From the NCBI GenBank assembly GCA_025360715.1, contig JANYBS010000216.1, forward strand, positions 1 to 63,750: DNA of 63,750 nt, written 5' to 3'. Origin of the DNA: Candidatus Eiseniibacteriota bacterium. Its GTDB lineage: Bacteria > Eisenbacteria > RBG-16-71-46. This document shows positions 1 to 63,750 of this stretch, piece after piece. Made by a program: the position numbers and the translations under genes. A model generated the notes under the pieces. The model searched no databases. It was not told the DNA's origin and saw nothing but the letters and a program-made list of their open reading frames with translations. Each line of letters starts with the position of its first letter. Positions within the stretch are counted from its first letter, which is position 1.

Positions 1-467
1 TCGCGCACGAACGCGCGCACGGCGAGGAACAGCGGCAATCCCACCAGGCCTTCGACCTGCAACAGGTGCCAGTCGTTGCAGAATGTGAAATACGCACCGA
101 CCACCAGCAGCGGGCACCAAGCGGCCGTATAGGGCGAGCGGAACCAATTGCGTGTCTGCCATTGCATGGCCGCCGCGAGTACGAGCATCCACGCGATCTC
201 GAGCGCATGCGCGCCGGCCTCCCGGACTCCGAACCAACGCCGAGCGAGCAAGAAGAACCAGAATATGCCCGGCTGCTTGAGGTCCCAGAAGTCGCGGTAC
301 AGATGTCCGCCGCGCTCCATGGCGTCGGCGCCAAGCGCGAACACCGCCTGATCCCACGTGAAGGGCTGCCAGAGATCCGTGCACGCGAGCGCCCACAGCG
401 CCAACAACGACGCCATGCAGGCGAGCAGGTACCGATGGCGATGCGCGCGGCCGGTAGGCGCGTGCAT
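1..467 (-). CDS. Partial GT-C membrane glycosyltransferase (PMT/ArnT-like)
   Basis: The reading frame is open from an ATG at 467 to the window edge, so only about 155 N-terminal residues are present. AGGAG lies just upstream of the start. A hydrophobic first helix is followed by a loop containing WDQAVF and YRDFWDLKQPG, the acidic periplasmic loop pattern of GT-C mannosyl/arabinosyl transferases (GT39/GT83). More membrane helices follow (IFWFFLLA, MLVLAAAM). Such enzymes transfer a sugar from a polyprenyl-phosphate carrier on the outer face of the inner membrane. The acceptor cannot be told. It is divergent from the aminotransferase gene to its right. The call rests on this N-terminal pattern only. 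Confidence 0.7.
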   Translation of the reverse strand, partial: MHAPTGRAHRHRYLLACMASLLALWALACTDLWQPFTWDQAVFALGADAMERGGHLYRDFWDLKQPGIFWFFLLARRWFGVREAGAHALEIAWMLVLAAAMQWQTRNWFRSPYTAAWCPLLVVGAYFTFCNDWHLLQVEGLVGLPLFLAVRAFVR

Positions 468-696
468 GGGCACTCCTGTCACGGTGGTGGGGTTCCCGGA
501 CCCGAATCACGATGGTAGCCCGTTCTCGCCTGACAAAGCTTGAACTTTTCACTCCGGGCTGGTCTGCAACCTCAAAGCGCCTACGCCAAGTTGCGTTAGG
601 CAGGCCCCGGCGACTCCGTTAGTGTCTTGCGACTACCTTAGTTGCGACCGTTGACCGTGATTCTCGCCGCTGGATCCCCGAGGAGTCCGAGCCCCG
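468..696. other. Divergent intergenic region
   Basis: This 229-bp space separates two divergent starts and should hold promoters for both. It is more AT-rich than its surroundings between 535 and 660. GTTAG-like words recur near 594, 619 and 638, but no convincing spaced -35/-10 pair or dyad could be fixed. Confidence 0.4.
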
Positions 697-1890
697 ATGA
701 GCCTGCCCACCTTCGGACACGCGATGCTGCCGGAGTGGTCCTTCGAGCCCGGCACCACGTACCTGAACCACGGCACCGTGGGCGCGACGCCCAAGCGCGT
801 GACGCAGGCGCAGGATGCGCTGCGCGCTCTCTTCGAGAAGCAGCCGTCGCAGCACCTGCTGCGCGAGATCACGGATTTCCGCTACTTGGACCAGCCGAGC
901 ATCCGCCCACAGTCGCGCATGCGCGAAGCGGCGACCGCGGTGGCGGAGTTCGTGGGCGCGCGGCCCGACGACCTGGTGTTCGTCGACAACGCGACCGCGG
1001 GCGTGAACGCCGTGGTGGGCTCGCTCGACCTGCGCGAGGGCGACGAAGTCGTTCTGGATGAGCTGGGCTATGGCGCGGTCAAGCTCATCGCCAAGCACTT
1101 CGCGTCGCGTGCGGGCGCGCACGTGCGCGTGCTCGAGATGCCGTACCCCGGGTTCGACCGCGCGCTCATCTTGAAGGCCTATCGCGATGCGATCACCCCG
1201 CGCACGCGGCTGCTGATCATCGACCACGTGTGTTCGGGCAGCAGCTTGGTGCTGCCGGTGCCCGAGTTGATCGAGATGGCGCACGCGGCAGGAGTGCCCG
1301 TATTGGTCGACGGCGCGCACGCACCCGGCGCGCACGCGTTGGAGCTTTCGGCGCTGGGCGCGGATTGGTATACGGGCAATCTCCATAAATGGGCGATGGC
1401 GCCGCGCAGCTGCGGCATCTTGTATGCCGCGCCGGGCCGGCACGAGGGCCTGCATCCGGCGGTCATCTCGTGGGGCTATGGCCAGAGCCTGGCCGCCGAG
1501 TTCGACTGGGTGGGTACGCGCGATTTCACGCCGTACCTTGCTGCGCCCGTGGGCATCGAGTTCATGCAGCAGCTGGGCGTGGCCCGCATGCGAGACTATC
1601 AACGCGATCTGGCGTGGGACGCGGCGCTGCGGCTCTCGCGCGGGTGGAACACCGAGCTGCCCTTCGAGCGCTCACAAGTGGGCAGCATGGTCACGGTGCC
1701 GCTGCCGCAGCACGCCGGCAGTACTGCCATGGACGCGCACCGGCTGCGACTAGCGCTTCTGGTGGAGGACCGCATCGAAGTGCAGATGCACTCATTCCGC
1801 GGACGCCTGTGGGCGCGTATCTCCGCGCAGGTCTACAACGAGAGCGCCGACATCGAGCGTCTCGCTACCGCATTGAGCCACCGCATATGA
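697..1890 (+). CDS. Class V PLP-dependent aminotransferase (isopenicillin-N-epimerase-like)
   Basis: A 397-residue fold-type I PLP enzyme. The N-terminal YLNHGTVGA motif is typical of the isopenicillin N epimerase/cysteine desulfurase-like branch. D205 in VLVDGAHA should contact the pyridine nitrogen, and K231 in TGNLHKWAM is the predicted Schiff-base lysine. GAGGAG lies about 12 nt before the ATG. The TGA stop overlaps the ATG of the next gene, so the two are translationally coupled. Family members epimerise, desulfurate or transaminate small amino acids. The coupling to a urate hydroxylase suggests, by inference only, a step in purine or glyoxylate nitrogen metabolism. The substrate is unknown. 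Confidence 0.85.
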   Translation: MSLPTFGHAMLPEWSFEPGTTYLNHGTVGATPKRVTQAQDALRALFEKQPSQHLLREITDFRYLDQPSIRPQSRMREAATAVAEFVGARPDDLVFVDNATAGVNAVVGSLDLREGDEVVLDELGYGAVKLIAKHFASRAGAHVRVLEMPYPGFDRALILKAYRDAITPRTRLLIIDHVCSGSSLVLPVPELIEMAHAAGVPVLVDGAHAPGAHALELSALGADWYTGNLHKWAMAPRSCGILYAAPGRHEGLHPAVISWGYGQSLAAEFDWVGTRDFTPYLAAPVGIEFMQQLGVARMRDYQRDLAWDAALRLSRGWNTELPFERSQVGSMVTVPLPQHAGSTAMDAHRLRLALLVEDRIEVQMHSFRGRLWARISAQVYNESADIERLATALSHRI

Positions 1891-3095
1891 ATGCTGCGAT
1901 CCTTGATTGGCTGAACCTGCTGGTGCGCTGGATCCACATCATCGCCGGCATCATGTGGGTGGGGAACTCGTTCCTGTTCGTGTGGATGGACTCGGCGCTC
2001 ACAGCCGCATCCAAGCCGCGAGAGGGCGACGTGATGGGCGAGATCTGGCTGGTGCACAGCGGCGGCTTCTACGAAGTGGTCAAACGCAGGAGCCTCCGGC
2101 CCCAGGACCTGCCGCCGAGTCCGCTCTACACATTCATGTGGCAGAGCTACACCACTTGGATCACGGGCGCGCTGCTGGTGGGCATCGTCTACTGGGCGGG
2201 CGGCAGTCTCTATATGGTCGACCGCTCGGTCGCGAACCTCACCACGACGCAGGCGATCCTCGCGAGCGCCGCAGTGCTCATCGGCGGCGTGGCGCTTTAC
2301 GAGGCGATCTGGACGTTGCTCGAGAACCAGCCGCGCGTGGCGCTGGGGCTCTCGCTGGCGGCTTTGATCGGCGCCGCATTCGGGCTCACGCACCTGTTCG
2401 CGGGGCGCGCGGCGTACATTCATTTCGGCGCGATGCTGGGCACGATCATGGCGGCGAACGTGGCGCACCACATCGTGCCGGGGCAGAACAAGATGCTCGC
2501 GGCCACACGCGCCGGCACGCCGGTCGATGTCTCGCTGGGCGCGCGCGCCAAGGCGCGCTCGATCCACAATCACTACCTGACGCTGCCGGTCGTGTTCACC
2601 ATGATCAGCAACCATTTCGCGCTTACCTATGGTCATGCGCAGAGCGCCATCGTGCTGCTGCTGATCGTCACGTTCGGCATGGCGCTCAAGTACGCGATGA
2701 ACCACCGCTTCGGCGGCAACCGCCTGGTGCACGTGGTCGGCGTGCTGGCGCTGATCGCCGTGGTCACGCTCACAGCGCGCAAGGCCCCGGCGGGTGCTCG
2801 GGGCGCCTACAACGGACGTCCGGCGGTGTCATTCGCCGAAGCGCAGGCAATCATCGAGCGTCGGTGTACGACGTGCCACTCGCACCACCCGACGAACCCG
2901 TCGTTCTCGCAGGCCCCGAGCGGCGTCATGTTCGATGATCCTGCTCGCATCCACGCGATGGCGCCGCGCATTTTGGAGCGCGCGGTGATCACTAAGACGA
3001 TGCCGTTGGGCAATCTCACCGGTATCACCGACGAGGAGCGTGCCACGCTCGGCGCATGGATCGCGCAGGGTGCGAAGCTCGACGCCGCACACTGA
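1887..3095 (+). CDS. puuD: Membrane urate hydroxylase with C-terminal cytochrome c (PuuD-like)
   Basis: About 402 residues. The N-terminus matches the urate-oxidase N-terminal membrane domain (WIHIIAGIMWVGNS, YTFMWQSYTTW, NHYLTLPVVF), with roughly eight helices and several conserved histidines. The C-terminus is a class I cytochrome c: CTTCH at residues 327-331 and a candidate axial Met in KTMPLGN near 372. In this family urate is oxidised to 5-hydroxyisourate and electrons pass to the respiratory chain instead of to O2. The ATG at 1887 overlaps the upstream TGA (ATGA); the open frame extends further upstream but that part is out-of-frame aminotransferase. No HIU hydrolase or OHCU decarboxylase gene is visible in the window. 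Confidence 0.85.
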   Translation: MNAAILDWLNLLVRWIHIIAGIMWVGNSFLFVWMDSALTAASKPREGDVMGEIWLVHSGGFYEVVKRRSLRPQDLPPSPLYTFMWQSYTTWITGALLVGIVYWAGGSLYMVDRSVANLTTTQAILASAAVLIGGVALYEAIWTLLENQPRVALGLSLAALIGAAFGLTHLFAGRAAYIHFGAMLGTIMAANVAHHIVPGQNKMLAATRAGTPVDVSLGARAKARSIHNHYLTLPVVFTMISNHFALTYGHAQSAIVLLLIVTFGMALKYAMNHRFGGNRLVHVVGVLALIAVVTLTARKAPAGARGAYNGRPAVSFAEAQAIIERRCTTCHSHHPTNPSFSQAPSGVMFDDPARIHAMAPRILERAVITKTMPLGNLTGITDEERATLGAWIAQGAKLDAAH

Positions 3096-3111
3096 ACGGC
3101 GCAGCGCGAGC

Positions 3112-4338
3112 TTACGTCGTGTAGTCCGCGTTGATGCTCACGTACTCGGCGGAAAAGTCGCAGGTCCACACGGTCGTCGACGCGTCGCCAAGCCCCAGGT
3201 CCAGATGGATGATCGCGGGGTCGTGCTGGAGCAGGCCCGAGGCTTTCGTCTTATCGAATGCCACCGGCAGGCCGCGGTCGAGCAACTGGATGGCATCTCC
3301 ATCGCCGAACCACAGCCGCACCTTGTCGGGCTCGATCGCCTCGCCGCTGTAGCCGGCCGCGGCGAGCACGCGGCCCCAGTTGGGATCGTTGCCGTGGATG
3401 GCGGTCTTCACCAATGGCGAGCAGGCGATCGAGTCGCCCACGCGATGCGCCTGATGTTCGCTGGCGCCGCCGGTGATGCGCAACTCCACCAGGCGCGTGG
3501 CGCCTTCGCCGTCGCGGGCGATCTGCCGGGCGAGTGACGCACACACGTCGGCGAGCGCGGCGACGAATGCCGCCTCTTCGGCAGCGCTCGCGATCGTCGC
3601 GCCGCTCGCGCCGTTGGCGAGGACCAACACCGTGTCGTTCGTGCTCATGTCGCCATCAACGCTGATGCGGTTGAAGCTGTGGCCCACGGCTGCAGTGAGC
3701 GCGCGGTCCAAGGCAGCCGCGTCGATCGCCGCATCGGTAGTGATCACGGCGAGCATGGTCGCCATGTTCGGATGGATCATGCCGGCGCCTTTGGCGAAGC
3801 CCGCGAGGCGAACGCGTCTGCCGGCCAGCGTGAACTCGGCCGAAGCCACCTTGGGTCGCGTGTCGGTGGTGGTGATCGCGCGCGTCACCGCGTGTGGCGC
3901 GGTCTGCGCGCCAGGGCCGCGCAGCGCGGTCACGCCAGCGGCGAGCCTGTCCATGTCCAGGAACACGCCGATCACGCCGGTCGAGAGCACGAGCACCTCG
4001 TCGTCGGCCGCGCCGATCGCCCGCGCGCCCAGCGCCTGCATGCGGTAGGCATCGGCCAAGCCGCGCTCGCCCGTCACGGCGTTGGCGCAGCCGGCGTTGG
4101 CGAACACGCCGCGGATGCGGCCACTGGCGACCTTGAGCGTGCGGTGGTCCACCAGCACGGGCGCCGCCTGCACGCGGTTGGTGGTGAATACGCCCGCGGC
4201 CGCACACGGCATGTCGCTCCAGACGAGTGCCAGGTCGAGTGCCCCGTTCTTCTTGAGGCCGCAGGCGGTGGCGGCGCTGTGGAAGCCTGCGGCCAGCGTG
4301 AAGCTCGCGAGCTGGTCTTCGGTGGTGATCGCGGACAT
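3112..4338 (-). CDS. argJ: Bifunctional glutamate N-acetyltransferase / amino-acid acetyltransferase
   Basis: 408 residues. ArgJ moves the acetyl group from N-acetylornithine to glutamate and can also acetylate glutamate from acetyl-CoA in arginine synthesis. The autoprocessing site is visible in PNMATML, where the family cleaves before the Thr, which becomes the nucleophile of the beta chain. GFHSAATACGLK, FTTNRVQAAPV and NDPNWGR are family signatures. The ATG at 4338 follows GAGGGAGAG; the open frame runs much further upstream but without homology. It stands alone, convergent with the urate hydroxylase gene and divergent from the FHA gene. No other arg gene is nearby. Confidence 0.95.
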   Translation of the reverse strand: MSAITTEDQLASFTLAAGFHSAATACGLKKNGALDLALVWSDMPCAAAGVFTTNRVQAAPVLVDHRTLKVASGRIRGVFANAGCANAVTGERGLADAYRMQALGARAIGAADDEVLVLSTGVIGVFLDMDRLAAGVTALRGPGAQTAPHAVTRAITTTDTRPKVASAEFTLAGRRVRLAGFAKGAGMIHPNMATMLAVITTDAAIDAAALDRALTAAVGHSFNRISVDGDMSTNDTVLVLANGASGATIASAAEEAAFVAALADVCASLARQIARDGEGATRLVELRITGGASEHQAHRVGDSIACSPLVKTAIHGNDPNWGRVLAAAGYSGEAIEPDKVRLWFGDGDAIQLLDRGLPVAFDKTKASGLLQHDPAIIHLDLGLGDASTTVWTCDFSAEYVSINADYTT

Positions 4339-4415
4339 GCGGCACTCTCCCTCGGGGTGCAATGGCTCAAAAGTGGTTTGCCGCAGTCTAAACAGCCCGC
4401 GCGAGCAGCGCCATT

Positions 4416-4426
4416 GCTGGTAGAAT
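4416..4426 (+). promoter_or_regulatory. Candidate extended -10 promoter
   Basis: TGGTAGAAT forms an extended -10 element (TGN before TAGAAT, 5 of 6 matches to consensus), 46 nt upstream of the FHA-phosphatase ATG. No good -35 hexamer is present, as expected for an extended -10 type. Sequence match only. Confidence 0.35.
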
Positions 4427-4471
4427 CTCCCACCGTTCGTCACACGCAGGCACGGACCCCCTGGAGCACGC

Positions 4472-6091
4472 ATGAATCTCCGCCTCACCGCCACGCTCAA
4501 CGGCGAGACCAAGGACTGGCTCGTCGAACTCTCGCCTTCGGGCATCGGCCGTTCCAGCAAGAACGCCATCCCGCTCGCCGATGCCACGGTGTCCAAAGAG
4601 CATGCGATGCTCATGTACTCCGATAAGCAGTGGAGCATCCGCGACCTGGGCAGCCGCAACGGCACGCGCGTGAACGGCCAGGACGCCACGCAGGCGCTGC
4701 CGCTCAAGCCGGGCGATTGGATCGAGGTCGGGCACGTGATGGTGCGTGTGGGCGACGAAGCCCCCGAGAGCGCTGAGCTGAGCAACTCTGCGGCGCTGGG
4801 CTCGAGCCTGCGGCTGCGTGTGAGCGATGTATTGCAGCGCCCGCGCAGTGGCAGTGCCGACCAGAACCGCCTGGTGAGCTTGCTCGCCGAAGCCGGGCAG
4901 CTGCTGGTGTTGCCGCGGCCGATGCGCGAGACGTGCGAGGAAGTGCTGCGCTTGGTCGAAAAGGGCCTCACCGCAAGCCGCATGGTCGTGCTGCTGCGCG
5001 ACAAGCCGGGCTCCGAGTTGGTGCAGATGGCCGCCCGCACCAAGGGCGGCAGCGTGTCGGCGCCGCTCGCGCTGTCGACCAAGATCCTCGGGCTCGTGCT
5101 GGATGAGAACACTGCTGTGATCACGAGCGACGCCACCAACGATCCGCGTTTCATGGGCCAGCAGAGCATCATCGCCGCTGCGATCCACTCGGCGATGGCG
5201 GTGCCGCTGTTCGACAACACGCAGGTGCTGGGACTGTTGTACGTGGACACCACCAACCCGATGGTGCAGTTCGGACAGGAGCAGCTGGAACTGCTTACCA
5301 TCCTCGGCAACATGGCCGCGGTGAAGATCACCAACGCGCGCTTGCTCGAGGCCGACGCCGCGCGCCAGCGCCTGGCGCAGGAACTCTCGACCGCCACGCG
5401 CATCCAGACGCAGCTGCTGCCGCCGGCTCCTGACGACATGACCGGTTGGCGCTGCCACGCGCGCATCGAGACCTGCTATGAAGTCGGCGGTGATCTGTAC
5501 GACTTCCACAAACGCGACGACGGCACGTACGTGATCCTCGTCGGCGATGTCTCGGGTAAGGGCATGGGCGCGGCGCTTTACATGAGCAGCATCCTTTCGT
5601 CGGCGCGCGTGCTCTACGACGTGTGCGACGAGCCGCTGCCGCTGATCCGCCGGCTCAACCAGATCATGCAGCGCAGTAGCGACGGCCGCAGCTTCGTGAC
5701 GATGTTCGTGGCCTATCTCGATTCCGCCACGGGCCGCTTGCGCTATGTGAACGCGGGTCACCCGGAGCCGCATCTGATCGCGGGCGAGCAGCTGCGCACG
5801 CTCGAGGCCAATGGTATCCCGGTGGGCATGATGCCGGACTTCCCGTGGTCGCAGGGCGAAATCACCATCGAGCACGGCGAGACCATGGTGCTGGTCAGCG
5901 ACGGCATCCCCGAGGCGCAGTGCGGGCCGGAGTTCTATGAATTCGAACGTCTGGCGGCGGCCGTGCGCAAGTTCGCGCCGCTCGAATCACTCGACGCCAT
6001 GGCCGACGGTCTTATCGGCGACATCGACGCCTTCGCCCAGGGCGAGCACCGCGCCGACGACGTGACGCTGGTGCTGATGCGGCGGGAGTAG
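4472..6091 (+). CDS. FHA-GAF-PP2C (RsbU/SpoIIE-type) serine/threonine phosphatase
   Basis: 539 residues in three modules. Residues 1-95 are an FHA phosphothreonine-binding domain (GIGRSSKNAI, VSKEH, SRNGTRVNG). Residues about 130-290 are a GAF domain. Residues about 325-539 are a PPM/SpoIIE phosphatase with metal-binding motifs GGDLYDF, GDVSGKGMGAAL and SDGIPEA. Such proteins usually act in partner-switching control of sigma factors or secretion by dephosphorylating an anti-anti-sigma protein. No STAS or anti-sigma gene adjoins it. The FHA domain suggests input from a Ser/Thr kinase; the kinase at 15.7-18.8 kb is one candidate (inference). GGAG precedes the ATG. Confidence 0.9.
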   Translation: MNLRLTATLNGETKDWLVELSPSGIGRSSKNAIPLADATVSKEHAMLMYSDKQWSIRDLGSRNGTRVNGQDATQALPLKPGDWIEVGHVMVRVGDEAPESAELSNSAALGSSLRLRVSDVLQRPRSGSADQNRLVSLLAEAGQLLVLPRPMRETCEEVLRLVEKGLTASRMVVLLRDKPGSELVQMAARTKGGSVSAPLALSTKILGLVLDENTAVITSDATNDPRFMGQQSIIAAAIHSAMAVPLFDNTQVLGLLYVDTTNPMVQFGQEQLELLTILGNMAAVKITNARLLEADAARQRLAQELSTATRIQTQLLPPAPDDMTGWRCHARIETCYEVGGDLYDFHKRDDGTYVILVGDVSGKGMGAALYMSSILSSARVLYDVCDEPLPLIRRLNQIMQRSSDGRSFVTMFVAYLDSATGRLRYVNAGHPEPHLIAGEQLRTLEANGIPVGMMPDFPWSQGEITIEHGETMVLVSDGIPEAQCGPEFYEFERLAAAVRKFAPLESLDAMADGLIGDIDAFAQGEHRADDVTLVLMRRE

Positions 6092-6142
6092 GGCGGCCGC
6101 GCGCCCGGCGCGGGGGCGCACTCGAAGTGATACGATGATGAC

Positions 6143-6328
6143 ATGAGCCCGAAGCCCGTTCCTGGCCCGCGCGATCGTGATCCTGTCGTGGATGCATATC
6201 GACAGCATGTGGATGTCGGGCTGCTTCGTGACAATCTCCGGCTGACCCCTGAACAGCGCGTGCAGCGATTGCAGGATGCCCTGCGCACGATCGAGGCCCT
6301 GCGACAGGCCCGCCGACAGGACGGCTGA
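6143..6328 (+). CDS. Small helical protein paired with a nucleotidyltransferase
   Basis: 61 residues, charged and mostly helical, with DPVVDAYRQHVD, LLRDNLRLTPEQR and EALRQARR. Similar short proteins occur directly upstream of nucleotidyltransferase-fold proteins in many bacteria. It ends 2 nt before the next start, a two-gene layout like that of toxin-antitoxin modules. No DNA-binding motif is apparent. The Shine-Dalgarno sequence is weak. Function unknown; antitoxin-like partner is inference. Confidence 0.7.
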   Translation: MSPKPVPGPRDRDPVVDAYRQHVDVGLLRDNLRLTPEQRVQRLQDALRTIEALRQARRQDG

Positions 6329-6330
6329 GC

Positions 6331-6810
6331 TTGGACTTCGAACGCCTGCTTGGAGCGCTCTCCGACGCGGGAGTCGAATACATCCTTGTCGAAGGGTTCG
6401 CTGCAACGCTTCACGGCTCAGCCCGCGTCACCTTCGATCTCGATGTGGTGTATTCGCGCGACACTGCGAATATCGCGCGCCTTGAGGTCGCACTGAAACC
6501 GCTGGAGCCCTACCTGCGTGGCGCGCCACCGGGTCTTCCGTTCCGCTGGGACGCCGTGACGATCCGCCGCGGACTGAACTTCACGCTCACCACCACGCTC
6601 GGCCCCCTGGATCTGTTCGGCGAGATCTCCGGCGGAGGCACATACGAGAGTCTTTCGGCCGACGCCGAGACGCTGCTGCTCTTCGGGCGGGAGGTCCGGG
6701 TGCTCTCTCTCGTACGCCTGATCGCGGCGAAACGAGCTGCCGGGCGGCCAAAGGACCTTGAAGTCATCGCCGAGCTTGAAGCCCTGCTCGATGAGCCGGG
6801 CGAGGCCTGA
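6331..6810 (+). CDS. Nucleotidyltransferase-fold protein (MNT/AbiEii-like)
   Basis: 159 residues starting at TTG, 2 nt after the preceding stop. The core EGFAATLHGSARVTFDLDVVY matches the solitary nucleotidyltransferase pattern, with the DLD acidic pair and a preceding small-residue/His-Gly motif. A C-terminal helix (LVRLIAAKRAAGRPKDLEV) matches the usual end of this group, where KRAAGRPKD precedes a short helical tail. Such proteins may be toxins that modify tRNA or partner proteins, or inactive homologues. ACAGG upstream and the tight spacing support the TTG start. Confidence 0.75.
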   Translation: MDFERLLGALSDAGVEYILVEGFAATLHGSARVTFDLDVVYSRDTANIARLEVALKPLEPYLRGAPPGLPFRWDAVTIRRGLNFTLTTTLGPLDLFGEISGGGTYESLSADAETLLLFGREVRVLSLVRLIAAKRAAGRPKDLEVIAELEALLDEPGEA

Positions 6811-6972
6811 GCCGGCCTCTCAGCCCCCGCGCCCTGCGCGGGTCCCGGCGGACTTGCCCAAGCGCTGCAGGGTGCGGCATCATGATCGGCCGCAGCTGCC
6901 GTCGGGATGGCCTCGTGAGGCACGCGTCCCGCCTCGTCTGACGCCACCGGAACACTCTCAAGGAGTCCCATC

Positions 6973-7530
6973 GTGATCGCCGCGACCCAACTTCGTGTCG
7001 GCAACCTGATTCTTTACAACGGCAAGCCGCATCGCGTCGCGACCATGGTGCACCGTACGCCGGGCAACCTGCGCGGCTTCGTGCAGGCCAAGCTCGTGAA
7101 CATCGACAACGGTTCGAATCAGGAAGTGCGCTTCAGCTCGGAAGACAAGGTCGAGAAGGCGACGCTCGATGAGCACAAGCTGCAGTTCAGCTACAAGGCG
7201 GGCGATGAGTTCCACTTCATGAACACGGACTCGTACGAGATGATCGCGCTCGCCCGCGACGTGCTGGGCGACAGCGCTGGCTTCCTGATCGACGGCATGC
7301 TCATCACCGCGAACTATTGGGGCGGCAAGGTCGTCGGCATCGAGACGCCTATGTTCGTGGAACTCGTGGTCACCGACACCACGCCCAACATCAAGGGCGC
7401 GGCGGTGCAGAACACGAGCAAGCCGGCGACGATGGAAACCGGCATCGAGATCAAGGTGCCGCCCTACATCGAAGTCGGCAACAAGGTCAAGATCGATACG
7501 CGCACGGGCGAGTTCGTCGAGCGCGTGTGA
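6973..7530 (+). CDS. efp: Translation elongation factor P
   Basis: 185 residues from a GTG start preceded by AAGGAG. EF-P binds between the P and E sites and relieves stalling at polyproline. All three beta-barrel domains are visible: N-terminal KOW-like, a middle domain with HFMNTDSYEM, and an OB domain ending TGEFVERV. The tip loop reads TPGNLRGF. Where E. coli has the modified Lys34 in PGKG, this protein has Asn, with Arg two residues later. The lysyl or rhamnosyl chemistry known from other branches is therefore not expected at that position. The next gene's GTG overlaps its TGA. Confidence 0.95.
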   Translation: MIAATQLRVGNLILYNGKPHRVATMVHRTPGNLRGFVQAKLVNIDNGSNQEVRFSSEDKVEKATLDEHKLQFSYKAGDEFHFMNTDSYEMIALARDVLGDSAGFLIDGMLITANYWGGKVVGIETPMFVELVVTDTTPNIKGAAVQNTSKPATMETGIEIKVPPYIEVGNKVKIDTRTGEFVERV

Positions 7531-8225
7531 GCCACGACCGCGCGCGATTCCGCAGCATCGCGGCGCTGCTCGATTTCATGGCTGGCGAGGAAGCCCTCGC
7601 CAGCCTTCTGCTTGAGGCGCGCGCGCGCGACGGCGCCGCGCCCGATCCCACGCACGACGTGGCGCACGCGCTACGCGTGGCGCTGTGGACGATTCGTCTG
7701 GGCGGCGACGAAGTAGATGAGCGCGAGGCCATCGCTGCGGCGTTGCTTCACGACGCGGTGAACCCGCCCAAGGACTCGCCCGAACGCGCGCATGCGAGCG
7801 AGCGCTCTTCGGAGCTGGCCGGTCGGAGGCTGCCGGCGTGCGATTTCGCACCCGAGGCGGTGACGCGCATCGCCGCCGCGATCCGCGACCACAGTTTCTC
7901 GCGCGGCGCCGTGCCGGCCACACCATTGGGCCGCGCGCTCCAGGATGCCGACCGGCTCGAGGCCCTGGGCGCTATCGGGCTGCTTCGCTGCGTGTCGACC
8001 GGCGTGCGCATGGGCGGGGAGTGGTTCGATGGCGAAGATCCGTTCGCCGAGCACCGCGCGCTCGACGACAAGCGCTACTCGGTGGACCACTTCTACACCA
8101 AGTTGCTCTTGCTCGCGGGTACGATGTGCACCGAGGCCGGGCGTGCGGAAGCCGAGCGCCGCACGGCGTTCCTGAACACGTTCTTGACGCAGCTCGGCGA
8201 CGAACTCGGGCGTGGACGCCGTTAG
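7527..8225 (+). CDS. HD-domain phosphohydrolase (YedJ-like)
   Basis: 232 residues from a GTG that overlaps the efp stop; an ATG at 7578 is an alternative start. HD residues are visible: His in DPTHDVAHALRV, the HD pair in AALLHDAVNPP, His in IRDHSFSRG and Asp in LQDADRLEALGA. Metal-dependent HD enzymes of this type hydrolyse phosphate esters or nucleotides. IRDHSFSRG and DADRLEALGAIG are characteristic of the YedJ/uncharacterised HD family. Substrate unknown. The overlap puts it in an operon with efp. Confidence 0.85.
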   Translation: MSHDRARFRSIAALLDFMAGEEALASLLLEARARDGAAPDPTHDVAHALRVALWTIRLGGDEVDEREAIAAALLHDAVNPPKDSPERAHASERSSELAGRRLPACDFAPEAVTRIAAAIRDHSFSRGAVPATPLGRALQDADRLEALGAIGLLRCVSTGVRMGGEWFDGEDPFAEHRALDDKRYSVDHFYTKLLLLAGTMCTEAGRAEAERRTAFLNTFLTQLGDELGRGRR

Positions 8226-8231
8226 CGCGAA

Positions 8232-8567
8232 GTGACAGACTCCGCGTCCGTCATGTTCGACTCCATCCGCATCCGCTCGTTGCCGCGCACGTTCGCGGCC
8301 CTCGCGATGCTCGCCGCGCTGCTGCTGGGCTCGGTGGGCCACGCGTGGCACCACTATGTGGATCGCGATTGCGACACACGCACGGGCGCATCGGCAGGTC
8401 CGTGCGGCGTCTGCGCCGGCATGCATGCAGCGCAGGTGCAGGGCGATCTGCAGGCCGCGCGCATCCCCGCGCCGGTGCTGATGAGCACGGTCGTCTACGC
8501 GCGAGCAAAGACGCCGGAGGCCGCGGAGGCTCGCAAGGCCGGAGCGCGGGCCCCGCCGCAGGCGTGA
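8232..8567 (+). CDS. Small Cys/His-containing membrane or exported protein
   Basis: 111 residues from GTG, or 104 from an ATG at 8253. One N-terminal hydrophobic segment (FAALAMLAALLLGSVGHA) is either an anchor or a signal peptide. It is followed by HAWHH, a Cys at DRDCD, and PCGVC followed by MH. This is a compact potential metal-binding cluster. Short DUF2946-like proteins of this form are often found beside metal-uptake genes. It sits just upstream of an outer-membrane barrel and a Zn/Mn ABC system, so a metal-handling role is plausible but inferred. Confidence 0.6.
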   Translation: MTDSASVMFDSIRIRSLPRTFAALAMLAALLLGSVGHAWHHYVDRDCDTRTGASAGPCGVCAGMHAAQVQGDLQAARIPAPVLMSTVVYARAKTPEAAEARKAGARAPPQA

Positions 8568-8698
8568 CATAGGCGCGGCGCACGCTTCCTCGCGCGCCGC
8601 CGCGCACACCGCCCCCGGACCCGTTGCACACAGCACGCTTGGCGCCCTCGCGCCCGCGCGCACTGTTGGACCATTCCCCGGCCTCCCGGAGGACATCC

Positions 8699-9820
8699 AT
8701 GCGTCATCGCATGCTGCTTGCGAGCGTCGCCGTATTCGGCGCACTGCTTTCACTTCAAACCGCGCCCGCTTGCGCGGGCGTGGTGAACCCCGACATATCT
8801 CTCATTGGCCAACCCATCGTGCGTTGGACCGACGATCCATCTGATGCGCGCGCCTACCGCCAGTTGGGTTTCGACGTGGGCGAGACCGAGATCGTGTTCG
8901 ACTCGGCGTTGAATCCCTACGCGCGCGGCTATGCCACGCTGTCGCTGGCGAGCGGCAAGGCCGACGTGGAAGAGGCCTACTTCACCATCCTGCGCGGCCT
9001 GCCCGCCGGGCTCGAGGTGACGGGCGGTAAGTACCGCGTGGGCTTTGGCAAGCTCAACGCGGCGCATCCGCACACGTACCCGTTCATCGAGCGCTTCCAC
9101 GTGCTCGCCAAGTTCCTGCCGGGCGATGATTCGTACGATGAGACGGGCGTGAACGTGAGTGGCCGCATCCCGGTGCCGGGCGACATCGCACTCACGGCGT
9201 CGGCCGACATCCTGCAGGGCGATAGCTTCGAGAGCCCCGGCGACAGTGTGGGCAGAAGCACCGCCCGGACGAAGGCGCACAACGCCTATGTGGGCCGGCT
9301 CTCCGCGTTCATCCCGATCGGCGACCGGTCCGGGCTGGAGTTGGGCGCATCGGGCACGCAGGGTGTGAACGACATCTACTCGGGCGCCAAGACCACGGTG
9401 TTCGGCGGCGATGCCAAGCTCAAGGTGTACGTGAGCGACAACGCCAGCTTGCTGATCCAGGCGGAGTACCTGCACGAGGACCGCGAGGTCACCGAAGACA
9501 CGCCGATCTTCGGGCATTGGAAGCCCAGCGGCGGCTATGCGTTCGTGAACTACAGCTGGGCGCAGCGCTACAACGTGGGAGCGTCGTTCGAGTCCAGCAG
9601 CTCCACCACCAGCGGCTGGACGAGTGACAAGTCGGTCGGCGTCTTCGCCGGCCTCGCGCTCATGGAAGAGACCACGTGGTTCCGGCTGGGATTCGAGCAC
9701 ACGACGCCGAGCACCGGCAGCATCGCATTCGAATCGGCGTCGTCGTCGCAGCCGACCATCAATACCGTCCGCCTTGGCATCGTCTATTCCATGGGGCCGC
9801 ACAAGGCCCATCAGTTCTAG
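8699..9820 (+). CDS. Outer-membrane beta-barrel protein linked to metal uptake
   Basis: 373 residues from an ATG at 8699 preceded by GGAGGA. A signal peptide ends near TAPACAG. The rest alternates polar and hydrophobic residues, with many Tyr/Phe/Trp near strand ends. YRVGFGKLN followed by HPHTYPF resembles an outer-membrane protein group found beside zinc ABC genes. It ends 10 nt before the metal-binding protein. No TonB box or plug domain is visible, so it is more porin-like than TonB-dependent. Passage of the metal or a chelate across the outer membrane is inferred from context. Confidence 0.75.
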   Translation: MRHRMLLASVAVFGALLSLQTAPACAGVVNPDISLIGQPIVRWTDDPSDARAYRQLGFDVGETEIVFDSALNPYARGYATLSLASGKADVEEAYFTILRGLPAGLEVTGGKYRVGFGKLNAAHPHTYPFIERFHVLAKFLPGDDSYDETGVNVSGRIPVPGDIALTASADILQGDSFESPGDSVGRSTARTKAHNAYVGRLSAFIPIGDRSGLELGASGTQGVNDIYSGAKTTVFGGDAKLKVYVSDNASLLIQAEYLHEDREVTEDTPIFGHWKPSGGYAFVNYSWAQRYNVGASFESSSSTTSGWTSDKSVGVFAGLALMEETTWFRLGFEHTTPSTGSIAFESASSSQPTINTVRLGIVYSMGPHKAHQF

Positions 9821-9830
9821 GAGGTAGCAC

Positions 9831-10715
9831 GTGAAGAACCGTATCGCATTGTTCTCAGTGGCGGCGTTGCTTCTGACGGCGGGAGTCGCCGTGGCCAAGG
9901 TCCGCGTCGCGGCGTCCACCACCGACATCGCGTCGATCGCCAGCAGCGTAGGCGGCGACGACATCGAGATCTTCGCCATCGCGCGGCCCACCAACGATCC
10001 GCATCGCGTGGAGGCGCTGCCGTCGTACATGGTCAAAGTCGCGCGCGCTCAGGTGTATCTCAAGGTCGGCCTCGGGCTCGACCAGTGGGCCGATGCGATC
10101 ATCGACGGCTCGCGCAATTCGCACATCGAAGTAGTGGATTGCTCGCGCGGAGTGAAGGTGTTGGAAAAGCCCACGGGCAAGGTCGACGCATCGATGGGCG
10201 ACGTGCATCCCGACGGCAATCCGCACTATTGGCTCGACCCGCGCAATGCCGGCGCCACCGCGCGCGACATCGCCGACGGCCTGGCCAAGGCCGATGCCGC
10301 CAATGCCGCCAAGTACCACGCGCGGGCTGAAGCATTCGCAAAAGAAGCCGACGCGGCGTTCGAGAAGGGCGTCGCCACGGTGAAGCCGCTCGCGTCGCAC
10401 GCGATCTACACCTATCACAAGTCGTGGAGCTATCTGGCCGACGCGTTCGGGCTCGACGTGGTCGCGACGGTCGAGCCCGTGCCCGGCATCCCGCCCACGG
10501 CGCGGCACTTGGCCGAGTTGGTCGATACGGCCAAGGCGCGCAAGGTCGGGGTGCTCATTCAAGAGCCCTATTTCTCGGCGGACGCCGGCAAGTTCCTGAA
10601 CCGCTCGGCGGCGATGCGCGTGGTCACGATCTCGTCATCGTGCGACGGCCCCGAAGCGGGCAGCTACCTGACGCATGTGCAGGCGGTGCTCGCGGCGCTC
10701 GTGGGAGGGAAGTGA
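9831..10715 (+). CDS. Periplasmic Zn/Mn-binding protein of an ABC transporter (ZnuA-like)
   Basis: 294 residues from GTG with GAGG upstream. A signal peptide (LLLTAGVAVA) has no lipobox, so the mature protein should be soluble in the periplasm. Cluster A-I features are present: VRVAASTTDIASIA, metal-ligand His in NDPHRVE, His in DVHPDGNPHYWLDP, a further His in TYHKSW, and a late acidic residue in EPYFSADAGK. These fit three His plus one acid around Zn or Mn. It lacks the long His-rich loop of classical ZnuA. Its TGA overlaps the permease ATG (TGATG). Confidence 0.9.
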   Translation: MKNRIALFSVAALLLTAGVAVAKVRVAASTTDIASIASSVGGDDIEIFAIARPTNDPHRVEALPSYMVKVARAQVYLKVGLGLDQWADAIIDGSRNSHIEVVDCSRGVKVLEKPTGKVDASMGDVHPDGNPHYWLDPRNAGATARDIADGLAKADAANAAKYHARAEAFAKEADAAFEKGVATVKPLASHAIYTYHKSWSYLADAFGLDVVATVEPVPGIPPTARHLAELVDTAKARKVGVLIQEPYFSADAGKFLNRSAAMRVVTISSSCDGPEAGSYLTHVQAVLAALVGGK

Positions 10716-11554
10716 TGGAGGCACTCGCGCTGCCGTTCTTCCAGACCGCGGCCATCGCCGCACTGGTGCTGGCTGGGATCCATGCGTATCTGGGTTTTCA
10801 CATCGTGCGCCGCGGTGTGCTGTTTGTGGACTTGGCTTTGGCACAGATGGCGGCGTTGGGCGTGGCCATCGCGCTGGTACTGGGCCGCGAACCCGATGAC
10901 CCCAGGGCCTATCTGCTCGCGCTCGGGATGACGTTCGTGGGCGCGGCGCTGTTCTCGTGGCTGCGCGGGCGGTCCAAGCAAGTGCCGCTCGAGGCCTTCA
11001 TCGGCATCGTGTTCGCCACCGCCCAGGCGGCGGTCTTCCTTCTGCTCGAGAAGAGCCCTTCGGGCGCGGAACATCTTAAAGAGACGCTCGTGGGCTCACT
11101 CTTCACGGTCGACCCCAAGGTGATCACGCGCGTCGCCATCCTCTATGCCGGCGTCGCCGTGGTGCACTACTTCTTGCGCAAGCCGTTCTTCGAGATCACC
11201 AACACGCCGCACGATTCCGAGGTCAAACGCCCGCGCGTGTTCCTGTGGGACTTTCTCTTCTACGCCACGTTCGGTCTGGTGGTCACCTCGGCCGTGCAGA
11301 TCGCTGGCGTGCTGCTGGTGTTCGGCTTCCTGGTGATCCCTGCGGTCGCAGGTCTCATGGCCACCTCGCGCACGGTGCCGGCGCTAGCGATCGGCTGGGT
11401 GTTCGGGTTTGTCGCCAGCGTGGCCGGGTTGTTGGCATCGGTGAAGTGGGACATGCCCGCGGCGCCGAGCATCTTGGTGATGCTCTCGGGCATGCTGGTC
11501 GTGCACGGCGCGCTGGTGATGGTCTACCGCAAGGTGAAGCCCGCGGCGGTGTAA
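10715..11554 (+). CDS. Zn/Mn ABC transporter permease (ZnuB-like)
   Basis: 279 residues with about eight or nine membrane helices. RRGVLFVDLALAQMAALGVA matches the conserved segment of the ABC-3 permease family, and GVLLVFGFLVIPAVAG is the usual helix near the C-terminal third. It is coupled to the binding protein by a 1-nt overlap. Unusually, no ATPase gene lies between, before or after these genes, although most such operons contain one. The ATPase must be encoded elsewhere. A terminator follows 30 nt downstream. Confidence 0.9.
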   Translation: MEALALPFFQTAAIAALVLAGIHAYLGFHIVRRGVLFVDLALAQMAALGVAIALVLGREPDDPRAYLLALGMTFVGAALFSWLRGRSKQVPLEAFIGIVFATAQAAVFLLLEKSPSGAEHLKETLVGSLFTVDPKVITRVAILYAGVAVVHYFLRKPFFEITNTPHDSEVKRPRVFLWDFLFYATFGLVVTSAVQIAGVLLVFGFLVIPAVAGLMATSRTVPALAIGWVFGFVASVAGLLASVKWDMPAAPSILVMLSGMLVVHGALVMVYRKVKPAAV

Positions 11555-11583
11555 ACGGCAGACGCAGCAGCAAGCGACACACA

Positions 11584-11617
11584 AAGGCGCGGCAGGGATC
11601 GCTCCCCGCCGCGCCTT
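11584..11617. terminator. Bidirectional intrinsic terminator
   Basis: A perfect 10-bp stem (AAGGCGCGGC with its complement) encloses GGG/CCC inner pairs and a short loop. The right arm ends in TT, and the left arm gives TT on the other strand. It lies between the convergent permease and secreted-protein genes and should serve both. Confidence 0.7.
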
Positions 11618-11641
11618 CTGTCTGCTGCGAACGTGCAGTGT

Positions 11642-14077
11642 CTACGGCCGCAACATCACCATGTGCGCCGCACTCTGGTCACCCGCGACCACGCGCACGA
11701 AATACGCGCCCGGCCGTGAGTGCTGACCCTGTGCGTCGAGGCCATCCCACGCCACGCTGTGCTCGCCTGGCGTGAAGAGGCCATTGGCCAGTGTCCGCAC
11801 GCGCTGGCCCGAAGCATTGAACACCTCGATGCGCGCGTTGCCCTCACGCGCCATCGCGAAGCTCACGAGCGCGCGGCCCGTGGTGGGGTTCGGGGCGATG
11901 CGACGGATGCCGAACGCGGTGCTTTGTTCGGTGTGGTCTCCCACGCCGGCCGTCGCCCACTGGCAGACGGTGGCGCACACGTAGATCGCCGCAGTCTGCG
12001 AGCCGCACTGGAACGTGAGCAGCACACAGCACGTGGAGCCCGAAGGCAGCCCCGGCGCGCTGAAGCGCAGCCAGCCCGTCCAGCCGGCAGGCAGTACGGC
12101 AGGCGCCGGCGTGTGGTCTTCGTTCTCGAGCGTGATGCTCCAGCCGGGGCATCCGCCCGACATGGTCCACGTTGTTCCCGTGGCCAGCGTACAGCCCGAG
12201 ATCACGTGCAGGAACGAGCCGCCACCGGCGCTGTTCACAAGGATGTTGCCGTAGTGACGGTTCACGGTGCCGCTGCCACCGGGGCCGCCCCAGGTCACAT
12301 CCACGTTGCCGATCCAGCTGGAATCCTGCGGGCACGGACCGCCGACCGGAGGGTTGCCGCCGGGGAACACCCGCGCCGGTTCGGCAGGAAGCGAATCCCG
12401 CGCCACGTCGAGGAAACTGTCGAACGAACCGCCCGGCGCGATCGACGGGATGTCGAAGTGACCGATGTGGCCCTGGTCCGGCAGGAACACCCCGAACGCC
12501 TGCGGGCGCAGGTCACCGCTCACCGGCATGCTGGGCGATTCGCGCAGAGGATTCTCCCAGCGCACATGGAAGCGGACCTTGTTCGTGCCCGGCAGCCTCG
12601 ACCAATCGATCTGGCCTGGCGTCGGGCCGCCCGTGGGGTTGCAGTTGCACGTGTACGCGCACAGGTCGATCACGCCCGGCGTACCGTGGCAGAGGAACGT
12701 CACCTGGAAGCAGCAGCTGTCGGGCACCGGTACGCCCGGATCCGCGGTCACCTTGATGTAGCCCGACCAGCCCGCAGGCACGGGGTTGGGCGCCGGCGTG
12801 ACCATGTCGTTGTTCACGAGCGTCACGTGGTAGCCCGCGCACGGACTCGAGACCGCCCACGGCAGCGCCGAGGTGCTGTCGCACTGCAGCATGCCGATGT
12901 GCATGAGCGATGCGCCCGAGCCGGGGCAGACGATCATCTTCCCGATGTGCTTGTCGACCACGCCGCCGCCGGCCGCGCCGATCCAGCGCAGGTCCAGGTT
13001 GCCGTCCCAGTGCACGATCGGCACGCACGGCGAGTTCGCATCGGGACCGCCGGCCTTGGGCGCCGAAGGTGGCAGCTGCCGCAGCGCGATGTCGGTGAAG
13101 ACGTCGAAAAAGCTGCCGGCCGCGATCGCGGGCACGGTGAACTGCCCGAGCGAGCCGAAGTCGGGGCGGAACACGCCGAAGTCCTGCGAGAACATCTGCC
13201 CGCTGATGGGGCCGGAGTCCTGCGAGTCGGGATTGTTCCAGCGCACATGGAAGCGCACCGTGCCGCCGTCGGGCAGCGTCTGCCAGTCGATGGTACCGGG
13301 CACGGGATTCTTGGGAACGCTGCAATCGCACGTCGTCGCGCACAGCTCGACGATGCCGCTCTGGCCTGCGCAATCGAAGCGCACGGCGAAGCAGCACTGC
13401 GTCGGTACGGGCACCACGGCGTCGGCCGTCACACACAGCCAGCCATGCCACGCCGGCGGCACCGGGTTGGGCGCCGGCGTCACGCGGTCTTCTTCATAGA
13501 GCGTGGCGTGAAAGCCCGGACACAGGCCGAAGATCGTCCAGGGCGCTGCGGCCGCGCAGCCGGTGTCCATGTGAATGAACGCGCACGGCGCGCCCGGGCA
13601 GATCTTGATCTGGCCCATGTGGCGGAACGCCTGACCTTGGGAACCGCTGGTGTTCCAGAGAATGTGCACGTTGCCATTCCAGCCGGTGACCGGCGCACAC
13701 GGTGTGCCTGCGGGCGGCGTTCCGAACGTGGGTGCGCTGATCGGCAGGCTCGCCAGTGCGTAGTCGAATGCGATGTCAAAGGCGCCGCCCGGCGCCATGG
13801 CCGGGATATCGAAGTTGCGTGCGGGCCCGGCGTCGGGCAGGAATGCGCCGTAGGCCTGCGGCGTGAACTTGCCCACGCCGCCGCCCGAAGGATTCGCGCC
13901 GGGATTGGTGAAGTGCAGCTGGAAGTGGATGGCGCCGGTGCTGGCGAGCGCGGCCCAGTGAATGTCGCTGGTCTGCAGTGTCACATCAGCGCCCGCCGGT
14001 CGCGCCGCTGCGAGCGGTAGCGATGCGGCCAGGGCGAGCGTGAACAGCCAGCCTGGGACCTTGGGGACGTGGAACAT
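11642..14077 (-). CDS. Secreted triple-repeat protein with FlgD/Ig-like C-terminal domain
   Basis: 811 residues from an ATG at 14077 with AGGAGG upstream. A signal peptide ends near RPAGA. Three tandem units of about 220 residues follow (residues 39-261, 262-488, 489-708). Each opens with I(H/D)W then a (Q/V)RWxNP strand, a GxF(R/L)PD motif and FD(I/V). Each ends with a Cys-rich strand pair (CCFxVxFxC and LCAxTCxC), and a C-terminal domain near residue 725 matches FlgD-type Ig folds (RIAPNPTTGRA, NARIEVFNASGQ, GEHSVAWDG, GAYFVRV). That tail usually acts as an anchoring or sorting domain. I do not recognise the repeat family. Confidence 0.75.
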   Translation of the reverse strand: MFHVPKVPGWLFTLALAASLPLAAARPAGADVTLQTSDIHWAALASTGAIHFQLHFTNPGANPSGGGVGKFTPQAYGAFLPDAGPARNFDIPAMAPGGAFDIAFDYALASLPISAPTFGTPPAGTPCAPVTGWNGNVHILWNTSGSQGQAFRHMGQIKICPGAPCAFIHMDTGCAAAAPWTIFGLCPGFHATLYEEDRVTPAPNPVPPAWHGWLCVTADAVVPVPTQCCFAVRFDCAGQSGIVELCATTCDCSVPKNPVPGTIDWQTLPDGGTVRFHVRWNNPDSQDSGPISGQMFSQDFGVFRPDFGSLGQFTVPAIAAGSFFDVFTDIALRQLPPSAPKAGGPDANSPCVPIVHWDGNLDLRWIGAAGGGVVDKHIGKMIVCPGSGASLMHIGMLQCDSTSALPWAVSSPCAGYHVTLVNNDMVTPAPNPVPAGWSGYIKVTADPGVPVPDSCCFQVTFLCHGTPGVIDLCAYTCNCNPTGGPTPGQIDWSRLPGTNKVRFHVRWENPLRESPSMPVSGDLRPQAFGVFLPDQGHIGHFDIPSIAPGGSFDSFLDVARDSLPAEPARVFPGGNPPVGGPCPQDSSWIGNVDVTWGGPGGSGTVNRHYGNILVNSAGGGSFLHVISGCTLATGTTWTMSGGCPGWSITLENEDHTPAPAVLPAGWTGWLRFSAPGLPSGSTCCVLLTFQCGSQTAAIYVCATVCQWATAGVGDHTEQSTAFGIRRIAPNPTTGRALVSFAMAREGNARIEVFNASGQRVRTLANGLFTPGEHSVAWDGLDAQGQHSRPGAYFVRVVAGDQSAAHMVMLRP
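11957..12613 (-). repeat. Third tandem protein repeat unit
   Basis: Codes residues 489-707 of the secreted protein. It opens IDWSRLPG and contains VRFHVRWENP, GVFLPDQG and VLLTFQCG. Divergence from the other units is high at the DNA level, so the duplication is old. Confidence 0.7.
12614..13294 (-). repeat. Second tandem protein repeat unit
   Basis: Codes residues 262-488. It opens IDWQTLPD and contains VRFHVRWNNP, GVFRPDFG, CCFQVTFLC and LCAYTCNC. It is closest to the third unit. Confidence 0.7.
13295..13963 (-). repeat. First tandem protein repeat unit
   Basis: Codes residues 39-261. It opens IHWAALAS and contains IHFQLHFTNP, GAFLPDAG, CCFAVRFDC and LCATTCDC. Confidence 0.7.
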
Positions 14078-14193
14078 GGTGGCCTCCTGTTTCGTTCTGC
14101 GAGCGTGAGGCGCATCTGGCGCCTTGGGGCGAAGCGGAGAGAGCAGCGTGTCCCTCCACTCCTGCAGAACGTGAGGCGCCGCCAGAAGCGGAC

Positions 14194-14225
14194 ACGGCCC
14201 GGATCGCGAACGATCCGGGCCGTGG
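14194..14225 (-). terminator. Strong hairpin between two secreted-protein genes
   Basis: A perfect 14-bp stem (CACGGCCCGGATCG and its complement) closes a four-base CGAA loop. It follows the stop of the upstream minus-strand gene by 23 nt. There is no T-run, so termination may be inefficient and may allow partial read-through. Confidence 0.55.
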
Positions 14226-14248
14226 CGCCACCTGCGGCGGCGGGCGCG

Positions 14249-15679
14249 TCAGCGCAGTACGACGCCCCTTAAGCAGGTCTCGCCGCACGATGTGGCCAGC
14301 CGCGCGAAATAGATGCCCGCGTTGACGGTGCGGCCGCCCGAGTCGCGGCCATCCCAGCGCACCTCGGCGGCGCCGGCCGGCAGCGCGCGGTCGAGCGGTT
14401 CGGCGATGCGGCGGCCCTGTGCGTCGAGGATCGTGATGTGCGCTCGCCCCGCAACGGGCATGGTGAAGCGCAGCGTGCCGCCGGTGCCCGCGTCGCCGCC
14501 GAGTCGCCAGGCGGCATGCAGCAGTCCGTCGTGCGGCAGCGTCTCGACGCCGGCGGTGGCCGTGGCGCGCCACAGGTACTCCAGGTCGCCGCCGGGCCGG
14601 CGCACGTAGAAGATGCCGATCGTGTCGGCACTCGCGGCGCCCTGCGAGGAGCTCATGCCGCACGCGAGCACGGCACCGGCGTCGCCCGTGGTGTCGAGCG
14701 CTGCATGTTGCCATGCGGGCCCGGACTTACTTGCAAGGTCCAGATCGCCGCGGAGTTGGTCGTAGTAGGCGATGCCGGCCAGTTGCGCAGGCGCGCCGCC
14801 GCTTGCGACCGCCGCACAGGCGCGGCCCACGCGGCCGTTGGCGCCGTCGGCCAGGTCGAGTGCCCAGCCGCCGGCCACGCTGTGAGCGTAGCGCAGGTCG
14901 GCTTGCACGAGATCGTAGTACGCGATGCCGTACTGGCCCGCGAGCGGGTCGCCGATCAGTGAGCTATAGCCACCCACGCCCGGCGCGGCGTCGACGACCT
15001 GCGTCTGCCAAGGTTGCCCGATCGCGCGAGTCGCCAGATGCAGTCCGTTGCCGTCCGCATAGCTGATCGCGCGTCCGCCACTGTTGGCGATCAACGAGGG
15101 ATACGCGGCCACGGTGCCCACCGGCGCGACGATCTGGGTCGCCCACGGACCGTCTGCGATCTTCTCGGCGTACAGGAGCAATCCCTGTGCGGAACTCGCG
15201 AACGCCACAGCGACGCCGCCGGGTATGATGGCCATCGTGGTCGTGCCCGTGACGCCGGCCAGCCCCATGACGCTCTCCAATTGCCAGCCTGTGGCGTTGC
15301 GGCGCCCGAAGAATACCGAACCGATGCTGTCGTGATAGCACACGACCGGGCGGCCCAGGTCATCGATGTCCATGGAGCATCCGCCGGCACGCGCGACGGG
15401 GTCGATGATCGAAAAGGTCCAGGCGGGAGTGCCGGCTTCGGCGAAGTGCAACCGGTGATCCTTGCCGATGAACGCGGCCTTGGCTCGCAAGAAAGGAAGG
15501 GCCGCATTGCGCGAACAGGCCACGATGCCCGGCGAGGACGCCGTGTCGTTCACGGCATCATCGACGCAATCGTGACAGAGGCCGAGTGCCCGCGACGGCG
15601 CGGGGGCGAGCGCAGTCATGAGTGAGAGCAGCAGCAGCGCGGCAAGTGCGAGCAGGTGATGCGGGCGTCGCAAGGACAT
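14249..15679 (-). CDS. Secreted protein with FlgD/Ig-like C-terminal domain
   Basis: 476 residues from an ATG at 15679 with GGGAG upstream; the longer open frame upstream has no homology. A signal peptide ends at SRALG. A CHDC motif follows near residue 34. The middle has short recurring strands around ISYADGNGLHLA, IAYYDLVQADLRYA and IAYYDQLRGDLDLA, suggesting a beta-propeller of about five or six blades. The tail (LRFTMPVAGRAHITILD, AEVRWDGRDSGG, GIYFARL) is a FlgD-type Ig domain. It resembles proteins that summarise as propeller plus sorting tail in FCB bacteria. Function unknown. Confidence 0.75.
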   Translation of the reverse strand: MSLRRPHHLLALAALLLLSLMTALAPAPSRALGLCHDCVDDAVNDTASSPGIVACSRNAALPFLRAKAAFIGKDHRLHFAEAGTPAWTFSIIDPVARAGGCSMDIDDLGRPVVCYHDSIGSVFFGRRNATGWQLESVMGLAGVTGTTTMAIIPGGVAVAFASSAQGLLLYAEKIADGPWATQIVAPVGTVAAYPSLIANSGGRAISYADGNGLHLATRAIGQPWQTQVVDAAPGVGGYSSLIGDPLAGQYGIAYYDLVQADLRYAHSVAGGWALDLADGANGRVGRACAAVASGGAPAQLAGIAYYDQLRGDLDLASKSGPAWQHAALDTTGDAGAVLACGMSSSQGAASADTIGIFYVRRPGGDLEYLWRATATAGVETLPHDGLLHAAWRLGGDAGTGGTLRFTMPVAGRAHITILDAQGRRIAEPLDRALPAGAAEVRWDGRDSGGRTVNAGIYFARLATSCGETCLRGVVLR

Positions 15680-15702
15680 GGTCGATCTCCCAGGGGTGCC
15701 GG

Positions 15703-18700
15703 TCACGTCGCAGTCCGTGCGACATCGCTGGACAGTGAGTGCAGTGCGTGTGTGATCGCCTGCGAGAAGCCCCGCTCCGCGCCGGCGGCGTCGTGGCATG
15801 CGAAGACATCGGGGCCCAGCTGGGTACGCAGCGTGTGCGCAAGCGTATCGGTCATGCGGCGCCACCAGTCGTCGGCGGGCAATCGCATCGAGACGCGCAA
15901 CGCTTCGGCCGCGCCCAGGCATTCGGCCGCGGCCGCATGGCCCGAGCGAGCGCACAGGACCTCGGCGGCCACCTCGAGAGCGGCGGCGCCGGCACGGCGC
16001 GCGCGCAGCTCCATGACGAGCGCGAGCGCCTCGCGCAGGTGTGTGAGCGCCGCGGTATCGCGATGGGTGCGCGTGGCCGCGAGCGCCAGGTTGAGCAACG
16101 TGACCACCATGCCGTCGCGGTCGTCGGCCTTGCGGAAGAGTTCGATCGCCTCGGCATGATGCTCATAGGCGGCTGCGAAGTCGTTGCGTTGGCGGTCGAG
16201 CACGCCCAGGTTGTTGAGTGTTGCCGAGAGCCGGCGCACGTCACCCAGGCGGCGGAAGATCGCCACGGCGCGCTCGTAGAGCCGTGCGGCGTCATCGAAG
16301 CGGCCCTCGCCGCCATCGCACAGCGCCAGATGCGACGCCGCACGCGCGACGCCACGTTCATCGCCCAGCGTCTCGAAGATCGCCAGCGCCTCGGTGCTCA
16401 GGCGCCTGCCATCGCGATAGTCGCGCTGGAACACGGCCAGGCCGCCTGCCGCGAACAGCCCCAGTGCGCGCGCCGGTGTCGGCGCACCGGCATGCGCGCG
16501 CGCCAAGGCCGCCGCGAGCGCGGCGCGCCCGCGCGTGAAGTGTCCGCGCACATACCAGAACCACCACATGGCACCGGCGAGCCGCAAGGCCTTCTGCGCC
16601 GAGTCCATGTCGCCCTCGTCGTATTCAAGCGCCGCGAGCACGTTGGCCTGCTCGGCTTCGAGCCACGCCAAGCCGCGCGCCTGAGCAGCGCCGTGCACCA
16701 GCGTGGGCGCCAAGGTCTCGACGGCAGCCAGGTACGTGTCGCGGTGCCGTGCGCGCAGCGCGGCGGTCTCGCCCGCGGCGTCGCAGCATTCGGCGGCGAA
16801 CTGCCGCACGGGCTCCAAAAAGCGATAGCGCGGTTCATTGCGGTCCACACGCTCGATCGTGACGAGCGAGCGTTCGATGAGCGCGGTCAGGCAGTCGAGG
16901 GCTTCGAACGGATCCTCGTCCGGGCAGACGGTTCGCGCCGAACTGCCGAAGTCCCAGCCGCCATGGAACACATGCAGCGCGCGGAAGAACCGCTGCTCAC
17001 GCGCACCGAGCCGCTCAAGGCTCCAGCGGATGTTCTCGCGCACGGCATCGTCGGTGCGGACTTCACCTTGGCCATGCGCCCATGACGAGGCGATGCTCTG
17101 GAGCGACTCGTCGCGCAGGCGCGCCGCCGCCAGTTCGATCGCCAGCGGCATGCCGTCGGCGTGGCGGCAGATGACGGCGATGGTGCGCATGTCGTCGCTG
17201 GAGAACACCGCTTGCGGGAGCGCCTTCTGGGCAGCGAGCAGGAACAGATCCACGGCTGCTGCCGCATGCCCATCGTGAGCGGTGACCGCTTCGGGGTCCG
17301 GACAATCGAGCGGCGGCACCCGCAGAACCTGCTCGCCGGCCTCGCCGAGCGGCTCGCGGCTCGTGAGCACGATGCGCAGGGAGGGCGCAAAGGCGCGCAC
17401 CAGCGTGAGCAGGTGGGCGAGCTCGGGCGCGATGTGCTCGCAGTGATCGAGCACCAGGCATGCATGGGGCGCGGCCGCGAGCGCCTCGAGGAGCGCGTGG
17501 CGGGTCATGTTGCGCAAGCCCGCGGCGCGCGCGATCGCGGCCTCGATCGCCGGGTCGTCATGCGCGTCGGCAAGCTCCGCGAACCAGACGGTGGAGAAAC
17601 GCTCGGTCGCCACGGCGTGCGCCAATCGCGTCTTGCCCACGCCGCCGGGGCCCGTGAGCGTGACGAGCGCCGTATGCTCGAGCAGCTGCGAGAGCTCCCG
17701 GCGCTCACGCTCGCGCCCCACGAAACGTATGGCGGTGGGATCGTGTGCGGGTAGTGGCGCCGGCAGCGTCGGCGGCGACGATGCGTTCGCCGTGGCCGCG
17801 CCGGCGAGTGCGTCGCCATCGGCCGGGCGCTGCGCGGGATCGCGCGAGAGCGCGGCCAGGACCGTGGCGCGCAGCGCCGCGGGCGTATCCGCAGGCAGGA
17901 GCGCGGCGTCGAGCCCGCGCTCGAGCGTGGCGGCGATCCGTTCGGCGGCGGTGGCGCCCGCGAACGGCGCGGTGCCGGTCAGGCACTCCCAGACGACGAC
18001 TCCCCACGCGAACACGTCGCTGCGCGCATCCTGGCCGGCGCCCGCGATCTGCTCGGGGCTCATGTACCCCGGCGTGCCGGCGCGTGCCCACGCGGTCGTG
18101 TCGGCGGAAGAGACGGCGCTCACTTCGGCCAGGCCAAGGTCGAGCAACTTCACCAGGCCCAAGGGCGTGATCATCACATTGGCCGGCTTGAGGTCGCGAT
18201 GCACGATGCCGAAGCGGTGCATGGTCGCCAGCGCCTGCGCGATCTGCGCGGCGATGCCCGACGCTTCGGGAGCGCCCAGAGCGCCGGTCAGTAGGCGCTC
18301 GGCGAGGGTCTGGCCCTGCACGCGCTCAAGCACCAGGTAGCGCCGTGTGCCGTCGCGCGTGATGCCGTGGAACGCCGTCAGGTGCGGATCGGCGATCGCG
18401 CCCAACAGGCGGGCCTCGCACACGAAGCGCTCGAGCCGGATCGGATCCTGGGCGAATGAAGGCGGCAGCGACTTGAGGGCGACGCGCCGGCCGAGCGTTT
18501 CGTCGAGTCCTTCGTACACGACACTCATGCCGCCGCGGCCCAGCGTGCCGGTCACGGCGTAGCGGCCGATGCGCGCGGGTGGCGGCGCAAAGTCGTCTGC
18601 GAAGGGGTTCAGCATGACGGCCGCCGCGACGGCCATGAGACCGCCCGCCTGCCGGTCGGCCTCGAGCAGCGCCTCGATCTCGCGGCGCAGTTGTGGCGCG

Positions 18701-18825
18701 CCCGGACACTCGCGATCGAGCAACTCCGCGACCTCGTGCGGCTCCGCCTCGAGCGCCAGATCGAGCACGGCTTCGATCCGCCGCCAGTGTTCGGGATCGG
18801 GAGTGGGATGCGTCAGGAGGTTCAT
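15703..18825 (-). CDS. Ser/Thr protein kinase fused to NB-ARC-like ATPase and TPR repeats
   Basis: 1040 residues. An N-terminal 80-residue segment of the type seen in kinases paired with ECF sigma factors precedes a Hanks kinase: Gly loop GTLGRGGMSVV (93-103), K118 in VALKSL, HRDLKPANV (209-217), DLG in place of DFG, and GTPGYMSPEQ. A STAND/NB-ARC-like ATPase follows, with P-loop GPGGVGKTR (392-400), Walker B LVLDHCEH and a LTSREPLG sensor. The last 350 residues are TPR-like. There is no membrane helix or DNA-binding domain, so it is probably cytoplasmic. Its ATG overlaps the stop of the upstream sigma factor. A signal-dependent kinase with its own sigma factor is inferred. Confidence 0.9.
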   Translation of the reverse strand: MNLLTHPTPDPEHWRRIEAVLDLALEAEPHEVAELLDRECPGAPQLRREIEALLEADRQAGGLMAVAAAVMLNPFADDFAPPPARIGRYAVTGTLGRGGMSVVYEGLDETLGRRVALKSLPPSFAQDPIRLERFVCEARLLGAIADPHLTAFHGITRDGTRRYLVLERVQGQTLAERLLTGALGAPEASGIAAQIAQALATMHRFGIVHRDLKPANVMITPLGLVKLLDLGLAEVSAVSSADTTAWARAGTPGYMSPEQIAGAGQDARSDVFAWGVVVWECLTGTAPFAGATAAERIAATLERGLDAALLPADTPAALRATVLAALSRDPAQRPADGDALAGAATANASSPPTLPAPLPAHDPTAIRFVGRERERRELSQLLEHTALVTLTGPGGVGKTRLAHAVATERFSTVWFAELADAHDDPAIEAAIARAAGLRNMTRHALLEALAAAPHACLVLDHCEHIAPELAHLLTLVRAFAPSLRIVLTSREPLGEAGEQVLRVPPLDCPDPEAVTAHDGHAAAAVDLFLLAAQKALPQAVFSSDDMRTIAVICRHADGMPLAIELAAARLRDESLQSIASSWAHGQGEVRTDDAVRENIRWSLERLGAREQRFFRALHVFHGGWDFGSSARTVCPDEDPFEALDCLTALIERSLVTIERVDRNEPRYRFLEPVRQFAAECCDAAGETAALRARHRDTYLAAVETLAPTLVHGAAQARGLAWLEAEQANVLAALEYDEGDMDSAQKALRLAGAMWWFWYVRGHFTRGRAALAAALARAHAGAPTPARALGLFAAGGLAVFQRDYRDGRRLSTEALAIFETLGDERGVARAASHLALCDGGEGRFDDAARLYERAVAIFRRLGDVRRLSATLNNLGVLDRQRNDFAAAYEHHAEAIELFRKADDRDGMVVTLLNLALAATRTHRDTAALTHLREALALVMELRARRAGAAALEVAAEVLCARSGHAAAAECLGAAEALRVSMRLPADDWWRRMTDTLAHTLRTQLGPDVFACHDAAGAERGFSQAITHALHSLSSDVARTAT

Positions 18826-19391
18826 GCCTGCTCCGGCGACGCCAGGTCCTGGTACAGGAGCGCGCGCGCTTTGCGCCAGTCACGGCGCACGGTGCGGGCG
18901 CTCATCTCCATGATCTCGGCGACCTCCTCTTCGGAGAACCCGCCGAAGAAGCGCAGCTCCACGATGCGCGCGAGCCGTGCGTCCAATTGGGATAAACGCA
19001 GGATCGCCTCGTGAAGGGACACGATCTCGCCAGCTTGTTGTTCGACGGCCACCTGGGTGTCGTCCAGGTTCACGTGCGCCTGTCCGCCGCCGCGGCGCGC
19101 CGCGTTCCGCTTGCGCGCGTGGTCGACGATGATCTGGCGCATGGCGATAGCGGCCACCGCGAAGAAATGTCGGCGATCGGCCCAGTCGAGCGGGGCGCGG
19201 TCGAAGAGCCGCACGTAGGCCTCGTGCACCAAAGCGGTGGTGTCGAGCACCGCATCGCGCGCGCCTGGCGACAAGCGCCGGTGCGCGATGGCGCGCAGCT
19301 CGGCATAGACCACCGGCAGTAACGCGTCGCGCGCACCGGGATCGCCGGCGCGGATCTCGTGCAGGAGACGGGTGATGTCCTCGGAGCCCAC
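18822..19391 (-). CDS. ECF-type RNA polymerase sigma factor
   Basis: 189 residues from a GTG at 19391 with GGAGG upstream; an in-frame ATG at 19487 is less likely. It belongs to the sigma group with ITRLLHEIRAGD, LDTTALVHEAYVRL (region 2), RHFFAVAAIAMRQIIVDHAR and a region-4 helix-turn-helix (ELRFFGGFSEEEVAEI, SARTVRRDWRKAR). Genes of this group commonly sit beside Ser/Thr kinases. Here it overlaps the kinase by ATGA. No anti-sigma factor is present, so phosphorylation by the kinase is a plausible control (known for related pairs, inferred here). Confidence 0.9.
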   Translation of the reverse strand: MGSEDITRLLHEIRAGDPGARDALLPVVYAELRAIAHRRLSPGARDAVLDTTALVHEAYVRLFDRAPLDWADRRHFFAVAAIAMRQIIVDHARKRNAARRGGGQAHVNLDDTQVAVEQQAGEIVSLHEAILRLSQLDARLARIVELRFFGGFSEEEVAEIMEMSARTVRRDWRKARALLYQDLASPEQA

Positions 19392-19538
19392 GCGACCTCC
19401 GCCGTGCGGCGGTGACGGCCCTGCCCGCGGCCGCGAGGCAGGTCTGCGGCGCCATGATTGTACCCAGCGGGCCGGGCGCGCGGCCATGAAGAAAGCCCAA
19501 AGGATGAGTCCCGGCGCGTGCGGCCGCCGGGGCCTTCT

Positions 19539-19703
19539 TCAAGCGCGCGCATTGGAGGATCGGCCCTGCAGGTGCGCTTCTACGAACCCGAGGTCCGCAT
19601 CGACCTCGCGCGAGATGCCGGCGACGTCGGCAAGCAAGGCGTTCAAGTCGTTGGCGCCCTGCTGGCGGAGTTTCTCCGCAGGGTCGTCCTTGATCGGATG
19701 CAT
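19539..19703 (-). CDS. Small acidic protein upstream of the sigma factor
   Basis: 54 residues (begins MHPIKDDPAEKLRQQG, ends GRSSNARA), with a weak GGAG before the ATG. It is predicted all-helical with an acidic middle (ISREVDADLGFVEAHL). It is on the same strand as the sigma-kinase pair, 148 nt upstream. Codon third positions are GC-rich like real genes here. It could be a small regulator of the sigma factor or a chance frame; no homologue is recognised. Confidence 0.4.
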   Translation of the reverse strand: MHPIKDDPAEKLRQQGANDLNALLADVAGISREVDADLGFVEAHLQGRSSNARA

Positions 19704-20030
19704 GCGGTCTCCGGATCAGGGAGTGAATCGACTCCGTAACTTCTTTCAGAAACTGCAACTGCGACGACGGAGCAGCGGCATGACGCGGCGACGCGGATTC
19801 ACGGTGGATAACCGTGCCGCGGGGTCGATGGCCGCGCCAGTCGCGGCTGCGAGTCGTTCTCCCGCGGGAATTCCCAAGCGCTGGCGCGTCAAGGGCCGAG
19901 GCCGCGTGTGCGCGCATGAGGTTGCAGCGGTGTGAACGCGACCACCCTGTAACCTTTCGGCTCGCTCACCTTCACAACGCCATCCTTCTGCCACGCGATT
20001 CCGTTCCGGGATCGTGAGGAGGGCCATGTC
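19704..20030. other. Intergenic region upstream of clp-like gene
   Basis: 327 bp separating divergent starts. Both strands contain only overlapping short frames with no family resemblance. The last 100 bp (AACCTTTCGG, TTCCGTTCC, GTGAGGAGGGC) form the leader of the unfoldase gene, with a strong GAGGAGG. I see no RNA element. Confidence 0.4.
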
Positions 20031-21695
20031 ATGCCACTCGAGAACCTGCCGACTCCTGCCGAGATGATCGCGCACCTCGACCGCCGCGTACGCGGCCAGG
20101 AGCGCGCCAAGCGCGATCTCTCGCTCGCGTTCTATGAACACTTCACGGGGCTTGCCTCCAGCGAGTCGCCCGAGCTGGGCGGGCCGCCGCATGCCCGCCA
20201 GCACACGCTCTTGCTGGGGCCCTCGGGCTCGGGCAAGACATTCCTGGTCAAACAACTCTGCGCGTTCCTGGGTATTCCCGTGGCATTCTGGAGCGCCACG
20301 TCGATGACCGAGAGCGGCTACGTGGGCGACGACGTGGACGAGCCGCTCAAGCACCTGCTGCGCCAGGCGCGCGGCGATGTGCGCGCCGCAGAGCGCGGCG
20401 TGGTGGTTCTCGATGAGATCGACAAGGTGCGCGCGTCCCGCCGCCCGGACCGAGATGTGTCGGGCGAAGGCGTGCAGAATGGCCTGCTCACGCTGTTGGA
20501 TGGCCGCCGGGCCTATCTGCGCGAGCGAAACGGCGAACCCGTGGGCACGATCGACACGAGCCGGTTGCTGTTCATCTGCATGGGCGCGTTCGTGGATCTG
20601 CCGGGCATCGTGCGCGAACGCCTGGCGGGCCCGCCGCAGCTGGGGCTGCACCAAGGCTCGCGCGTGACGCCGCCGGCGCTCACGACCGATGAGGCCTATG
20701 CGCGCGCGAACCCCGAGGACCTGGTCCGCTTTGGCCTGCTGCCCGAGTTCGTGGGGCGCTTCCCCAACGTGAGCGCGGTGCATGCGCTCTCGCAGGTTGA
20801 TCTGGTGGGACTGCTGCGCGACATCGAGGATTCGCCCGTCGACCGCGCCATGCGCAGCTATGCGATGCACGCGATCTCGCTCACGATCGAGGACGACGCG
20901 CTGGAAGCGATCGCGAAGCAGGCTGTGGCGCGCGGCACCGGCGCGCGCGGGCTCGACAACGCGCTGGGGGACGCCCTGCGCGATTGTTCGTGGCGGCGTC
21001 ACGAGCTGGCGGCGGACGGCGTGGTGGGCGTGGTGGTCACGCCCGCGGCGGCGTTGGGTGAGGCGCCGCCGACGCTCGTGCGCGGCGAGCGTGCCACCGA
21101 GCCGCTCGTCGCCGACGTGCTGCGCGAGCGCGCGTTCGGTGGCGGCAAGGCTGCGAACGCGGCGAACGCGACGCGCTCGCCGGCGCACATGCGCGGACGC
21201 ACGGTGGCGCCGGCCAAGCCGGCGGTGCCGAACGATCCGCACCAGCAGGGCTTGCCGCTCGACGTGAAAGCTGCGGCACCGCCTGCTACCGGGAAGCCGC
21301 CGCGCAAGGAGAACGATGCGATGCGCGTGCGATTGGGCGCCCTGCGTGCGCGCGAGCTGGCCGCGCATGAGGCCAGCGAAGAGGCGCTCGCTTGGTGGAC
21401 GCGTTTCGAGCGCGAGCGGCCGATGACGCTGGTGCTCGAGATCGCCGAGGCGTTGTGCGTACGCAAAGTGAGTATCCAGCGCTTGTACGAATACGTGCGC
21501 GAGTGCGGCTGCGCCGGCGTCCACGCGAGCCTGCGCTATGTGGAGTATAAACTCGCGCGCGAGGAATTCGAGACGTCGCGCGAGCTGCTCGAGTTGATCG
21601 GCGACCTCGAAGGCGAGAGCCCCAAGGAGCGCTCACGCATGGCCTGTGAGCTCGAGAAGGGCGCGTTCCCGGCGATGCCGACCGGGCCGGCGTGA
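20031..21695 (+). CDS. ClpX-like AAA+ protein unfoldase without zinc domain, with novel C-terminus
   Basis: 554 residues. Core ClpX motifs are in order: Walker A GPSGSGKT (63-70), pore loop GYVGDD (96-101), Walker B VVVLDEIDK (124-132), GLLPEFVGRFP (235-245) and sensor-2 GTGARGLDNAL (302-312). LGL at 204-206 sits where the ClpP-docking [LIV]G[FL] loop is found. The N-terminal zinc-binding domain that recognises substrates is absent: the AAA+ fold starts by residue 15. About 200 extra C-terminal residues follow, first a disordered Ala/Pro stretch, then a helical part with KENDAMRVRLGALRARELAAHE. This suggests a specialised unfoldase with its own substrate module (inference). Confidence 0.8.
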   Translation: MPLENLPTPAEMIAHLDRRVRGQERAKRDLSLAFYEHFTGLASSESPELGGPPHARQHTLLLGPSGSGKTFLVKQLCAFLGIPVAFWSATSMTESGYVGDDVDEPLKHLLRQARGDVRAAERGVVVLDEIDKVRASRRPDRDVSGEGVQNGLLTLLDGRRAYLRERNGEPVGTIDTSRLLFICMGAFVDLPGIVRERLAGPPQLGLHQGSRVTPPALTTDEAYARANPEDLVRFGLLPEFVGRFPNVSAVHALSQVDLVGLLRDIEDSPVDRAMRSYAMHAISLTIEDDALEAIAKQAVARGTGARGLDNALGDALRDCSWRRHELAADGVVGVVVTPAAALGEAPPTLVRGERATEPLVADVLRERAFGGGKAANAANATRSPAHMRGRTVAPAKPAVPNDPHQQGLPLDVKAAAPPATGKPPRKENDAMRVRLGALRARELAAHEASEEALAWWTRFERERPMTLVLEIAEALCVRKVSIQRLYEYVRECGCAGVHASLRYVEYKLAREEFETSRELLELIGDLEGESPKERSRMACELEKGAFPAMPTGPA

Positions 21696-21726
21696 GCCGG
21701 GCAACGGTCCCGGCCGGAGGCCGGTG

Positions 21727-22956
21727 TCACCCGAAGAACAGGTAGCTCACCCCGATGGCCGCGAGCACGCCTGCCAGCTCCGCGGCCAGCGCACACGCGA
21801 GCGCATGGCGCGTCTTCTTCACGCCCACGGAGCCAAAGTAGACGGCGAGCACATAAAAAGTGGTCTCCGTGCTGCCCTGGATCACGCACGACAGCCGGCC
21901 CGCGAACGAGTCGGCGCCCATGGCCTTCATGGTGTCGACCATCATGCCGCGCGCGCCGCCACCCGAGAGTGGCTTCATGAGCGCGGTCGGCAGCGCGTCG
22001 ACCCAGCGCGTGTCCATGGCCAGGTGCGACGCGCCGGCCTTGATCGCGCCCAGAAAAGCTTCAAGCGCGCCGCTCGCGCGCAGCGCCCCGACCGCCACGA
22101 GCATCGCGACCAGATAAGGCACGATGCCGATCGCGACCTGGAAGCCCTCTTTGGCGCCTTCCACGAACGTCTCGTACACCGGCACCTTGCGCACGATGCC
22201 CGCGCCCAGGAAGAAGCTGACGAGCGCGATCAGGATCACATTCGCGAGCAGCCCCGACTGCGTGGCCACGTCGGCGGACGACAGCCGCGAGAAGTGCCAG
22301 ACCAGCCCCGTCATGGCGAGAGTCAGCGCAGCCATCCAGCCCATCACCACGCGATTGAAGATATTGATGCGCTGCACCGCCGCGACGAGCAGCAGCCCCG
22401 TGATGTCGCTGATATACGTCGCGATCAAGATGGGCACGAATACATCGGCCGGGTTCGCCGCGCCGAGCTGCGCGCGGAACGTCATGATACTGATCGGCAC
22501 CAAGGTCACGGATGACGCGTTCATGACCATGAAGAGCACCATCTCGTCGGACGCGCGCTCTTTGTCGGGATTCAGGCTCTGCAGCTCCTTCATGGCCTTG
22601 AGTCCCAGCGGCGTGGCGGCGTTGTCGAGCCCCAGCATGTTCGCCGAGCGGTTCATCACGATGGCGCCGATCGCCGGGTGCCCCGCGGGCACAGCCGGGA
22701 AGAGCCGGCGAAAGAGCGGGCCCACCGCGCGCGAGATCAGGTCGGTCACGCCGCCCTTCTCGGCGATGCGCATGAGTCCCAGCCACAGGCTCATCACGCC
22801 GGCCAGGCCGATCGCGATCTCGAAGCCGGTCTTGGAAGAATCAAAAAGAGAGCCCACCACGTTCTTGAGCGCGTCGGGGTTGGTGCCCGAGAACGTGCCG
22901 AAGAGCGCGGTGGCGAAAGCGATAAGAAAAAACGCGGCCCAGATCCAGTTGAGCAT
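21727..22956 (-). CDS. SpmA-SpmB fusion, nucleoside-recognition (Gate) membrane protein
   Basis: 409 residues, ten or so membrane helices. The first half matches spore maturation protein A (ISRAVGPLFRRLFPAVP, NRSANMLGLDNAATPLG), and the second half matches SpmB (SGGGARGMMVDTMKAMG, QGSTETTFYVLAVYFGSVG). In Bacillus these are separate proteins needed for spore-core dehydration. Here they are one chain in what looks like a non-sporulating bacterium. Both halves share the Gate fold of nucleoside/small-molecule transporters. Substrate unknown. It stands alone between convergent and divergent neighbours. Confidence 0.9.
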   Translation of the reverse strand: MLNWIWAAFFLIAFATALFGTFSGTNPDALKNVVGSLFDSSKTGFEIAIGLAGVMSLWLGLMRIAEKGGVTDLISRAVGPLFRRLFPAVPAGHPAIGAIVMNRSANMLGLDNAATPLGLKAMKELQSLNPDKERASDEMVLFMVMNASSVTLVPISIMTFRAQLGAANPADVFVPILIATYISDITGLLLVAAVQRINIFNRVVMGWMAALTLAMTGLVWHFSRLSSADVATQSGLLANVILIALVSFFLGAGIVRKVPVYETFVEGAKEGFQVAIGIVPYLVAMLVAVGALRASGALEAFLGAIKAGASHLAMDTRWVDALPTALMKPLSGGGARGMMVDTMKAMGADSFAGRLSCVIQGSTETTFYVLAVYFGSVGVKKTRHALACALAAELAGVLAAIGVSYLFFG

Positions 22957-23042
22957 GGCGCAGCTTGTTCGGTGGGCCGGATTGCGTCAAGGTTGCCGGT
23001 GGCCCGCAGGACAGCACCCCTCGGTGACGGAGGTATTTCTTC

Positions 23043-23468
23043 ATGCGTGCACGCATGTTGTTATCGGCCGCATTGCTCGCGATCGCCTCGGTCGCGACGG
23101 CGGCGCCGCATCATCGCGTCGTGCGCCACGCTGCGGCGAGAGTCGACCCACTGAACGGCGCATGGGAGCTTAGCGGGCCGTCGGTCGGCGAGGGCCTGCG
23201 CGAGGTCAAGTTCATCTCGGCGTCGCGGTTTCACTGGACCACGTGGGACACGACTTCGCACGAAGTGGTCGCATGCGGCGGCGGGACGAGCGAGCATCAG
23301 GGCAACGTGTACTTCGAGCGGCTTGAGTATTCTCAGGGCTCTACGAGTTCGCTGGTCGGCACGCTGCTGGTGTTCCGCTCCGTGCTGCACGGCGACACGC
23401 TCGTCCAGCTCGGCATGCCGGGTAGTGCGCTGCCGGGCCTATACGAAGTGTGGGTGCGCGAGCGCTGA
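23043..23468 (+). CDS. Small secreted protein of unknown function
   Basis: 141 residues with GGAGG 9 nt before the ATG. A signal peptide ends at ATAAPHH. The mature part is beta-rich, beginning LNGAWELSGPSVGEGLREVKF and ending LYEVWVRER, the arrangement of a small lipocalin-like or TIGR03067-like barrel, but I do not claim the family. A bidirectional terminator follows. Confidence 0.6.
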   Translation: MRARMLLSAALLAIASVATAAPHHRVVRHAAARVDPLNGAWELSGPSVGEGLREVKFISASRFHWTTWDTTSHEVVACGGGTSEHQGNVYFERLEYSQGSTSSLVGTLLVFRSVLHGDTLVQLGMPGSALPGLYEVWVRER

Positions 23469-23487
23469 GCGCGGGCACCAAAGCACG

Positions 23488-23519
23488 ACGCCCCTGCAGC
23501 CGAAAGGCCGCAGGGGCGT
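23488..23519. terminator. Bidirectional intrinsic terminator
   Basis: A 10-bp outer stem (ACGCCCCTGC with its complement) continues into GCC/GGC around a GAAA tetraloop. GATTTGT follows on the plus strand. It separates the small secreted protein from rho, which converge. Confidence 0.75.
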
Positions 23520-23567
23520 GATTTGTGGATGTCGCAGAACGTGGCCTCCGGCCACGAGTGCCTTGCT

Positions 23568-25001
23568 CTAGCTCTCGCCCACGCGTACGAGGTTGAAGAA
23601 CTCCTCGTTCGTCTTGGTCTTGCCCAAGCGGTCGGTGAGCTTGAGCATCGCCTCCTGAGGCGGCATCTGCACCAGGATGCGGCGCAGCGCCTGGAAGGTG
23701 CCGATCAGGTTCGGATCGATCAGCTTCTCTTCCTTACGCGTTCCGCTCCTGGCGATGTCGATCGCGGGGTAGATGCGGCGCTCGGCGAGTTCGCGGCTCA
23801 GGTAGATCTCGGAGTTACCGGTGCCCTTGAACTCCTCGAAAATGACCTGATCCATGCGCGAGCCCGTGTCGATGAGCGCGGTGCCGAAGATCGTGAGCGA
23901 GCCGCCGTTCTCGATCTTGCGGGCAGCGCCGAAGATCTGCCGCGGCGCCTGCATGGCGTTGGAGTCCAGACCGCCCGACATCGTGCGCCCACCGCCGCCA
24001 GCAGCGGAGTTGTACGCACGCGCGAGACGCGTGATGGAATCCAGCAGCAGCACGACATCCTTGCCCTCGAGCACCTGCGAGGCGACCGCCTCCATGGCCT
24101 GCTCGGCGGTGTCGATGTGCTCGGCGATGCTCATGTCGCTGGAAGCGGCGATGACCTCGGCCGGCGTGTTGCGCTTGAAGTCGGTGACTTCTTCGGGGCG
24201 TTCATCCACGAGCAGCGCGTAGATCGCCACGTCGGGATGGTTCGCCGCGATGCTCGCCGCGATGGCTTGTAGAATTCGCGTCTTGCCCGCCTTGGGCGGC
24301 GACACGATCAGGCAGCGCTGGCCGCGGCCCACTGGGGCGATGAGATCGATCGCGCGGCCGGTGATGCGGTCGCCATAGGGCGGATCGCCCTTGCCGGCCG
24401 GCAGTTCGAGGATCAGGCGCTCTGTGGGATCGAGCGCCGCTCCCGACTGCTGCATGTCCTTGAGGATGTCGAGTCCGCCACGACGCACCGGGCGTCCACC
24501 GCGATTGCCACCACGGTCGCTGCGTTCCGGACGGTCATCACCGCCGCGACGGCGGCGTCCGCGGCGCCCGCCACGGTCGTTCATCGGGTTCGAGCCGCGG
24601 TCGTTACGATAACCACCTTGAGGGGTACCCTGGGGCGCGCCCTGCTGCGGCTGCGGGCTTTGTGCCTGCTGCCCTTGCTGCGGACCGCCCGGCGCATCGG
24701 GGCGACCTGCGCGTGGGCGGCGGCGGCGGCGGCGGCCGCGGCGCTCGTAGTCGCTCCCCGCGCCATTGGTGTTGGCGTTGGGCGTGTTGTTGAAGTTCAA
24801 GTTGCCCTGCTGCGGCGCGCCTTCGGGGCGCGGTTCGTAGTCAGCGCGCGGCGTGGGATCGCTGCTCGCCTCGGGCGGTGCACCACCGTCATCGGACGGG
24901 GTGTAGTCGTTCGGGGACATATCAGCTCCCTGCTGCGTGTCGGGGGCGGCGCCTGCCTGGGCAGAGCGCGGGCCGCGCGGACGGCGACGGCGTGGTCTCA
25001 T
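23568..25001 (-). CDS. rho: Transcription termination factor Rho lacking the RNA-binding OB fold
   Basis: 477 residues from ATG 25001 (GGAAGGA upstream); ATG 24920 also has a good site. Residues about 185-477 are a complete Rho motor: ALDPTERLILE, PVGRGQRCLIVSPPKAGKT (P-loop near 234-241), DERPEEVTD, DSITRLARAYN, Q-loop TMSGGLDSNAMQ (340-351), KGTGNSEIYLSRELAERR and SGTRKEE. The usual N-terminal helical bundle and cold-shock/OB fold, which form the primary RNA site, are absent. In their place are about 180 low-complexity residues rich in Arg, Gly, Gln, Asn and Pro (RRRRRRPR, GGRRGRRRRGG, QQGQQAQ). Rho is a hexameric helicase that ends unstructured transcripts. RNA loading here must rely on the basic tail or on the motor. 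Confidence 0.9.
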   Translation of the reverse strand: MRPRRRRPRGPRSAQAGAAPDTQQGADMSPNDYTPSDDGGAPPEASSDPTPRADYEPRPEGAPQQGNLNFNNTPNANTNGAGSDYERRGRRRRRRPRAGRPDAPGGPQQGQQAQSPQPQQGAPQGTPQGGYRNDRGSNPMNDRGGRRGRRRRGGDDRPERSDRGGNRGGRPVRRGGLDILKDMQQSGAALDPTERLILELPAGKGDPPYGDRITGRAIDLIAPVGRGQRCLIVSPPKAGKTRILQAIAASIAANHPDVAIYALLVDERPEEVTDFKRNTPAEVIAASSDMSIAEHIDTAEQAMEAVASQVLEGKDVVLLLDSITRLARAYNSAAGGGGRTMSGGLDSNAMQAPRQIFGAARKIENGGSLTIFGTALIDTGSRMDQVIFEEFKGTGNSEIYLSRELAERRIYPAIDIARSGTRKEEKLIDPNLIGTFQALRRILVQMPPQEAMLKLTDRLGKTKTNEEFFNLVRVGES

Positions 25002-25104
25002 CGATGTTCCTTCCGGGTCGCACTCGCAGGTGCGGCCGGGGTTGGGACTGGCGCGGGTGGGCGGACTGCCGCCACGGAAGGACCCGGCGTGTTCGCGAGC
25101 GTGT

Positions 25105-26256
25105 TCAATGCTTCTTGTGCTCGACTTTCTTGAAATCCGACGGGACGTCGAACGAGGCCGCTGCGGGGCCCGTGCTCATCTTGATCACGTCGGTCGTTGC
25201 CTTGAACGAGAAGCCCACCTCGCCGCTGTCATCGGAATCCGAGGTCATGCCCTTCTCGGCCTTCTTCTCGACTGCCTTCGAAGCTTTGTGCCCGAGGAAC
25301 CCGCCCAGCGCGCCTTTGAGATTGCCTCCCAGGGCACTGCGCGTCGCGCTTCCTGCCGCTTCGGCGTCTTCCCGGTTGTCCTGCTTCTCGCGCTGCTCGG
25401 CGGCTTCCTTCTTGGCGTCCTTCTGGGCCTTGGCCATCTGCGCCTGCTGCTCCGGCGTGAGGCCCATGTCGAGTCCCATGGTCATGGTGCTGCGGACCGG
25501 GTAGCCCTTGAGGTCTTTCATCTTCGCGGCCAGCTGCTTCACGCCATCGCCGTACTGTGCCATGAGCCCGCCCGCCATCGCCTTGATCTGTGGATCGACG
25601 CCCAGCTTCTCGGCGAACTTGCGGTAGTAGGCGAGCATCTCGCTCTGGCCCTGCGTGTCGTTCGAGATCCACTGGTCGAGCGTCATCTTGTAGCCCGCTG
25701 CGCCCTTCTCGCCGGTCTTCTTGTCCTTCGGCGTGGCGGTGAGCGTGAGGATGACGTTCTCGGCCTTGAAGCCGTTGATCACGTCCTTCTTGCCCGTGCG
25801 CTGCACGTCGACCTTGAAGTCCATCTCGGCCTGCTGCTGCGCCTTCTGGTTCTCGGGCTTCTTCATCTCGGCCTGCGCGTTGGCCATGCCCTTGGCCATG
25901 GCTTCGCGCATCTCGGCGAAGGTCATCTCGCCGTACTGCTTCTTGTCGGGTTCGAGCGACCAGACCAGCTCTTTGTCGAGGCGCACGATCTCGGCCGACG
26001 CGCGCGGCTTGGAGCCCACGAGCGTCTTGAAGCGACCGGTGTACGTGAAGGCTTCGTCGCTACGGCTCTTGTCTCCCGCAACCACCATGGTGCGCTCGCT
26101 GGTTCCGCTGCCGAAACCACCGAGGCCCGTGGTGACCGTCTTCTCCTGGATCGTCACGTCAGCGCGCGCGGACATCGCGGGGGCGGACACGAGGATGGCG
26201 AGAAGTACTGCGCGAGAGGAGAGGCCGGATGCGGTGAGACACGGCTTCCGGTACAT
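25105..26256 (-). CDS. Secreted protein, DUF4412-like
   Basis: 383 residues from an ATG at 26256 with GGAGG upstream; the frame upstream is not used. A signal peptide ends near MSARA. The mature part starts DVTIQEKTV and continues with strands around RTMVVAGDKSR, ELVWSLEPDKKQYGEMTF and DVINGFKAENVILTLTATP. MTLDQWIS and STMTMGLDMG are typical of a secreted group whose N-terminal half resembles DUF4412. A charged helical stretch near 285-340 (QAQMAKAQKDAKKEAAEQ) is predicted as coiled coil. Role unknown; periplasmic or surface. Confidence 0.7.
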   Translation of the reverse strand: MYRKPCLTASGLSSRAVLLAILVSAPAMSARADVTIQEKTVTTGLGGFGSGTSERTMVVAGDKSRSDEAFTYTGRFKTLVGSKPRASAEIVRLDKELVWSLEPDKKQYGEMTFAEMREAMAKGMANAQAEMKKPENQKAQQQAEMDFKVDVQRTGKKDVINGFKAENVILTLTATPKDKKTGEKGAAGYKMTLDQWISNDTQGQSEMLAYYRKFAEKLGVDPQIKAMAGGLMAQYGDGVKQLAAKMKDLKGYPVRSTMTMGLDMGLTPEQQAQMAKAQKDAKKEAAEQREKQDNREDAEAAGSATRSALGGNLKGALGGFLGHKASKAVEKKAEKGMTSDSDDSGEVGFSFKATTDVIKMSTGPAAASFDVPSDFKKVEHKKH

Positions 26257-26290
26257 GAACCATCCTCCGTGAAGGGCAGGTCGCGTCGCG

Positions 26291-26320
26291 ATTATGGCTG
26301 CGACAAGGGACGAAAGTAAA
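26291..26320 (-). promoter_or_regulatory. Candidate sigma-70-type promoter
   Basis: Reading the minus strand, TTTACT (4 of 6) and CATAAT (5 of 6) are separated by 18 bp, 35 nt upstream of the secreted protein's start. Match to consensus only. Confidence 0.4.
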
Positions 26321-26436
26321 GCGCGATGCGCAAAGTCACTTGCGCGAACACACACTTCGTTCGGTCGACGGTTCCCGTCGATGCTTCCAGACGACGTGCG
26401 GTGAGCGCTGGGCTTCTTCCCTTTGGAAGAGTTCCG

Positions 26437-26991
26437 TCAGGCTTCGCTCGTCGCCGGCCAGGTGACCTCGCGGATGCCTGCGCGCAGATTCGCGGCGCGT
26501 GCCATCACGAACAGCAGGTCGGCAAGCCGGTTCAGATAACGCACCAGTCGCGGCTCCAAGGACTCGCGTTCAGCGAGCGCGGTGACGCGGCGTTCCGCGC
26601 GACGGCAGACCGTACGCGCGAGGTGCAGGTGTGCTGAGAGCGGCGAGCCGCCCGGCAACACGAATCGCGTGAGCGCCGGCAGCTCGGAATCCAGCCGGTC
26701 GATGATCCGCTCCAGCGCTGTGACATCGTCTTCGGCCACTCGCGACAACTTCTGCAGCATCGTCGCATCGCTTGTGGCCAGTTCTGCGCCCACTTGGAAG
26801 AGCGCCGCTTGGATCGCCGCCAACTCCGGCTCGAACCAGCCTTGCGCATCCTGCGTGCGCACCACGCCCAGAGTGGCGTTCAGCTCGTCGAGCGTGCCAT
26901 AGGCCTCGACGCGGGCGTCGTGCTTCGGGTGCCGGCCCGGGCCCAGCAGGCCCGTGGTGCCGTCGTCCCCGGCGCGGGTGTAGATCTTCAC
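26437..26991 (-). CDS. Cob(I)alamin adenosyltransferase (PduO-type)
   Basis: 184 residues from GTG. This enzyme adds the 5'-deoxyadenosyl group to cob(I)alamin to make adenosylcobalamin. N-terminal KIYTRAGDDGTTGL is the ATP-binding signature, EAYGTLDELN binds cobalamin/ATP, and the late motifs VLPGGSPLSAHLHLARTVCRRAER and YLNRLADLLFVMAR are diagnostic of the trimeric PduO/MMAB family. The ribosome-binding site is poor; family N-termini fix the start. No B12-dependent enzyme or cobalamin biosynthesis gene is close by. Confidence 0.92.
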   Translation of the reverse strand: MKIYTRAGDDGTTGLLGPGRHPKHDARVEAYGTLDELNATLGVVRTQDAQGWFEPELAAIQAALFQVGAELATSDATMLQKLSRVAEDDVTALERIIDRLDSELPALTRFVLPGGSPLSAHLHLARTVCRRAERRVTALAERESLEPRLVRYLNRLADLLFVMARAANLRAGIREVTWPATSEA

Positions 26992-27177
26992 GGGGAGACA
27001 GTGTAAGCGCGACTCGCCCGCATTGCCAATGGAGAACTTTCGCGGGTTCTCGGAAGGCCAGACAGGCGCCGGGGGAGAAGGCACTGGTTCCGCGGGTGCG
27101 CTAATGTCCACGCATCGTCCGCTTGGCCGCGGCCTGTCACTCATCAAGATGCCGGGAACCCGGCAGGAGTTCGTGCT

Positions 27178-28266
27178 TTGTCGCTCTCTCACTATGTATC
27201 CCTCGGCCGCTCCGGCCTGCGTGTGAGCCCTTACTGCCTGGGCACGATGACTTTCGGGGATGACTGGGGCTGGGGTTCCAGCGTCGAGGAGTCCGAGGCC
27301 GTGCTCGAGCGCTATCTGGCTCTTGGCGGCAATTTCGTCGATACCGCGAACGGCTATACGAAGGGCCATTCCGAAGTGATCCTGGGCGATTGGTTCGCGC
27401 GGCATCCCGGCAAGCGCGACCGCCTGACGCTCGCGACCAAATTCGTCGCGACACTGTATCCCAACGACCCCAACGGCGGCGGCGCGGGCCGCAAGGCGAT
27501 CCACGACCAGTTGCATCATTCGCTCAAGCGCCTCAAGACCGACTACATCGACTTGTACTGGATGCACGTGTGGGACCGCTTCACGCCCATTGAAGAAACG
27601 CTGCAGACGCTCGACGATCTCGTGCGCGCCGGCAAGATCCGCTACATCGGTTTCTCGGACACGCCCGCGTGGATGGTGGCCAAGGCGCAGACGCTCGCGA
27701 CGCTGCGCGCGTGGACGCCACTGATCGCGCTGCAGATCGAGTACTCGCTGCTGCAGCGCACGGTCGAAGGCGAGCTCGTGCCCGCGGCGCTCGATGCCGG
27801 TGTGGGCATCACGCCGTGGGGCGCGCTGGCGTCGGGTGCGCTGAGCGGCAAGTACACGCGCGCGAATCACGGCACGCTGCAGGCCGGCCGCGGCCCGTGG
27901 ACCATGGACCGGCTGACCGACAAGAACTATGACCTGATCGACGCGCTGATCGCGATCGGCAGAGTGCACAACGCCACACCCGCGCAGGTCGCGCTCGCGT
28001 GGCTGCAGGGCAAGCCCGGCGTGGCCAGCATCATCGTCGGCGCGCGCACCGTGCGGCAGCTGGAAGACAACCTGGGCGCCGCGACGCTCAAGCTCACCGA
28101 CGCGGACCGCGTCAAGCTCGAAGACCTTACCCGCGTCCCGCACGCGTTCCCGTACGACTTCTGCGCCAACTTCGGCGGCTTCGCGTACGGCAGCACGAAC
28201 GTGCAAGGCGAGCAGTTCGAACGCCGCCCGTACGCGCCACAGAAGGATGGCGATCTGTACGAGTAG
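27178..28266 (+). CDS. Aldo/keto reductase
   Basis: 362 residues from a TTG with AGGAG 7 nt upstream. It has the (beta/alpha)8 aldo-keto reductase pattern: GTMTFGDDWGWG, NFVDTANGY with the catalytic Asp and Tyr, LATKF with the Lys, and MHVWD with the His. IIVGARTVRQLEDNLGA near 280-300 is the NADP-binding C-terminal signature. It resembles the YhdN/Tas-like general oxidoreductases. Physiological substrate unknown. No operon partner is obvious; the next gene follows after 18 nt and may be co-transcribed. Confidence 0.9.
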   Translation: MSLSHYVSLGRSGLRVSPYCLGTMTFGDDWGWGSSVEESEAVLERYLALGGNFVDTANGYTKGHSEVILGDWFARHPGKRDRLTLATKFVATLYPNDPNGGGAGRKAIHDQLHHSLKRLKTDYIDLYWMHVWDRFTPIEETLQTLDDLVRAGKIRYIGFSDTPAWMVAKAQTLATLRAWTPLIALQIEYSLLQRTVEGELVPAALDAGVGITPWGALASGALSGKYTRANHGTLQAGRGPWTMDRLTDKNYDLIDALIAIGRVHNATPAQVALAWLQGKPGVASIIVGARTVRQLEDNLGAATLKLTDADRVKLEDLTRVPHAFPYDFCANFGGFAYGSTNVQGEQFERRPYAPQKDGDLYE

Positions 28267-28284
28267 GAGTGGCGAGGCACCGGC

Positions 28285-29940
28285 ATGAGGCTTCCCGTGA
28301 ACGCGAAAGGTCCAAGCACCCGCACGAGAGGGGTGCTCGCCGGCTTGGCCTTGGCGGGGAGCGCCCTCGTGCAGGTCCCCACGATGACGCGCATGTTCGC
28401 GCCCGATGATTTCATCATTCTCGAGCAAGTGACGGGCGTACACCCCATACCGATGACATTGTGGCGCCTGCTCTCTGGGCGGGTGTTCTTCGGGTTGATG
28501 TTCACCGCGTTCGGGACGATGGCGCTTCCTTATCACGTCACCGTGCTCCTGGCCCACCTCGTGAATGTCGTGCTCATCATCCTGCTCGCTCGAAGGCTTC
28601 GATGCAGCTTCGTGGCCGGCGTGCTGGCTGCGACGCTGTTCGGAGGCAGCGCACTTTGGTCTTCGGTCCTGCTGCAGGCGACGGGCATCGGCGAAGTTCT
28701 GGCGGCCACCTTCTCGCTTGCCGCGCTGCTGGTGCTCCTGAGCAGGCGGCGCACGCTCAGCCTGCTCAGCGTCCCACTATTCGTGTGCGCGGTCCTGTGC
28801 AAGGAGATCGCTGTCGTCCTCCCCGTGCTGGTGCTCCTGATCCCTCACCGGTCGACGTGGACGGCCGATCAGCGCCGCGCAACGGGCGCGCTGGTTCTGG
28901 CTTCGCTCGGGCTCGCGGGGGCGCTTGCTTGGCAGTGGGGGGGCGTGCCCAGCCTGCACGGGGAGGCTTATCGACTCGAGATCGGTGCGATCCCCGCGGG
29001 GCTGGTGTGGTACTTGGCCCGGCTCTTCGATCTGCAGGATCCGAGCCCCGATCTTGCGCTGCCACCTGGGCTCTTCGGCTCCGGGCTCCTCATTCTGGGA
29101 GCATCGATCGGAGCGCTTCTGCTGGCGCTTCGCAGGGAGAATGTGCGATCCGTCACCGCGATCGGATCCGTCGCGGCCGCGCTGCTCCTGCTCCCGGCTC
29201 TGCCGCTTGTCCACCATCGTTATGTCGCCTACCTGTACTCGCCTTGCGCGGCCTTGGCTCTTGCGGCTGCTTCGCTCGTGGCTCCACGCGAAGGTCGCAG
29301 TGGTGCCATGCCGACCCGCTCGACCCTCCGCGGAGCGAACACTTGGACTTTGGCGGCGACCGCCTCCGTCCTCTTCGTACTCGTGGCGTCTTCAGGCACG
29401 GTCTCAAGACGCATGACCGAGGCGTTGCCGGGGTATGCCCTCCCAAGTGATCCGTTGGTGCGCAAGATGGTGGTCGCTGACGCGGCCTTGCGACCGCTCC
29501 TCTCGAGACTTCCGGACACACTGAGCGAACTCGTCGTGTTCTCTCCTCACGAGACCGGCCACCTGATGGGCGTCCGCTCGGGCGGCACGACTCGGCACGC
29601 GGGGGGCCATGCACCGAATCTGACCACGGCCGTGCTCGATTCGGGAGCCGCGATCCGGGTCTATCGACCCGCCCTTCGGCGCGTGGAATGGATCTCAGAG
29701 TGGCGTCCGCAGTTCGCTTCGCAGCCGATCGCGCTACAGGAGGGGCTTGAACTTCGATATCAAGGCATCGGGCCGTCCGCTCACATGGCGACCGCGCGAT
29801 CGTTCCTGGCACGCGGCCTGCCGTGCTTGGCCGCGGACTACCTGAGAGCGGTCCAGGCCTCCGCAGATTCGAACCCGGCCCTTCGCGACATCTCCCTGAG
29901 CGCCGCCCGACGATGCCAAGAGCGGAGCGCCTCCAAGTAG
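28285..29940 (+). CDS. Polytopic membrane protein, GT-C-like
   Basis: 551 residues. About ten membrane helices occupy residues 15-365, then a soluble C-terminal part of about 180 residues follows. Near residue 35 an APDDFIILEQ loop follows the first helix, resembling the acidic loop of GT-C glycosyltransferases. GEVLAATFSLAALLVLL and LCKEIAVVLPVLVLL match repeated helices in tetratricopeptide-linked membrane proteins of the same fold. No family is firmly recognised. The C-terminal LARGLPCLAADYLRAVQASADSNPALRD looks like a single TPR hairpin. It may be a glycosyltransferase for surface glycans or a protein O-mannosyltransferase relative. Confidence 0.6.
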   Translation: MRLPVNAKGPSTRTRGVLAGLALAGSALVQVPTMTRMFAPDDFIILEQVTGVHPIPMTLWRLLSGRVFFGLMFTAFGTMALPYHVTVLLAHLVNVVLIILLARRLRCSFVAGVLAATLFGGSALWSSVLLQATGIGEVLAATFSLAALLVLLSRRRTLSLLSVPLFVCAVLCKEIAVVLPVLVLLIPHRSTWTADQRRATGALVLASLGLAGALAWQWGGVPSLHGEAYRLEIGAIPAGLVWYLARLFDLQDPSPDLALPPGLFGSGLLILGASIGALLLALRRENVRSVTAIGSVAAALLLLPALPLVHHRYVAYLYSPCAALALAAASLVAPREGRSGAMPTRSTLRGANTWTLAATASVLFVLVASSGTVSRRMTEALPGYALPSDPLVRKMVVADAALRPLLSRLPDTLSELVVFSPHETGHLMGVRSGGTTRHAGGHAPNLTTAVLDSGAAIRVYRPALRRVEWISEWRPQFASQPIALQEGLELRYQGIGPSAHMATARSFLARGLPCLAADYLRAVQASADSNPALRDISLSAARRCQERSASK

Positions 29941-29982
29941 CACCCGCCGAGGCTGCTCCGCGTCTTCCGCTGCCGCGGCGCC

Positions 29983-32598
29983 CTACGCCGCCGCGGCCTT
30001 CGTGTTCGGGGCGTTCGTGTTGTCCTGCACGAACGCCTTGAGCATGCCCAGATCCACCATCGGGTCCTGCAGGATCGGGTCCTGCATCACGCGCAGGAAG
30101 TCCTCGTAGAGCGGATGGTCCTCGTGGAAGACCGCGCGCTTGGCGAACTCCTCTTGCGTGAAGGTGTCCCAGTTGATCAGGCGCTGGAACATCACGTCGT
30201 TGGCGCCGACTTCTTTGGCCAGACACACGAACGCGGGCATCTCGCGGTAGTTGTCCACCTGCACCACGAAGCGCAGGGCGAAGCACTCCAGCTCGCCGCG
30301 GTCCACGAGCGTTTTCATATAGTGAAGGTTGGGGATCACTTTCTCGATATGACCGGGGCGGCGCACGATGCGATAGACCTCTTCGGTCGCGGCGTCCAGC
30401 GACACAGCCAGGCTCTTGGTGCGCTCTTTCAGTTTGGGGAACTGCTCCCACACCTCGGGCGTGAGCAACTGACCGTTCGTGAGCAGGTGATATTTGAGTC
30501 TGGGGTAGTCCATCTCGCCCAGTTGCTGCAGCAGGCGGCGGAACGTTCGCGAGGCGAACGGGTCGCCCGAGCCGGTGACGGTCACCAGCTCGCAGTCCTT
30601 GAGCAACGGCATCACGACACGGTCAGTCATCGCGTCGATCTTGATGCGATCGGCGTCGTTGCTCATGATCGTGTGCGTGCGGCACGACGGGCACGCGAGG
30701 TTGCAGCTCTTGTCGTACGACAGATTCACCGTCGCCGGCGCGTAGGGCAGGACGGTCATGTGCTTCTCGACCACTTCCTGCCAGCGCGGGTCCGTGATCT
30801 GCACGAACGGCTGCAGGTCGGCGTTCTGGATCACCGGGCACGAGATCTTGTTACACCAGCGGTAGCTGCCGTCCAGGATGCTCGCACGCATGTCCTGCGC
30901 GGTGGGCGAGTTCCACACGTCTTCCCACTTGGCGGCGTCGTAGACGTTGCCGATGGCGTCGGGCATCCACACCGCGCAGCACATGTGCGCGGGGCCGTCC
31001 GGCAGTAGCTCGATATTCTCGAACGGCTTGGCGCAGAAGCGGCCCTTGAGCTGATAGCGCGGGTCGTCGGGATGCTGCCGGGCGTGCACCGCGAACAGTG
31101 CGTTCGCCACGATCACGCTGCGCGAGTGATACGTGAGGCCCTCTTCCAGAAGGTTCGCGGCGCTGGTCAGCTCGCCGCGCGTGGCGCGCACCAGGCCGAG
31201 TGCTGCCCACGCACCGGGCGTGCGCTGCGCCGCGGGCGTGGCCTCGAGCGCGGCATCCACACACGCGGCGATGCGCGGGTGGCGCGAGAGCGCGTGCAGG
31301 AAACTCGCCATCGCCGGGTCGTCGGGATGTGTCTGCACGAGCACCTGCTCGATCACGTCGGGCAACTGCGCGTCGCCCACCATGTCGGGCGGGCAGCTGG
31401 CGAGCACGTTCTGCAGCAGCTCGCGCGCAGGCGCGATCTTGCCCAGGCGCAGCAGGGCGGTCGCGTGCATACGCGTGGCGTCGGCGCTGTCGGGGTGGTG
31501 AGCGATCACCTCGGTGGTCACCGCGAGGGCTTCTTCATATTGCCCGGCCTGCGTGAGCATATCCGTGAGGACGGTCGCGAGTGATTCATACGTGAGCTCG
31601 AAATCGAGTGCGTCGAACGAAGTGCCGAAATGGTTGAACAGGAACAGCAGCACCTCGAATGCCTGCGGCGCATTCTCCTGCAGCATGGCCTCGCGCGCCT
31701 GGTCGAGCTTGGTGCGCACCCACGCCAGCGTGCGCTCGCGAGCTTCGGGCGATTCGTTCGCGTCGTAGGCTGGCAGCTCGATCGCATAGTTGAGCAGCCC
31801 TGCCACCGGCGAGGCCGCGAGCAGCTGCTGCACGTCGATCACGTCAGCGAAGTGCAGCGCCGGGCGCTCGCCCTGGCCGTCCACGCCGATCCACGCAAAG
31901 GCCGCCTCGGTGTGCGCGGCGGTACCCGCAGCGCTGCGCGCCGAGAGCAACTGCCCATCCCACGCGCTCTCCGCGTGCAGGCCCACCGTGTGCGCGGGTG
32001 CCTCGAACCACGCGGCCAACGAAGGCGCGAACTCCAGGCCCAGGAAGTCGCACACACGGCGCAGCGTCTCGTCGGTCTGCGCGGCCAGATCGTCGAAGCG
32101 CACATTCAGCACCGGGGTCCCGGAGGCGAACGCGCCCTGCAGCAGCGCGGCGTTCTGGTCGTGCCAGAGCTCGGCGCACGTGGTGGCGGATTCGCCCGTC
32201 ATGGCGCCCTGTGCGCGCACCGCCAGCAGCGGATCGCTCGTGCACATGATGACATGCGTGGGCCGGCCGTTCGCGGCCTCATCATTGATGCGCGCGGCGA
32301 GCCAGCGCGGGGTCTTGGAGGCATCCAAGATGACGTCGCACGCGGTTGCGCGCGCAAGCGCGTCGTACACGCCCGCGGGCCCTTTCGCGCAGGCGGCCGC
32401 CACAGCGGGATGCTCCCACACGGCGCAGGCGTGGCCCGCGCTGTCGCATGTGCCACACGCGGAGTGCATGCCGCGTGCGCCCAGCACGTGCGCGACATCG
32501 CCGGCATTGAACACGACCGGATGGGCGCCGAGCATCTGGCTGAGCAGCGTCGCACCCGAGAACGGCGTGCCGACCACGAACACGTTGCTGCGCTTCAT
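29983..32598 (-). CDS. Sulfotransferase - TPR - SPASM - radical SAM fusion protein
   Basis: 871 residues from an ATG at 32598 with GGAGG upstream. Residues 1-270 look like a PAPS-type sulfotransferase: 5'-loop VVGTPFSGATLL, a CGTC...C cluster at 48-57, and VRFDDLAAQTDETLRRVCDFLGLEF as the 3'-phosphate region. TPR-like helices follow (about 300-515). A SPASM-like Fe-S region has CAKPFENI (C522), CC at 540-541 and two further Cys at 582 and 587. A radical SAM core has CNLACPSC (C632, C636, C639), a VTGSGDP motif and LLTNGQLL. In most such enzymes SPASM follows the core; here it precedes it. Target unknown. Possibly a two-step modification of a peptide, protein or surface polymer (inference). 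Confidence 0.8.
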   Translation of the reverse strand: MKRSNVFVVGTPFSGATLLSQMLGAHPVVFNAGDVAHVLGARGMHSACGTCDSAGHACAVWEHPAVAAACAKGPAGVYDALARATACDVILDASKTPRWLAARINDEAANGRPTHVIMCTSDPLLAVRAQGAMTGESATTCAELWHDQNAALLQGAFASGTPVLNVRFDDLAAQTDETLRRVCDFLGLEFAPSLAAWFEAPAHTVGLHAESAWDGQLLSARSAAGTAAHTEAAFAWIGVDGQGERPALHFADVIDVQQLLAASPVAGLLNYAIELPAYDANESPEARERTLAWVRTKLDQAREAMLQENAPQAFEVLLFLFNHFGTSFDALDFELTYESLATVLTDMLTQAGQYEEALAVTTEVIAHHPDSADATRMHATALLRLGKIAPARELLQNVLASCPPDMVGDAQLPDVIEQVLVQTHPDDPAMASFLHALSRHPRIAACVDAALEATPAAQRTPGAWAALGLVRATRGELTSAANLLEEGLTYHSRSVIVANALFAVHARQHPDDPRYQLKGRFCAKPFENIELLPDGPAHMCCAVWMPDAIGNVYDAAKWEDVWNSPTAQDMRASILDGSYRWCNKISCPVIQNADLQPFVQITDPRWQEVVEKHMTVLPYAPATVNLSYDKSCNLACPSCRTHTIMSNDADRIKIDAMTDRVVMPLLKDCELVTVTGSGDPFASRTFRRLLQQLGEMDYPRLKYHLLTNGQLLTPEVWEQFPKLKERTKSLAVSLDAATEEVYRIVRRPGHIEKVIPNLHYMKTLVDRGELECFALRFVVQVDNYREMPAFVCLAKEVGANDVMFQRLINWDTFTQEEFAKRAVFHEDHPLYEDFLRVMQDPILQDPMVDLGMLKAFVQDNTNAPNTKAAAA

Positions 32599-33011
32599 GC
32601 GGTGAGTCCTCCATGACCCGGACCGTGTCCGTGGGCGGCCTGCGGTCACAGGCGTCGTCCGGGACTTCGGGCACTGACCCATTCGCAAGAACGCAAGAAC
32701 CGCGCCCGCCGCGCACTCGCGCGCTCGCAGGCATTTACGCGCGGCACACGCAGGGTTCGCCGCGCCGCCCGGCACCGAGCGCGGCAGGAATCGCCGCCCT
32801 GCGGCAACGCGGGTGACATCGCGAGCGCAAGCGCCGCGCACCTCGCGCATGCGCTCGCACCCGCGCCGGCCGGGGCTCGCTCGCGCCTCACGCGCGTCGC
32901 AGCCGCGTCGGCAGCGGCCCGCAAGCGCACCCGGCTTGCGCGGCGGGCCGCTGTAGGCCATATTCACCGCCCCTTATAGAGCGCTCACGACTTCTCCGTC
33001 CTCGAGAGGCC
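32599..33011. other. Divergent intergenic region
   Basis: 413 bp, very GC-rich, between the radical SAM fusion and greA. No frame has family resemblance. On the plus strand TTGCGC (32936) and CATATT (32959) have a 17-bp spacing and could be a weak promoter for greA; TTATAG at 32974 is an alternative -10. CCTCGAGAGG lies just before the greA start. Confidence 0.35.
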
Positions 33012-35729
33012 ATGCCAGTCCGCGACGCCTTGCCTGCAGTCCTTCGTGGTGAACTCGGCGCCGATCTGTCGCCCGAGTCTCGCGCGAGCCTTGAGACTCT
33101 GGCGCACGATGCGCAGACCGAGAAGAAGCTCAACTCGGTGCGCGATGAACTCGGTGGCCGCCTCAAGCAAGCCGACGCCCCGTGGGGTGTGTACTACCTG
33201 CTCGCGGCGGTCTGTGCGCTCAACGGCGAGGTCGAGCGCGCGCAGCAGACGCTGCTCGCAGTGGGCGAGAAGGTCGCCGCCAAGAAGAAGTGGGAGCCAC
33301 TCGCGGCCATCGCCGAGCGCTCGCTCGGCCTCATGAGCACGCAGGCCGCCGCGCGGCTGCTGGTGCAGGCACACGAGGGCCTGGGCAAGGACCCTGACCG
33401 CATCGACGCGCTCTCGCGCGCGTGGGCGATCGTGCCCGACGACCTGGAGCTGGCGCTGCTGCTGGCCAAGCGCCTGGGCGATGCCAAGCAGGACGACGAC
33501 CGCCGCGCATTGCTGGCGGAACTGGCCCCGCGCTTCGCCGAAGAAGCCCGCTACAAGGACTTGGATACGGCGTCTCTCGAGTTCGTCGACGCCGACGATT
33601 ACGACGGCTTGGTGCAGGTCGGCGCGACACTGCCGGTCATCGCGACCGCCGGCGCGCTCAAAGAAGCCAAGAACCTCGCCGAGATCATCGCCCAGGGTCT
33701 TACCAAAGGCGCCCGTGCCGGCGAAGTGCTCGACGCGCTGCGCAGGACGATCGAGATCGCCGGCGGCGCCAAGGGCGAAGAAGCCGCGGAGCCGTTCCGC
33801 GAGGCCATCACCGCGGCGCTCAAGCAGGGTCCCGGCCGCACGGTGCCCGACGTGGACTCGGCAGCGGTGCAGAGCGGCCTCGAGGACACCGATACGCCGC
33901 TGGCAAAGGCCATCGAGCAGTTCGACGCGATCGCGGCGCTCGCGCCCGGCCGCGGCGTGCTGCATGACGGCTTCGGCCCGGGCCGCATCGTGTCGAACGA
34001 TACCGAGACCGTGGTGATCGACTTCGCCAAGGGTAAGGGTCACAAGATGCCGTACGCGGCCGCGCGCCGCACGCTCTCGCCCGTGGCCGAAGACGATCTG
34101 CGGTTGCTGCGCTTCACCGACCCCGCCGAAGTGAAGCGGCTCATGAGCGACGAGCAGGCGACGATGGTGATCGGCGCGCTCAAGGTGCTGGGTGGCCAGG
34201 CCGATGCGGCGCGGCTCAAGGTGTTCTTGATCGGCGCCGACCTGGTGCCCGCCAAGGACTGGACGGTGTTCTGGCGCAAGGCGCGGCAGGCGTGCGAGAA
34301 GGACATGCGCATCGACCACTCGCGCGCGTTCGAACAGCACTACAAGCTGGCGCCCGAGGGCCAGACGACCAAGGCCGCCGCCGACCACGCGCCGCTGCCG
34401 CCATTCGAAGTGCGCAAACCGGCGCGCTACAACCTGGGCGTGATCAAGAAGTTCCTCGCGCAGCACCCGCAGCTCGAAGAGCCGCTCAAGGGCCGTTTTG
34501 GCCGCTTCATCCAGCGGACTATGCTCGAGGATGAAGGCGAGCGTCAGGATCGTGCGCGCGGTGGGCTGTACTTCGCGCGCTGGTATCCCGAGCGCCGCGC
34601 CGAGTGGATCCACACGCTGCGCCAGCTCTGGCAGCAGGGCCTGTCGATCTCGGACCTTGCCACCGAAGACGAGCAGATGCAGTTGCTCGCGGACTCGCGC
34701 GAAGCCGGCGTGGAGGCCGAGGCCATCCTCTCGGCGCTCGATTCGCGTTTTGCCGCAGTGCGCGAAGTGGCCGAGAAGGATCGCGCGGGCCTCAACGACG
34801 CCGGCCGCATGCAGCTGCGCCGCGCGTTGGTGGATCATGCCGTGCAGTACTCGGCGGCGCTCATGCGCCTGATCGAGGACGAGTTCCGCGCCGAGCCGCC
34901 GCCCGCCGATGCGTGGCGCATGTTCGTGGCAGCGCTGCAGCTGATCGAGGACAAGCCCAAGCCGTCGACCGGCGAGAAGATCCTGCGCTGGCTCGAAGAT
35001 GGCGGCGAGTTCGAACGCCTGCTCGCCAAGGTCGAGATCGGCGGCGAACTGCGGCTCAAGATCCGCGTGTTGCTGCGGCAGTGGCGATCGAGCGACCGCT
35101 ACCTGTTCCCGGCTCTCGACGCCGTGGCGCGTGTGGGCCTGGCCGACGAGAAGCAGTGGGTGCTCGACCATCGCCAGCGCCAGACCGACAAGCTGTTCAG
35201 CCAGGTGGGTGAACAAGCGGAAGATTTCGACATCCCGGTCATGACGCACGCGACGTACGAAAAGCTCAAGGCCGAGATGGAAGCCATGGAGCGCGAACTG
35301 CGCACCACGATCCCGCAGACGATCCAGCGGGCGCGCGAGCTGGGCGATCTTAAGGAGAACGCGGAATACCACTCTGCCAAGCAGAAGCAGGCGAACATGA
35401 ATAAGATGGTCTCGTCGCTGCAGATGCGACTGGGCCGCGCCCGCTTCGTGGAAGATGCCGATTTCCGCGAGGGCATCGTCGGTTTGGGCACCGAGGTGCA
35501 GCTCACGAGCGCCACCGGCGCATCGAGCTACTGGATCCTGGGCGACGGCGAACAGCACCTGGGCGACAACGTGGTCAGCTTCCAGGCGCCGATCGGCAAG
35601 GCGCTCGTCGGCCGCACCGTCGGCGACGAAGTGGACCTGGGCGAAGGCGAGAATCGCCGCACGTATCGCGTCCAGAGTGTGGCGCGCAAGCTGCCACCGG
35701 CGAGCAAGGAATCCACCGCGTCGCAGTGA
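33012..35729 (+). CDS. greA: GreA transcript-cleavage factor with large N-terminal extension
   Basis: 905 residues; the last 162 are a full GreA (coiled coil with GDLKENAEYH at its tip, D779, E782 and E785, then the FKBP-like domain with FQAPIGKALVGRTVGDEV). GreA enters the RNA polymerase secondary channel and stimulates cleavage of backtracked RNA. E. coli GreA is 158 residues. The first 740 residues are mainly helical; near 311-358, RGVLHDGFGPGRIV and VIDFAKGKGHKMPYAA resemble the Tudor/SH3-like module of UvrD/PcrA and CarD-type proteins. Chlamydial GreA also has a long extension. Tudor-like RNA polymerase contact is inference. Confidence 0.85.
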   Translation: MPVRDALPAVLRGELGADLSPESRASLETLAHDAQTEKKLNSVRDELGGRLKQADAPWGVYYLLAAVCALNGEVERAQQTLLAVGEKVAAKKKWEPLAAIAERSLGLMSTQAAARLLVQAHEGLGKDPDRIDALSRAWAIVPDDLELALLLAKRLGDAKQDDDRRALLAELAPRFAEEARYKDLDTASLEFVDADDYDGLVQVGATLPVIATAGALKEAKNLAEIIAQGLTKGARAGEVLDALRRTIEIAGGAKGEEAAEPFREAITAALKQGPGRTVPDVDSAAVQSGLEDTDTPLAKAIEQFDAIAALAPGRGVLHDGFGPGRIVSNDTETVVIDFAKGKGHKMPYAAARRTLSPVAEDDLRLLRFTDPAEVKRLMSDEQATMVIGALKVLGGQADAARLKVFLIGADLVPAKDWTVFWRKARQACEKDMRIDHSRAFEQHYKLAPEGQTTKAAADHAPLPPFEVRKPARYNLGVIKKFLAQHPQLEEPLKGRFGRFIQRTMLEDEGERQDRARGGLYFARWYPERRAEWIHTLRQLWQQGLSISDLATEDEQMQLLADSREAGVEAEAILSALDSRFAAVREVAEKDRAGLNDAGRMQLRRALVDHAVQYSAALMRLIEDEFRAEPPPADAWRMFVAALQLIEDKPKPSTGEKILRWLEDGGEFERLLAKVEIGGELRLKIRVLLRQWRSSDRYLFPALDAVARVGLADEKQWVLDHRQRQTDKLFSQVGEQAEDFDIPVMTHATYEKLKAEMEAMERELRTTIPQTIQRARELGDLKENAEYHSAKQKQANMNKMVSSLQMRLGRARFVEDADFREGIVGLGTEVQLTSATGASSYWILGDGEQHLGDNVVSFQAPIGKALVGRTVGDEVDLGEGENRRTYRVQSVARKLPPASKESTASQ

Positions 35730-35758
35730 TGTACGCCGAGACGTTCTGACGCATGCTC

Positions 35759-35796
35759 GCCGCGCCTCGCACCTGCGACGCGCGGCGAGATTTTTT
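35759..35796 (+). terminator. Intrinsic terminator of greA
   Basis: A GCCGCGC/GCGCGGC 7-bp stem with a 14-base loop is followed by GAGA and six T residues. It starts 30 nt after the greA stop. Confidence 0.75.
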
Positions 35797-35942
35797 CTGC
35801 ATTCGCGCGCCGTGGCACGCTGCCGCGTCGCGCTCATGCGCCGCGCTCGGACACTCAGGCGTGACGAAAGCGCGACCGTGTGAAACTCGCGCGCGCGCTC
35901 GTCAGCGGCATGTTTTATTTTCGCACCGCAGCGCAGAATCAC

Positions 35943-35971
35943 TTGCACTGCGCGTTTCGCACCCCTATGTT
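35943..35971 (+). promoter_or_regulatory. Candidate promoter for the B3/B4-domain gene
   Basis: TTGCAC and TATGTT are separated by 17 bp in an AT-richer stretch. This is about 310 nt before the ATG, so a long leader would result. Weak match only. Confidence 0.25.
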
Positions 35972-36278
35972 GCGAAGACGTTTCACCGCCCGCTGCGAAT
36001 CTTCTTGAGTAAAAATCGCAGTGGTCGCGCCGGTCCGATCGCCAGCGAGTGGCCCGCAAACGATCATGATTCACTTTCAGGACCCCGTACCGGCGGGCGG
36101 CGATGACAAGATGTTGGCCGCAAGACAGGAGCGCTTCGCAGCGATCCTGGTATTGAGGTCGGAAAGGGAATTCCCGCCGCCCGCTTTTCGTTCGTCCCTC
36201 TTCTGTTGCAAGAGGGTCCTCACCGCAGTGCTGCTTCACAAGGTCGCGTACGCCACGCGCGATCGGAGGTCCCGGCCG

Positions 36279-36962
36279 ATGCCACTCACGCGCACCAGCG
36301 GCCTGTCGTTCGAGGTCGACGACTCGCTTCGCGGTGTCGTCACGCTGGGCTGGCTCGAAGCCGATGGCGTCACCGCCACACCGCTCCTCGCGGACTATCT
36401 CGCTGAGCGCGACGCCGTGCTGCAGGCATTCCAGACGCGCTATGCCGGCCGCCCGGCGGCCGATATCCCCGGCGTCTCCGAGAACCGCTCGATGTTCCAC
36501 CGCTTGGGCATCGACCCCACCAAAACGCGCCCATCGAGCGAAGCGCTGCTCCGCCGCGTCCTGCAGGGCAAGGGCTTGCCCACGATCCTGCCTGCCGTCG
36601 ACGTCTGCAACCTGGCGTCTCTCGAGCACCAGCTGCCGCTTGGACTGTACGATCGCGCCACCGTGAAGCAGGCGGTATTCGCGCGCTTGGGCCGCATGGG
36701 CGAAGGCTACGAAGGCATCCGCAAGAGCGTCGTCAATCTCAGCGGGCGGCCGTTGCTCGCCGATGATGAAGGGGCCTTTGGCGCGCCCACGAGCGATTCC
36801 GCACGCACGCAGGTGGGGGAATCCACCACCTCGCTACTGACCGTGGTCTATTGCCCCAACGATCGTCCGGGCGAGCATCTTTCCGCCCTGCTCGGGCGCA
36901 TCGCCGACCTCCTCGCGCGCTACTGCACGGCCACGGTTCACCTCGTCCGCACGGTCCAGTAG
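36279..36962 (+). CDS. B3/B4 tRNA-binding-domain protein
   Basis: 227 residues from an ATG at 36279 with GGAGG upstream. It matches the free-standing B3/B4 family, the editing-domain fold of phenylalanyl-tRNA synthetase beta: HRLGIDPTKTRPSSEALLRRVL, LPTILPAVDVCNLASL and LPLGLYD. Solitary members may hydrolyse mischarged tRNA or be structural. The late part (SDSARTQVGESTTSLLTVVYCP) is the usual conserved end where a mismatch-editing pocket would be. Monocistronic by spacing. Confidence 0.85.
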   Translation: MPLTRTSGLSFEVDDSLRGVVTLGWLEADGVTATPLLADYLAERDAVLQAFQTRYAGRPAADIPGVSENRSMFHRLGIDPTKTRPSSEALLRRVLQGKGLPTILPAVDVCNLASLEHQLPLGLYDRATVKQAVFARLGRMGEGYEGIRKSVVNLSGRPLLADDEGAFGAPTSDSARTQVGESTTSLLTVVYCPNDRPGEHLSALLGRIADLLARYCTATVHLVRTVQ

Positions 36963-37081
36963 GGCGCAAGTCCTTGCGGACAGCGGTCGATAACGATGGT
37001 GACGCTCCAACGCTCCCCGCTGGACGTTACCGAGCGCGGGCCTGTGCCGGCGCTTTAACTCTTCCGAGGAGGGATCCCCTC

Positions 37082-37630
37082 ATGAAACGGCTTCTGATCC
37101 TCGCTGTGGCGCTGCTCGCCCTGCACCTCGCCAGTCCGGTGAGTGTGGCACGGGCCGGCAGTGTCGGCTTGGGCCTGTACGGCGGCGAGAGCATCCCCGT
37201 GCTGCAGGACGACGTGGACAAGGGCACGATGTACGGCGTGCGCGTGCCGGTGAAGCTCGTGCCGCTCTTCATGCTCGAGCCGTTCTACGCATCGAGCAAG
37301 CTGGGCGAGAAGACGGTCGATATCGCCGGCCTCTCGTACACCCGCGACGGCTTCGACGAGACGTCATACGGGCTCAACGCCATGCTGTCGATGGGCGGCC
37401 CGGTGCAGTTCTACCCGTACGCAGGCATCGGCAGCACCAAGCTCAAGCGCACGGGCATCGAGTCCACGTTCACTTCGTACGATTTCGGCTTCGGCGTGGG
37501 CTTCCACGTGATCCCGAAGATCGAGCTGCACATCCGTGGCGAGCTGCAGGCTGTCGTCGATAACGGCGCCTCGCGCAAGTTCGGCAACGCCACGCTCGGT
37601 GTGTCCTACTCGCTGTTCAGCATGCCTTAA
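37082..37630 (+). CDS. Small outer-membrane beta-barrel protein
   Basis: 182 residues from an ATG at 37082 with GAGGAGGG upstream; the longer open frame is out of frame with any homology. A signal peptide ends at VARAG. About eight predicted strands with alternating residues and Gly/Tyr-rich turns (GLGLYGGES, YGLNAMLSMGG, YDFGFGVGFHV), ending in VSYSLFSMP, fit an OmpA/OmpW-sized barrel. It lies 14 nt before a lipoprotein gene, so the two are probably one operon. Confidence 0.75.
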   Translation: MKRLLILAVALLALHLASPVSVARAGSVGLGLYGGESIPVLQDDVDKGTMYGVRVPVKLVPLFMLEPFYASSKLGEKTVDIAGLSYTRDGFDETSYGLNAMLSMGGPVQFYPYAGIGSTKLKRTGIESTFTSYDFGFGVGFHVIPKIELHIRGELQAVVDNGASRKFGNATLGVSYSLFSMP

Positions 37631-37644
37631 GGGAGGGCGCACAC

Positions 37645-38199
37645 ATGCTCAAGAACCTTCGTCTCTGGCTGCCTGGTGTGATGCTCGCCGGCCTCATCTC
37701 GGCGGGCTGCTTTCTGGTCTCGGGCCAGTTCATCGTCACGTTCGACTTTGCATCGCACGGCTTCGACCCGCTCATCGTCGCGTCGCCGACCACGCTTGCG
37801 GGCGTGCCGGTGGACCTGAACCTGATCAGCGAATACAAGGACCACAAGGGTGACCTCAAGGACGTGGTCGATCTTGCGCTGCTCGGCAAGATGACCAATC
37901 TCACGGGCACGGCCACCGACGTCGAGGTGTGGATGGTCGCGAATCCCAGCGGCATCCTGACCACCGACACGGCGGTCCGCGCCGCGGGCGTCCGCGTGTG
38001 GGGCCCGCTCACGCTGCCGGCGAACGGCGCCGTGAGTATCAACTGGAACAAGTCCGCGACGCTGTTCAGCGGCCGCAAGGCGCTCATCGGCGAGATCAAG
38101 GGCGATGGCCGGTTCGACCTGTACGCGATCGGCAGCGGCGCGTACAACTTCCGCGTCGACAAGGGCGCGCTGGTCGCGGTGATCTCGGCGGGCAAGTAA
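37645..38199 (+). CDS. Lipoprotein of unknown function
   Basis: 184 residues. The N-terminus has a lipobox (LISAGC) at residues 18-23, so the mature protein starts with acylated Cys. The rest is beta-rich (VDLNLISEYKDHKGDLKDV, TDVEVWMVANPSG, FDLYAIGSGAYNF). No family is recognised. Partner of the preceding barrel by position. A GC-rich terminator follows. Confidence 0.7.
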   Translation: MLKNLRLWLPGVMLAGLISAGCFLVSGQFIVTFDFASHGFDPLIVASPTTLAGVPVDLNLISEYKDHKGDLKDVVDLALLGKMTNLTGTATDVEVWMVANPSGILTTDTAVRAAGVRVWGPLTLPANGAVSINWNKSATLFSGRKALIGEIKGDGRFDLYAIGSGAYNFRVDKGALVAVISAGK

Positions 38200-38238
38200 C
38201 GCGCATCGGTCTCGCGCCGTTGCATACGAAACACGACG

Positions 38239-38274
38239 CCGGGCCTCGCACACGCGGGGCTCGGCGGGCTTTTG
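38239..38274 (+). terminator. Intrinsic terminator
   Basis: A 12-bp stem with two G-T wobbles closes an ACAC loop, followed by GGGCTTTT. It follows the lipoprotein gene by 39 nt. Confidence 0.65.
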
Positions 38275-38293
38275 GGGGCAGCGTGCGAGCGGA

Positions 38294-38536
38294 TCAGTCC
38301 GTGCGGATGGCCGCCCCGCGCGCGATCACGCCCAGAGTGAGCACGTCGGCGCGGATGCCGGCGCGGAGAGCGAACCAGCGCACGGCTTCGTGGGCGGGCA
38401 ATGCCTCGCCGGCGAGATCGCTGCCCAGTCCCATGCATGGCTCGCACAAGTCGGCGCCGCGCAGACGCACATCGCCCACGGTGAACTCGCGGCCCACAAG
38501 GTCATTCAGGCGGACCCCGCTCACCACCACCGTCAT
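38294..38536 (-). pseudogene. Truncated MOSC-domain gene (C-terminal half)
   Basis: 80 codons from an ATG at 38536. GVRLNDLVGREFTVGDVRLRG, LCEPCMGL and LRAGIRADVLTLG match the second half of MOSC proteins, which bind a sulfur carried on a conserved Cys (here in CEPC) and serve molybdenum-cofactor and sulfur-transfer roles. A complete small MOSC protein is about 150 to 180 residues. The upstream frame has no MOSC sequence, so the first half is missing. Its ATG overlaps the stop of the decayed sigma gene. Expression of a stable fragment cannot be excluded. Confidence 0.65.
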
Positions 38537-39500
38537 GACGGCAAGCCTTTCGAATCGCTCGCTTCGCGACGTTGTGCGAGGAATGCCTGCGCCGCCCCGT
38601 CGGACGCCAGCGCGATGGCGCGATCGTACGCGAGGCGCGCTTCGGCGCCGCGCCCGCATCGTGACAGCAGTTCGGCGCGAGCGGCCCACCACGGCTGGTA
38701 TCGCTCCAATCTCGCATCTTGCGCGAGGGCCTCGAGGGCCGAAAGGCCCTCTTGTGCGCCGTGGGCTTCGGCCACCGCCACCGCGCGGTTGACCGCCACC
38801 ACGGGCGAGTCCGTGAGCGTGAGCAGCGCATCGTAGAGCGCGGCGATGGCCGGCCAGTCGGTGACGCCCGTCAGCCGCCGCGCCGCGTGCACGCTCTGCA
38901 CGGCAGCCTCCAGTTGGAAGCGGCCGATGCGCCCGGCCTGCGAGGCGGCGTAGAGCACCTGCTCGGCTTCGGCGATCGCCGCGGCGTCCCAGCGCGCGGG
39001 GTCCTGCGCGCCCAGGGGAACGAACGCGCCGGTGGTATCGCGCCGCGCGACCCGGCGCTTCGGACTCGCGCGGCGCGACATCCACGAGCACGCGCGAGCC
39101 ACACGGCCTCGTCGGCCAGCGCGCTCGCGGAGTCGAGCCAGTCGGTCGCATAGGCGGCGTACACGGCCTCGAGCACGCTCTCCAAGCGCTCGGGCACGTC
39201 TTCTCGGGCGGGCTCACGAAAGGGAATGCCAGCGTCGCGGATCTTGCGCTTGGTGCGCGCAGGTGAAGATCAGCCCCAAGCGGTGGTCGGGGAATTCATG
39301 CGAAGCGCGCTCGGGGCTCAGCATGGCTTCCAGCTCGGCGCGCACTTGTGCCGCCGTCGCCGCGCCCACGCCGTCGTGGCGCGCGCGATCGAGCAGCCGG
39401 CGACGCGCGGCCGTGAGCAGCCACGCTTCCGGGGAGGCCGGTGAGGGCTGCGCGTCGTACGAGCCGCGGCCCGGACGCGGGGCGCCCGGGCCGCAGTGGC
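38533..39500 (-). pseudogene. Decayed RNA polymerase sigma factor (ECF, SigJ/DUF6596-type)
   Basis: Pieces of one sigma factor lie in different frames. The first, starting about 39500 with SPASPEAWLLTAARRRLLDRARHDG and DHRLGLIFTCAH, is region 2 (DNA melting/-10). It is followed directly by KRKIRDAGIPFREP in another frame, so about 40 residues covering the region-4 helix-turn-helix are deleted near 39255. A third frame has VLVDVAPRESEAPG near 39090. The last (RRVARRDTTGAFVPLG to AQAFLAQRREASD) is the C-terminal TPR-like part. The start codon and N-terminus are missing too. Loss of region 4 alone should abolish function. Confidence 0.75.
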
Positions 39501-39509
39501 TGACTTGCC

Positions 39510-41912
39510 TCAGTGCGTGACGACGATGTGTTGCTGCAAGGTGCGGCCCGCAGCTTCCAACCGCGCGAAATAGAGTCCAACCGCCACGCCGTGCCCGCTC
39601 GCGTCCGTCAGGTCCCAGGCGATCGCATGCTCGCCCTCGGCAAGCGCGCCAGCCGTCCACTCGCGGACGACGCGGCCCGCGGTGTCCAGGATGATCACGC
39701 GCGCTCGTCCGGCACGGGGCAACGTGAAGCGCAGCGCAGTCGAGCGCACCGCGGGGTTCGGCGATGGCGACGCGAACGCCAACGCATGTGCGGGCGGAGC
39801 ATCCACGCCCAGCGTCCCGGTGGCCGTCCACGTCGCGACGGGCGACTCGTTTCCGTGCACATCGATGGCCGTCAACTTGTACGTGTAGGCCGAGCCGATC
39901 ATATCAGTATAGCCTGTGTCGGTGAGGCTCGCGATCAGCGTGATGTTGCTCGGAATGAATCCGGCATTGCTGCCGCGATAGAGCCGGTAGCCGGCCAGGT
40001 CGGCGTCGGTATTGCGGTTCCAGTGCAGGTGCGCGAGCGCGGCAACGTACTGCCCCGTGAAGGGCGCTGGCACCACGGGCGGGATGTTGTCGACGGAGTA
40101 GGAGGAGTCCGGCGTGGAGTCCCAGAAGGCGCTGCCGCTCGCGCTTTCCGCTTCGACGCGCACGCTTGTGCGCGCGTTCGATGCCGCCATCGAATCCTGC
40201 GTGGTGGGAACGACAGCGCTGTAGCCTGCGTACGCCCGGGCCGGCGTGTCGGAGACGAACTCCCAATAGACCACGTTCGCGCCGGTGCGCTCGGCACGCA
40301 CCAACCGCTTCGACGTCGCTGAGCGAGCCTCGCCTGGGCCGATCACGCTCGCGCCGGCCGGCGCCGAAGCGGGCGAGCCAGGAATACGGCGCCACACCGA
40401 GTAGCGCGCGATCGGATAGTTCGGGGACGCGTCCAGGTCGCTGGCCGTCCACTGCACGGAGATGTGACCGCCCTGATCGTTCGGGACGTCGGCGGTCTTG
40501 GTGATGTGCGGCGAGGCGTCACCGAGGGCTCCGAAGCGGTCCACGTGCGTCGCGTAGATGTGGAACGTTCCGGAACGGGCGTCCGACCACGCCAGGACGG
40601 CGCCCCCGGCGCCATCCGAGACTGGCACCGGTGCATTCTTGCTTCCGGTGAACGCGCTCGCCGTGAGAACAGCGTTGCCGGAGTTCCAAAGGGCGTTGCC
40701 ATTGCCGTCGTATGCCTGGGTGAACGGGTTCCCATTCAGCAGCGACGGGGTGGTCACTACGACCACGCTCCCATCGGGCTCTGGCGCCATGAGCGGCAGG
40801 TATCCCGGGATCTGGGCCGAACTCGTGATCGTGGTCCCGTTGGCGTTCGGGTGTATGAGGCCGCTGGAGTCGAAATGATGCAGGTAATAGGGAAACCCTC
40901 CACCGCTGATCTGTGACGACACCCAAGCGCCGCCCTGATTGTCCGTGACCATCGCCTTGGGGTTGAATCCGTTGGGCGAACTGATGTAGCCACGAAACGC
41001 ACCCGAGCTGGTCAGGTACATCGTCTCCACCAGGGTCTGGCCGGCCGTCATTGCCGAAGCGACGATCGCGCCACCCGATCCATCCGCGATCACGTGCGGA
41101 TTGAAATGGTCGTTGGAGAAGTCCGGGATCTGCTCGCCCTTGAGCGGGTCGCCCCAGGAACGCGCACCTGTTGGTCCCAGCAACTGCGCCCAGATGGTGC
41201 CGGAATTCAAGCCATCCACATTCCGAAAGACGATGACCGCATTGCCCGCGCCATCCGCTGCGATATCCGGCTGGTTCTGAATAAGGCCCTGCGCATTGAT
41301 GACGATCCCGTTCGCTTGGGATCCCGGAGCGAATGCGCCCGCGGGCAGCACGCGTGTGGCGTAGATGTCGTAGTCCGGTGTGGAGTCATACGTGTACACC
41401 CAGGCCAGATACAGGCCGCCCGCGCCATCGGTGCATGCGACCGGCGATGTCTGGTCATTCGCGTTCGTCGTCACGGCGAGGCCCGTGGCCGGCCAACCGC
41501 CCGCGACCAAGCCGTTCGACAGGATGCGCTGCGCGAAGATGTCGTAATTAGCGGCGCGGTTGTCGGCCCACACGACATAGAGATCGCCGGCGTTGCCCGC
41601 GACGACGCTCAGGGAGGTGCGCGTGTTGGCGGCTCCAACGCACACCGGGGTGCCGTTCACCGCCCATCCCGGAGCGAGTGTGCCGTTGGCCATCACGTGC
41701 GCTGCGTAGATGTCGGTGCCGCCATTGCGTGTGTCGAGCCAGGCGACGAACGCACCGCCGGCATTGTCGGTCGTGCTGGCGACCGCGGTCTGGTTGCCCG
41801 TCGCCGTGCAGAGCGGGAGTGCGCCAGACGGCGATGTGGGCCAAGCGGCGTAGGCGGGGGCGGCGAGCAGAAGCGCGTGCGCAAGAAGCAGCGCGAGGAG
41901 TCGGCCGAACAT
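39510..41912 (-). CDS. Secreted WxDxR-repeat protein with FnIII-like and FlgD/Ig-like tail
   Basis: 800 residues from an ATG at 41912 with GGGAGA upstream. A signal peptide ends at AYAAW. Repeats of about 55 residues follow, each with GG(A/L)xxAW and DIYAxxV (GGAFVAWLDTRNGG, DLYVVWADNRAANYDIFAQ, GGAVLAWSDARSGTFHIYA), predicted as propeller blades. An FnIII-like part (PIARYSVWRRIPGS, HLHWNRNTDADLAGYRLYRG) precedes the tail SPNPAVRSTALRFTLPRAG, ARVIILDTAGRVV and GLYFARLEAAG, a FlgD-type Ig domain. It shares its repeats with the protein at the right edge. Function unknown. Confidence 0.75.
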   Translation of the reverse strand: MFGRLLALLLAHALLLAAPAYAAWPTSPSGALPLCTATGNQTAVASTTDNAGGAFVAWLDTRNGGTDIYAAHVMANGTLAPGWAVNGTPVCVGAANTRTSLSVVAGNAGDLYVVWADNRAANYDIFAQRILSNGLVAGGWPATGLAVTTNANDQTSPVACTDGAGGLYLAWVYTYDSTPDYDIYATRVLPAGAFAPGSQANGIVINAQGLIQNQPDIAADGAGNAVIVFRNVDGLNSGTIWAQLLGPTGARSWGDPLKGEQIPDFSNDHFNPHVIADGSGGAIVASAMTAGQTLVETMYLTSSGAFRGYISSPNGFNPKAMVTDNQGGAWVSSQISGGGFPYYLHHFDSSGLIHPNANGTTITSSAQIPGYLPLMAPEPDGSVVVVTTPSLLNGNPFTQAYDGNGNALWNSGNAVLTASAFTGSKNAPVPVSDGAGGAVLAWSDARSGTFHIYATHVDRFGALGDASPHITKTADVPNDQGGHISVQWTASDLDASPNYPIARYSVWRRIPGSPASAPAGASVIGPGEARSATSKRLVRAERTGANVVYWEFVSDTPARAYAGYSAVVPTTQDSMAASNARTSVRVEAESASGSAFWDSTPDSSYSVDNIPPVVPAPFTGQYVAALAHLHWNRNTDADLAGYRLYRGSNAGFIPSNITLIASLTDTGYTDMIGSAYTYKLTAIDVHGNESPVATWTATGTLGVDAPPAHALAFASPSPNPAVRSTALRFTLPRAGRARVIILDTAGRVVREWTAGALAEGEHAIAWDLTDASGHGVAVGLYFARLEAAGRTLQQHIVVTH

Positions 41913-42005
41913 AGAGGTCTCCCGGGACGAAGCTGCGGTCGAAGGCGCGTGGGTGAGGAACAGCGTATCACGCGCGGGCCGAGGTCCAGTGGGGACTTTG
42001 CGCGC

Positions 42006-43739
42006 CTACCCGCGCCAGCGGTTCGTGATCGGCAGCCGCCGGTCTTTTCCAAAAGCCCGCGGCGTGATCTTGATGCCGGGCGGGCTCTGGCGGCGCTTGT
42101 ATTCGGCCAGGTCGACCAGCCGCACCACGCGGCGGACGGTGGGCTCGTCAAAGCCGTGCTTCACGATCTCGCCGATCGAGCGATCCTCTTCCACGTACAA
42201 GCGCAGGATGTCGTCGAGCACATCGTAGGGCGGCAGCGAGTCCTGGTCCTTCTGGTCGGGCCGCAGTTCGGCGCTCGGGGCGCGCGTGATCGTGTGCTCG
42301 GGAATCACCTGCCCGCACTGGTTGCGCCAGCGCGAGAGTTCGTAGACCTGCGTCTTGTAGACGTCTTTGAGCACCGCGAAGCCGCCGGCGGTGTCGCCGT
42401 AGAGCGTGCTGTAGCCCACGCTCGTCTCGCTCTTGTTGCCCGTCGTGACCACGATCCAATTGAATTTATTGCTCAGCGCCATCAGGTAATTCCCACGAAT
42501 GCGCGCCTGCAGGTTCTCTTCGGTGATGTCCGCGGCCCTGCCTGCGAACGCCGGCGTGAGTGCGCTCTCGTAGGCTTTCATCACGTCGCGGATCGGCACC
42601 GTGAGCAGCCGTACGCCTAGAGCCTTCGCAAGATCGGCAGCGCCGGTCTCGGATTCGCTCGATGTGAATTGCGATGGCATCGAGACGCCCACCACGTGTT
42701 CGGTGCCCAGCGCGTCGACGGCGATCGCCGCGGTGAGCGCGCTGTCGATGCCGCCCGACAGGCCCAGCACCACGGTCTCGAAGCCGTTCTTGCGCACATA
42801 GTCGCGGCAGCCCAGTACCAATGCGCGGTAGATCTCGGCGATCGGATCGCTTTCGGGCGGCTCGGGGCGCTCGGCCAGCGCGGGCTTTGCGGCCGCGCCG
42901 CTTGCCATCGGCATCGCCAGGTCGACGCGCTCGAGCGGCCCGTTCTCGTCCATCGCGCGTTCTTTGCGCAGGCGCGTGTCGTGCAAGCGCGCGTTGAAGA
43001 CTTCGTCCAGGTCCACGTCGGCGACGATCAGTTCCTCGCGGAACATGGGGCCTTCGGCGATCGCGTGGCCGTTCTGGTCCATGATCAGGCTCGCGCCATC
43101 GAAGACCACTTCGTCTTGGCCGCCCACCATATTGACGTACACGACGATGGCCATGTTGTCGGCGGCGCGCGTGCCGATCATGCGCCGGCGCTCGTCGGCC
43201 TTCATGGCGTGATAGGGCGATGCCGATAGGTTGAGGATGACCTCGGCCCCGCCGCGCACCACTTGTTCCTCGGTGGGGCCGCCGGCGACCCAGATGTCCT
43301 CGCACACGTTCACGCCGAAGACCACGTCGCCACGGCGGAAGACTTTCGCCTCGCGCTCGGAATTGAAATAACGATTCTCATCGAACACGCCATAGTTGGG
43401 CAGGTAGCGCTTGCGCGCGGTGCCGGCCCACTGGCCGTCGTGGAGGATCGCAGCCGAGTTGTACAGGTCCAGGTCGCGCTCGATGCTGCCCACGACCACG
43501 GTCATGCCCAGCGTATGCGGCAGCAGGTCGCGGGTGCGCTCGATCGTGCGCTGGATGAACGCCGGCTTGAGCAGCAGGTCCTCGGGCGGATACCCGGGCA
43601 GCACCATCTCGGGGAACACGAGCACGTCCACGCCGAGCGCGCGGGCTTCGTGGATGCGCGAGACGATGCGGTCGAAGTTGCCGTCGAGGTCGCCGACCGT
43701 GGAATCGATCTGGGCGAGTCCGATGCGAAGGAGGCGCAT
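42006..43739 (-). CDS. nadE: Glutamine-dependent NAD+ synthetase
   Basis: 577 residues from an ATG at 43739; the frame further upstream lacks homology. The N-terminal nitrilase-type glutaminase has its Glu in FPEMVLPG, Lys in RKRYLPNYGVFDE and Cys in GVNVCEDIW. The C-terminal ATP-pyrophosphatase has SGGIDSALTAAIA and NLQARIRGNYLMALSN, with TGNKSE. It makes NAD+ from nicotinate adenine dinucleotide using glutamine nitrogen. The protein is complete. It stands alone; its start lies downstream of an unusual 540-bp spacer. Confidence 0.95.
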   Translation of the reverse strand: MRLLRIGLAQIDSTVGDLDGNFDRIVSRIHEARALGVDVLVFPEMVLPGYPPEDLLLKPAFIQRTIERTRDLLPHTLGMTVVVGSIERDLDLYNSAAILHDGQWAGTARKRYLPNYGVFDENRYFNSEREAKVFRRGDVVFGVNVCEDIWVAGGPTEEQVVRGGAEVILNLSASPYHAMKADERRRMIGTRAADNMAIVVYVNMVGGQDEVVFDGASLIMDQNGHAIAEGPMFREELIVADVDLDEVFNARLHDTRLRKERAMDENGPLERVDLAMPMASGAAAKPALAERPEPPESDPIAEIYRALVLGCRDYVRKNGFETVVLGLSGGIDSALTAAIAVDALGTEHVVGVSMPSQFTSSESETGAADLAKALGVRLLTVPIRDVMKAYESALTPAFAGRAADITEENLQARIRGNYLMALSNKFNWIVVTTGNKSETSVGYSTLYGDTAGGFAVLKDVYKTQVYELSRWRNQCGQVIPEHTITRAPSAELRPDQKDQDSLPPYDVLDDILRLYVEEDRSIGEIVKHGFDEPTVRRVVRLVDLAEYKRRQSPPGIKITPRAFGKDRRLPITNRWRG

Positions 43740-44279
43740 GGCGGGCAGTCTGGGCAGTAGCGTGGGAAGGCGCAAGCGGGGGCCGGCAAAGGTCGTTCGC
43801 CGGGATGTCGTCGCCAGGTGTATGGCCACAAAACGAAAGCGCCCGGCCATGGACCGGGCACATCCGTCTTTTGCGGAAGGTCACACGCGCAACCGACCGC
43901 TGGCGCAAGAGGGGTCCGTGACGCCAGGCGCTTGTCGCCATTGTCACGAATCCGACCCGATGGGTGGCGGGGAGCTCTCGGCTCCGTGTCTTTACGCACC
44001 ACCTTCAGGCTCTTGCAGCACATGAGGCGCCGGCTCACAGGCCGGCATCCCGTCAGGAGGACTGCAAGGACCGTTCCTCGCGGCCCTCCCTGCCCCATAT
44101 GCGTGTAAGTGATTGTGAATGCGCGGGCCAGGTAGTGGCAACCTCTTTCTTACGAGGCCCGGGGCGTCTCCCGTGTGGTCAGAAATGCACCATGTGTAGC
44201 CGCATTGCGCCCGACTCTGCACATCCACCGGCATTTTGATGTGCGTGCCGGGGCGGCGGTTCGCCGGCGGTCCCCGGCA
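43740..44279. other. Unexplained 540-bp spacer with several hairpins
   Basis: Neither strand has a convincing gene. Several short inverted repeats are visible: GCCGGC(TCACAG)GCCGGC near 44033, GGAGC/GCTCC near 43973, GGCC...GGCC around 44126-44163 enclosing CCTC/GAGG, and a stem at 43841. On the minus strand these would lie between the exporter stop and a terminator-like hairpin before nadE. It could be a structured RNA, a long 3' untranslated region or remnant sequence. It does not match a riboswitch consensus that I know. Confidence 0.35.
43828..43859 (-). terminator. Candidate terminator upstream of nadE
   Basis: On the minus strand a GCCCGG/CCGGGC stem with a seven-base loop is followed by GCTTTCGTTTTG. 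It could end transcripts from the MFS gene before nadE. Confidence 0.45.
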
Positions 44280-45719
44280 TCATGCCCGCGCCACAGGTCC
44301 CGGGCGGTGCTGCGTAAGCGCCAGGATGGTGCAGGCGATCGCCACGCCCGCCAGCACCAGATAGGCGTCGTGCGTGGCGGTCGCGAACGCGGCGCGGTCC
44401 ACGGCGCCCGTGGCGGACTCGAGCGCGCGGCCGGCGTGAGCCGCATAGCGCGACGCCAGCATGGCGCCCATGAACGCCGCACCGGCCGACAGGCCCAGGT
44501 AGCGCGTGGTGTTCTGCAGGCCCGAGGCGATGCCCAGTTGTTCGCGCGGCACGAGCGAAAGCAACGCGCTGGCATTGGGCACCGTGAACAGGCCCTGGCC
44601 CGCGCCGACCGCCGCCAGGCCCAGTAGCATGCGCCAGCGGTCGGCCTGTACGCCCAGACCGGCGAGCGCGAAGAAGCCCGCGGCAGTCATCGCCATGCCC
44701 AGCGTGGTGAGCACGCGCGCGCCGACTTTGTCGGCCAGGCGCCCCGCGGTCGGAGCGAAGAAGAGCGCGGCCACGGGCAGCGCCATGCTCCACACGCCGG
44801 CGGCCTGCGCGTCGAGGCCGCGCACGCGCATGAGGTATAGCGGCAGGTGAAAGCCCAGCGCCACCGTCATGCCTTGCGCGAGCATGGTCAGCAACACTGC
44901 CGCGCCGAGCGGGCCCAGCACCAGCGGCAGCGGCAGCATGGGCGCCTTGGCGCGCGACTCGGCGGCCGAGAAGGCCAGCAACAGCGCTGCGCCCGCGCCG
45001 AACGCGCCCAGCACGAGCGGCTGCGACCAGCCGAGCACCGGCCCGCGCGAGAGCGCGAACATCAGCGACACGAGCGCGCCGCACCACAGCGCCGCGGCGC
45101 GCGCATCAAGCGCCGGGGCGTTCGGATTCGGCACGTCGGCCGGCACGCGCGCGCGCAACAGGAACCACGCGATCACGCCCAGCGGCAGGTTCATGAGGAA
45201 GATCCAGCGCCAGGAAAAGTGGTGCACGATCACGCCGCCCAGTGGCGCGCCGATCGCGAGTCCCACGCCGACCATGGCGCCGAAGGCGCCGAGCGCCTTG
45301 CCGCGCTCCTCAAGCGGGAACGCCGACACCAGCAGCGCCGAGCCGTTGGCCGACACCAGCGCGGCGCCCACGCCTTGCAGCATGCGCGCGGCGATGAGCA
45401 TGCCGATGGTGGGCGCGAGGCCGCAGAGCAGCGAAGCGATCGTGAAGACACCCAAGCCCGTGGCGTAGATGCCGCGGCGCCCGCGAAGATCCGCCAAGCG
45501 GCCAGCGGTGAGCAGCAAGCCGGTGAGGGGAATCGAATAGCCGAGGATGACCCACTCGACGGTGGTGAGGGCGACGCCGAACTGCTGCTGCAGTGTCGGC
45601 GTCGCGATGCTCACGATGCTCGCATCGAGCGTGGCCATGATGACGCCGAGCGCGATGGGCGGGAAGACCCGCCAGCGCGGAAGCGCCGCGCTGGCGGTGG
45701 TGCTGGGGGCTGCAGACAT
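44280..45719 (-). CDS. MFS drug exporter, DHA2 (EmrB/QacA) family
   Basis: 479 residues with 14 predicted helices. Motif D1-like LDASIVSIATPTLQQQF in the first helix is typical of DHA2 proton antiporters, and GRLADLRGRRGIYATG is motif A. GAPLGGVIVHHFSWRWIFLMNLPLG is motif C followed by the conserved WRWIFxxNxP segment. Such exporters move hydrophobic drugs or metabolites outward in exchange for protons. No TetR-type regulator is adjacent. The ABC exporter genes lie 30 nt upstream on the same strand and may form one export unit with it. Confidence 0.92.
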   Translation of the reverse strand: MSAAPSTTASAALPRWRVFPPIALGVIMATLDASIVSIATPTLQQQFGVALTTVEWVILGYSIPLTGLLLTAGRLADLRGRRGIYATGLGVFTIASLLCGLAPTIGMLIAARMLQGVGAALVSANGSALLVSAFPLEERGKALGAFGAMVGVGLAIGAPLGGVIVHHFSWRWIFLMNLPLGVIAWFLLRARVPADVPNPNAPALDARAAALWCGALVSLMFALSRGPVLGWSQPLVLGAFGAGAALLLAFSAAESRAKAPMLPLPLVLGPLGAAVLLTMLAQGMTVALGFHLPLYLMRVRGLDAQAAGVWSMALPVAALFFAPTAGRLADKVGARVLTTLGMAMTAAGFFALAGLGVQADRWRMLLGLAAVGAGQGLFTVPNASALLSLVPREQLGIASGLQNTTRYLGLSAGAAFMGAMLASRYAAHAGRALESATGAVDRAAFATATHDAYLVLAGVAIACTILALTQHRPGPVARA

Positions 45720-45749
45720 CGGCGGACTCTTTTAGAAAAGGGCCGTGAC

Positions 45750-47078
45750 TCAATCCTTGCGCATGAGCTTGAGGATCTCCGGCAGGTTCGGCGTCTTTCC
45801 GTAGAGTAGCAGGCCGATGCGGAAGATGCGCGCCGACAGCATGAGCGCGCCGGCCGCGAACAACGCGAGCAGGCCGAGTGACGTGGCCACCTGCCAGACG
45901 GGGATCGTGATCCCGAGCGTGCTGCACGCCGACATGCGCATGAGCATGGTGCTCGGCGCCGAGGGCGGGAACAGCGACATGACGACTGCTAGCTTGCCGT
46001 TGGGTTCGCTCAGGATCGGCGTGAGCAGCCAGAACGGGATGAAGTTCATGATGGTGAAGGTCATCGCGAACTGCTGTGCTTCGCGCAGGTTGTTGGCGAT
46101 CGCGCCGATGCCCGTCATGAGGCTGCCGTAGAACAGATAGCCCAGCAGGAAGTACACGAACGCGAAGAGCGCCAGTGTCGGCGGTACATCGATGTGCGCG
46201 AACGCCAGGATGCCGGATCCCGTGTAAAGGCCCAGTGCCGCCCACGCGCCGACCATGGTCAGGCCGACGGCGCCCAGGCCCACGAGCTTGCCGAGCATGA
46301 GGTCGTCGGGCGTGACGGTCGTGAGCATCGATTCCAGGATGCGTGTCTCTTTTTCCTCCGACAGGCCCTGCAGCATGTACTGGCCGCCGGTGATGATCGA
46401 CGTGGCCAGGAACAGTCCCAAAATGAACGGCAGGAAGAAGCTCACCAGTTCGCGCGCGTCGTCCTTGATGGCGTACTCGCCCGTGCGTGTGGGTGTGTAC
46501 AGGTCCATGCTGCGGCCCAACTCCAGCACGCGGTCGGCGCGCACCGAATCGACGCTGTTCGCGATGAGATAGCGCGTGAGCCAGTGGCGCACCGCGCGGT
46601 CGTCACCCGCCGAGGAGAAGAGCTGCTGCGACTTCTGGTACATGCGCAGATTGCCGGTCGCGAGAAAGTCCTGCGAGACCGTGACCACCTGGGTGACGTT
46701 GCCCGCATTCAAGGAATCGAGCGCCACCTTCTGGTCGCTGTAGCGGCGCAGCACGAGCGGCACGGTGCGCGCGCTCACGCTGTTGTCCACCTTGGGCGCC
46801 TTCTTGCCGGTGGGGAACGCCGGCGCATCGATGGGCATCACATACGCGAAGGTGCTGGGCGCATTCGTATAGACACCCGCAGAGTCCACGATCGCCATCA
46901 CCTTGGCTTCATGCTGGTGCTTACGGATGGAGTCGCCCTGCAGCTTGCCGGTCACGAACGTGACGAGCATCAGAATAGCGGGCGTGAACAGTAGAGAGAA
47001 CAGGAACTGCGGACGCCGGACCGTCGTGGAATATTCGCGGCGCGCGATGATCATCGCGCGCGAGAGTGAGAATCTCAT
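45750..47078 (-). CDS. ABC-2 type exporter permease (NatB-like)
   Basis: 442 residues. One N-terminal helix (FLFSLLFTPAILMLVTFV) is followed by about 180 soluble residues outside the membrane and five or six further helices. IIARREYSTTVRRPQFLFS and LPFILGLFLATSIITGGQYMLQG-like segments fit the NatB/YhaP type, and LSEEKETRILESMLTTVTPDDLMLGKLVG is the conserved cytoplasmic segment. NatAB exports Na+; related systems export other compounds. Its ATG overlaps the stop of the ATPase gene by ATGA, showing coupling. Substrate unknown. Confidence 0.9.
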   Translation of the reverse strand: MRFSLSRAMIIARREYSTTVRRPQFLFSLLFTPAILMLVTFVTGKLQGDSIRKHQHEAKVMAIVDSAGVYTNAPSTFAYVMPIDAPAFPTGKKAPKVDNSVSARTVPLVLRRYSDQKVALDSLNAGNVTQVVTVSQDFLATGNLRMYQKSQQLFSSAGDDRAVRHWLTRYLIANSVDSVRADRVLELGRSMDLYTPTRTGEYAIKDDARELVSFFLPFILGLFLATSIITGGQYMLQGLSEEKETRILESMLTTVTPDDLMLGKLVGLGAVGLTMVGAWAALGLYTGSGILAFAHIDVPPTLALFAFVYFLLGYLFYGSLMTGIGAIANNLREAQQFAMTFTIMNFIPFWLLTPILSEPNGKLAVVMSLFPPSAPSTMLMRMSACSTLGITIPVWQVATSLGLLALFAAGALMLSARIFRIGLLLYGKTPNLPEILKLMRKD

Positions 47079-48031
47079 CGGCCACCTCCGGTCACGGGGG
47101 TCATCTCATCCACAGTCGGCGGACCGCTCTTGCCTTGATCAAGCCCTGCGCCCGTCTCGACGACGTGCACGAAGATGTCTTCGAGTGGGGGCACCACGGG
47201 CGTGAACGACGCCACGTCGACACCGTGGTCGAGCAGCGCGCGCAGCACATCGTTGGACTTGGCCGAGCGCTCGAGCTGGATCTTGGTCGCGCCATTCACG
47301 CGCGAGATGCTCTTCACGCCGGGGATGCCACTGGGGACTTCGCCGCCCTCGATCACGAACGCGTTCTCGGCATACATCATGCGGATCTCGCGCACGGTGC
47401 CGTAGAGCACCATGTGGCCGCGGTTGATCATCAATGCGCGGTCACACTGCTGCTCGACCTTGTTCATCTGGTGCGTCGACAGCAGCACCGTCGTGCCTGC
47501 AGCGCGACGGCGCTTGAGGACTTCTTCGAGCAGCGCCACGTTCACCGGATCGAGTCCCGAGAACGGCTCGTCCAGGATCAGCAGTGTCGGATCGCCGATG
47601 AGCGCCGTGCACAACTGCACCTTCTGCTGCATGCCCTTGGACAGCGCCGAGCCTTGTTTCTTGGCCCATGCGGCGAGTCCGAATTCTTCGAGCAGCGCCA
47701 CCGTCTGGGCACGCGCATCGCGCGCAGTCATGCCCTTGAGTTCGCCCTGGTAGACGAGCGCGTCCAGGATCGGCACCTTGCGGTACAGGCCGCGCTCTTC
47801 CGGCAGGTAGGCGATGCGCACGCCCCGGCCTGCGCCGATCGGCTTGCCGTCCAGGAGCACCGAGCCGGCGTCGGGCCGGAGGATGTCGGTGATCATGCGG
47901 ATGAGCGTGGTCTTGCCGGCGCCGTTGGGCCCAAGCAGCGCGAAGATCTCGCCGCTCTGCACATCGAACGTGACGTCGTTCACGACCGCGCGGTCGTCGT
48001 AAACCTTTCGGACACTGCGAACCTGGAGCAT
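47075..48031 (-). CDS. ABC exporter ATPase (NatA-like)
   Basis: 318 residues from an ATG at 48031 with AAGGA upstream; the longer open frame is not homologous. Walker A GPNGAGKTT, signature LSKGMQQKVQL, Walker B LLILDEPFSGLD and the His of STHQMNK are present. ERGLYRKVPILDALVY is typical of NatA-like ABC-2 ATPases. The C-terminal 90 residues (FVIEGGEVPSG to LEDIFVHVVE) are the usual regulatory extension of this branch. It drives the permease encoded next. Confidence 0.93.
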   Translation of the reverse strand: MLQVRSVRKVYDDRAVVNDVTFDVQSGEIFALLGPNGAGKTTLIRMITDILRPDAGSVLLDGKPIGAGRGVRIAYLPEERGLYRKVPILDALVYQGELKGMTARDARAQTVALLEEFGLAAWAKKQGSALSKGMQQKVQLCTALIGDPTLLILDEPFSGLDPVNVALLEEVLKRRRAAGTTVLLSTHQMNKVEQQCDRALMINRGHMVLYGTVREIRMMYAENAFVIEGGEVPSGIPGVKSISRVNGATKIQLERSAKSNDVLRALLDHGVDVASFTPVVPPLEDIFVHVVETGAGLDQGKSGPPTVDEMTPVTGGGR

Positions 48032-48382
48032 GGCGTCCTTACATTCGGGAGGCGCGGCACTCGGGGGCGGTAACGCGGATTGCGGCCACCCCGTGACGCC
48101 GGCAAGGCCCGTTGCGAGCGGGAGGGACCCCCCGAAGACGGCGTCACGAGCATGCACACTACGGGCGCAGGCGAGGGGACTCAACAACCTCTGAACAAGC
48201 GCCCGGCCGCGGTCGACCGAAGCGGTACCCGAAGCGGTGATTGACGCCGCAAGTGACCGCCAAGGCGGGGTGATGACAGCGGCCCGGGCTGCCGATGACC
48301 TTGGGGTCACGGAAGGCGCGTGCGTGCCCCGACCACCCGGCGGAGTGGCTGCGCGATCCGATCTCCATCTCGAGGACCTCGT
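48032..48382. other. Divergent intergenic region
   Basis: 351 bp between the ABC ATPase start and the YCF48-type lipoprotein start. It is GC-rich with short frames only and no recognisable RNA or promoter pair. Confidence 0.35.
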
Positions 48383-49648
48383 ATGCGACCCACTCGCATC
48401 CCGTTCGCTTTGTTGCGCACCGTCGCGCTGCTCTCCGCACTGTCGGTGGTCCTGGCGCTCACCGGTTGCAGCGGTAAGAAGAACCCGCTGCTCGCGAACC
48501 CACTGCCGCAGCTCTCGGCGCTCGCGTTCACGCTCGATGCCGACACGCTCGCCGTGGGCGGCAGCGCGACGCTCACCTTCACTGCCACCGATACGTCGGG
48601 CGCAGCCGTGAGCGCCTCGCGATTGTTGTGGGAGTCGAGCGCGCCGCTGGTCGCGCGCGTTGGCTCGACGGGCATCGTGAGCGCGCAAGCCGAAGGTCAC
48701 GCATGGATCCGCGTGAGCGGCGCCAACCGTACCGACAGCCTGCTCGTGGTCGTCTACACGCAGAGCGGCTGGTACGCGCAGACGAGCAACACGATCAACA
48801 ATCTCAACGCCGTCCATGCGACCGCCGACGGCCGCACCGCGTGGGCCGTGGGCGATGCCGGAACGATCGTCACCACGAGCGATGCCGGCGTCACGTGGAC
48901 GACGCAGGTGAGCAACACCGCGTTCAGGCTCAACGGCGTCTTCTTCACATCGCCGACGCGCGGCTGGGTGGCCGGCAACAACGGCACGATCCTGTCGACT
49001 TCGGATGCCGGCGCCACCTGGACGCGGCTCACCAACGTCGGCGCGAGCGAGAACCTGCAGTCGGTGCGCTTCGTCGATGCGGCGCACGGCTGGGCGAGCG
49101 GCTCGAGCGGCGCGATCGTGCGCACACGCGACGGCGGGGCAACGTGGACCAAGGTCAATCCGACCGCTTCGACGCTCAACAGTGTGGCCTTCAGCGACAC
49201 GCTCAACGGGTGGGCCGTCGGCGATAACGGCGTCATCTGCGGCACCCACGACGGCGGCGTCAGCTGGTACGTGTGGCAGCCTGCGGTGACGAACCAGACG
49301 TTGCATGCCGTGTGGCGCGCCTCGAACACGCGCGCGTGGGCGGTGGGCGCGCAGGGCGTGACGCCCTCGGCGGACGCGACGACCGATTCGCTCACGTGGA
49401 CGTTGAGTACGGCCGGCGCCAGCAATCAGCTCTTTGGCGTGCACTTCCCGACGGCCCTCACCGGCTACGCGGTCGGCCAGAATGGTTCGGGCTTGGTGCT
49501 GCGCACCGACGACGGCGGTGGCTCGTGGGCCGCGCAGACGGCGAACAGCGCACAGAAGCTCAACGGCGTGTGGTTCGTCGATGCCCAGCGCGGCTGGGCG
49601 GTCGGCGACGGCGGCCGCATCGTGCACACGAGCGCTGGCGGCCAGTAG
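48383..49648 (+). CDS. Lipoprotein with Ig-like domain and YCF48-type propeller
   Basis: 421 residues from an ATG at 48383; the frame begins earlier but the lipoprotein signal fixes this start. Lipobox LALTGC near residues 23-28. Residues about 40-125 form a BIG2-like Ig domain (LDADTLAVGGSATLTFTATD, SAQAEGHAWIRVSG). After that about seven repeats of the BNR/YCF48 type appear, each with GxAWAVG(D/N)xGTI, TSDAGxTWTxQ or the like. In photosynthetic organisms YCF48 assists photosystem II; in other bacteria the fold is a generic surface or assembly propeller. Function here unknown. Confidence 0.8.
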   Translation: MRPTRIPFALLRTVALLSALSVVLALTGCSGKKNPLLANPLPQLSALAFTLDADTLAVGGSATLTFTATDTSGAAVSASRLLWESSAPLVARVGSTGIVSAQAEGHAWIRVSGANRTDSLLVVVYTQSGWYAQTSNTINNLNAVHATADGRTAWAVGDAGTIVTTSDAGVTWTTQVSNTAFRLNGVFFTSPTRGWVAGNNGTILSTSDAGATWTRLTNVGASENLQSVRFVDAAHGWASGSSGAIVRTRDGGATWTKVNPTASTLNSVAFSDTLNGWAVGDNGVICGTHDGGVSWYVWQPAVTNQTLHAVWRASNTRAWAVGAQGVTPSADATTDSLTWTLSTAGASNQLFGVHFPTALTGYAVGQNGSGLVLRTDDGGGSWAAQTANSAQKLNGVWFVDAQRGWAVGDGGRIVHTSAGGQ

Positions 49649-49752
49649 CCGCGGAACACTGGCGCAGGCATTCTCACAAGGCCCGTCGCGGCAGCCGCCG
49701 CAGCGGGCCTCGTGCTATTGACGTGCATCGCCGCATGCCGCAACTTCGCGGC

Positions 49753-50286
49753 ATGGCACTCGATCGGCTCATCATCATCGACGGCTACAACCTGATCCAC
49801 CGCACGCCGCAGCTGCGGCCGGGCAGCGACCGCACGCTACGCGAGTCGCGCGACAAGCTGCTCAACCTGCTCACGTGGATGATGGGTGCGGATTCGGCGC
49901 GCTTCATCGTGGTCTTCGACGGCGAGACCGGCAGCGGCGGACGCGACGGCACGATCCCCGGCGGGCGCATCGACGTGCGGTGGTCGCGTCCGCCGGAGAA
50001 CGCCGACATGGTGATCCGCCGGATCGTCGAGGATCAGATGGAGAAGGTCGACCGCCTCACGGTGGTCACCGCCGACCTCGAAGTGGCGCGGCACGCGCGC
50101 GCGATGGGCGCCGACATCTCGCTGAGCGATCTGTTCTTGGCGAGCGCGTTGGGTGCCGCGAAGGATGCCGGCACGGCCGAGGTCGAGAAACCCAAGACCA
50201 TGAGCAAGGCCGAGATCGAGCAGTGGGCCGAGCTGTTCCGCTCGCGCCCCAAGGCGCCGGACGACGAAGAGGGGCATCTTCACTAG
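49753..50286 (+). CDS. YacP-like NYN-domain RNA nuclease
   Basis: 177 residues from an ATG at 49753; ATGs at 49726 and 49735 are alternatives and none has a strong RBS. The PIN-like NYN fold is shown by LIIIDGYNLIH, IVVFDGETG, NADMVIRRIVED and LTVVTADLEVARHARAMGA, which place acidic metal-binding residues as in YacP/Rae1. Bacillus Rae1 cuts mRNA on the ribosome. The C-terminal tail is charged. The gene is followed by tandem repeats and a terminator. Confidence 0.85.
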   Translation: MALDRLIIIDGYNLIHRTPQLRPGSDRTLRESRDKLLNLLTWMMGADSARFIVVFDGETGSGGRDGTIPGGRIDVRWSRPPENADMVIRRIVEDQMEKVDRLTVVTADLEVARHARAMGADISLSDLFLASALGAAKDAGTAEVEKPKTMSKAEIEQWAELFRSRPKAPDDEEGHLH

Positions 50287-50310
50287 AGAAGATGCGTGCC
50301 TCCGGCACGC

Positions 50311-50387
50311 GCGCCCGGCTGGCGCTGAAGGGCCACGCGCCCGGCTGGCGCTGGAAGGCCACGTGCCCGGCTGGCGTGAAAGGCCGC
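50311..50387 (+). repeat. Three tandem 26-bp repeats
   Basis: The unit GCGCCCGGCTGGCGCTGAAG plus GGCCAC recurs at 50311-50336, 50337-50362 and, with changes, at 50363-50387. It lies between the nuclease stop and a terminator. GC-rich palindromic words inside (GCGCCCGGC) could fold. The function is unknown; recent duplication by slippage is likely. Confidence 0.75.
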
Positions 50388-50428
50388 GCGCCCGTCGCGC
50401 GCGGACGGTGCGTCTTCCGGCGAACATG

Positions 50429-50464
50429 GCGAAGGCCGCCTTCCTTTCGGAGGGCGGCCTTCGC
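50429..50464. terminator. Bidirectional intrinsic terminator
   Basis: A perfect 12-bp stem (GCGAAGGCCGCC and its complement) closes a 12-base loop, followed by GCTTTA on the plus strand. It lies between the nuclease and the NmrA-like gene, which converge. Confidence 0.7.
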
Positions 50465-50478
50465 GCTTTATCCCAACA

Positions 50479-51354
50479 TCAGGCGTTCGCGTGCTTGAGC
50501 ATCCCCGCGAGCACCTGCTCCACGCGGATCTCGCCCAGGCGCAGCGCCGCCGGCGCGCCGGTCAAGCCCATGCGGCCGGCGTTGAGCGCGCCGAGCATCT
50601 CTTGGAACAGTGCCGCCACGTTCTGCGGCATGCCTTGGCCGGTGAGCGCCGGCACCACGTACTCGAGCGGTGCCGCGGCCAGCTTCACTTCGCGGCCGGT
50701 GAGCTTGGTGAGCGTGTCGGCGATCTCCTGTTGCGTGTGGTCCTTGGGGCCCGCAAGGTCGACGATGCGCACGCCCGTCGCCGGATCGCGCAGCAGTTCC
50801 GCGGCCGTGCGGCCGATATCGTGCGTGGCGACCATGGCGATCGCCGGGCCGACCGCGAGGAACGTGGGATACACCGCGTTCGCGGTGACTTCGCCCAGCA
50901 CCTGGCCGATGTTCTCTATGAAGTAAGCGGCGCGCAGCAGTGTCACGTTGGTGCCCGTCGCCGTGAGCGCTTCTTCGAAGCGATGCAGCGTCACGACCGG
51001 ACCCGTGCCGGAGGCGTGCTGCGCGCCGAGCGAGGAGAGCCCGACCACGTACTTGATGCCGCTGGCCTTGACGGCGCTCGCGAGTGCCGCGATGACCTTG
51101 GCCTGGTCGGCGAGCATGTCGTTCGAGCCGTACTGCGGCGGCACCAGCAGGTACGCGCCTTCGGCGCCGGTGAGCGCCTCGGTGATCGCCGCCGCGTCAT
51201 CGAGCGAGGCCACGGCGACCTCGGCGCCCCTGGCTTGCCACGGCGCGCCTTGCGCCGCATCGCGCACGATCACGCGCACCGGCTGCTTCTGCTCCAGCAA
51301 CGTCTCCGCCACCACCTTGCCGGTGTTCCCGGTCACTCCTGCGACGACGTACAT
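50479..51354 (-). CDS. NmrA-like NAD(P)-binding reductase or sensor
   Basis: 291 residues from an ATG at 51354 with GGAG upstream. The N-terminal Rossmann motif VAGVTGNTGKVV is the GxxGxxG type of atypical SDR/NmrA proteins, and VRVIVRD holds the NADP-binding Arg. Middle strands (AYLLVPPQYGS, KYVVGLSSLGAQ, NVTLLRAAYFIENI) match the group that includes quinone oxidoreductase QorB and NmrA. The catalytic Tyr of classical SDRs is not clear. It lies 115 nt downstream of an Rrf2 regulator on the same strand, which probably controls it. Confidence 0.88.
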   Translation of the reverse strand: MYVVAGVTGNTGKVVAETLLEQKQPVRVIVRDAAQGAPWQARGAEVAVASLDDAAAITEALTGAEGAYLLVPPQYGSNDMLADQAKVIAALASAVKASGIKYVVGLSSLGAQHASGTGPVVTLHRFEEALTATGTNVTLLRAAYFIENIGQVLGEVTANAVYPTFLAVGPAIAMVATHDIGRTAAELLRDPATGVRIVDLAGPKDHTQQEIADTLTKLTGREVKLAAAPLEYVVPALTGQGMPQNVAALFQEMLGALNAGRMGLTGAPAALRLGEIRVEQVLAGMLKHANA

Positions 51355-51443
51355 GGGTGCATCTCCGAAGGGGGGGACGATCCCGCAACGCCCGCCCCCT
51401 CGCGCGCTGCAGCCCGGCGCTTGCCGGAAGATGAGAACCGTGA

Positions 51444-51452
51444 TTGTTACAA
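51444..51452 (-). promoter_or_regulatory. Candidate Rrf2 operator before the NmrA-like gene
   Basis: TTGTTACAA, a nine-base near-perfect dyad in an AT-rich patch, lies 90 nt upstream of the reductase start. It resembles half of the dyad upstream of the regulator itself (7 of 9 bases). Confidence 0.35.
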
Positions 51453-51469
51453 ATACGCTCAAAAGAAAC

Positions 51470-51898
51470 TCAGCAGCTCGCTGCCGACCCTGCCTTCTTC
51501 CTCACGACGCGCGCCAGGTCCTCGACCGTCTGCCCGGCGAGCGATGCGAGGAATGCCTTCTCGGCGCGCTTGCCAACGTCCGTGACCAGACCCTTCACCT
51601 GCCGGCCCACCGGGCACTGCGGGTTCGGGTGATGCGAGGCCGGCGCAGCACTGTCCTCGACCGCCAGGAAGACGTCCGACAGCTTCACTTTGGATGCCGC
51701 CTTGGCGATGCGGAACCCGCCGCCCGGGCCGGTCTGCCCGGTGACCAGCCCCGCACGCTGCAGCGCGCCAAGGATCCGGCGCACCACGACGGGGTGGGTA
51801 TTGACGCTGCTCGCGATGAATGCCGATGTGCACGGCGCCTGCGCGTGGGCGAGGAGCGTGAGCACATGAACAGCGACCGCGAAACGGACATTGGTCAT
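51470..51898 (-). CDS. Rrf2-family transcriptional regulator (YwnA-like)
   Basis: 142 residues from an ATG at 51898 with AGAAAGGAAA upstream. Rrf2 winged-helix features are present: NVRFAVAVHVLTLLA, recognition segment VVVRRILGALQRAGLV, and wing GPGGGFRIAKAA. Classic Fe-S-binding Rrf2 proteins have three Cys in a short loop; here only two (SAAPASHH...QCPVG and the final residue) lie in the C-terminal part, plus one in APCTS, so Fe-S binding is doubtful and it may respond to thiol oxidation instead. It is upstream of an NmrA-like gene, a pairing that is common for this type. Confidence 0.9.
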   Translation of the reverse strand: MTNVRFAVAVHVLTLLAHAQAPCTSAFIASSVNTHPVVVRRILGALQRAGLVTGQTGPGGGFRIAKAASKVKLSDVFLAVEDSAAPASHHPNPQCPVGRQVKGLVTDVGKRAEKAFLASLAGQTVEDLARVVRKKAGSAASC

Positions 51899-51915
51899 GG
51901 CAGGCGATTTCCTTT

Positions 51916-51936
51916 CTGCAACAAACATTGCTACAG
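51916..51936 (-). promoter_or_regulatory. Candidate autoregulatory operator of the Rrf2 gene
   Basis: An imperfect 21-bp dyad (CTGCAACAA, ACA, TTGCTACAG; 7 of 9 pairs) lies 18 nt upstream of the rrf2 start. It overlaps where a promoter would be, so it could mediate self-repression. Confidence 0.4.
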
Positions 51937-51963
51937 ATGCCAGGCCCCGGCAACGGATTCCAT

Positions 51964-52003
51964 AAAAAAGCAGAAGGCGGCCCGTCCCGAAGGACAGGCC
52001 GCC
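51964..52003 (-). terminator. Intrinsic terminator
   Basis: On the minus strand a 7-bp plus 4-bp stem with one mismatch (GGCGGCC, GTCC) closes a TTCG loop, followed by TTCTGC and six T residues. It follows the lipoprotein gene by 42 nt. Confidence 0.75.
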
Positions 52004-52045
52004 CATGCCGCAGCAGGGCCGAGGGGCCCCCTGCTTCATCCCAGG

Positions 52046-52993
52046 CTAATGGTGATGATCCTCGCCCTCGACGTCGCAGTCATGATCGCGCGTCGCGAAC
52101 GGGAAGACCCACGCGTTCGAGCTGTACGCTGCGGCGTCGTCATGCAGCGTGCCCCGCGACAGCGCGTTGACGCCGAAGTGCTGCAGCCCCTCGAAGTCGC
52201 CGGTGCGGAACGTGATCGTGTAGGTGCCGTCGCCGTTCGAGTGGAACTTGCGGCGGTCGAAGCTGTGGTAGAAGACCACGTCGTCATCGGTCTTGGTCGT
52301 CGTGACCGTGACCGTCACGCTATCCTCGGCCGGCACGTGGAGCATGCGGCGGCGCAGGTGCAGCAGCAGCGGATCGGTGATCGTCGTGTCCTTGGCGCCC
52401 GTCTGGATGCGCACGCTCAGGATCTGCGTCGCGCTCGGAGCGCTGAGCACGTTCACGCCTGACGTGCCGACGACGTGCCACTTGGCGACCGTGCCAGAGC
52501 TGTCGATCCACACGCGCTTGAGCAGTAGCTTGCGGGTCCAGTGGTCCTCGAGCGGCTTGGCGATGCGCGTCGTGTCGGTACCAAGGCTGTCGCTCGCGAG
52601 GATGTTGAGCGAACCCTTGAGCACCTTGTTCACGGTGACGAGGGCGGTCCGCGGGCGGCCGAGCGAATCGGGATCGCTCACGTCGGTCGTGAACGAACGA
52701 TCGACCGAGTCGATCTTGCGGTACCAGCGCAGCGGGTGGATGAGCGCGGCGCCGCCGGCGGGATCGAAGGTCATGCCCATCGGGGCAGCGTTGCTGAACG
52801 CGTCTTCGTCGACGAGCTGCAAGTTGGCGGCGACCTGGTCATTGGCTTGCGCGCGCGCGACGCTCGCGGCGGCCGACGAGATGCCCGAGCCGTTCGAGCC
52901 CGAACTGGCCAGGCTCTTGTTGGACTTGCCACAGCCGGCCAGCAGGCCGATCAGGGCCAATGTTCCGAGGGCGGCCTGAAGATGTCGATGCAT
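52046..52993 (-). CDS. Lipoprotein of unknown function
   Basis: 315 residues from an ATG at 52993, with GGAGG 5 nt upstream. Lipobox LLAGC at residues 17-21. The mature protein begins with a low-complexity Ser/Gly/Ala linker, then beta-rich sequence: PLRWYRKIDSVDRSF, VTVNKVLKGSLNIL, and KPLEDHWTRKLLLKRV. It ends in acidic and His residues (DHDCDVEGEDHHH), a possible metal-binding tail. No family recognised. It is preceded upstream by another lipoprotein gene after a terminator. Confidence 0.7.
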   Translation of the reverse strand: MHRHLQAALGTLALIGLLAGCGKSNKSLASSGSNGSGISSAAASVARAQANDQVAANLQLVDEDAFSNAAPMGMTFDPAGGAALIHPLRWYRKIDSVDRSFTTDVSDPDSLGRPRTALVTVNKVLKGSLNILASDSLGTDTTRIAKPLEDHWTRKLLLKRVWIDSSGTVAKWHVVGTSGVNVLSAPSATQILSVRIQTGAKDTTITDPLLLHLRRRMLHVPAEDSVTVTVTTTKTDDDVVFYHSFDRRKFHSNGDGTYTITFRTGDFEGLQHFGVNALSRGTLHDDAAAYSSNAWVFPFATRDHDCDVEGEDHHH

Positions 52994-53294
52994 GGTGTCC
53001 TCCATCATGGGAAGCGGCGGATGTCTTGTGGGGGAGTCTCGAACGAAGGGCGGGGCGAACCTGTGTGCGCCGGTCACTCGAATCCAGTGCAGTGCCTGTG
53101 CCACGTCCTGAATGGTGCGAACTCGTTGCACCGCAACGGCGGCGGCCCTGCTCTGGCGCGGCGCAGTGTACCGATGCGGCCACTCGTGTGCTCAGAGGTA
53201 CCACACGGGACAGGGGCGAGTTCCCTCGCGCCGCAAATGAGACCGCGCGATCCCCGAGTGGGGACCGCGCGGTTCACACCTGCTGGACTCGTGT
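52994..53294. other. Intergenic region between two lipoprotein genes
   Basis: 301 bp. It contains a hairpin terminator at its right end and must hold the promoter of the left gene. Short frames on both strands look accidental. Confidence 0.4.
53242..53273 (-). terminator. GC-rich hairpin terminator
   Basis: An ACCGCGCG stem (8 bp) continues into TCCCC/GGGGA around a GAGT loop. The T-tract on the minus strand is poor (TCTCATTT). It follows the lipoprotein gene by 22 nt. Confidence 0.5.
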
Positions 53295-54116
53295 CTAGAG
53301 CTTGAGGTGCGTGTCGCGGCGCACGTGGAACAGCATCTCCGCGCCTTTGCCGACTTCTGCCTGATAGCCCTTGGACTTCGCCACCGCGCCCGTGGCAGCC
53401 ACGCCGCCCAGGATGCCGCCGATCAGCGCGCCCTTGCCGCTGCCGCCGATCGCCTTGCCGAGCAGCGCGCCAGCGGCCGCGCCGCCGGCGATGGCACCCA
53501 GGTTGCGGCCGCGCGTGGAGCCGGCCACGATGCTATCGGCGCCGGCATCGACCGCAAGCGTCTTGCCGTTGGCCTCGATTGACTCGACGCGCAGCACGAG
53601 CACCGCACGTGAACCCTTTTCCGCCGGCGCGACGCCTTCGACGACGCCGTGCACGAGCGAGCCTGCCGGGAACGGCGCCATGCTGCCGACCGTGACCGCG
53701 TCTTTGATCGAGCCCGTCCAGCTGTCGCCCTGATGCGCCGTCTCCGACGTGAGCGGCGTATCGACCGTGACCTTGAGCGCGGTGCCGGCCGGGACCGTGA
53801 CCGAGGGCTCTGCGGGCGCGGGCGGCGTGGCCCTGGGGGTCTTGTGCTCCGGCTTGCTGGCCGGCCGCTCGCTCTTGGGCGCAGGCGTATTGCCGGGCTG
53901 CGCGGCAGGCGCGGGCGCCTGTGCGCCGCCGGATTGCGGGTTAAAGCCGCTATTCGGCGTGACGGCGCCCTGCGGCTGCTCGATCGGGCTGCCCGCGAGC
54001 AGGCTGTCACTCGTGGCGCCGCCGGCCGTCTCGGTCTTCTTGCCGCAGCCCGTGAGCGCGGCCGCCGAGATGATGATGAGGGTGAGAGCCAGTGTGATCT
54101 TAATCGTGGACTTCAT
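53295..54116 (-). CDS. Lipoprotein with glycine-zipper C-terminus
   Basis: 273 residues from an ATG at 54116 with GGAGG upstream. Lipobox ALTGC near residues 20-24. Residues 30-110 are Pro/Ala/Gly-rich linker. A middle beta domain (VTVPAGTALKVTVDTPLTS, SLVHGVVEGVAPAEKGSR) precedes a Gly/Ala segment (GAIAGGAAAGALLGKAIGG, GGILGGVAATGAVA) of the glycine-zipper type that inserts in or oligomerises on membranes. It ends in a basic stretch. This combination resembles outer-membrane lipoproteins of unknown role. Confidence 0.75.
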   Translation of the reverse strand: MKSTIKITLALTLIIISAAALTGCGKKTETAGGATSDSLLAGSPIEQPQGAVTPNSGFNPQSGGAQAPAPAAQPGNTPAPKSERPASKPEHKTPRATPPAPAEPSVTVPAGTALKVTVDTPLTSETAHQGDSWTGSIKDAVTVGSMAPFPAGSLVHGVVEGVAPAEKGSRAVLVLRVESIEANGKTLAVDAGADSIVAGSTRGRNLGAIAGGAAAGALLGKAIGGSGKGALIGGILGGVAATGAVAKSKGYQAEVGKGAEMLFHVRRDTHLKL

Positions 54117-54368
54117 GTGTCCTCCGGACAGTCTCGGCATCCATGCCGGACCGAGGGGCCGCGGTTGGGGGGAGCAGTGCTGGCCGTGCGATGGGGACGC
54201 GAGGCCGCCGCCACAGGATGCCCATGCGCGGCCGTGGGCGCAAGCGCGCTCGCAGAGCGCAGGCCACTGGCCGCGTGGGGCTGGCGGCGCTAGGTTCACG
54301 CCCATCTCATACGCCCGCGCGCGCTCAGGCGCCGCGAATCGACCCTTTCCACGCTCGAGGAACCTGTC

Positions 54369-55868
54369 ATGGATGTCACGCTTCGCCGTTCTTCGCTCGC
54401 CGCGCGTGCGTGCGGCTTGCTGGCCGTGGGTGTCGCCGAAGGATCTGCGCGCCTCTCCGGCGCCGCCCTCGCGCTGGACCTCGCCACCAAGGGCGCACTC
54501 ACGCGCGCGCTGGCTGCCGGTGACTTCAAGGGCCGCGCCTCCGACGTCGCGCTGGTCTACCCCGAAGGCGTCAAGGCCAAGCGCGTGCTGCTCGTAGGAC
54601 TCGGCCCGGCGGCGAAACTCGACGAGAAGCGCATCCGCTTGGCCGCCGCGACGGCGTCTCGCCGTGCGCGCGAGTTGGGCGCGGGCTCGCTGGCACTGGC
54701 GCTGCACACGGCCGCGACGCTCGATGATGCCACCGCGCAGGCGGCCGCCGAAGGCGCAGTGCTCGGGCACCATCGCTATGCGGCGTACAAGAGCGACGCC
54801 AAGTCCGCGCTCACTCGCGTGGAGCTGCTTGTGGAACAGGCGGCACCTCGCGGCGTCGCCGCCGCGGTGCGCGCGGGCGCGATCCGTGGTGAGGCCGTGT
54901 GCCTGGCGCGCGACCTGGCCAGCACGCCGGGCCAGGACCTGACGCCCATCCAACTCGCCGCGCGCGCCAAGGACGTGGCCAAGCGCGCGGGCGCCAAGCT
55001 GACCGTGTTCGATGTGGCGGCCATGGAGCGTCTGGGCATGGGCTGCGTGCTCGCGGTCGGGCGCGGCAGCGTGAACCCGCCGCGCTTCATCGTGCTCGAT
55101 CGTCCGGCGGATGCCGCGCCTCGTGGCAAGAAGCCGCACACGATCGTGATCATCGGCAAGGGCGTCACGTTCGACACGGGCGGCTACTCGCTCAAGCCGC
55201 GCGACGGCATGGGCAAGATGAAGTACGACATGAGCGGCTCCGCCGCGGTGCTTGGGCTCTTCGCCTCGTTGCCCGCGCTCGGCAAGCTGCCCGTGCGCGT
55301 GGTGGGGCTCATCCCGAGCGCCGAGAACATGGTGAGCGATGCCGCGTACAAACCCGGCGACGTGATCCGGGCGATCGATGGCACCACGATCGAAGTCACG
55401 AACACCGACGCCGAAGGCCGGTTGTTGCTCGCCGACGCTCTGGGCTACGCCAAGCGGCTCTCGCCCGAGACCGTGATCGACCTGGCCACGCTCACCGGCG
55501 CCATGGCGATCGCGCTCGGCCGCCACGCCGCGGGTCTCTACTCGCGCGACGACCTGCTCGCTTCGGAGCTGCAGGACGCGGGCGAGGCAACGGGCGAGCG
55601 CCTGTGGCGCATGCCGCTGTGGGACGAGTTCCGCACCGAGATGCGCAGCGAGGTCGCCGACCTGGTCAACTCCGATGAGAAGAGCGAGGGCGGCTCGAAC
55701 AAGGCCGCGGCGTTCTTGGAGCACTTCGCGGCCGACATGCACTGGGCGCATCTCGATATCGCCAGCACCGCATGGACCTACACGGAGCGTCCCGATGCAT
55801 CGCGCGGCCCGAATGCCTTCGGCGTGCGCCTGCTCACGCGCTGGTTGGAGCAGCGCGTACGGGGCTAG
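54369..55868 (+). CDS. pepA: Leucyl aminopeptidase (M17)
   Basis: 499 residues with GAGG just before the ATG. This cytosolic hexamer removes N-terminal residues and uses two metal ions. The C-terminal catalytic half has IGKGVTFDTGGYSLKP with the first Lys and Asp, MKYDMSGSAAVLG with a second Asp, and NTDAEGRLLLADAL, the family signature with Asp and Glu ligands and the catalytic Arg. E. coli PepA also binds DNA at cer sites. The N-terminal half is divergent as usual. The next gene begins 44 nt after its stop. Confidence 0.95.
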   Translation: MDVTLRRSSLAARACGLLAVGVAEGSARLSGAALALDLATKGALTRALAAGDFKGRASDVALVYPEGVKAKRVLLVGLGPAAKLDEKRIRLAAATASRRARELGAGSLALALHTAATLDDATAQAAAEGAVLGHHRYAAYKSDAKSALTRVELLVEQAAPRGVAAAVRAGAIRGEAVCLARDLASTPGQDLTPIQLAARAKDVAKRAGAKLTVFDVAAMERLGMGCVLAVGRGSVNPPRFIVLDRPADAAPRGKKPHTIVIIGKGVTFDTGGYSLKPRDGMGKMKYDMSGSAAVLGLFASLPALGKLPVRVVGLIPSAENMVSDAAYKPGDVIRAIDGTTIEVTNTDAEGRLLLADALGYAKRLSPETVIDLATLTGAMAIALGRHAAGLYSRDDLLASELQDAGEATGERLWRMPLWDEFRTEMRSEVADLVNSDEKSEGGSNKAAAFLEHFAADMHWAHLDIASTAWTYTERPDASRGPNAFGVRLLTRWLEQRVRG

Positions 55869-55912
55869 AGTGGGCGACGGCGGTTCAGGCTCGAAGAAGG
55901 AGGGGCGATCGC

Positions 55913-56434
55913 ATGGCGGAACCCGAAGTCCAGATGGCGAGCTACTTCGCGAAATATGAGCCGGCGATCGCCAAGCGCGGAAAGGCATTGCGCTCAAAAC
56001 TGCGCGCACGGCTTCCCGGCTTCTTCGAGATCGTCTATTTCTACGAGCGTCAGGCCGCGCTCGTGATCTCCTATTCGCCGAGCGAGCATGGCTACGAAGG
56101 CGTGTGTTCGCTTGCGCTTTACCCCGACGGCGTGAAGCTGCACTTCGGGCAAGGGGCCCTGTTGTCGAAGTCGGATCCGCAGCGATTGCTGCAAGGCAGC
56201 GGCAAGACGGTGCGTCACGTCGTGCTGGGCTCGGCGGCGGACATCGGCCGCGCAGAGATCGAGACGTTGATCGTGGCCGCGTTGCAGCTCGCGAAAGTGC
56301 GGCTCGATCCGAACGCGAAGAGCGCGGTGATCATCAAGGCCGAAGCCCAGGCGCAGCGCGCGCGCCGGGTGAGCAAGCCCGCACGACCGGCCTTGGTGCG
56401 TGGGCCCTCGAAGCCCCGCCGCGCCGCTGGCTAG
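55913..56434 (+). CDS. DUF1801-family protein
   Basis: 173 residues from an ATG at 55913 with GAAGGAGG upstream. YFAKYEPAIAKRGKALRSKL, FFEIVYFYERQAALVISYSP and LHFGQGALLSKSDPQRLLQG match the YdhG/DUF1801 fold, whose members are of unknown function. The last 35 residues are basic and Ala/Pro-rich (RRVSKPARPALVRGPSKPRR), possibly nucleic-acid binding. Its TAG overlaps the TAG of the convergent gene by two bases. Confidence 0.85.
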   Translation: MAEPEVQMASYFAKYEPAIAKRGKALRSKLRARLPGFFEIVYFYERQAALVISYSPSEHGYEGVCSLALYPDGVKLHFGQGALLSKSDPQRLLQGSGKTVRHVVLGSAADIGRAEIETLIVAALQLAKVRLDPNAKSAVIIKAEAQAQRARRVSKPARPALVRGPSKPRRAAG

Positions 56435-57261
56435 CGCTTCTTCGCGGCTTTGGGTGCGGCGGCAGCTGGCTTGCGCGCGGGCTTCTTCACCGGTGCGCGA
56501 GGTGCCAGCGCGCTCCCTTGCGGCTCTTCACGCATGACCACGAGTCCGCTCGCCTCGTGCTCGAGGCGCAGTAGTTCGCCCTTGGGCGACGCCCACAGCT
56601 GGAACGTGCTCGATTGGTCGGTGACCGTGTACTTCGCGGTCACGGTGCGCTTGCCGCCCCACATCACGGTGTCGGCGCCGGCCACGGTCACCGTCGCTTC
56701 GCTGGTCGCGCTCGTCTGCCCCAGCGTGACGATCGAGATCGGCCGCGTCTTCAGGATGTGGCCCTGAACGTTGTGGCAGACCACATCGAAGAGCGTGAAC
56801 ACGAGCGGGTCCATCACGAACAGGCGCCCGGGCGGCATCACGAGCCGGTCCGCGGAACCCGCGTCATCATTCTCGGTGTAGACCGTCATGACCGTGTCGG
56901 CGGGCAGCACGCCCTTCACGGTGACATGGCCATCGAACTCGGTGCGCGACATGTAGCGGCGCAGGCCGTAGTCGAACGAGTCCACGATCAACGAGACCGT
57001 CTTGCGGAACGGCTTGGTCGAGCCGTCCTTGGCGCGCAGCCGGCGTTCGATCACCGCGCTCACCTGCATGGAGTCGGCGACGCGGTCGTATTCGAAGCGC
57101 TCCGTGGCGATCGGCTGGCCGTGGTCGAGCACGATGAACCGCCCGCGATCGAGCGTGGTCGCAAGCGAATCGGCCGGCTGCGCGTGGAGTCGCGGCGCCG
57201 CCGAGATGAGCGCGGCAAGGGCCAGCAAGGCGGCGGGAATGGCTCGATGGAGTGTGCGCAT
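56431..57261 (-). CDS. Secreted protein of unknown function
   Basis: 276 residues from ATG 57261 (an ATG at 57279 is an alternative). A signal peptide ends near PRLHAQPAD. The mature part is beta-rich with repeating short strands (DRGRFIVLDHGQPIATERFEY, AVIERRLRAKDGST, TVTVAGADTVMWGGK). It looks like a DUF6134/DUF3108-like barrel, but I do not recognise the family. The C-terminus is a Lys/Ala/Pro-rich tail (PVKKPARKPAAAAPKAAKKR). The stop overlaps the convergent DUF1801 gene. Confidence 0.65.
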   Translation of the reverse strand: MRTLHRAIPAALLALAALISAAPRLHAQPADSLATTLDRGRFIVLDHGQPIATERFEYDRVADSMQVSAVIERRLRAKDGSTKPFRKTVSLIVDSFDYGLRRYMSRTEFDGHVTVKGVLPADTVMTVYTENDDAGSADRLVMPPGRLFVMDPLVFTLFDVVCHNVQGHILKTRPISIVTLGQTSATSEATVTVAGADTVMWGGKRTVTAKYTVTDQSSTFQLWASPKGELLRLEHEASGLVVMREEPQGSALAPRAPVKKPARKPAAAAPKAAKKR

Positions 57262-57327
57262 AGCGCGGAATCGTAGCACAGGCCACGTGCGGTCCCGTGG
57301 CAGGGAAGTGTCAGGAATCGCGCGGCG

Positions 57328-58704
57328 TCAGCTGCGCAGCGGCTCCAGCCGCGCCACGCACTCGATGTGCGGCGTGTGCGGGAACATATCGAATGGCGTG
57401 ACCTCGGCCAGCTGGTAGCCGTAGCCCAGGAAGTCCTTGGCGTCGCGGGCGAACGTCGCGGGATTGCACGACACGTATACGATCCGGGCGGGCTTGAGCT
57501 CCGCCACTCGCGCCACGACTCGCGGATGCAGGCCGGCGCGCGGCGGGTCGACCACGACCAGGTCGGGCTTCACGCTGCCTTCGCGTTCGCCGCGCGCCCA
57601 CTCGCGCAACACCTGGCGCGTATCGCCGCACTCGAAGCGCGTGCCTGCGATACCGTTGCGCAGGGCGTTGCGGCGCGCGCGCTCGACCGCATGCGGCACG
57701 CTCTCCACGCCCACAGCGGAGCCTGCGGCGCGCGCGAACAGCAGCGTGAGCGTGCCGGCGCCGCTGTACAGGTCGAGCACGGTCTCGGCGCCCGAGAGCT
57801 GCGCGGCCGCGAGCGCCCCTTCGTACAGATGCTCGGCCTGCGCGCTGTTCGTCTGCAGGAACGCGTTGCCCACGACCTCGAACTCCAGCCCGCAGAGTTT
57901 CTCCACGATGTGGTCGTCGCCCGCGAGCACCGTCTCGCTCTCGGCGAACGCCACGTTCGCGCGCGAGGTGTTGATACCCAGCGTCACCGAACGCATCTGG
58001 CTACTCAGCGCGCGAATGGCCAGCGCCCACTCGCTCAGGCCGGGGACCTGGTCCGAGGCGGCCAGCAGATGCACGGCGCATTGCTGCGTGTGCTGCAGAT
58101 GGCGCACGGTGAGGAAGCGCACGATGCCGTCGTGGCGGCCCGGGTGATAGGCCTCCCAACGATGCGCGATCGCGAACCGCTGCGTGAGCTTCACGGCTTC
58201 CATGATCAGCGGCGACGCGATCCAGCACTCGCGCTGTGCGAAGATCCTGTCGAACGTGCCGCGCTCGTGCAGTCCCAGCACCGGGCCGTCGACTGTGGGC
58301 ATGAAGCTGAATTCCATCTTGTTGCGGTAGTGCCACGGATCGGGTGCCGGGACGATCGCGCGCACGGGCGGCGCCGACATGCCACCCAGATGCCGCAGCG
58401 CCTCGCCGACCTGACGCTCCTTGAGCCGGACCTGCGCGTCGTAGGGCAGCTCCTGAAGCCGGCAGCCGCCGCACTGGTCCACGTGCACGCAGCGCGCGGG
58501 GATGCGCTCGGGGCCTGGTGTCTCGAGGCCCTCATACCGCGCTTCGGCGAAGCTCTTCTTGGACTTGGTCAGCCGCGCGCGGACGGTGTCGCCGGGCAGG
58601 CCGCGATCGATGAACACCGCGCGGCCGCCGTCGTCGCGGGCGAACGCCTTGCCGCCCAGGGACAGGTCCTGGACCAGGAATGTTGACAGCTCTCTGACTT
58701 TCAT
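57328..58704 (-). CDS. 23S rRNA (uracil-5)-methyltransferase (RlmD/RumA family)
   Basis: 458 residues from an ATG at 58704; the upstream frame is not homologous and the RBS is poor. It has an N-terminal TRAM domain (VQDLSLGGKAFARDDGGRAVF), an Fe-S cluster with CVHVDQCGGC plus a fourth Cys in RECWIAS, and a SAM methyltransferase domain (VLDLYSGAGTLTLLFA, DPPRAGLHPRV). The catalytic Cys is in YVSCNPATFARD. RlmD methylates U1939 in 23S rRNA of E. coli; related enzymes modify other uridines, so the exact target is uncertain. Confidence 0.9.
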   Translation of the reverse strand: MKVRELSTFLVQDLSLGGKAFARDDGGRAVFIDRGLPGDTVRARLTKSKKSFAEARYEGLETPGPERIPARCVHVDQCGGCRLQELPYDAQVRLKERQVGEALRHLGGMSAPPVRAIVPAPDPWHYRNKMEFSFMPTVDGPVLGLHERGTFDRIFAQRECWIASPLIMEAVKLTQRFAIAHRWEAYHPGRHDGIVRFLTVRHLQHTQQCAVHLLAASDQVPGLSEWALAIRALSSQMRSVTLGINTSRANVAFAESETVLAGDDHIVEKLCGLEFEVVGNAFLQTNSAQAEHLYEGALAAAQLSGAETVLDLYSGAGTLTLLFARAAGSAVGVESVPHAVERARRNALRNGIAGTRFECGDTRQVLREWARGEREGSVKPDLVVVDPPRAGLHPRVVARVAELKPARIVYVSCNPATFARDAKDFLGYGYQLAEVTPFDMFPHTPHIECVARLEPLRS

Positions 58705-58837
58705 GGGGCCGGGCCGGGGGTAGGGAAGGAAGAAGCGTTCGGCGGAGGGAACCTTTTGCCCGGTTCGGCTGTCCAAGCCCAAGCGAACACGTCGCGATCC
58801 CCGCCCAAGGATCAAACGCTAACACAGGAGATTCCTC

Positions 58838-60064
58838 ATGCGTAGAACGCCGCCGCCGCTTCGAATGTTCCTCACCGCCCTCGCGCTGCTCGCGCTCAGC
58901 CTGGCGGCGCCGCGGCTCGCGGATGCCGCTTCGCGCACGTGGCTGGGCGTGTATTCGCAGGCGATCACCGAAGAATTGCGCGATGGCTTGGACCTGCACG
59001 GCGCGGACGGCGTGCTCGTGAACCAGGTCGTCCCGGGTAGCCCCGCGGCGAATGCCGGCTTGCGCAAGGGCGACGTGATCACGTCGTTCAACTCGCGCTC
59101 GGTGGATTCGCCCGAAGCCCTCTCGACCATGGTGCGCGGCTCCAACGACGGCCGAGAGGTCGCGCTCGGCGTGATCCGCGACGGTGACAAGCGCACGCTC
59201 TCGGTCACGCTCGGCGCGCGATCGGACTCCGACGACGGGGATGCGCCGATGGCTCCCGAGGCTCCGCGCGCGCCGCACGCCCCTCGTGCGCCGCGTGCTC
59301 CGCGGGCGCTGGGTGACGACAGCAAAGACTCCCGGGAACTTCGGGTCGAGGTGCAGGGTAAGGATGGTGACCGCAAGGTCCGTATGTGGAAGAACGGCGA
59401 GGAAGTCGATCCCGACGGGATGGGCGACCTCCACATCGAGGGCCTCGAAGGCCTGAAGGGTCTCAAGGGGCTGGAAGGCCTCAAGGGCCTCGAAGGGCTC
59501 AAAAGTCTCAAGCATCTCGATGGCCAGGACCACATGCAGGTCTTCGGTGACCCGGATGGCGATGGACAGATGCAGATGATGATGCCGGGCGTCCGTGGCC
59601 GTCTTGGCGTCCGCGTCCAATCGTTGAACGACGATCTTGCCTTGGCATTGGGCGCCGCCGGTTCGCACGGTGCGCTGGTGCTCGAGGTCCAGAAGGGAAC
59701 GCCGGCCGAAGAAGCGGGCCTGCGGTCAGGAGACATCATCACGTCGATCGAAGGGCAGTCGATCGACGGTGCGGACGACCTGGTGAAGGCGCTCCGCGAT
59801 CAGGACGGCAAGGTGTCGGTCGGCGTCATCCGCAGGGGGGTGAAGCGCACGGTCGAGGCCGAGCTGGAGGGAGCCCCGCACAAGATGGGCAGTGAGGGCG
59901 GGGATCGGTGGCAGGGCATGGGCCGCAGTGGAGGCGATGAACCACACATCATGATCCGCAAGAAGGTCAGGGATCGTGCGGACCAGGATGAGCTTCGCCA
60001 GCAGGTGGACGAACTTCGCGAGCAGTTGCGTGAACTGCGCCGGCAGCTGGAGGACAAGCGGTAG
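58838..60064 (+). CDS. Secreted two-PDZ protein with low-complexity linker
   Basis: 408 residues with CAGGAG upstream of the ATG. A signal peptide ends near RLADA. PDZ1 (about 35-125) has TWLGVYSQAI and GSPAANAGLRKGDVI. PDZ2 (about 255-340) has GVRVQSLNDDLALAL and GTPAEEAGLRSGDII. Between them are an Ala-Pro-Arg/His repeat (residues 138-157) and a Leu-Glu-Gly-Leu-Lys repeat (201-227). The C-terminus (about 375-408) is a coiled coil ending RRQLEDKR. No protease domain is present, so it is an adaptor or scaffold rather than a DegP-type enzyme. Confidence 0.8.
   Translation: MRRTPPPLRMFLTALALLALSLAAPRLADAASRTWLGVYSQAITEELRDGLDLHGADGVLVNQVVPGSPAANAGLRKGDVITSFNSRSVDSPEALSTMVRGSNDGREVALGVIRDGDKRTLSVTLGARSDSDDGDAPMAPEAPRAPHAPRAPRAPRALGDDSKDSRELRVEVQGKDGDRKVRMWKNGEEVDPDGMGDLHIEGLEGLKGLKGLEGLKGLEGLKSLKHLDGQDHMQVFGDPDGDGQMQMMMPGVRGRLGVRVQSLNDDLALALGAAGSHGALVLEVQKGTPAEEAGLRSGDIITSIEGQSIDGADDLVKALRDQDGKVSVGVIRRGVKRTVEAELEGAPHKMGSEGGDRWQGMGRSGGDEPHIMIRKKVRDRADQDELRQQVDELREQLRELRRQLEDKR
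59438..59518 (+). repeat. Leu-Glu-Gly-Leu-Lys coding repeat
   Basis: Near-identical 9- to 18-bp units (GAAGGCCTGAAGGGTCTC-like) encode GLEGLKGLKGLEGLKGLEGL. The DNA identity is high, indicating recent slippage expansion. Confidence 0.7.
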
Positions 60065-60225
60065 CAGTATCGAAGCAGAAGTCTCGCGGCCCTCACCGCC
60101 GCGGCAGACCGTCATCACATCCGGGGGCGTCGTCCGACCCGCTTCTCACCGCAAGGTGCTAAGCATGGGGCGAAGTCCGAAGCGGGAAGGTGCAGCGCGG
60201 CGCTCCCGAGATGGATGACGGCGCG

Positions 60226-60253
60226 AACCCCGGTCGCAAAAGCGGCCGGGGTT
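60226..60253. terminator. Bidirectional intrinsic terminator
   Basis: An AACCCCGG/CCGGGGTT stem (8 bp) with an inner TCGC/GCGG pairing and AAAA loop, extended by GCG/CGC flanks; TT on both arms. It lies between the convergent PDZ and BNR genes. Confidence 0.7.
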
Positions 60254-60295
60254 TCGCATGTGCGGCGCTTGCGCGGGCGTGTTCAGCGCGAGGCG

Positions 60296-61918
60296 TCAGT
60301 GGCCCAGGGCGACGGCGCGAGCGCGCTCGGTGCGCGCGCCCAGCGTGACGCGCACCTCGTACACGCCCGGCGGCAGTGCGCGATCGGCGAGCGCGGCGAG
60401 CGCGGGTACGCGCGCCGTGGCTGCGACGCGGCAGCCAGCGACGCGACGGCCGCTCACGTCGAGGCACTCCACCATCGCCTCGCCGGTCGCCCACGCGGTG
60501 AACGCGACCGTGAACGGTCCCGTGCCCGGGCTGCCGAGCACGCGCACCGCGCCCGGACGCGCATCCGGCGCGGGTGCGCCCAGCACCGGCGCGGCGAGTG
60601 TGGCGCGATCCGTGTAGAGCTGCACGGCGATGGGGCCGTTGCGTGCGTCGGCCCAGGTGGCGAACGCCGCGGTGTCGCTCGCGGCGATGCCCAGGAAGTC
60701 GTCGCCCTTGGAGAAGTTCACCACGGGCGAGGCGGTCTGTGAGATCGCGACGTTGGGCTGGAACGTCACGCCGCCATCGAGTGATCGCGCCGCGTAGATG
60801 CGAAACGGCGCCAGCTGTCCGCCCGTCTGACCGCGGCGGTCGCGCCACGCGAGCACGTAGGCGCCGCCGGGGCTCCACGCGCCCCAGCACATGTCCTGAT
60901 GCGCGCCGTCGCCCACCGGGTCATCGTTCACGCGCTGCGGCAATGACCACGTGTGCCCGCCGTCGGCGCTGGTGCAACTCCACACGTCGGGGTCGCCGTC
61001 GCGCGCATCGATCCACGCGAACACGAGCCGGCCGCTCTGCGAGGGATGCGCGCCCAGATGCCAGCTGAGCTGGTCGAGTGTGTCGGTTGCTGCTAGCGCG
61101 GCGTTGATGGGCAGCGTCGTGATCGCGCTCTCGGTGAACGTCGCGCCGCCGTCGGCGGACGCGGCCAGCACGAACCGCGGTTGTACCGACAGCAGTGGAT
61201 CGATGGAAAGATACGCGGCGTACAGCGTGCCGTCGGCGCCGACCGCCGGCACGGCCATGCTTCCGGTCGAAGGCCCGAGCGGGATCTGTGTATCGAGGAT
61301 GCGAACCGGTGCCCAGGTGTGGCCGTCATCGCTCGAGCTCGTGAACCACACATGCTGTGGGTGCGGAGCGCTCGAGACGTTCTTGCTGAAGGAGTAAACG
61401 CGCCCGTGGTAGGGGCCGTTGCTCTCGTCGACCGCGAGCCACGGCCGGTCTGCAGGCAGTGTGGTGTCGGCGATCGAGGCGGCCATCGACGGCGTATCCC
61501 ACGTGAGCCCACCGTCGAGCGATCGCGTGACCAGGTCGCCGCCGATCGTGTACGGACCACCATCGCTATCGATGTAGCCGGCGTACAGCGTGCCCGAGCG
61601 CGCCCAGTAGAGCTGCGGATCGGCCGATGTGAGGCCCGCGCGCAGGTGAGGGAGGAGCGCAGGCGCGGACCATGTCTGCCCGCCATCGAGCGAGCGCGAG
61701 ACCTGGATCGTGACGAGCCCGGAGTTCGCGCGCATCCACGCGACGGCAAGATGATCCGGGTGGTTCGGATCCGCCGCGAGGACGGATTCGCCGTTCCACG
61801 AGGCGTTCAGGCTCAGGCGGATGTCTGCGGCGTGGCTGATGCGCGGCGAGAGTGGAACGCCCGCGAGGGCCAGCAGCAAACATGCGGCCAGCAGGTTGCG
61901 AATGGGGGGCTTCGGCAT
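60296..61918 (-). CDS. Secreted BNR/Asp-box repeat protein with sorting-like tail
   Basis: 540 residues. A signal peptide ends at SHAAD. Several Asp-boxes of the sialidase type are visible (SLDGGQTWSAP, SLDGGLTWDTP, SADGGATF, SADGGHTWSLP, SLDGGVTF), suggesting a six-bladed propeller. The catalytic Arg triad of true sialidases is not evident, so a hydrolase role is doubtful. The last 90 residues (FTVAFTAWATGEAMVECLDVSGRRV, VYEVRVTLG) are a diverged FlgD/Ig-like tail. Probably surface-bound. Confidence 0.75.
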   Translation of the reverse strand: MPKPPIRNLLAACLLLALAGVPLSPRISHAADIRLSLNASWNGESVLAADPNHPDHLAVAWMRANSGLVTIQVSRSLDGGQTWSAPALLPHLRAGLTSADPQLYWARSGTLYAGYIDSDGGPYTIGGDLVTRSLDGGLTWDTPSMAASIADTTLPADRPWLAVDESNGPYHGRVYSFSKNVSSAPHPQHVWFTSSSDDGHTWAPVRILDTQIPLGPSTGSMAVPAVGADGTLYAAYLSIDPLLSVQPRFVLAASADGGATFTESAITTLPINAALAATDTLDQLSWHLGAHPSQSGRLVFAWIDARDGDPDVWSCTSADGGHTWSLPQRVNDDPVGDGAHQDMCWGAWSPGGAYVLAWRDRRGQTGGQLAPFRIYAARSLDGGVTFQPNVAISQTASPVVNFSKGDDFLGIAASDTAAFATWADARNGPIAVQLYTDRATLAAPVLGAPAPDARPGAVRVLGSPGTGPFTVAFTAWATGEAMVECLDVSGRRVAGCRVAATARVPALAALADRALPPGVYEVRVTLGARTERARAVALGH

Positions 61919-62139
61919 CGGTGAGCTCCAGGGCGGGTCGTCAGGGCAGGTGCGAACGCGTCACAGCCATGCAAGGCACGTGCCCTAAGGGGCAGTGGGC
62001 GTAACGCTCACTGCCACCACATGGCGGACCTACGGCGCGCGATTCCGGCGATGGACGACTGGCCGTTTCGGGGCGCTGCCGCATCCTGAGCGTACCGCGG
62101 CGCGCACTTTCGTCTGCGATCGGGCAGAATCGATCGGGT
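61919..62139. other. Intergenic region upstream of BNR gene
   Basis: 221 bp between two same-strand genes. It should contain the BNR gene's promoter near 61930-61990 and the 3' end of the repeat protein. Nothing else was identified. Confidence 0.35.
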
Positions 62140-63750
62140 CTATCGAAGCACCACGATGCGACCGGATGTGCTCGTCCGGCCCTGCTTCAATCGAAGAAAA
62201 TAGATTCCACTGCTTGCATCGTCCGGCAAACGGATATCGGCTTGGAATCCGTGACGTTCGCCCTGGATGCTTTGGCTGGCGACGCACCTTCCAGACACAT
62301 CGAGCACATCCAGCACTGCAGGAACATCGCCCGGCGTCGCACCGCTGCACGAGACAAACCGACCGAACACTGGCGACACCACGCGCAACACGCAGGTCGG
62401 CTCGGGACTCAGCGGAGCCGGTACGCCGGTCACGCTGCCACCCAAGGCCCCGTTCGGGCCGACCCGCTGCGCATAGATATCGGTGATGCCCGCGCTCCGG
62501 CCATCCTGCCAGACCAGCAGCGCACCGCCGGCCCCATCCTGTATCACCTTCGGAGTCTGCTGAAGGTTTGCAGCTTTCGACGCTGCAACGCCGTCGCTCA
62601 ACCATTGCGGGTCATTGGAACCGTCCGAACGCACGTGTTGCACGTAGATGTCGCCATTCCCGGCAGAGACTCGGGAATCCCCCCATGCCAACAGTGCGCC
62701 GGAGCTGCCGTCCGCTGCCATCGTGAGATTGAGCTGATTATTGGTCGCGCCGCACACCAGCCTGCCATTCGTCGGCCACTGAGTGCTGACCTGCCCATCC
62801 GCAGCGATACGTTGTGCATAGATATCATTGAACGAGATCGTCGACCGGAAGTCTCTCCATCCCATCACGCCGCCGCCGACGCCATCCGAGACGATCAACG
62901 GCTCGACTTGGTTGTTCGGCGCATTGCACACGACCTGGCCGTTCACCGGCCAACGAGGGTCGGGGACACCAGAAGCGAGTACACGCTGACAGTACAAGTC
63001 GAAATCGACGCCATTGCGCTTGTCTTCCCAGACGATCAGGGCTCCACCGCTGCTGTCAGGGGCGATCTCGGGAAGGTCCTGTGTGTTCGGCGCAACACAC
63101 ACGGCAACGCCATTCGCAGGCCAGCTGGGGTCGGCGCTGCCAGTAAGCAGAAGGCGCTGGCAATAGACGTCTCCGGACGAATCGCTGCGCGAGTCGGTCC
63201 AGACGACCAGGACACCGCTATTGCCTGAAGGCGCCAATCGCGGACGAGTCTTCGTTGCCACCACCGGGCACGCGGCGATCCCGTTTGCTGGCCACAACAG
63301 ATCCACCGTCCCGGAAGCACGCACATGCTGGGCAAAAACATCGGACTGTGTGCCGGCCCGGAAATCCTGCCATACGATCACAGCCCCGCCCGCCCCGTCT
63401 GCTACTGCAACCGCATTCTGTTGATTACCACTGGCGGTGCAGATGGGTAGTCCATTCACAGGCCACGCGGCATCAACAGCTCCGCTCGCCAGCAGGTGCT
63501 GCGCATAGATGTCCGAGCCGGTTCCAGATCTCAGGTCCGTCCACGCAATGATCGCCCCTCCGGCGGCATCCGAAACGATGCACGGGGCACCTTGGGTTCC
63601 CGGGGCCGCACACAACGCAACGCCATCCAATGGCCATGTGCCGTCCACGTTCCCAGCGGACGTCACATGCTGCCCATAGATGTCGAACGATGCACCCCGG
63701 CCGTCCGCCCAGACGATGATGGCTCCGCCCTTGAGATCCGTCACGAGCAC
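62140..63750 (-). CDS. Partial secreted WxDxR-repeat protein with FlgD/Ig-like tail
   Basis: The gene enters from the right edge; at least 536 C-terminal codons are present. It holds about eight repeats of 52 to 56 residues, each with GGAxxVW(T/E/Q)DxR(S/N)G, DIYAQ(R/H)(V/I), then WPxNGxxxC and a Q. The last 85 residues (VLDVLDVSGRCVASQSI, SGIYFLRLKQG) are a FlgD/Ig-like domain. It is paralogous with the protein at 39.5-41.9 kb. The signal sequence lies outside the window. Each repeat should be one propeller blade; eight or more blades imply more than one propeller. Confidence 0.75.
   Translation of the reverse strand: MLVTDLKGGAIIVWADGRGASFDIYGQHVTSAGNVDGTWPLDGVALCAAPGTQGAPCIVSDAAGGAIIAWTDLRSGTGSDIYAQHLLASGAVDAAWPVNGLPICTASGNQQNAVAVADGAGGAVIVWQDFRAGTQSDVFAQHVRASGTVDLLWPANGIAACPVVATKTRPRLAPSGNSGVLVVWTDSRSDSSGDVYCQRLLLTGSADPSWPANGVAVCVAPNTQDLPEIAPDSSGGALIVWEDKRNGVDFDLYCQRVLASGVPDPRWPVNGQVVCNAPNNQVEPLIVSDGVGGGVMGWRDFRSTISFNDIYAQRIAADGQVSTQWPTNGRLVCGATNNQLNLTMAADGSSGALLAWGDSRVSAGNGDIYVQHVRSDGSNDPQWLSDGVAASKAANLQQTPKVIQDGAGGALLVWQDGRSAGITDIYAQRVGPNGALGGSVTGVPAPLSPEPTCVLRVVSPVFGRFVSCSGATPGDVPAVLDVLDVSGRCVASQSIQGERHGFQADIRLPDDASSGIYFLRLKQGRTSTSGRIVVLR

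Follow-up and report, generated by a model that had tools for sequence, protein, structure and literature searches.

Radical SAM proteins with an auxiliary cysteine domain ahead of the core have already been described under the profile NF033640 (N_Twi_rSAM; twitch domain-containing radical SAM protein). The radical SAM enzymes BtrN, NeoN, DesII, and BlsE act on sugars or sugar nucleotides (the latter for DesII and BlsE); some of them have one auxiliary cluster, and the auxiliary domain, where present, follows the core. Sulfotransfer_3 proteins of Acetobacter, Skermanella, Sinorhizobium, and Phaeobacter have a P-loop, a Cys triad (CxxC...C..W), a D-x-SK motif, and the 3'-phosphate Arg and Ser, and cysC/cysD genes are located near some of their genes. 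In Rhodobacterales and Geminicoccaceae, proteins of about 470–510 aa combine a short TPR-like stretch with a twitch domain and a radical SAM core. The gene analyzed here is located in a window of 63,750 nucleotides (the whole stretch of DNA that was analyzed) from a Candidatus Eiseniibacteriota bacterium, and its product resembles each of these systems in part. Unlike N_Twi_rSAM proteins, it has TPR and sulfotransferase-like domains added in front; unlike the Rhodobacterales/Geminicoccaceae proteins, it has a sulfotransferase-like domain; and BtrN, NeoN, DesII, and BlsE have neither of these domains. The component parts are thus already known, whereas the four-domain architecture appears to be new. 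No paper joining radical SAM, SPASM, and sulfotransferase, or naming an N-terminal SPASM/twitch domain, was found in the literature searched.

The fusion gene is a single frame of 871 codons with no internal stops (Table 1). Pfam matches, all above the cut-offs, are ordered from the N- to the C-terminus as Sulfotransfer_3, TPR, SPASM, and Radical_SAM. The single-chain fusion proposed in a sequence-only reading of this DNA is therefore borne out by the open frame and the domain matches. The GC3 values of three parts of the gene are all high (0.883, 0.858, and 0.905), and the codon usage is host-like and resembles that of the neighboring genes; these patterns do not indicate a frame error. The same reading had allowed for the region being two adjacent genes in relatives, which was not seen, and the sulfotransferase part is missing from the relatives' flanks that were examined. 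A frame error or a pair of separate genes was rejected based on the continuous frame, the coding bias, and the lack of split neighbors in relatives. The assembly is a draft with 253 contigs and 96% completeness. The fusion gene is real and intact, and its architecture is apparently unique.

Table 1. Positions of the fusion gene, its parts, and related features (window coordinates unless a locus of a relative is named).
Feature	Position	Strand	Evidence
Accessory block: aldo/keto reductase, multi-pass membrane protein, fusion	27178..32598	.	tblastn synteny; Pfam for neighbors
Complete fusion gene, 871 aa, sulfotransferase-like / TPR / twitch (SPASM-like) / radical SAM	29983..32598	-	Open frame, translation, coding bias throughout
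Shine-Dalgarno GGAGGA, 8 nt upstream of ATG at 32598	32607..32612	-	Sequence
Sulfotransfer_3 domain, residues 6-191	32026..32583	-	Pfam PF13469, 52.8 bits vs cut-off 27
P-loop (5'-phosphosulfate loop) GTPFSGATLL, residues 10-19	32542..32571	-	Alignment with four relatives
Degenerate 3'-phosphate site CTSDPLLAVRA, residues 119-129, Arg->Ser, Ser->Ala	32212..32244	-	Alignments
TPR-type helical scaffold, residues 284-508	31075..31749	-	Pfam TPR_19 at 348-400; helices in model
Twitch/SPASM-like auxiliary cluster domain (N-terminal to core), residues 520-590	30829..31041	-	Pfam SPASM; Cys conservation count
Radical SAM core, residues 620-812; C632/C636/C639, GSGDPF, LLTNG, VSLDAA	30163..30741	-	Pfam; invariant Cys
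Caspase-like protease gene, L026	8740-10803		
Caspase-like protease gene, L032	7313-9508		
Caspase-like protease gene, L033	4631-6664		
Caspase-like protease gene, L035	4254-8450		

For the radical SAM module, the SPASM match (26.3 bits; cut-off 21.5) covers residues 522–587 and the Radical_SAM match (40.8 bits; cut-off 29.5) covers residues 632–767. The core motif C632-x3-C636-x2-C639 is thus located after the auxiliary cysteines C522, C540, C541, C582, and C587, rather than before them as in the classical order. Exactly these eight cysteines are invariant in all 22 distinct members compared, and the other three cysteines of the module vary. These results agree with the earlier description of two cysteine sets with the auxiliary one in front, and both sets are intact. 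However, the accompanying statement that no enzyme with this order had been described fails for the SPASM-before-core part, which NF033640 already describes and which is also seen in 13 bacterial relatives and on 11 viral contigs. The match of the fusion protein to NF033640 is colinear (residues 520–810 on positions 3–312 of a 398-position profile), and all nine members of the set A3 also match this profile. The score of 70.5 bits is far below the curated cut-off of 170, which places the fusion protein in a related but divergent group rather than among the members of N_Twi_rSAM. Radical SAM enzymes head the Foldseek matches of the C-terminal model; BlsE ranks first, and DesII, SkfB, and SuiB are also listed. 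Given TM-scores near 0.4, these matches say little about the substrate.

Relatives over the last approximately 350 residues were found on a Paracoccus zhejiangensis plasmid (39% identity), in eight Rhodobacterales or Geminicoccaceae genomes (37–43%; e.g., Tropicimonas and Rhodovulum), and on 11 viral contigs (30–33%). Four more bacterial relatives came from samples of 398 phylum and 385 class genomes around a Geminicoccaceae genome (the phylum being Pseudomonadota and the class presumably Alphaproteobacteria). The eight invariant cysteines are shared by 21 further members, the sources of which include Alphaproteobacteria and viral contigs; none of these members has a sulfotransferase domain, and no sulfotransferase was found beside the relatives' radical SAM genes in the flanks examined. 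The N-terminal extension of these relatives is absent (L051), short and TPR-like, or long without a Pfam match (L053). No second copy of the fusion was found in 84,980 species genomes (motif scan), in the phylum and class samples, or on the plasmids, phage records, and viral contigs searched. A check of related genomes for the same domain order, as the sequence-only reading had suggested, also gave none: the fusion gene is absent from the rest of the genus, family, and phylum among the 46 other genomes of the phylum searched. In the phylogeny, the fusion protein groups with the alphaproteobacterial sequences against the viral sequences, and the donor is not fixed because many forks are unresolved.

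The fusion gene lies in a variable slot (27030–33012) between a cobalamin adenosyltransferase gene and a GreA-like gene. The flanks of the accessory block correspond to genes that are adjacent in the sister species G003 and G004 (tblastn). The slot measures about 130–160 bp in these two genomes and about 6 kb in the source genome, and in G001 it holds about 4.4 kb of different DNA. The neighboring GreA-type gene is 71–74% identical in three congeners, indicating that the contig is from this genus and that the fusion gene is accessory. The gene was apparently acquired horizontally. It stands alone, convergent with the membrane protein gene and divergent from the GreA gene. The convergent gene (28285–29940), whose codon usage is atypical, encodes a multi-pass protein that matches neither Pfam nor NCBIfam profiles and by eye is possibly a GT-C type glycosyltransferase. 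Scans of the window found no Rfam families or tRNA genes. A co-occurring short precursor peptide gene, another check that had been proposed, is not evident near the fusion gene.

Between the sulfotransferase-like domain and the twitch domain, the TPR_19 match (32.1 bits; cut-off 25) covers residues 348–400 only, whereas the helices in the AlphaFold model are unbroken from residue 284 to 508, indicating that the TPR part is longer than the Pfam match. The last TPR-like helices ahead of the twitch domain can be aligned with the N-terminal part of the relatives, indicating that the TPR-twitch junction is ancestral. Judging from these alignments, the sulfotransferase part looks like a later addition to an older TPR-twitch unit.

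The N-terminal domain retains some of the features expected of a sulfotransferase. In an alignment with four relatives, Gly15 and Thr17 of the P-loop are retained, with Ala at position 16 instead of the family Ser, and the D-x-SK motif is also retained (Asp92, Ser94, and Lys95). However, the 3'-phosphate Arg (in RNP, RDP, or RDG) and the Ser some eight residues further on, which are present in all four aligned sulfotransferases, are replaced by Ser and Ala in the fusion protein. This site was realigned by hand without a gap that the aligner had placed there, such that CTSDPLLAVRA pairs with LSRNPFAFAYS (family motif xxRDPxxxAxS). Therefore, the sulfotransferase-like domain and the P-loop of the sequence-only reading stand, whereas its 3'-phosphate motif does not. 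A cysteine cluster that it had pointed out is likewise present, but the triad 48/51/58 is shared by all four other family sulfotransferases aligned and is thus not an extra metal site peculiar to the fusion protein. Within the plasmid collection, this domain is closest to alphaproteobacterial proteins (Acetobacter, 26% identity; Skermanella, 22–25%). No other Sulfotransfer_3 protein was found in the genus, and a profile search detected no APS kinase in the source genome (a 96% complete assembly) or four congeners. Across the genus, the top hits to APS_kinase are partial (21–26 bits over about 50 residues) and by eye are Mrp/MinD-type ATPases. In the AlphaFold model, the pLDDT of the N-terminal domain is only 25–50, since no homologs could be supplied for residues 1–270. 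Given this low confidence, phosphate binding might in principle fall to Arg128, which would then compensate for the altered site. No geometry is claimed for the protein, because the N-terminal pLDDT is below 50 and the twitch domain is poorly modeled. Nevertheless, the loss of the 3'-phosphate Arg and Ser, together with the lack of a detected APS kinase and of other Sulfotransfer_3 proteins in the genus, suggests that binding, rather than sulfate transfer, is the more probable role of this domain, and PAPS chemistry by this domain is unlikely.

For the substrate, a surface glycan or a peptide had been suggested, and the glycan option receives indirect support from the relatives. Glycosyltransferase genes are present in the neighborhoods of nine of 12 bacterial relatives (L026, L029, L032–L036, L052, and L053; a raw count without a background rate, with some calls made by eye from the start of the sequence), and none was present in the neighborhoods examined for L030, L031, and L051. 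L054 was left out of this count, as its sequence is too short to judge. The types include GT25, GT28-type, GT2, and an O-antigen-type cluster. For example, L026 has a GT25 gene and another glycosyltransferase gene nearby, L052 has a GT2 gene directly after the radical SAM gene, and L053 has an O-antigen-type cluster with an ABC exporter and nucleotide-sugar genes. Within this L053 cluster, two radical SAM genes, one with the classical and one with the inverted SPASM order, occur together (4785–9892). Caspase-like protease genes are found near the radical SAM gene at four Rhodobacterales loci (Table 1). In L051, the twitch radical SAM gene without an N-terminal domain (8480–9655) is located between apparent rpsP and rimM genes in a ribosomal operon.

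The best explanation for these patterns, to which we give an about even chance, is an acquired radical SAM enzyme that probably acts on a glycan and has a degenerate sulfotransferase-fold domain that helps hold the substrate. In such an enzyme, the core [4Fe-4S] cluster (C632, C636, and C639) would reductively cleave SAM, and the resulting 5'-deoxyadenosyl radical would abstract hydrogen from the substrate. An auxiliary cluster, with putative ligands among C522, C540, C541, C582, and C587, may pass or accept an electron, and such a relay would make oxidation or epimerization the outcome, as has precedent in BtrN- or NeoN-type sugar enzymes. The neighbors of the relatives suggest that the substrate may be a cell-surface glycan or a glycan precursor, although the solitary position of the fusion gene in the window counts against this explanation. 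The sulfotransferase-fold domain would most likely not use PAPS, and may act together with the TPRs as a substrate- or partner-binding module. In a bolder and rather doubtful version, the sulfotransferase fold would have become a reader domain for a glycan, possibly a sulfated or acidic one; the domain would dock this glycan, and the TPR arm would deliver it to the oxidizing or epimerizing radical SAM center. If true, this would be the first case of a retired sulfotransferase acting as substrate arm for a radical enzyme.

Other explanations must be weighed against the glycan-acting enzyme. That the N-terminal domain uses PAPS to sulfate the very substrate of the radical SAM domain, i.e., the coupling of two chemistries first proposed for this protein, is quite improbable: the Sulfotransfer_3 homology is genuine over the whole fold and the P-loop and D-x-SK residues are retained, but the residues for the PAPS 3'-phosphate are replaced, APS kinase was not detected in the genus, and no sulfotransferase was found next to the relatives' radical SAM genes. 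Alternatively, the protein may be a SPASM-type maturase that modifies peptides or proteins, with the TPRs and the N-terminal domain holding a protein client. Many characterized SPASM enzymes have peptide substrates, the usual ligands of TPRs are proteins, and SkfB and SuiB are among the matches of the C-terminal model. However, this possibility is rather doubtful, as no short precursor gene was found near the fusion and the relatives' neighbors are glycosyltransferases rather than peptide clusters.

Moreover, the occurrence in one genome only and the degenerate N-terminal motif may be explained by a chance fusion heading for decay, in which a useless N-terminal piece is attached to the radical SAM part and the gene does little. 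The open frame, good Shine-Dalgarno sequence, host-like codons, GC3 of 0.86–0.91 in all parts, and retention of all catalytic cysteines make such a decaying gene very unlikely. Finally, the draft state of the assembly and the lack of a second example could mean that two genes have been joined falsely, by a chimeric assembly or a frame error. This artifact is highly implausible, given that the frame and coding bias are continuous over both junctions, the TPR-twitch junction is shared with relatives, and the flanking genes are syntenic with those in sister species.

With the two-chemistry idea weakened, more interest attaches to the wider group of twitch-first radical SAM proteins. This apparently uncharacterized subfamily has eight invariant cysteines and the auxiliary cluster first; its genes come from Alphaproteobacteria as well as viral contigs and often lie beside glycosyltransferases. 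If its members modify surface sugars by radical chemistry, bacteria and their viruses would have a way of diversifying glycans that has been little explored, and the fusion points to a possible way in which the substrate is held. On the viral contigs (L067–L077), the twitch-first radical SAM genes stand alone, and some of these contigs have a T4-type DNA polymerase-like gene (by eye). L071 has up to five radical SAM/twitch-like genes side by side (403–7314) and, a few kb away, a weakly sulfotransferase-like gene (8645–9379; 17.7 bits, below the cut-off). In L072, a methyltransferase-like C-terminal part is apparently fused to the twitch radical SAM protein (4866–6962), and in L067 (4744–5703) a separate methyltransferase gene directly follows the twitch radical SAM gene.
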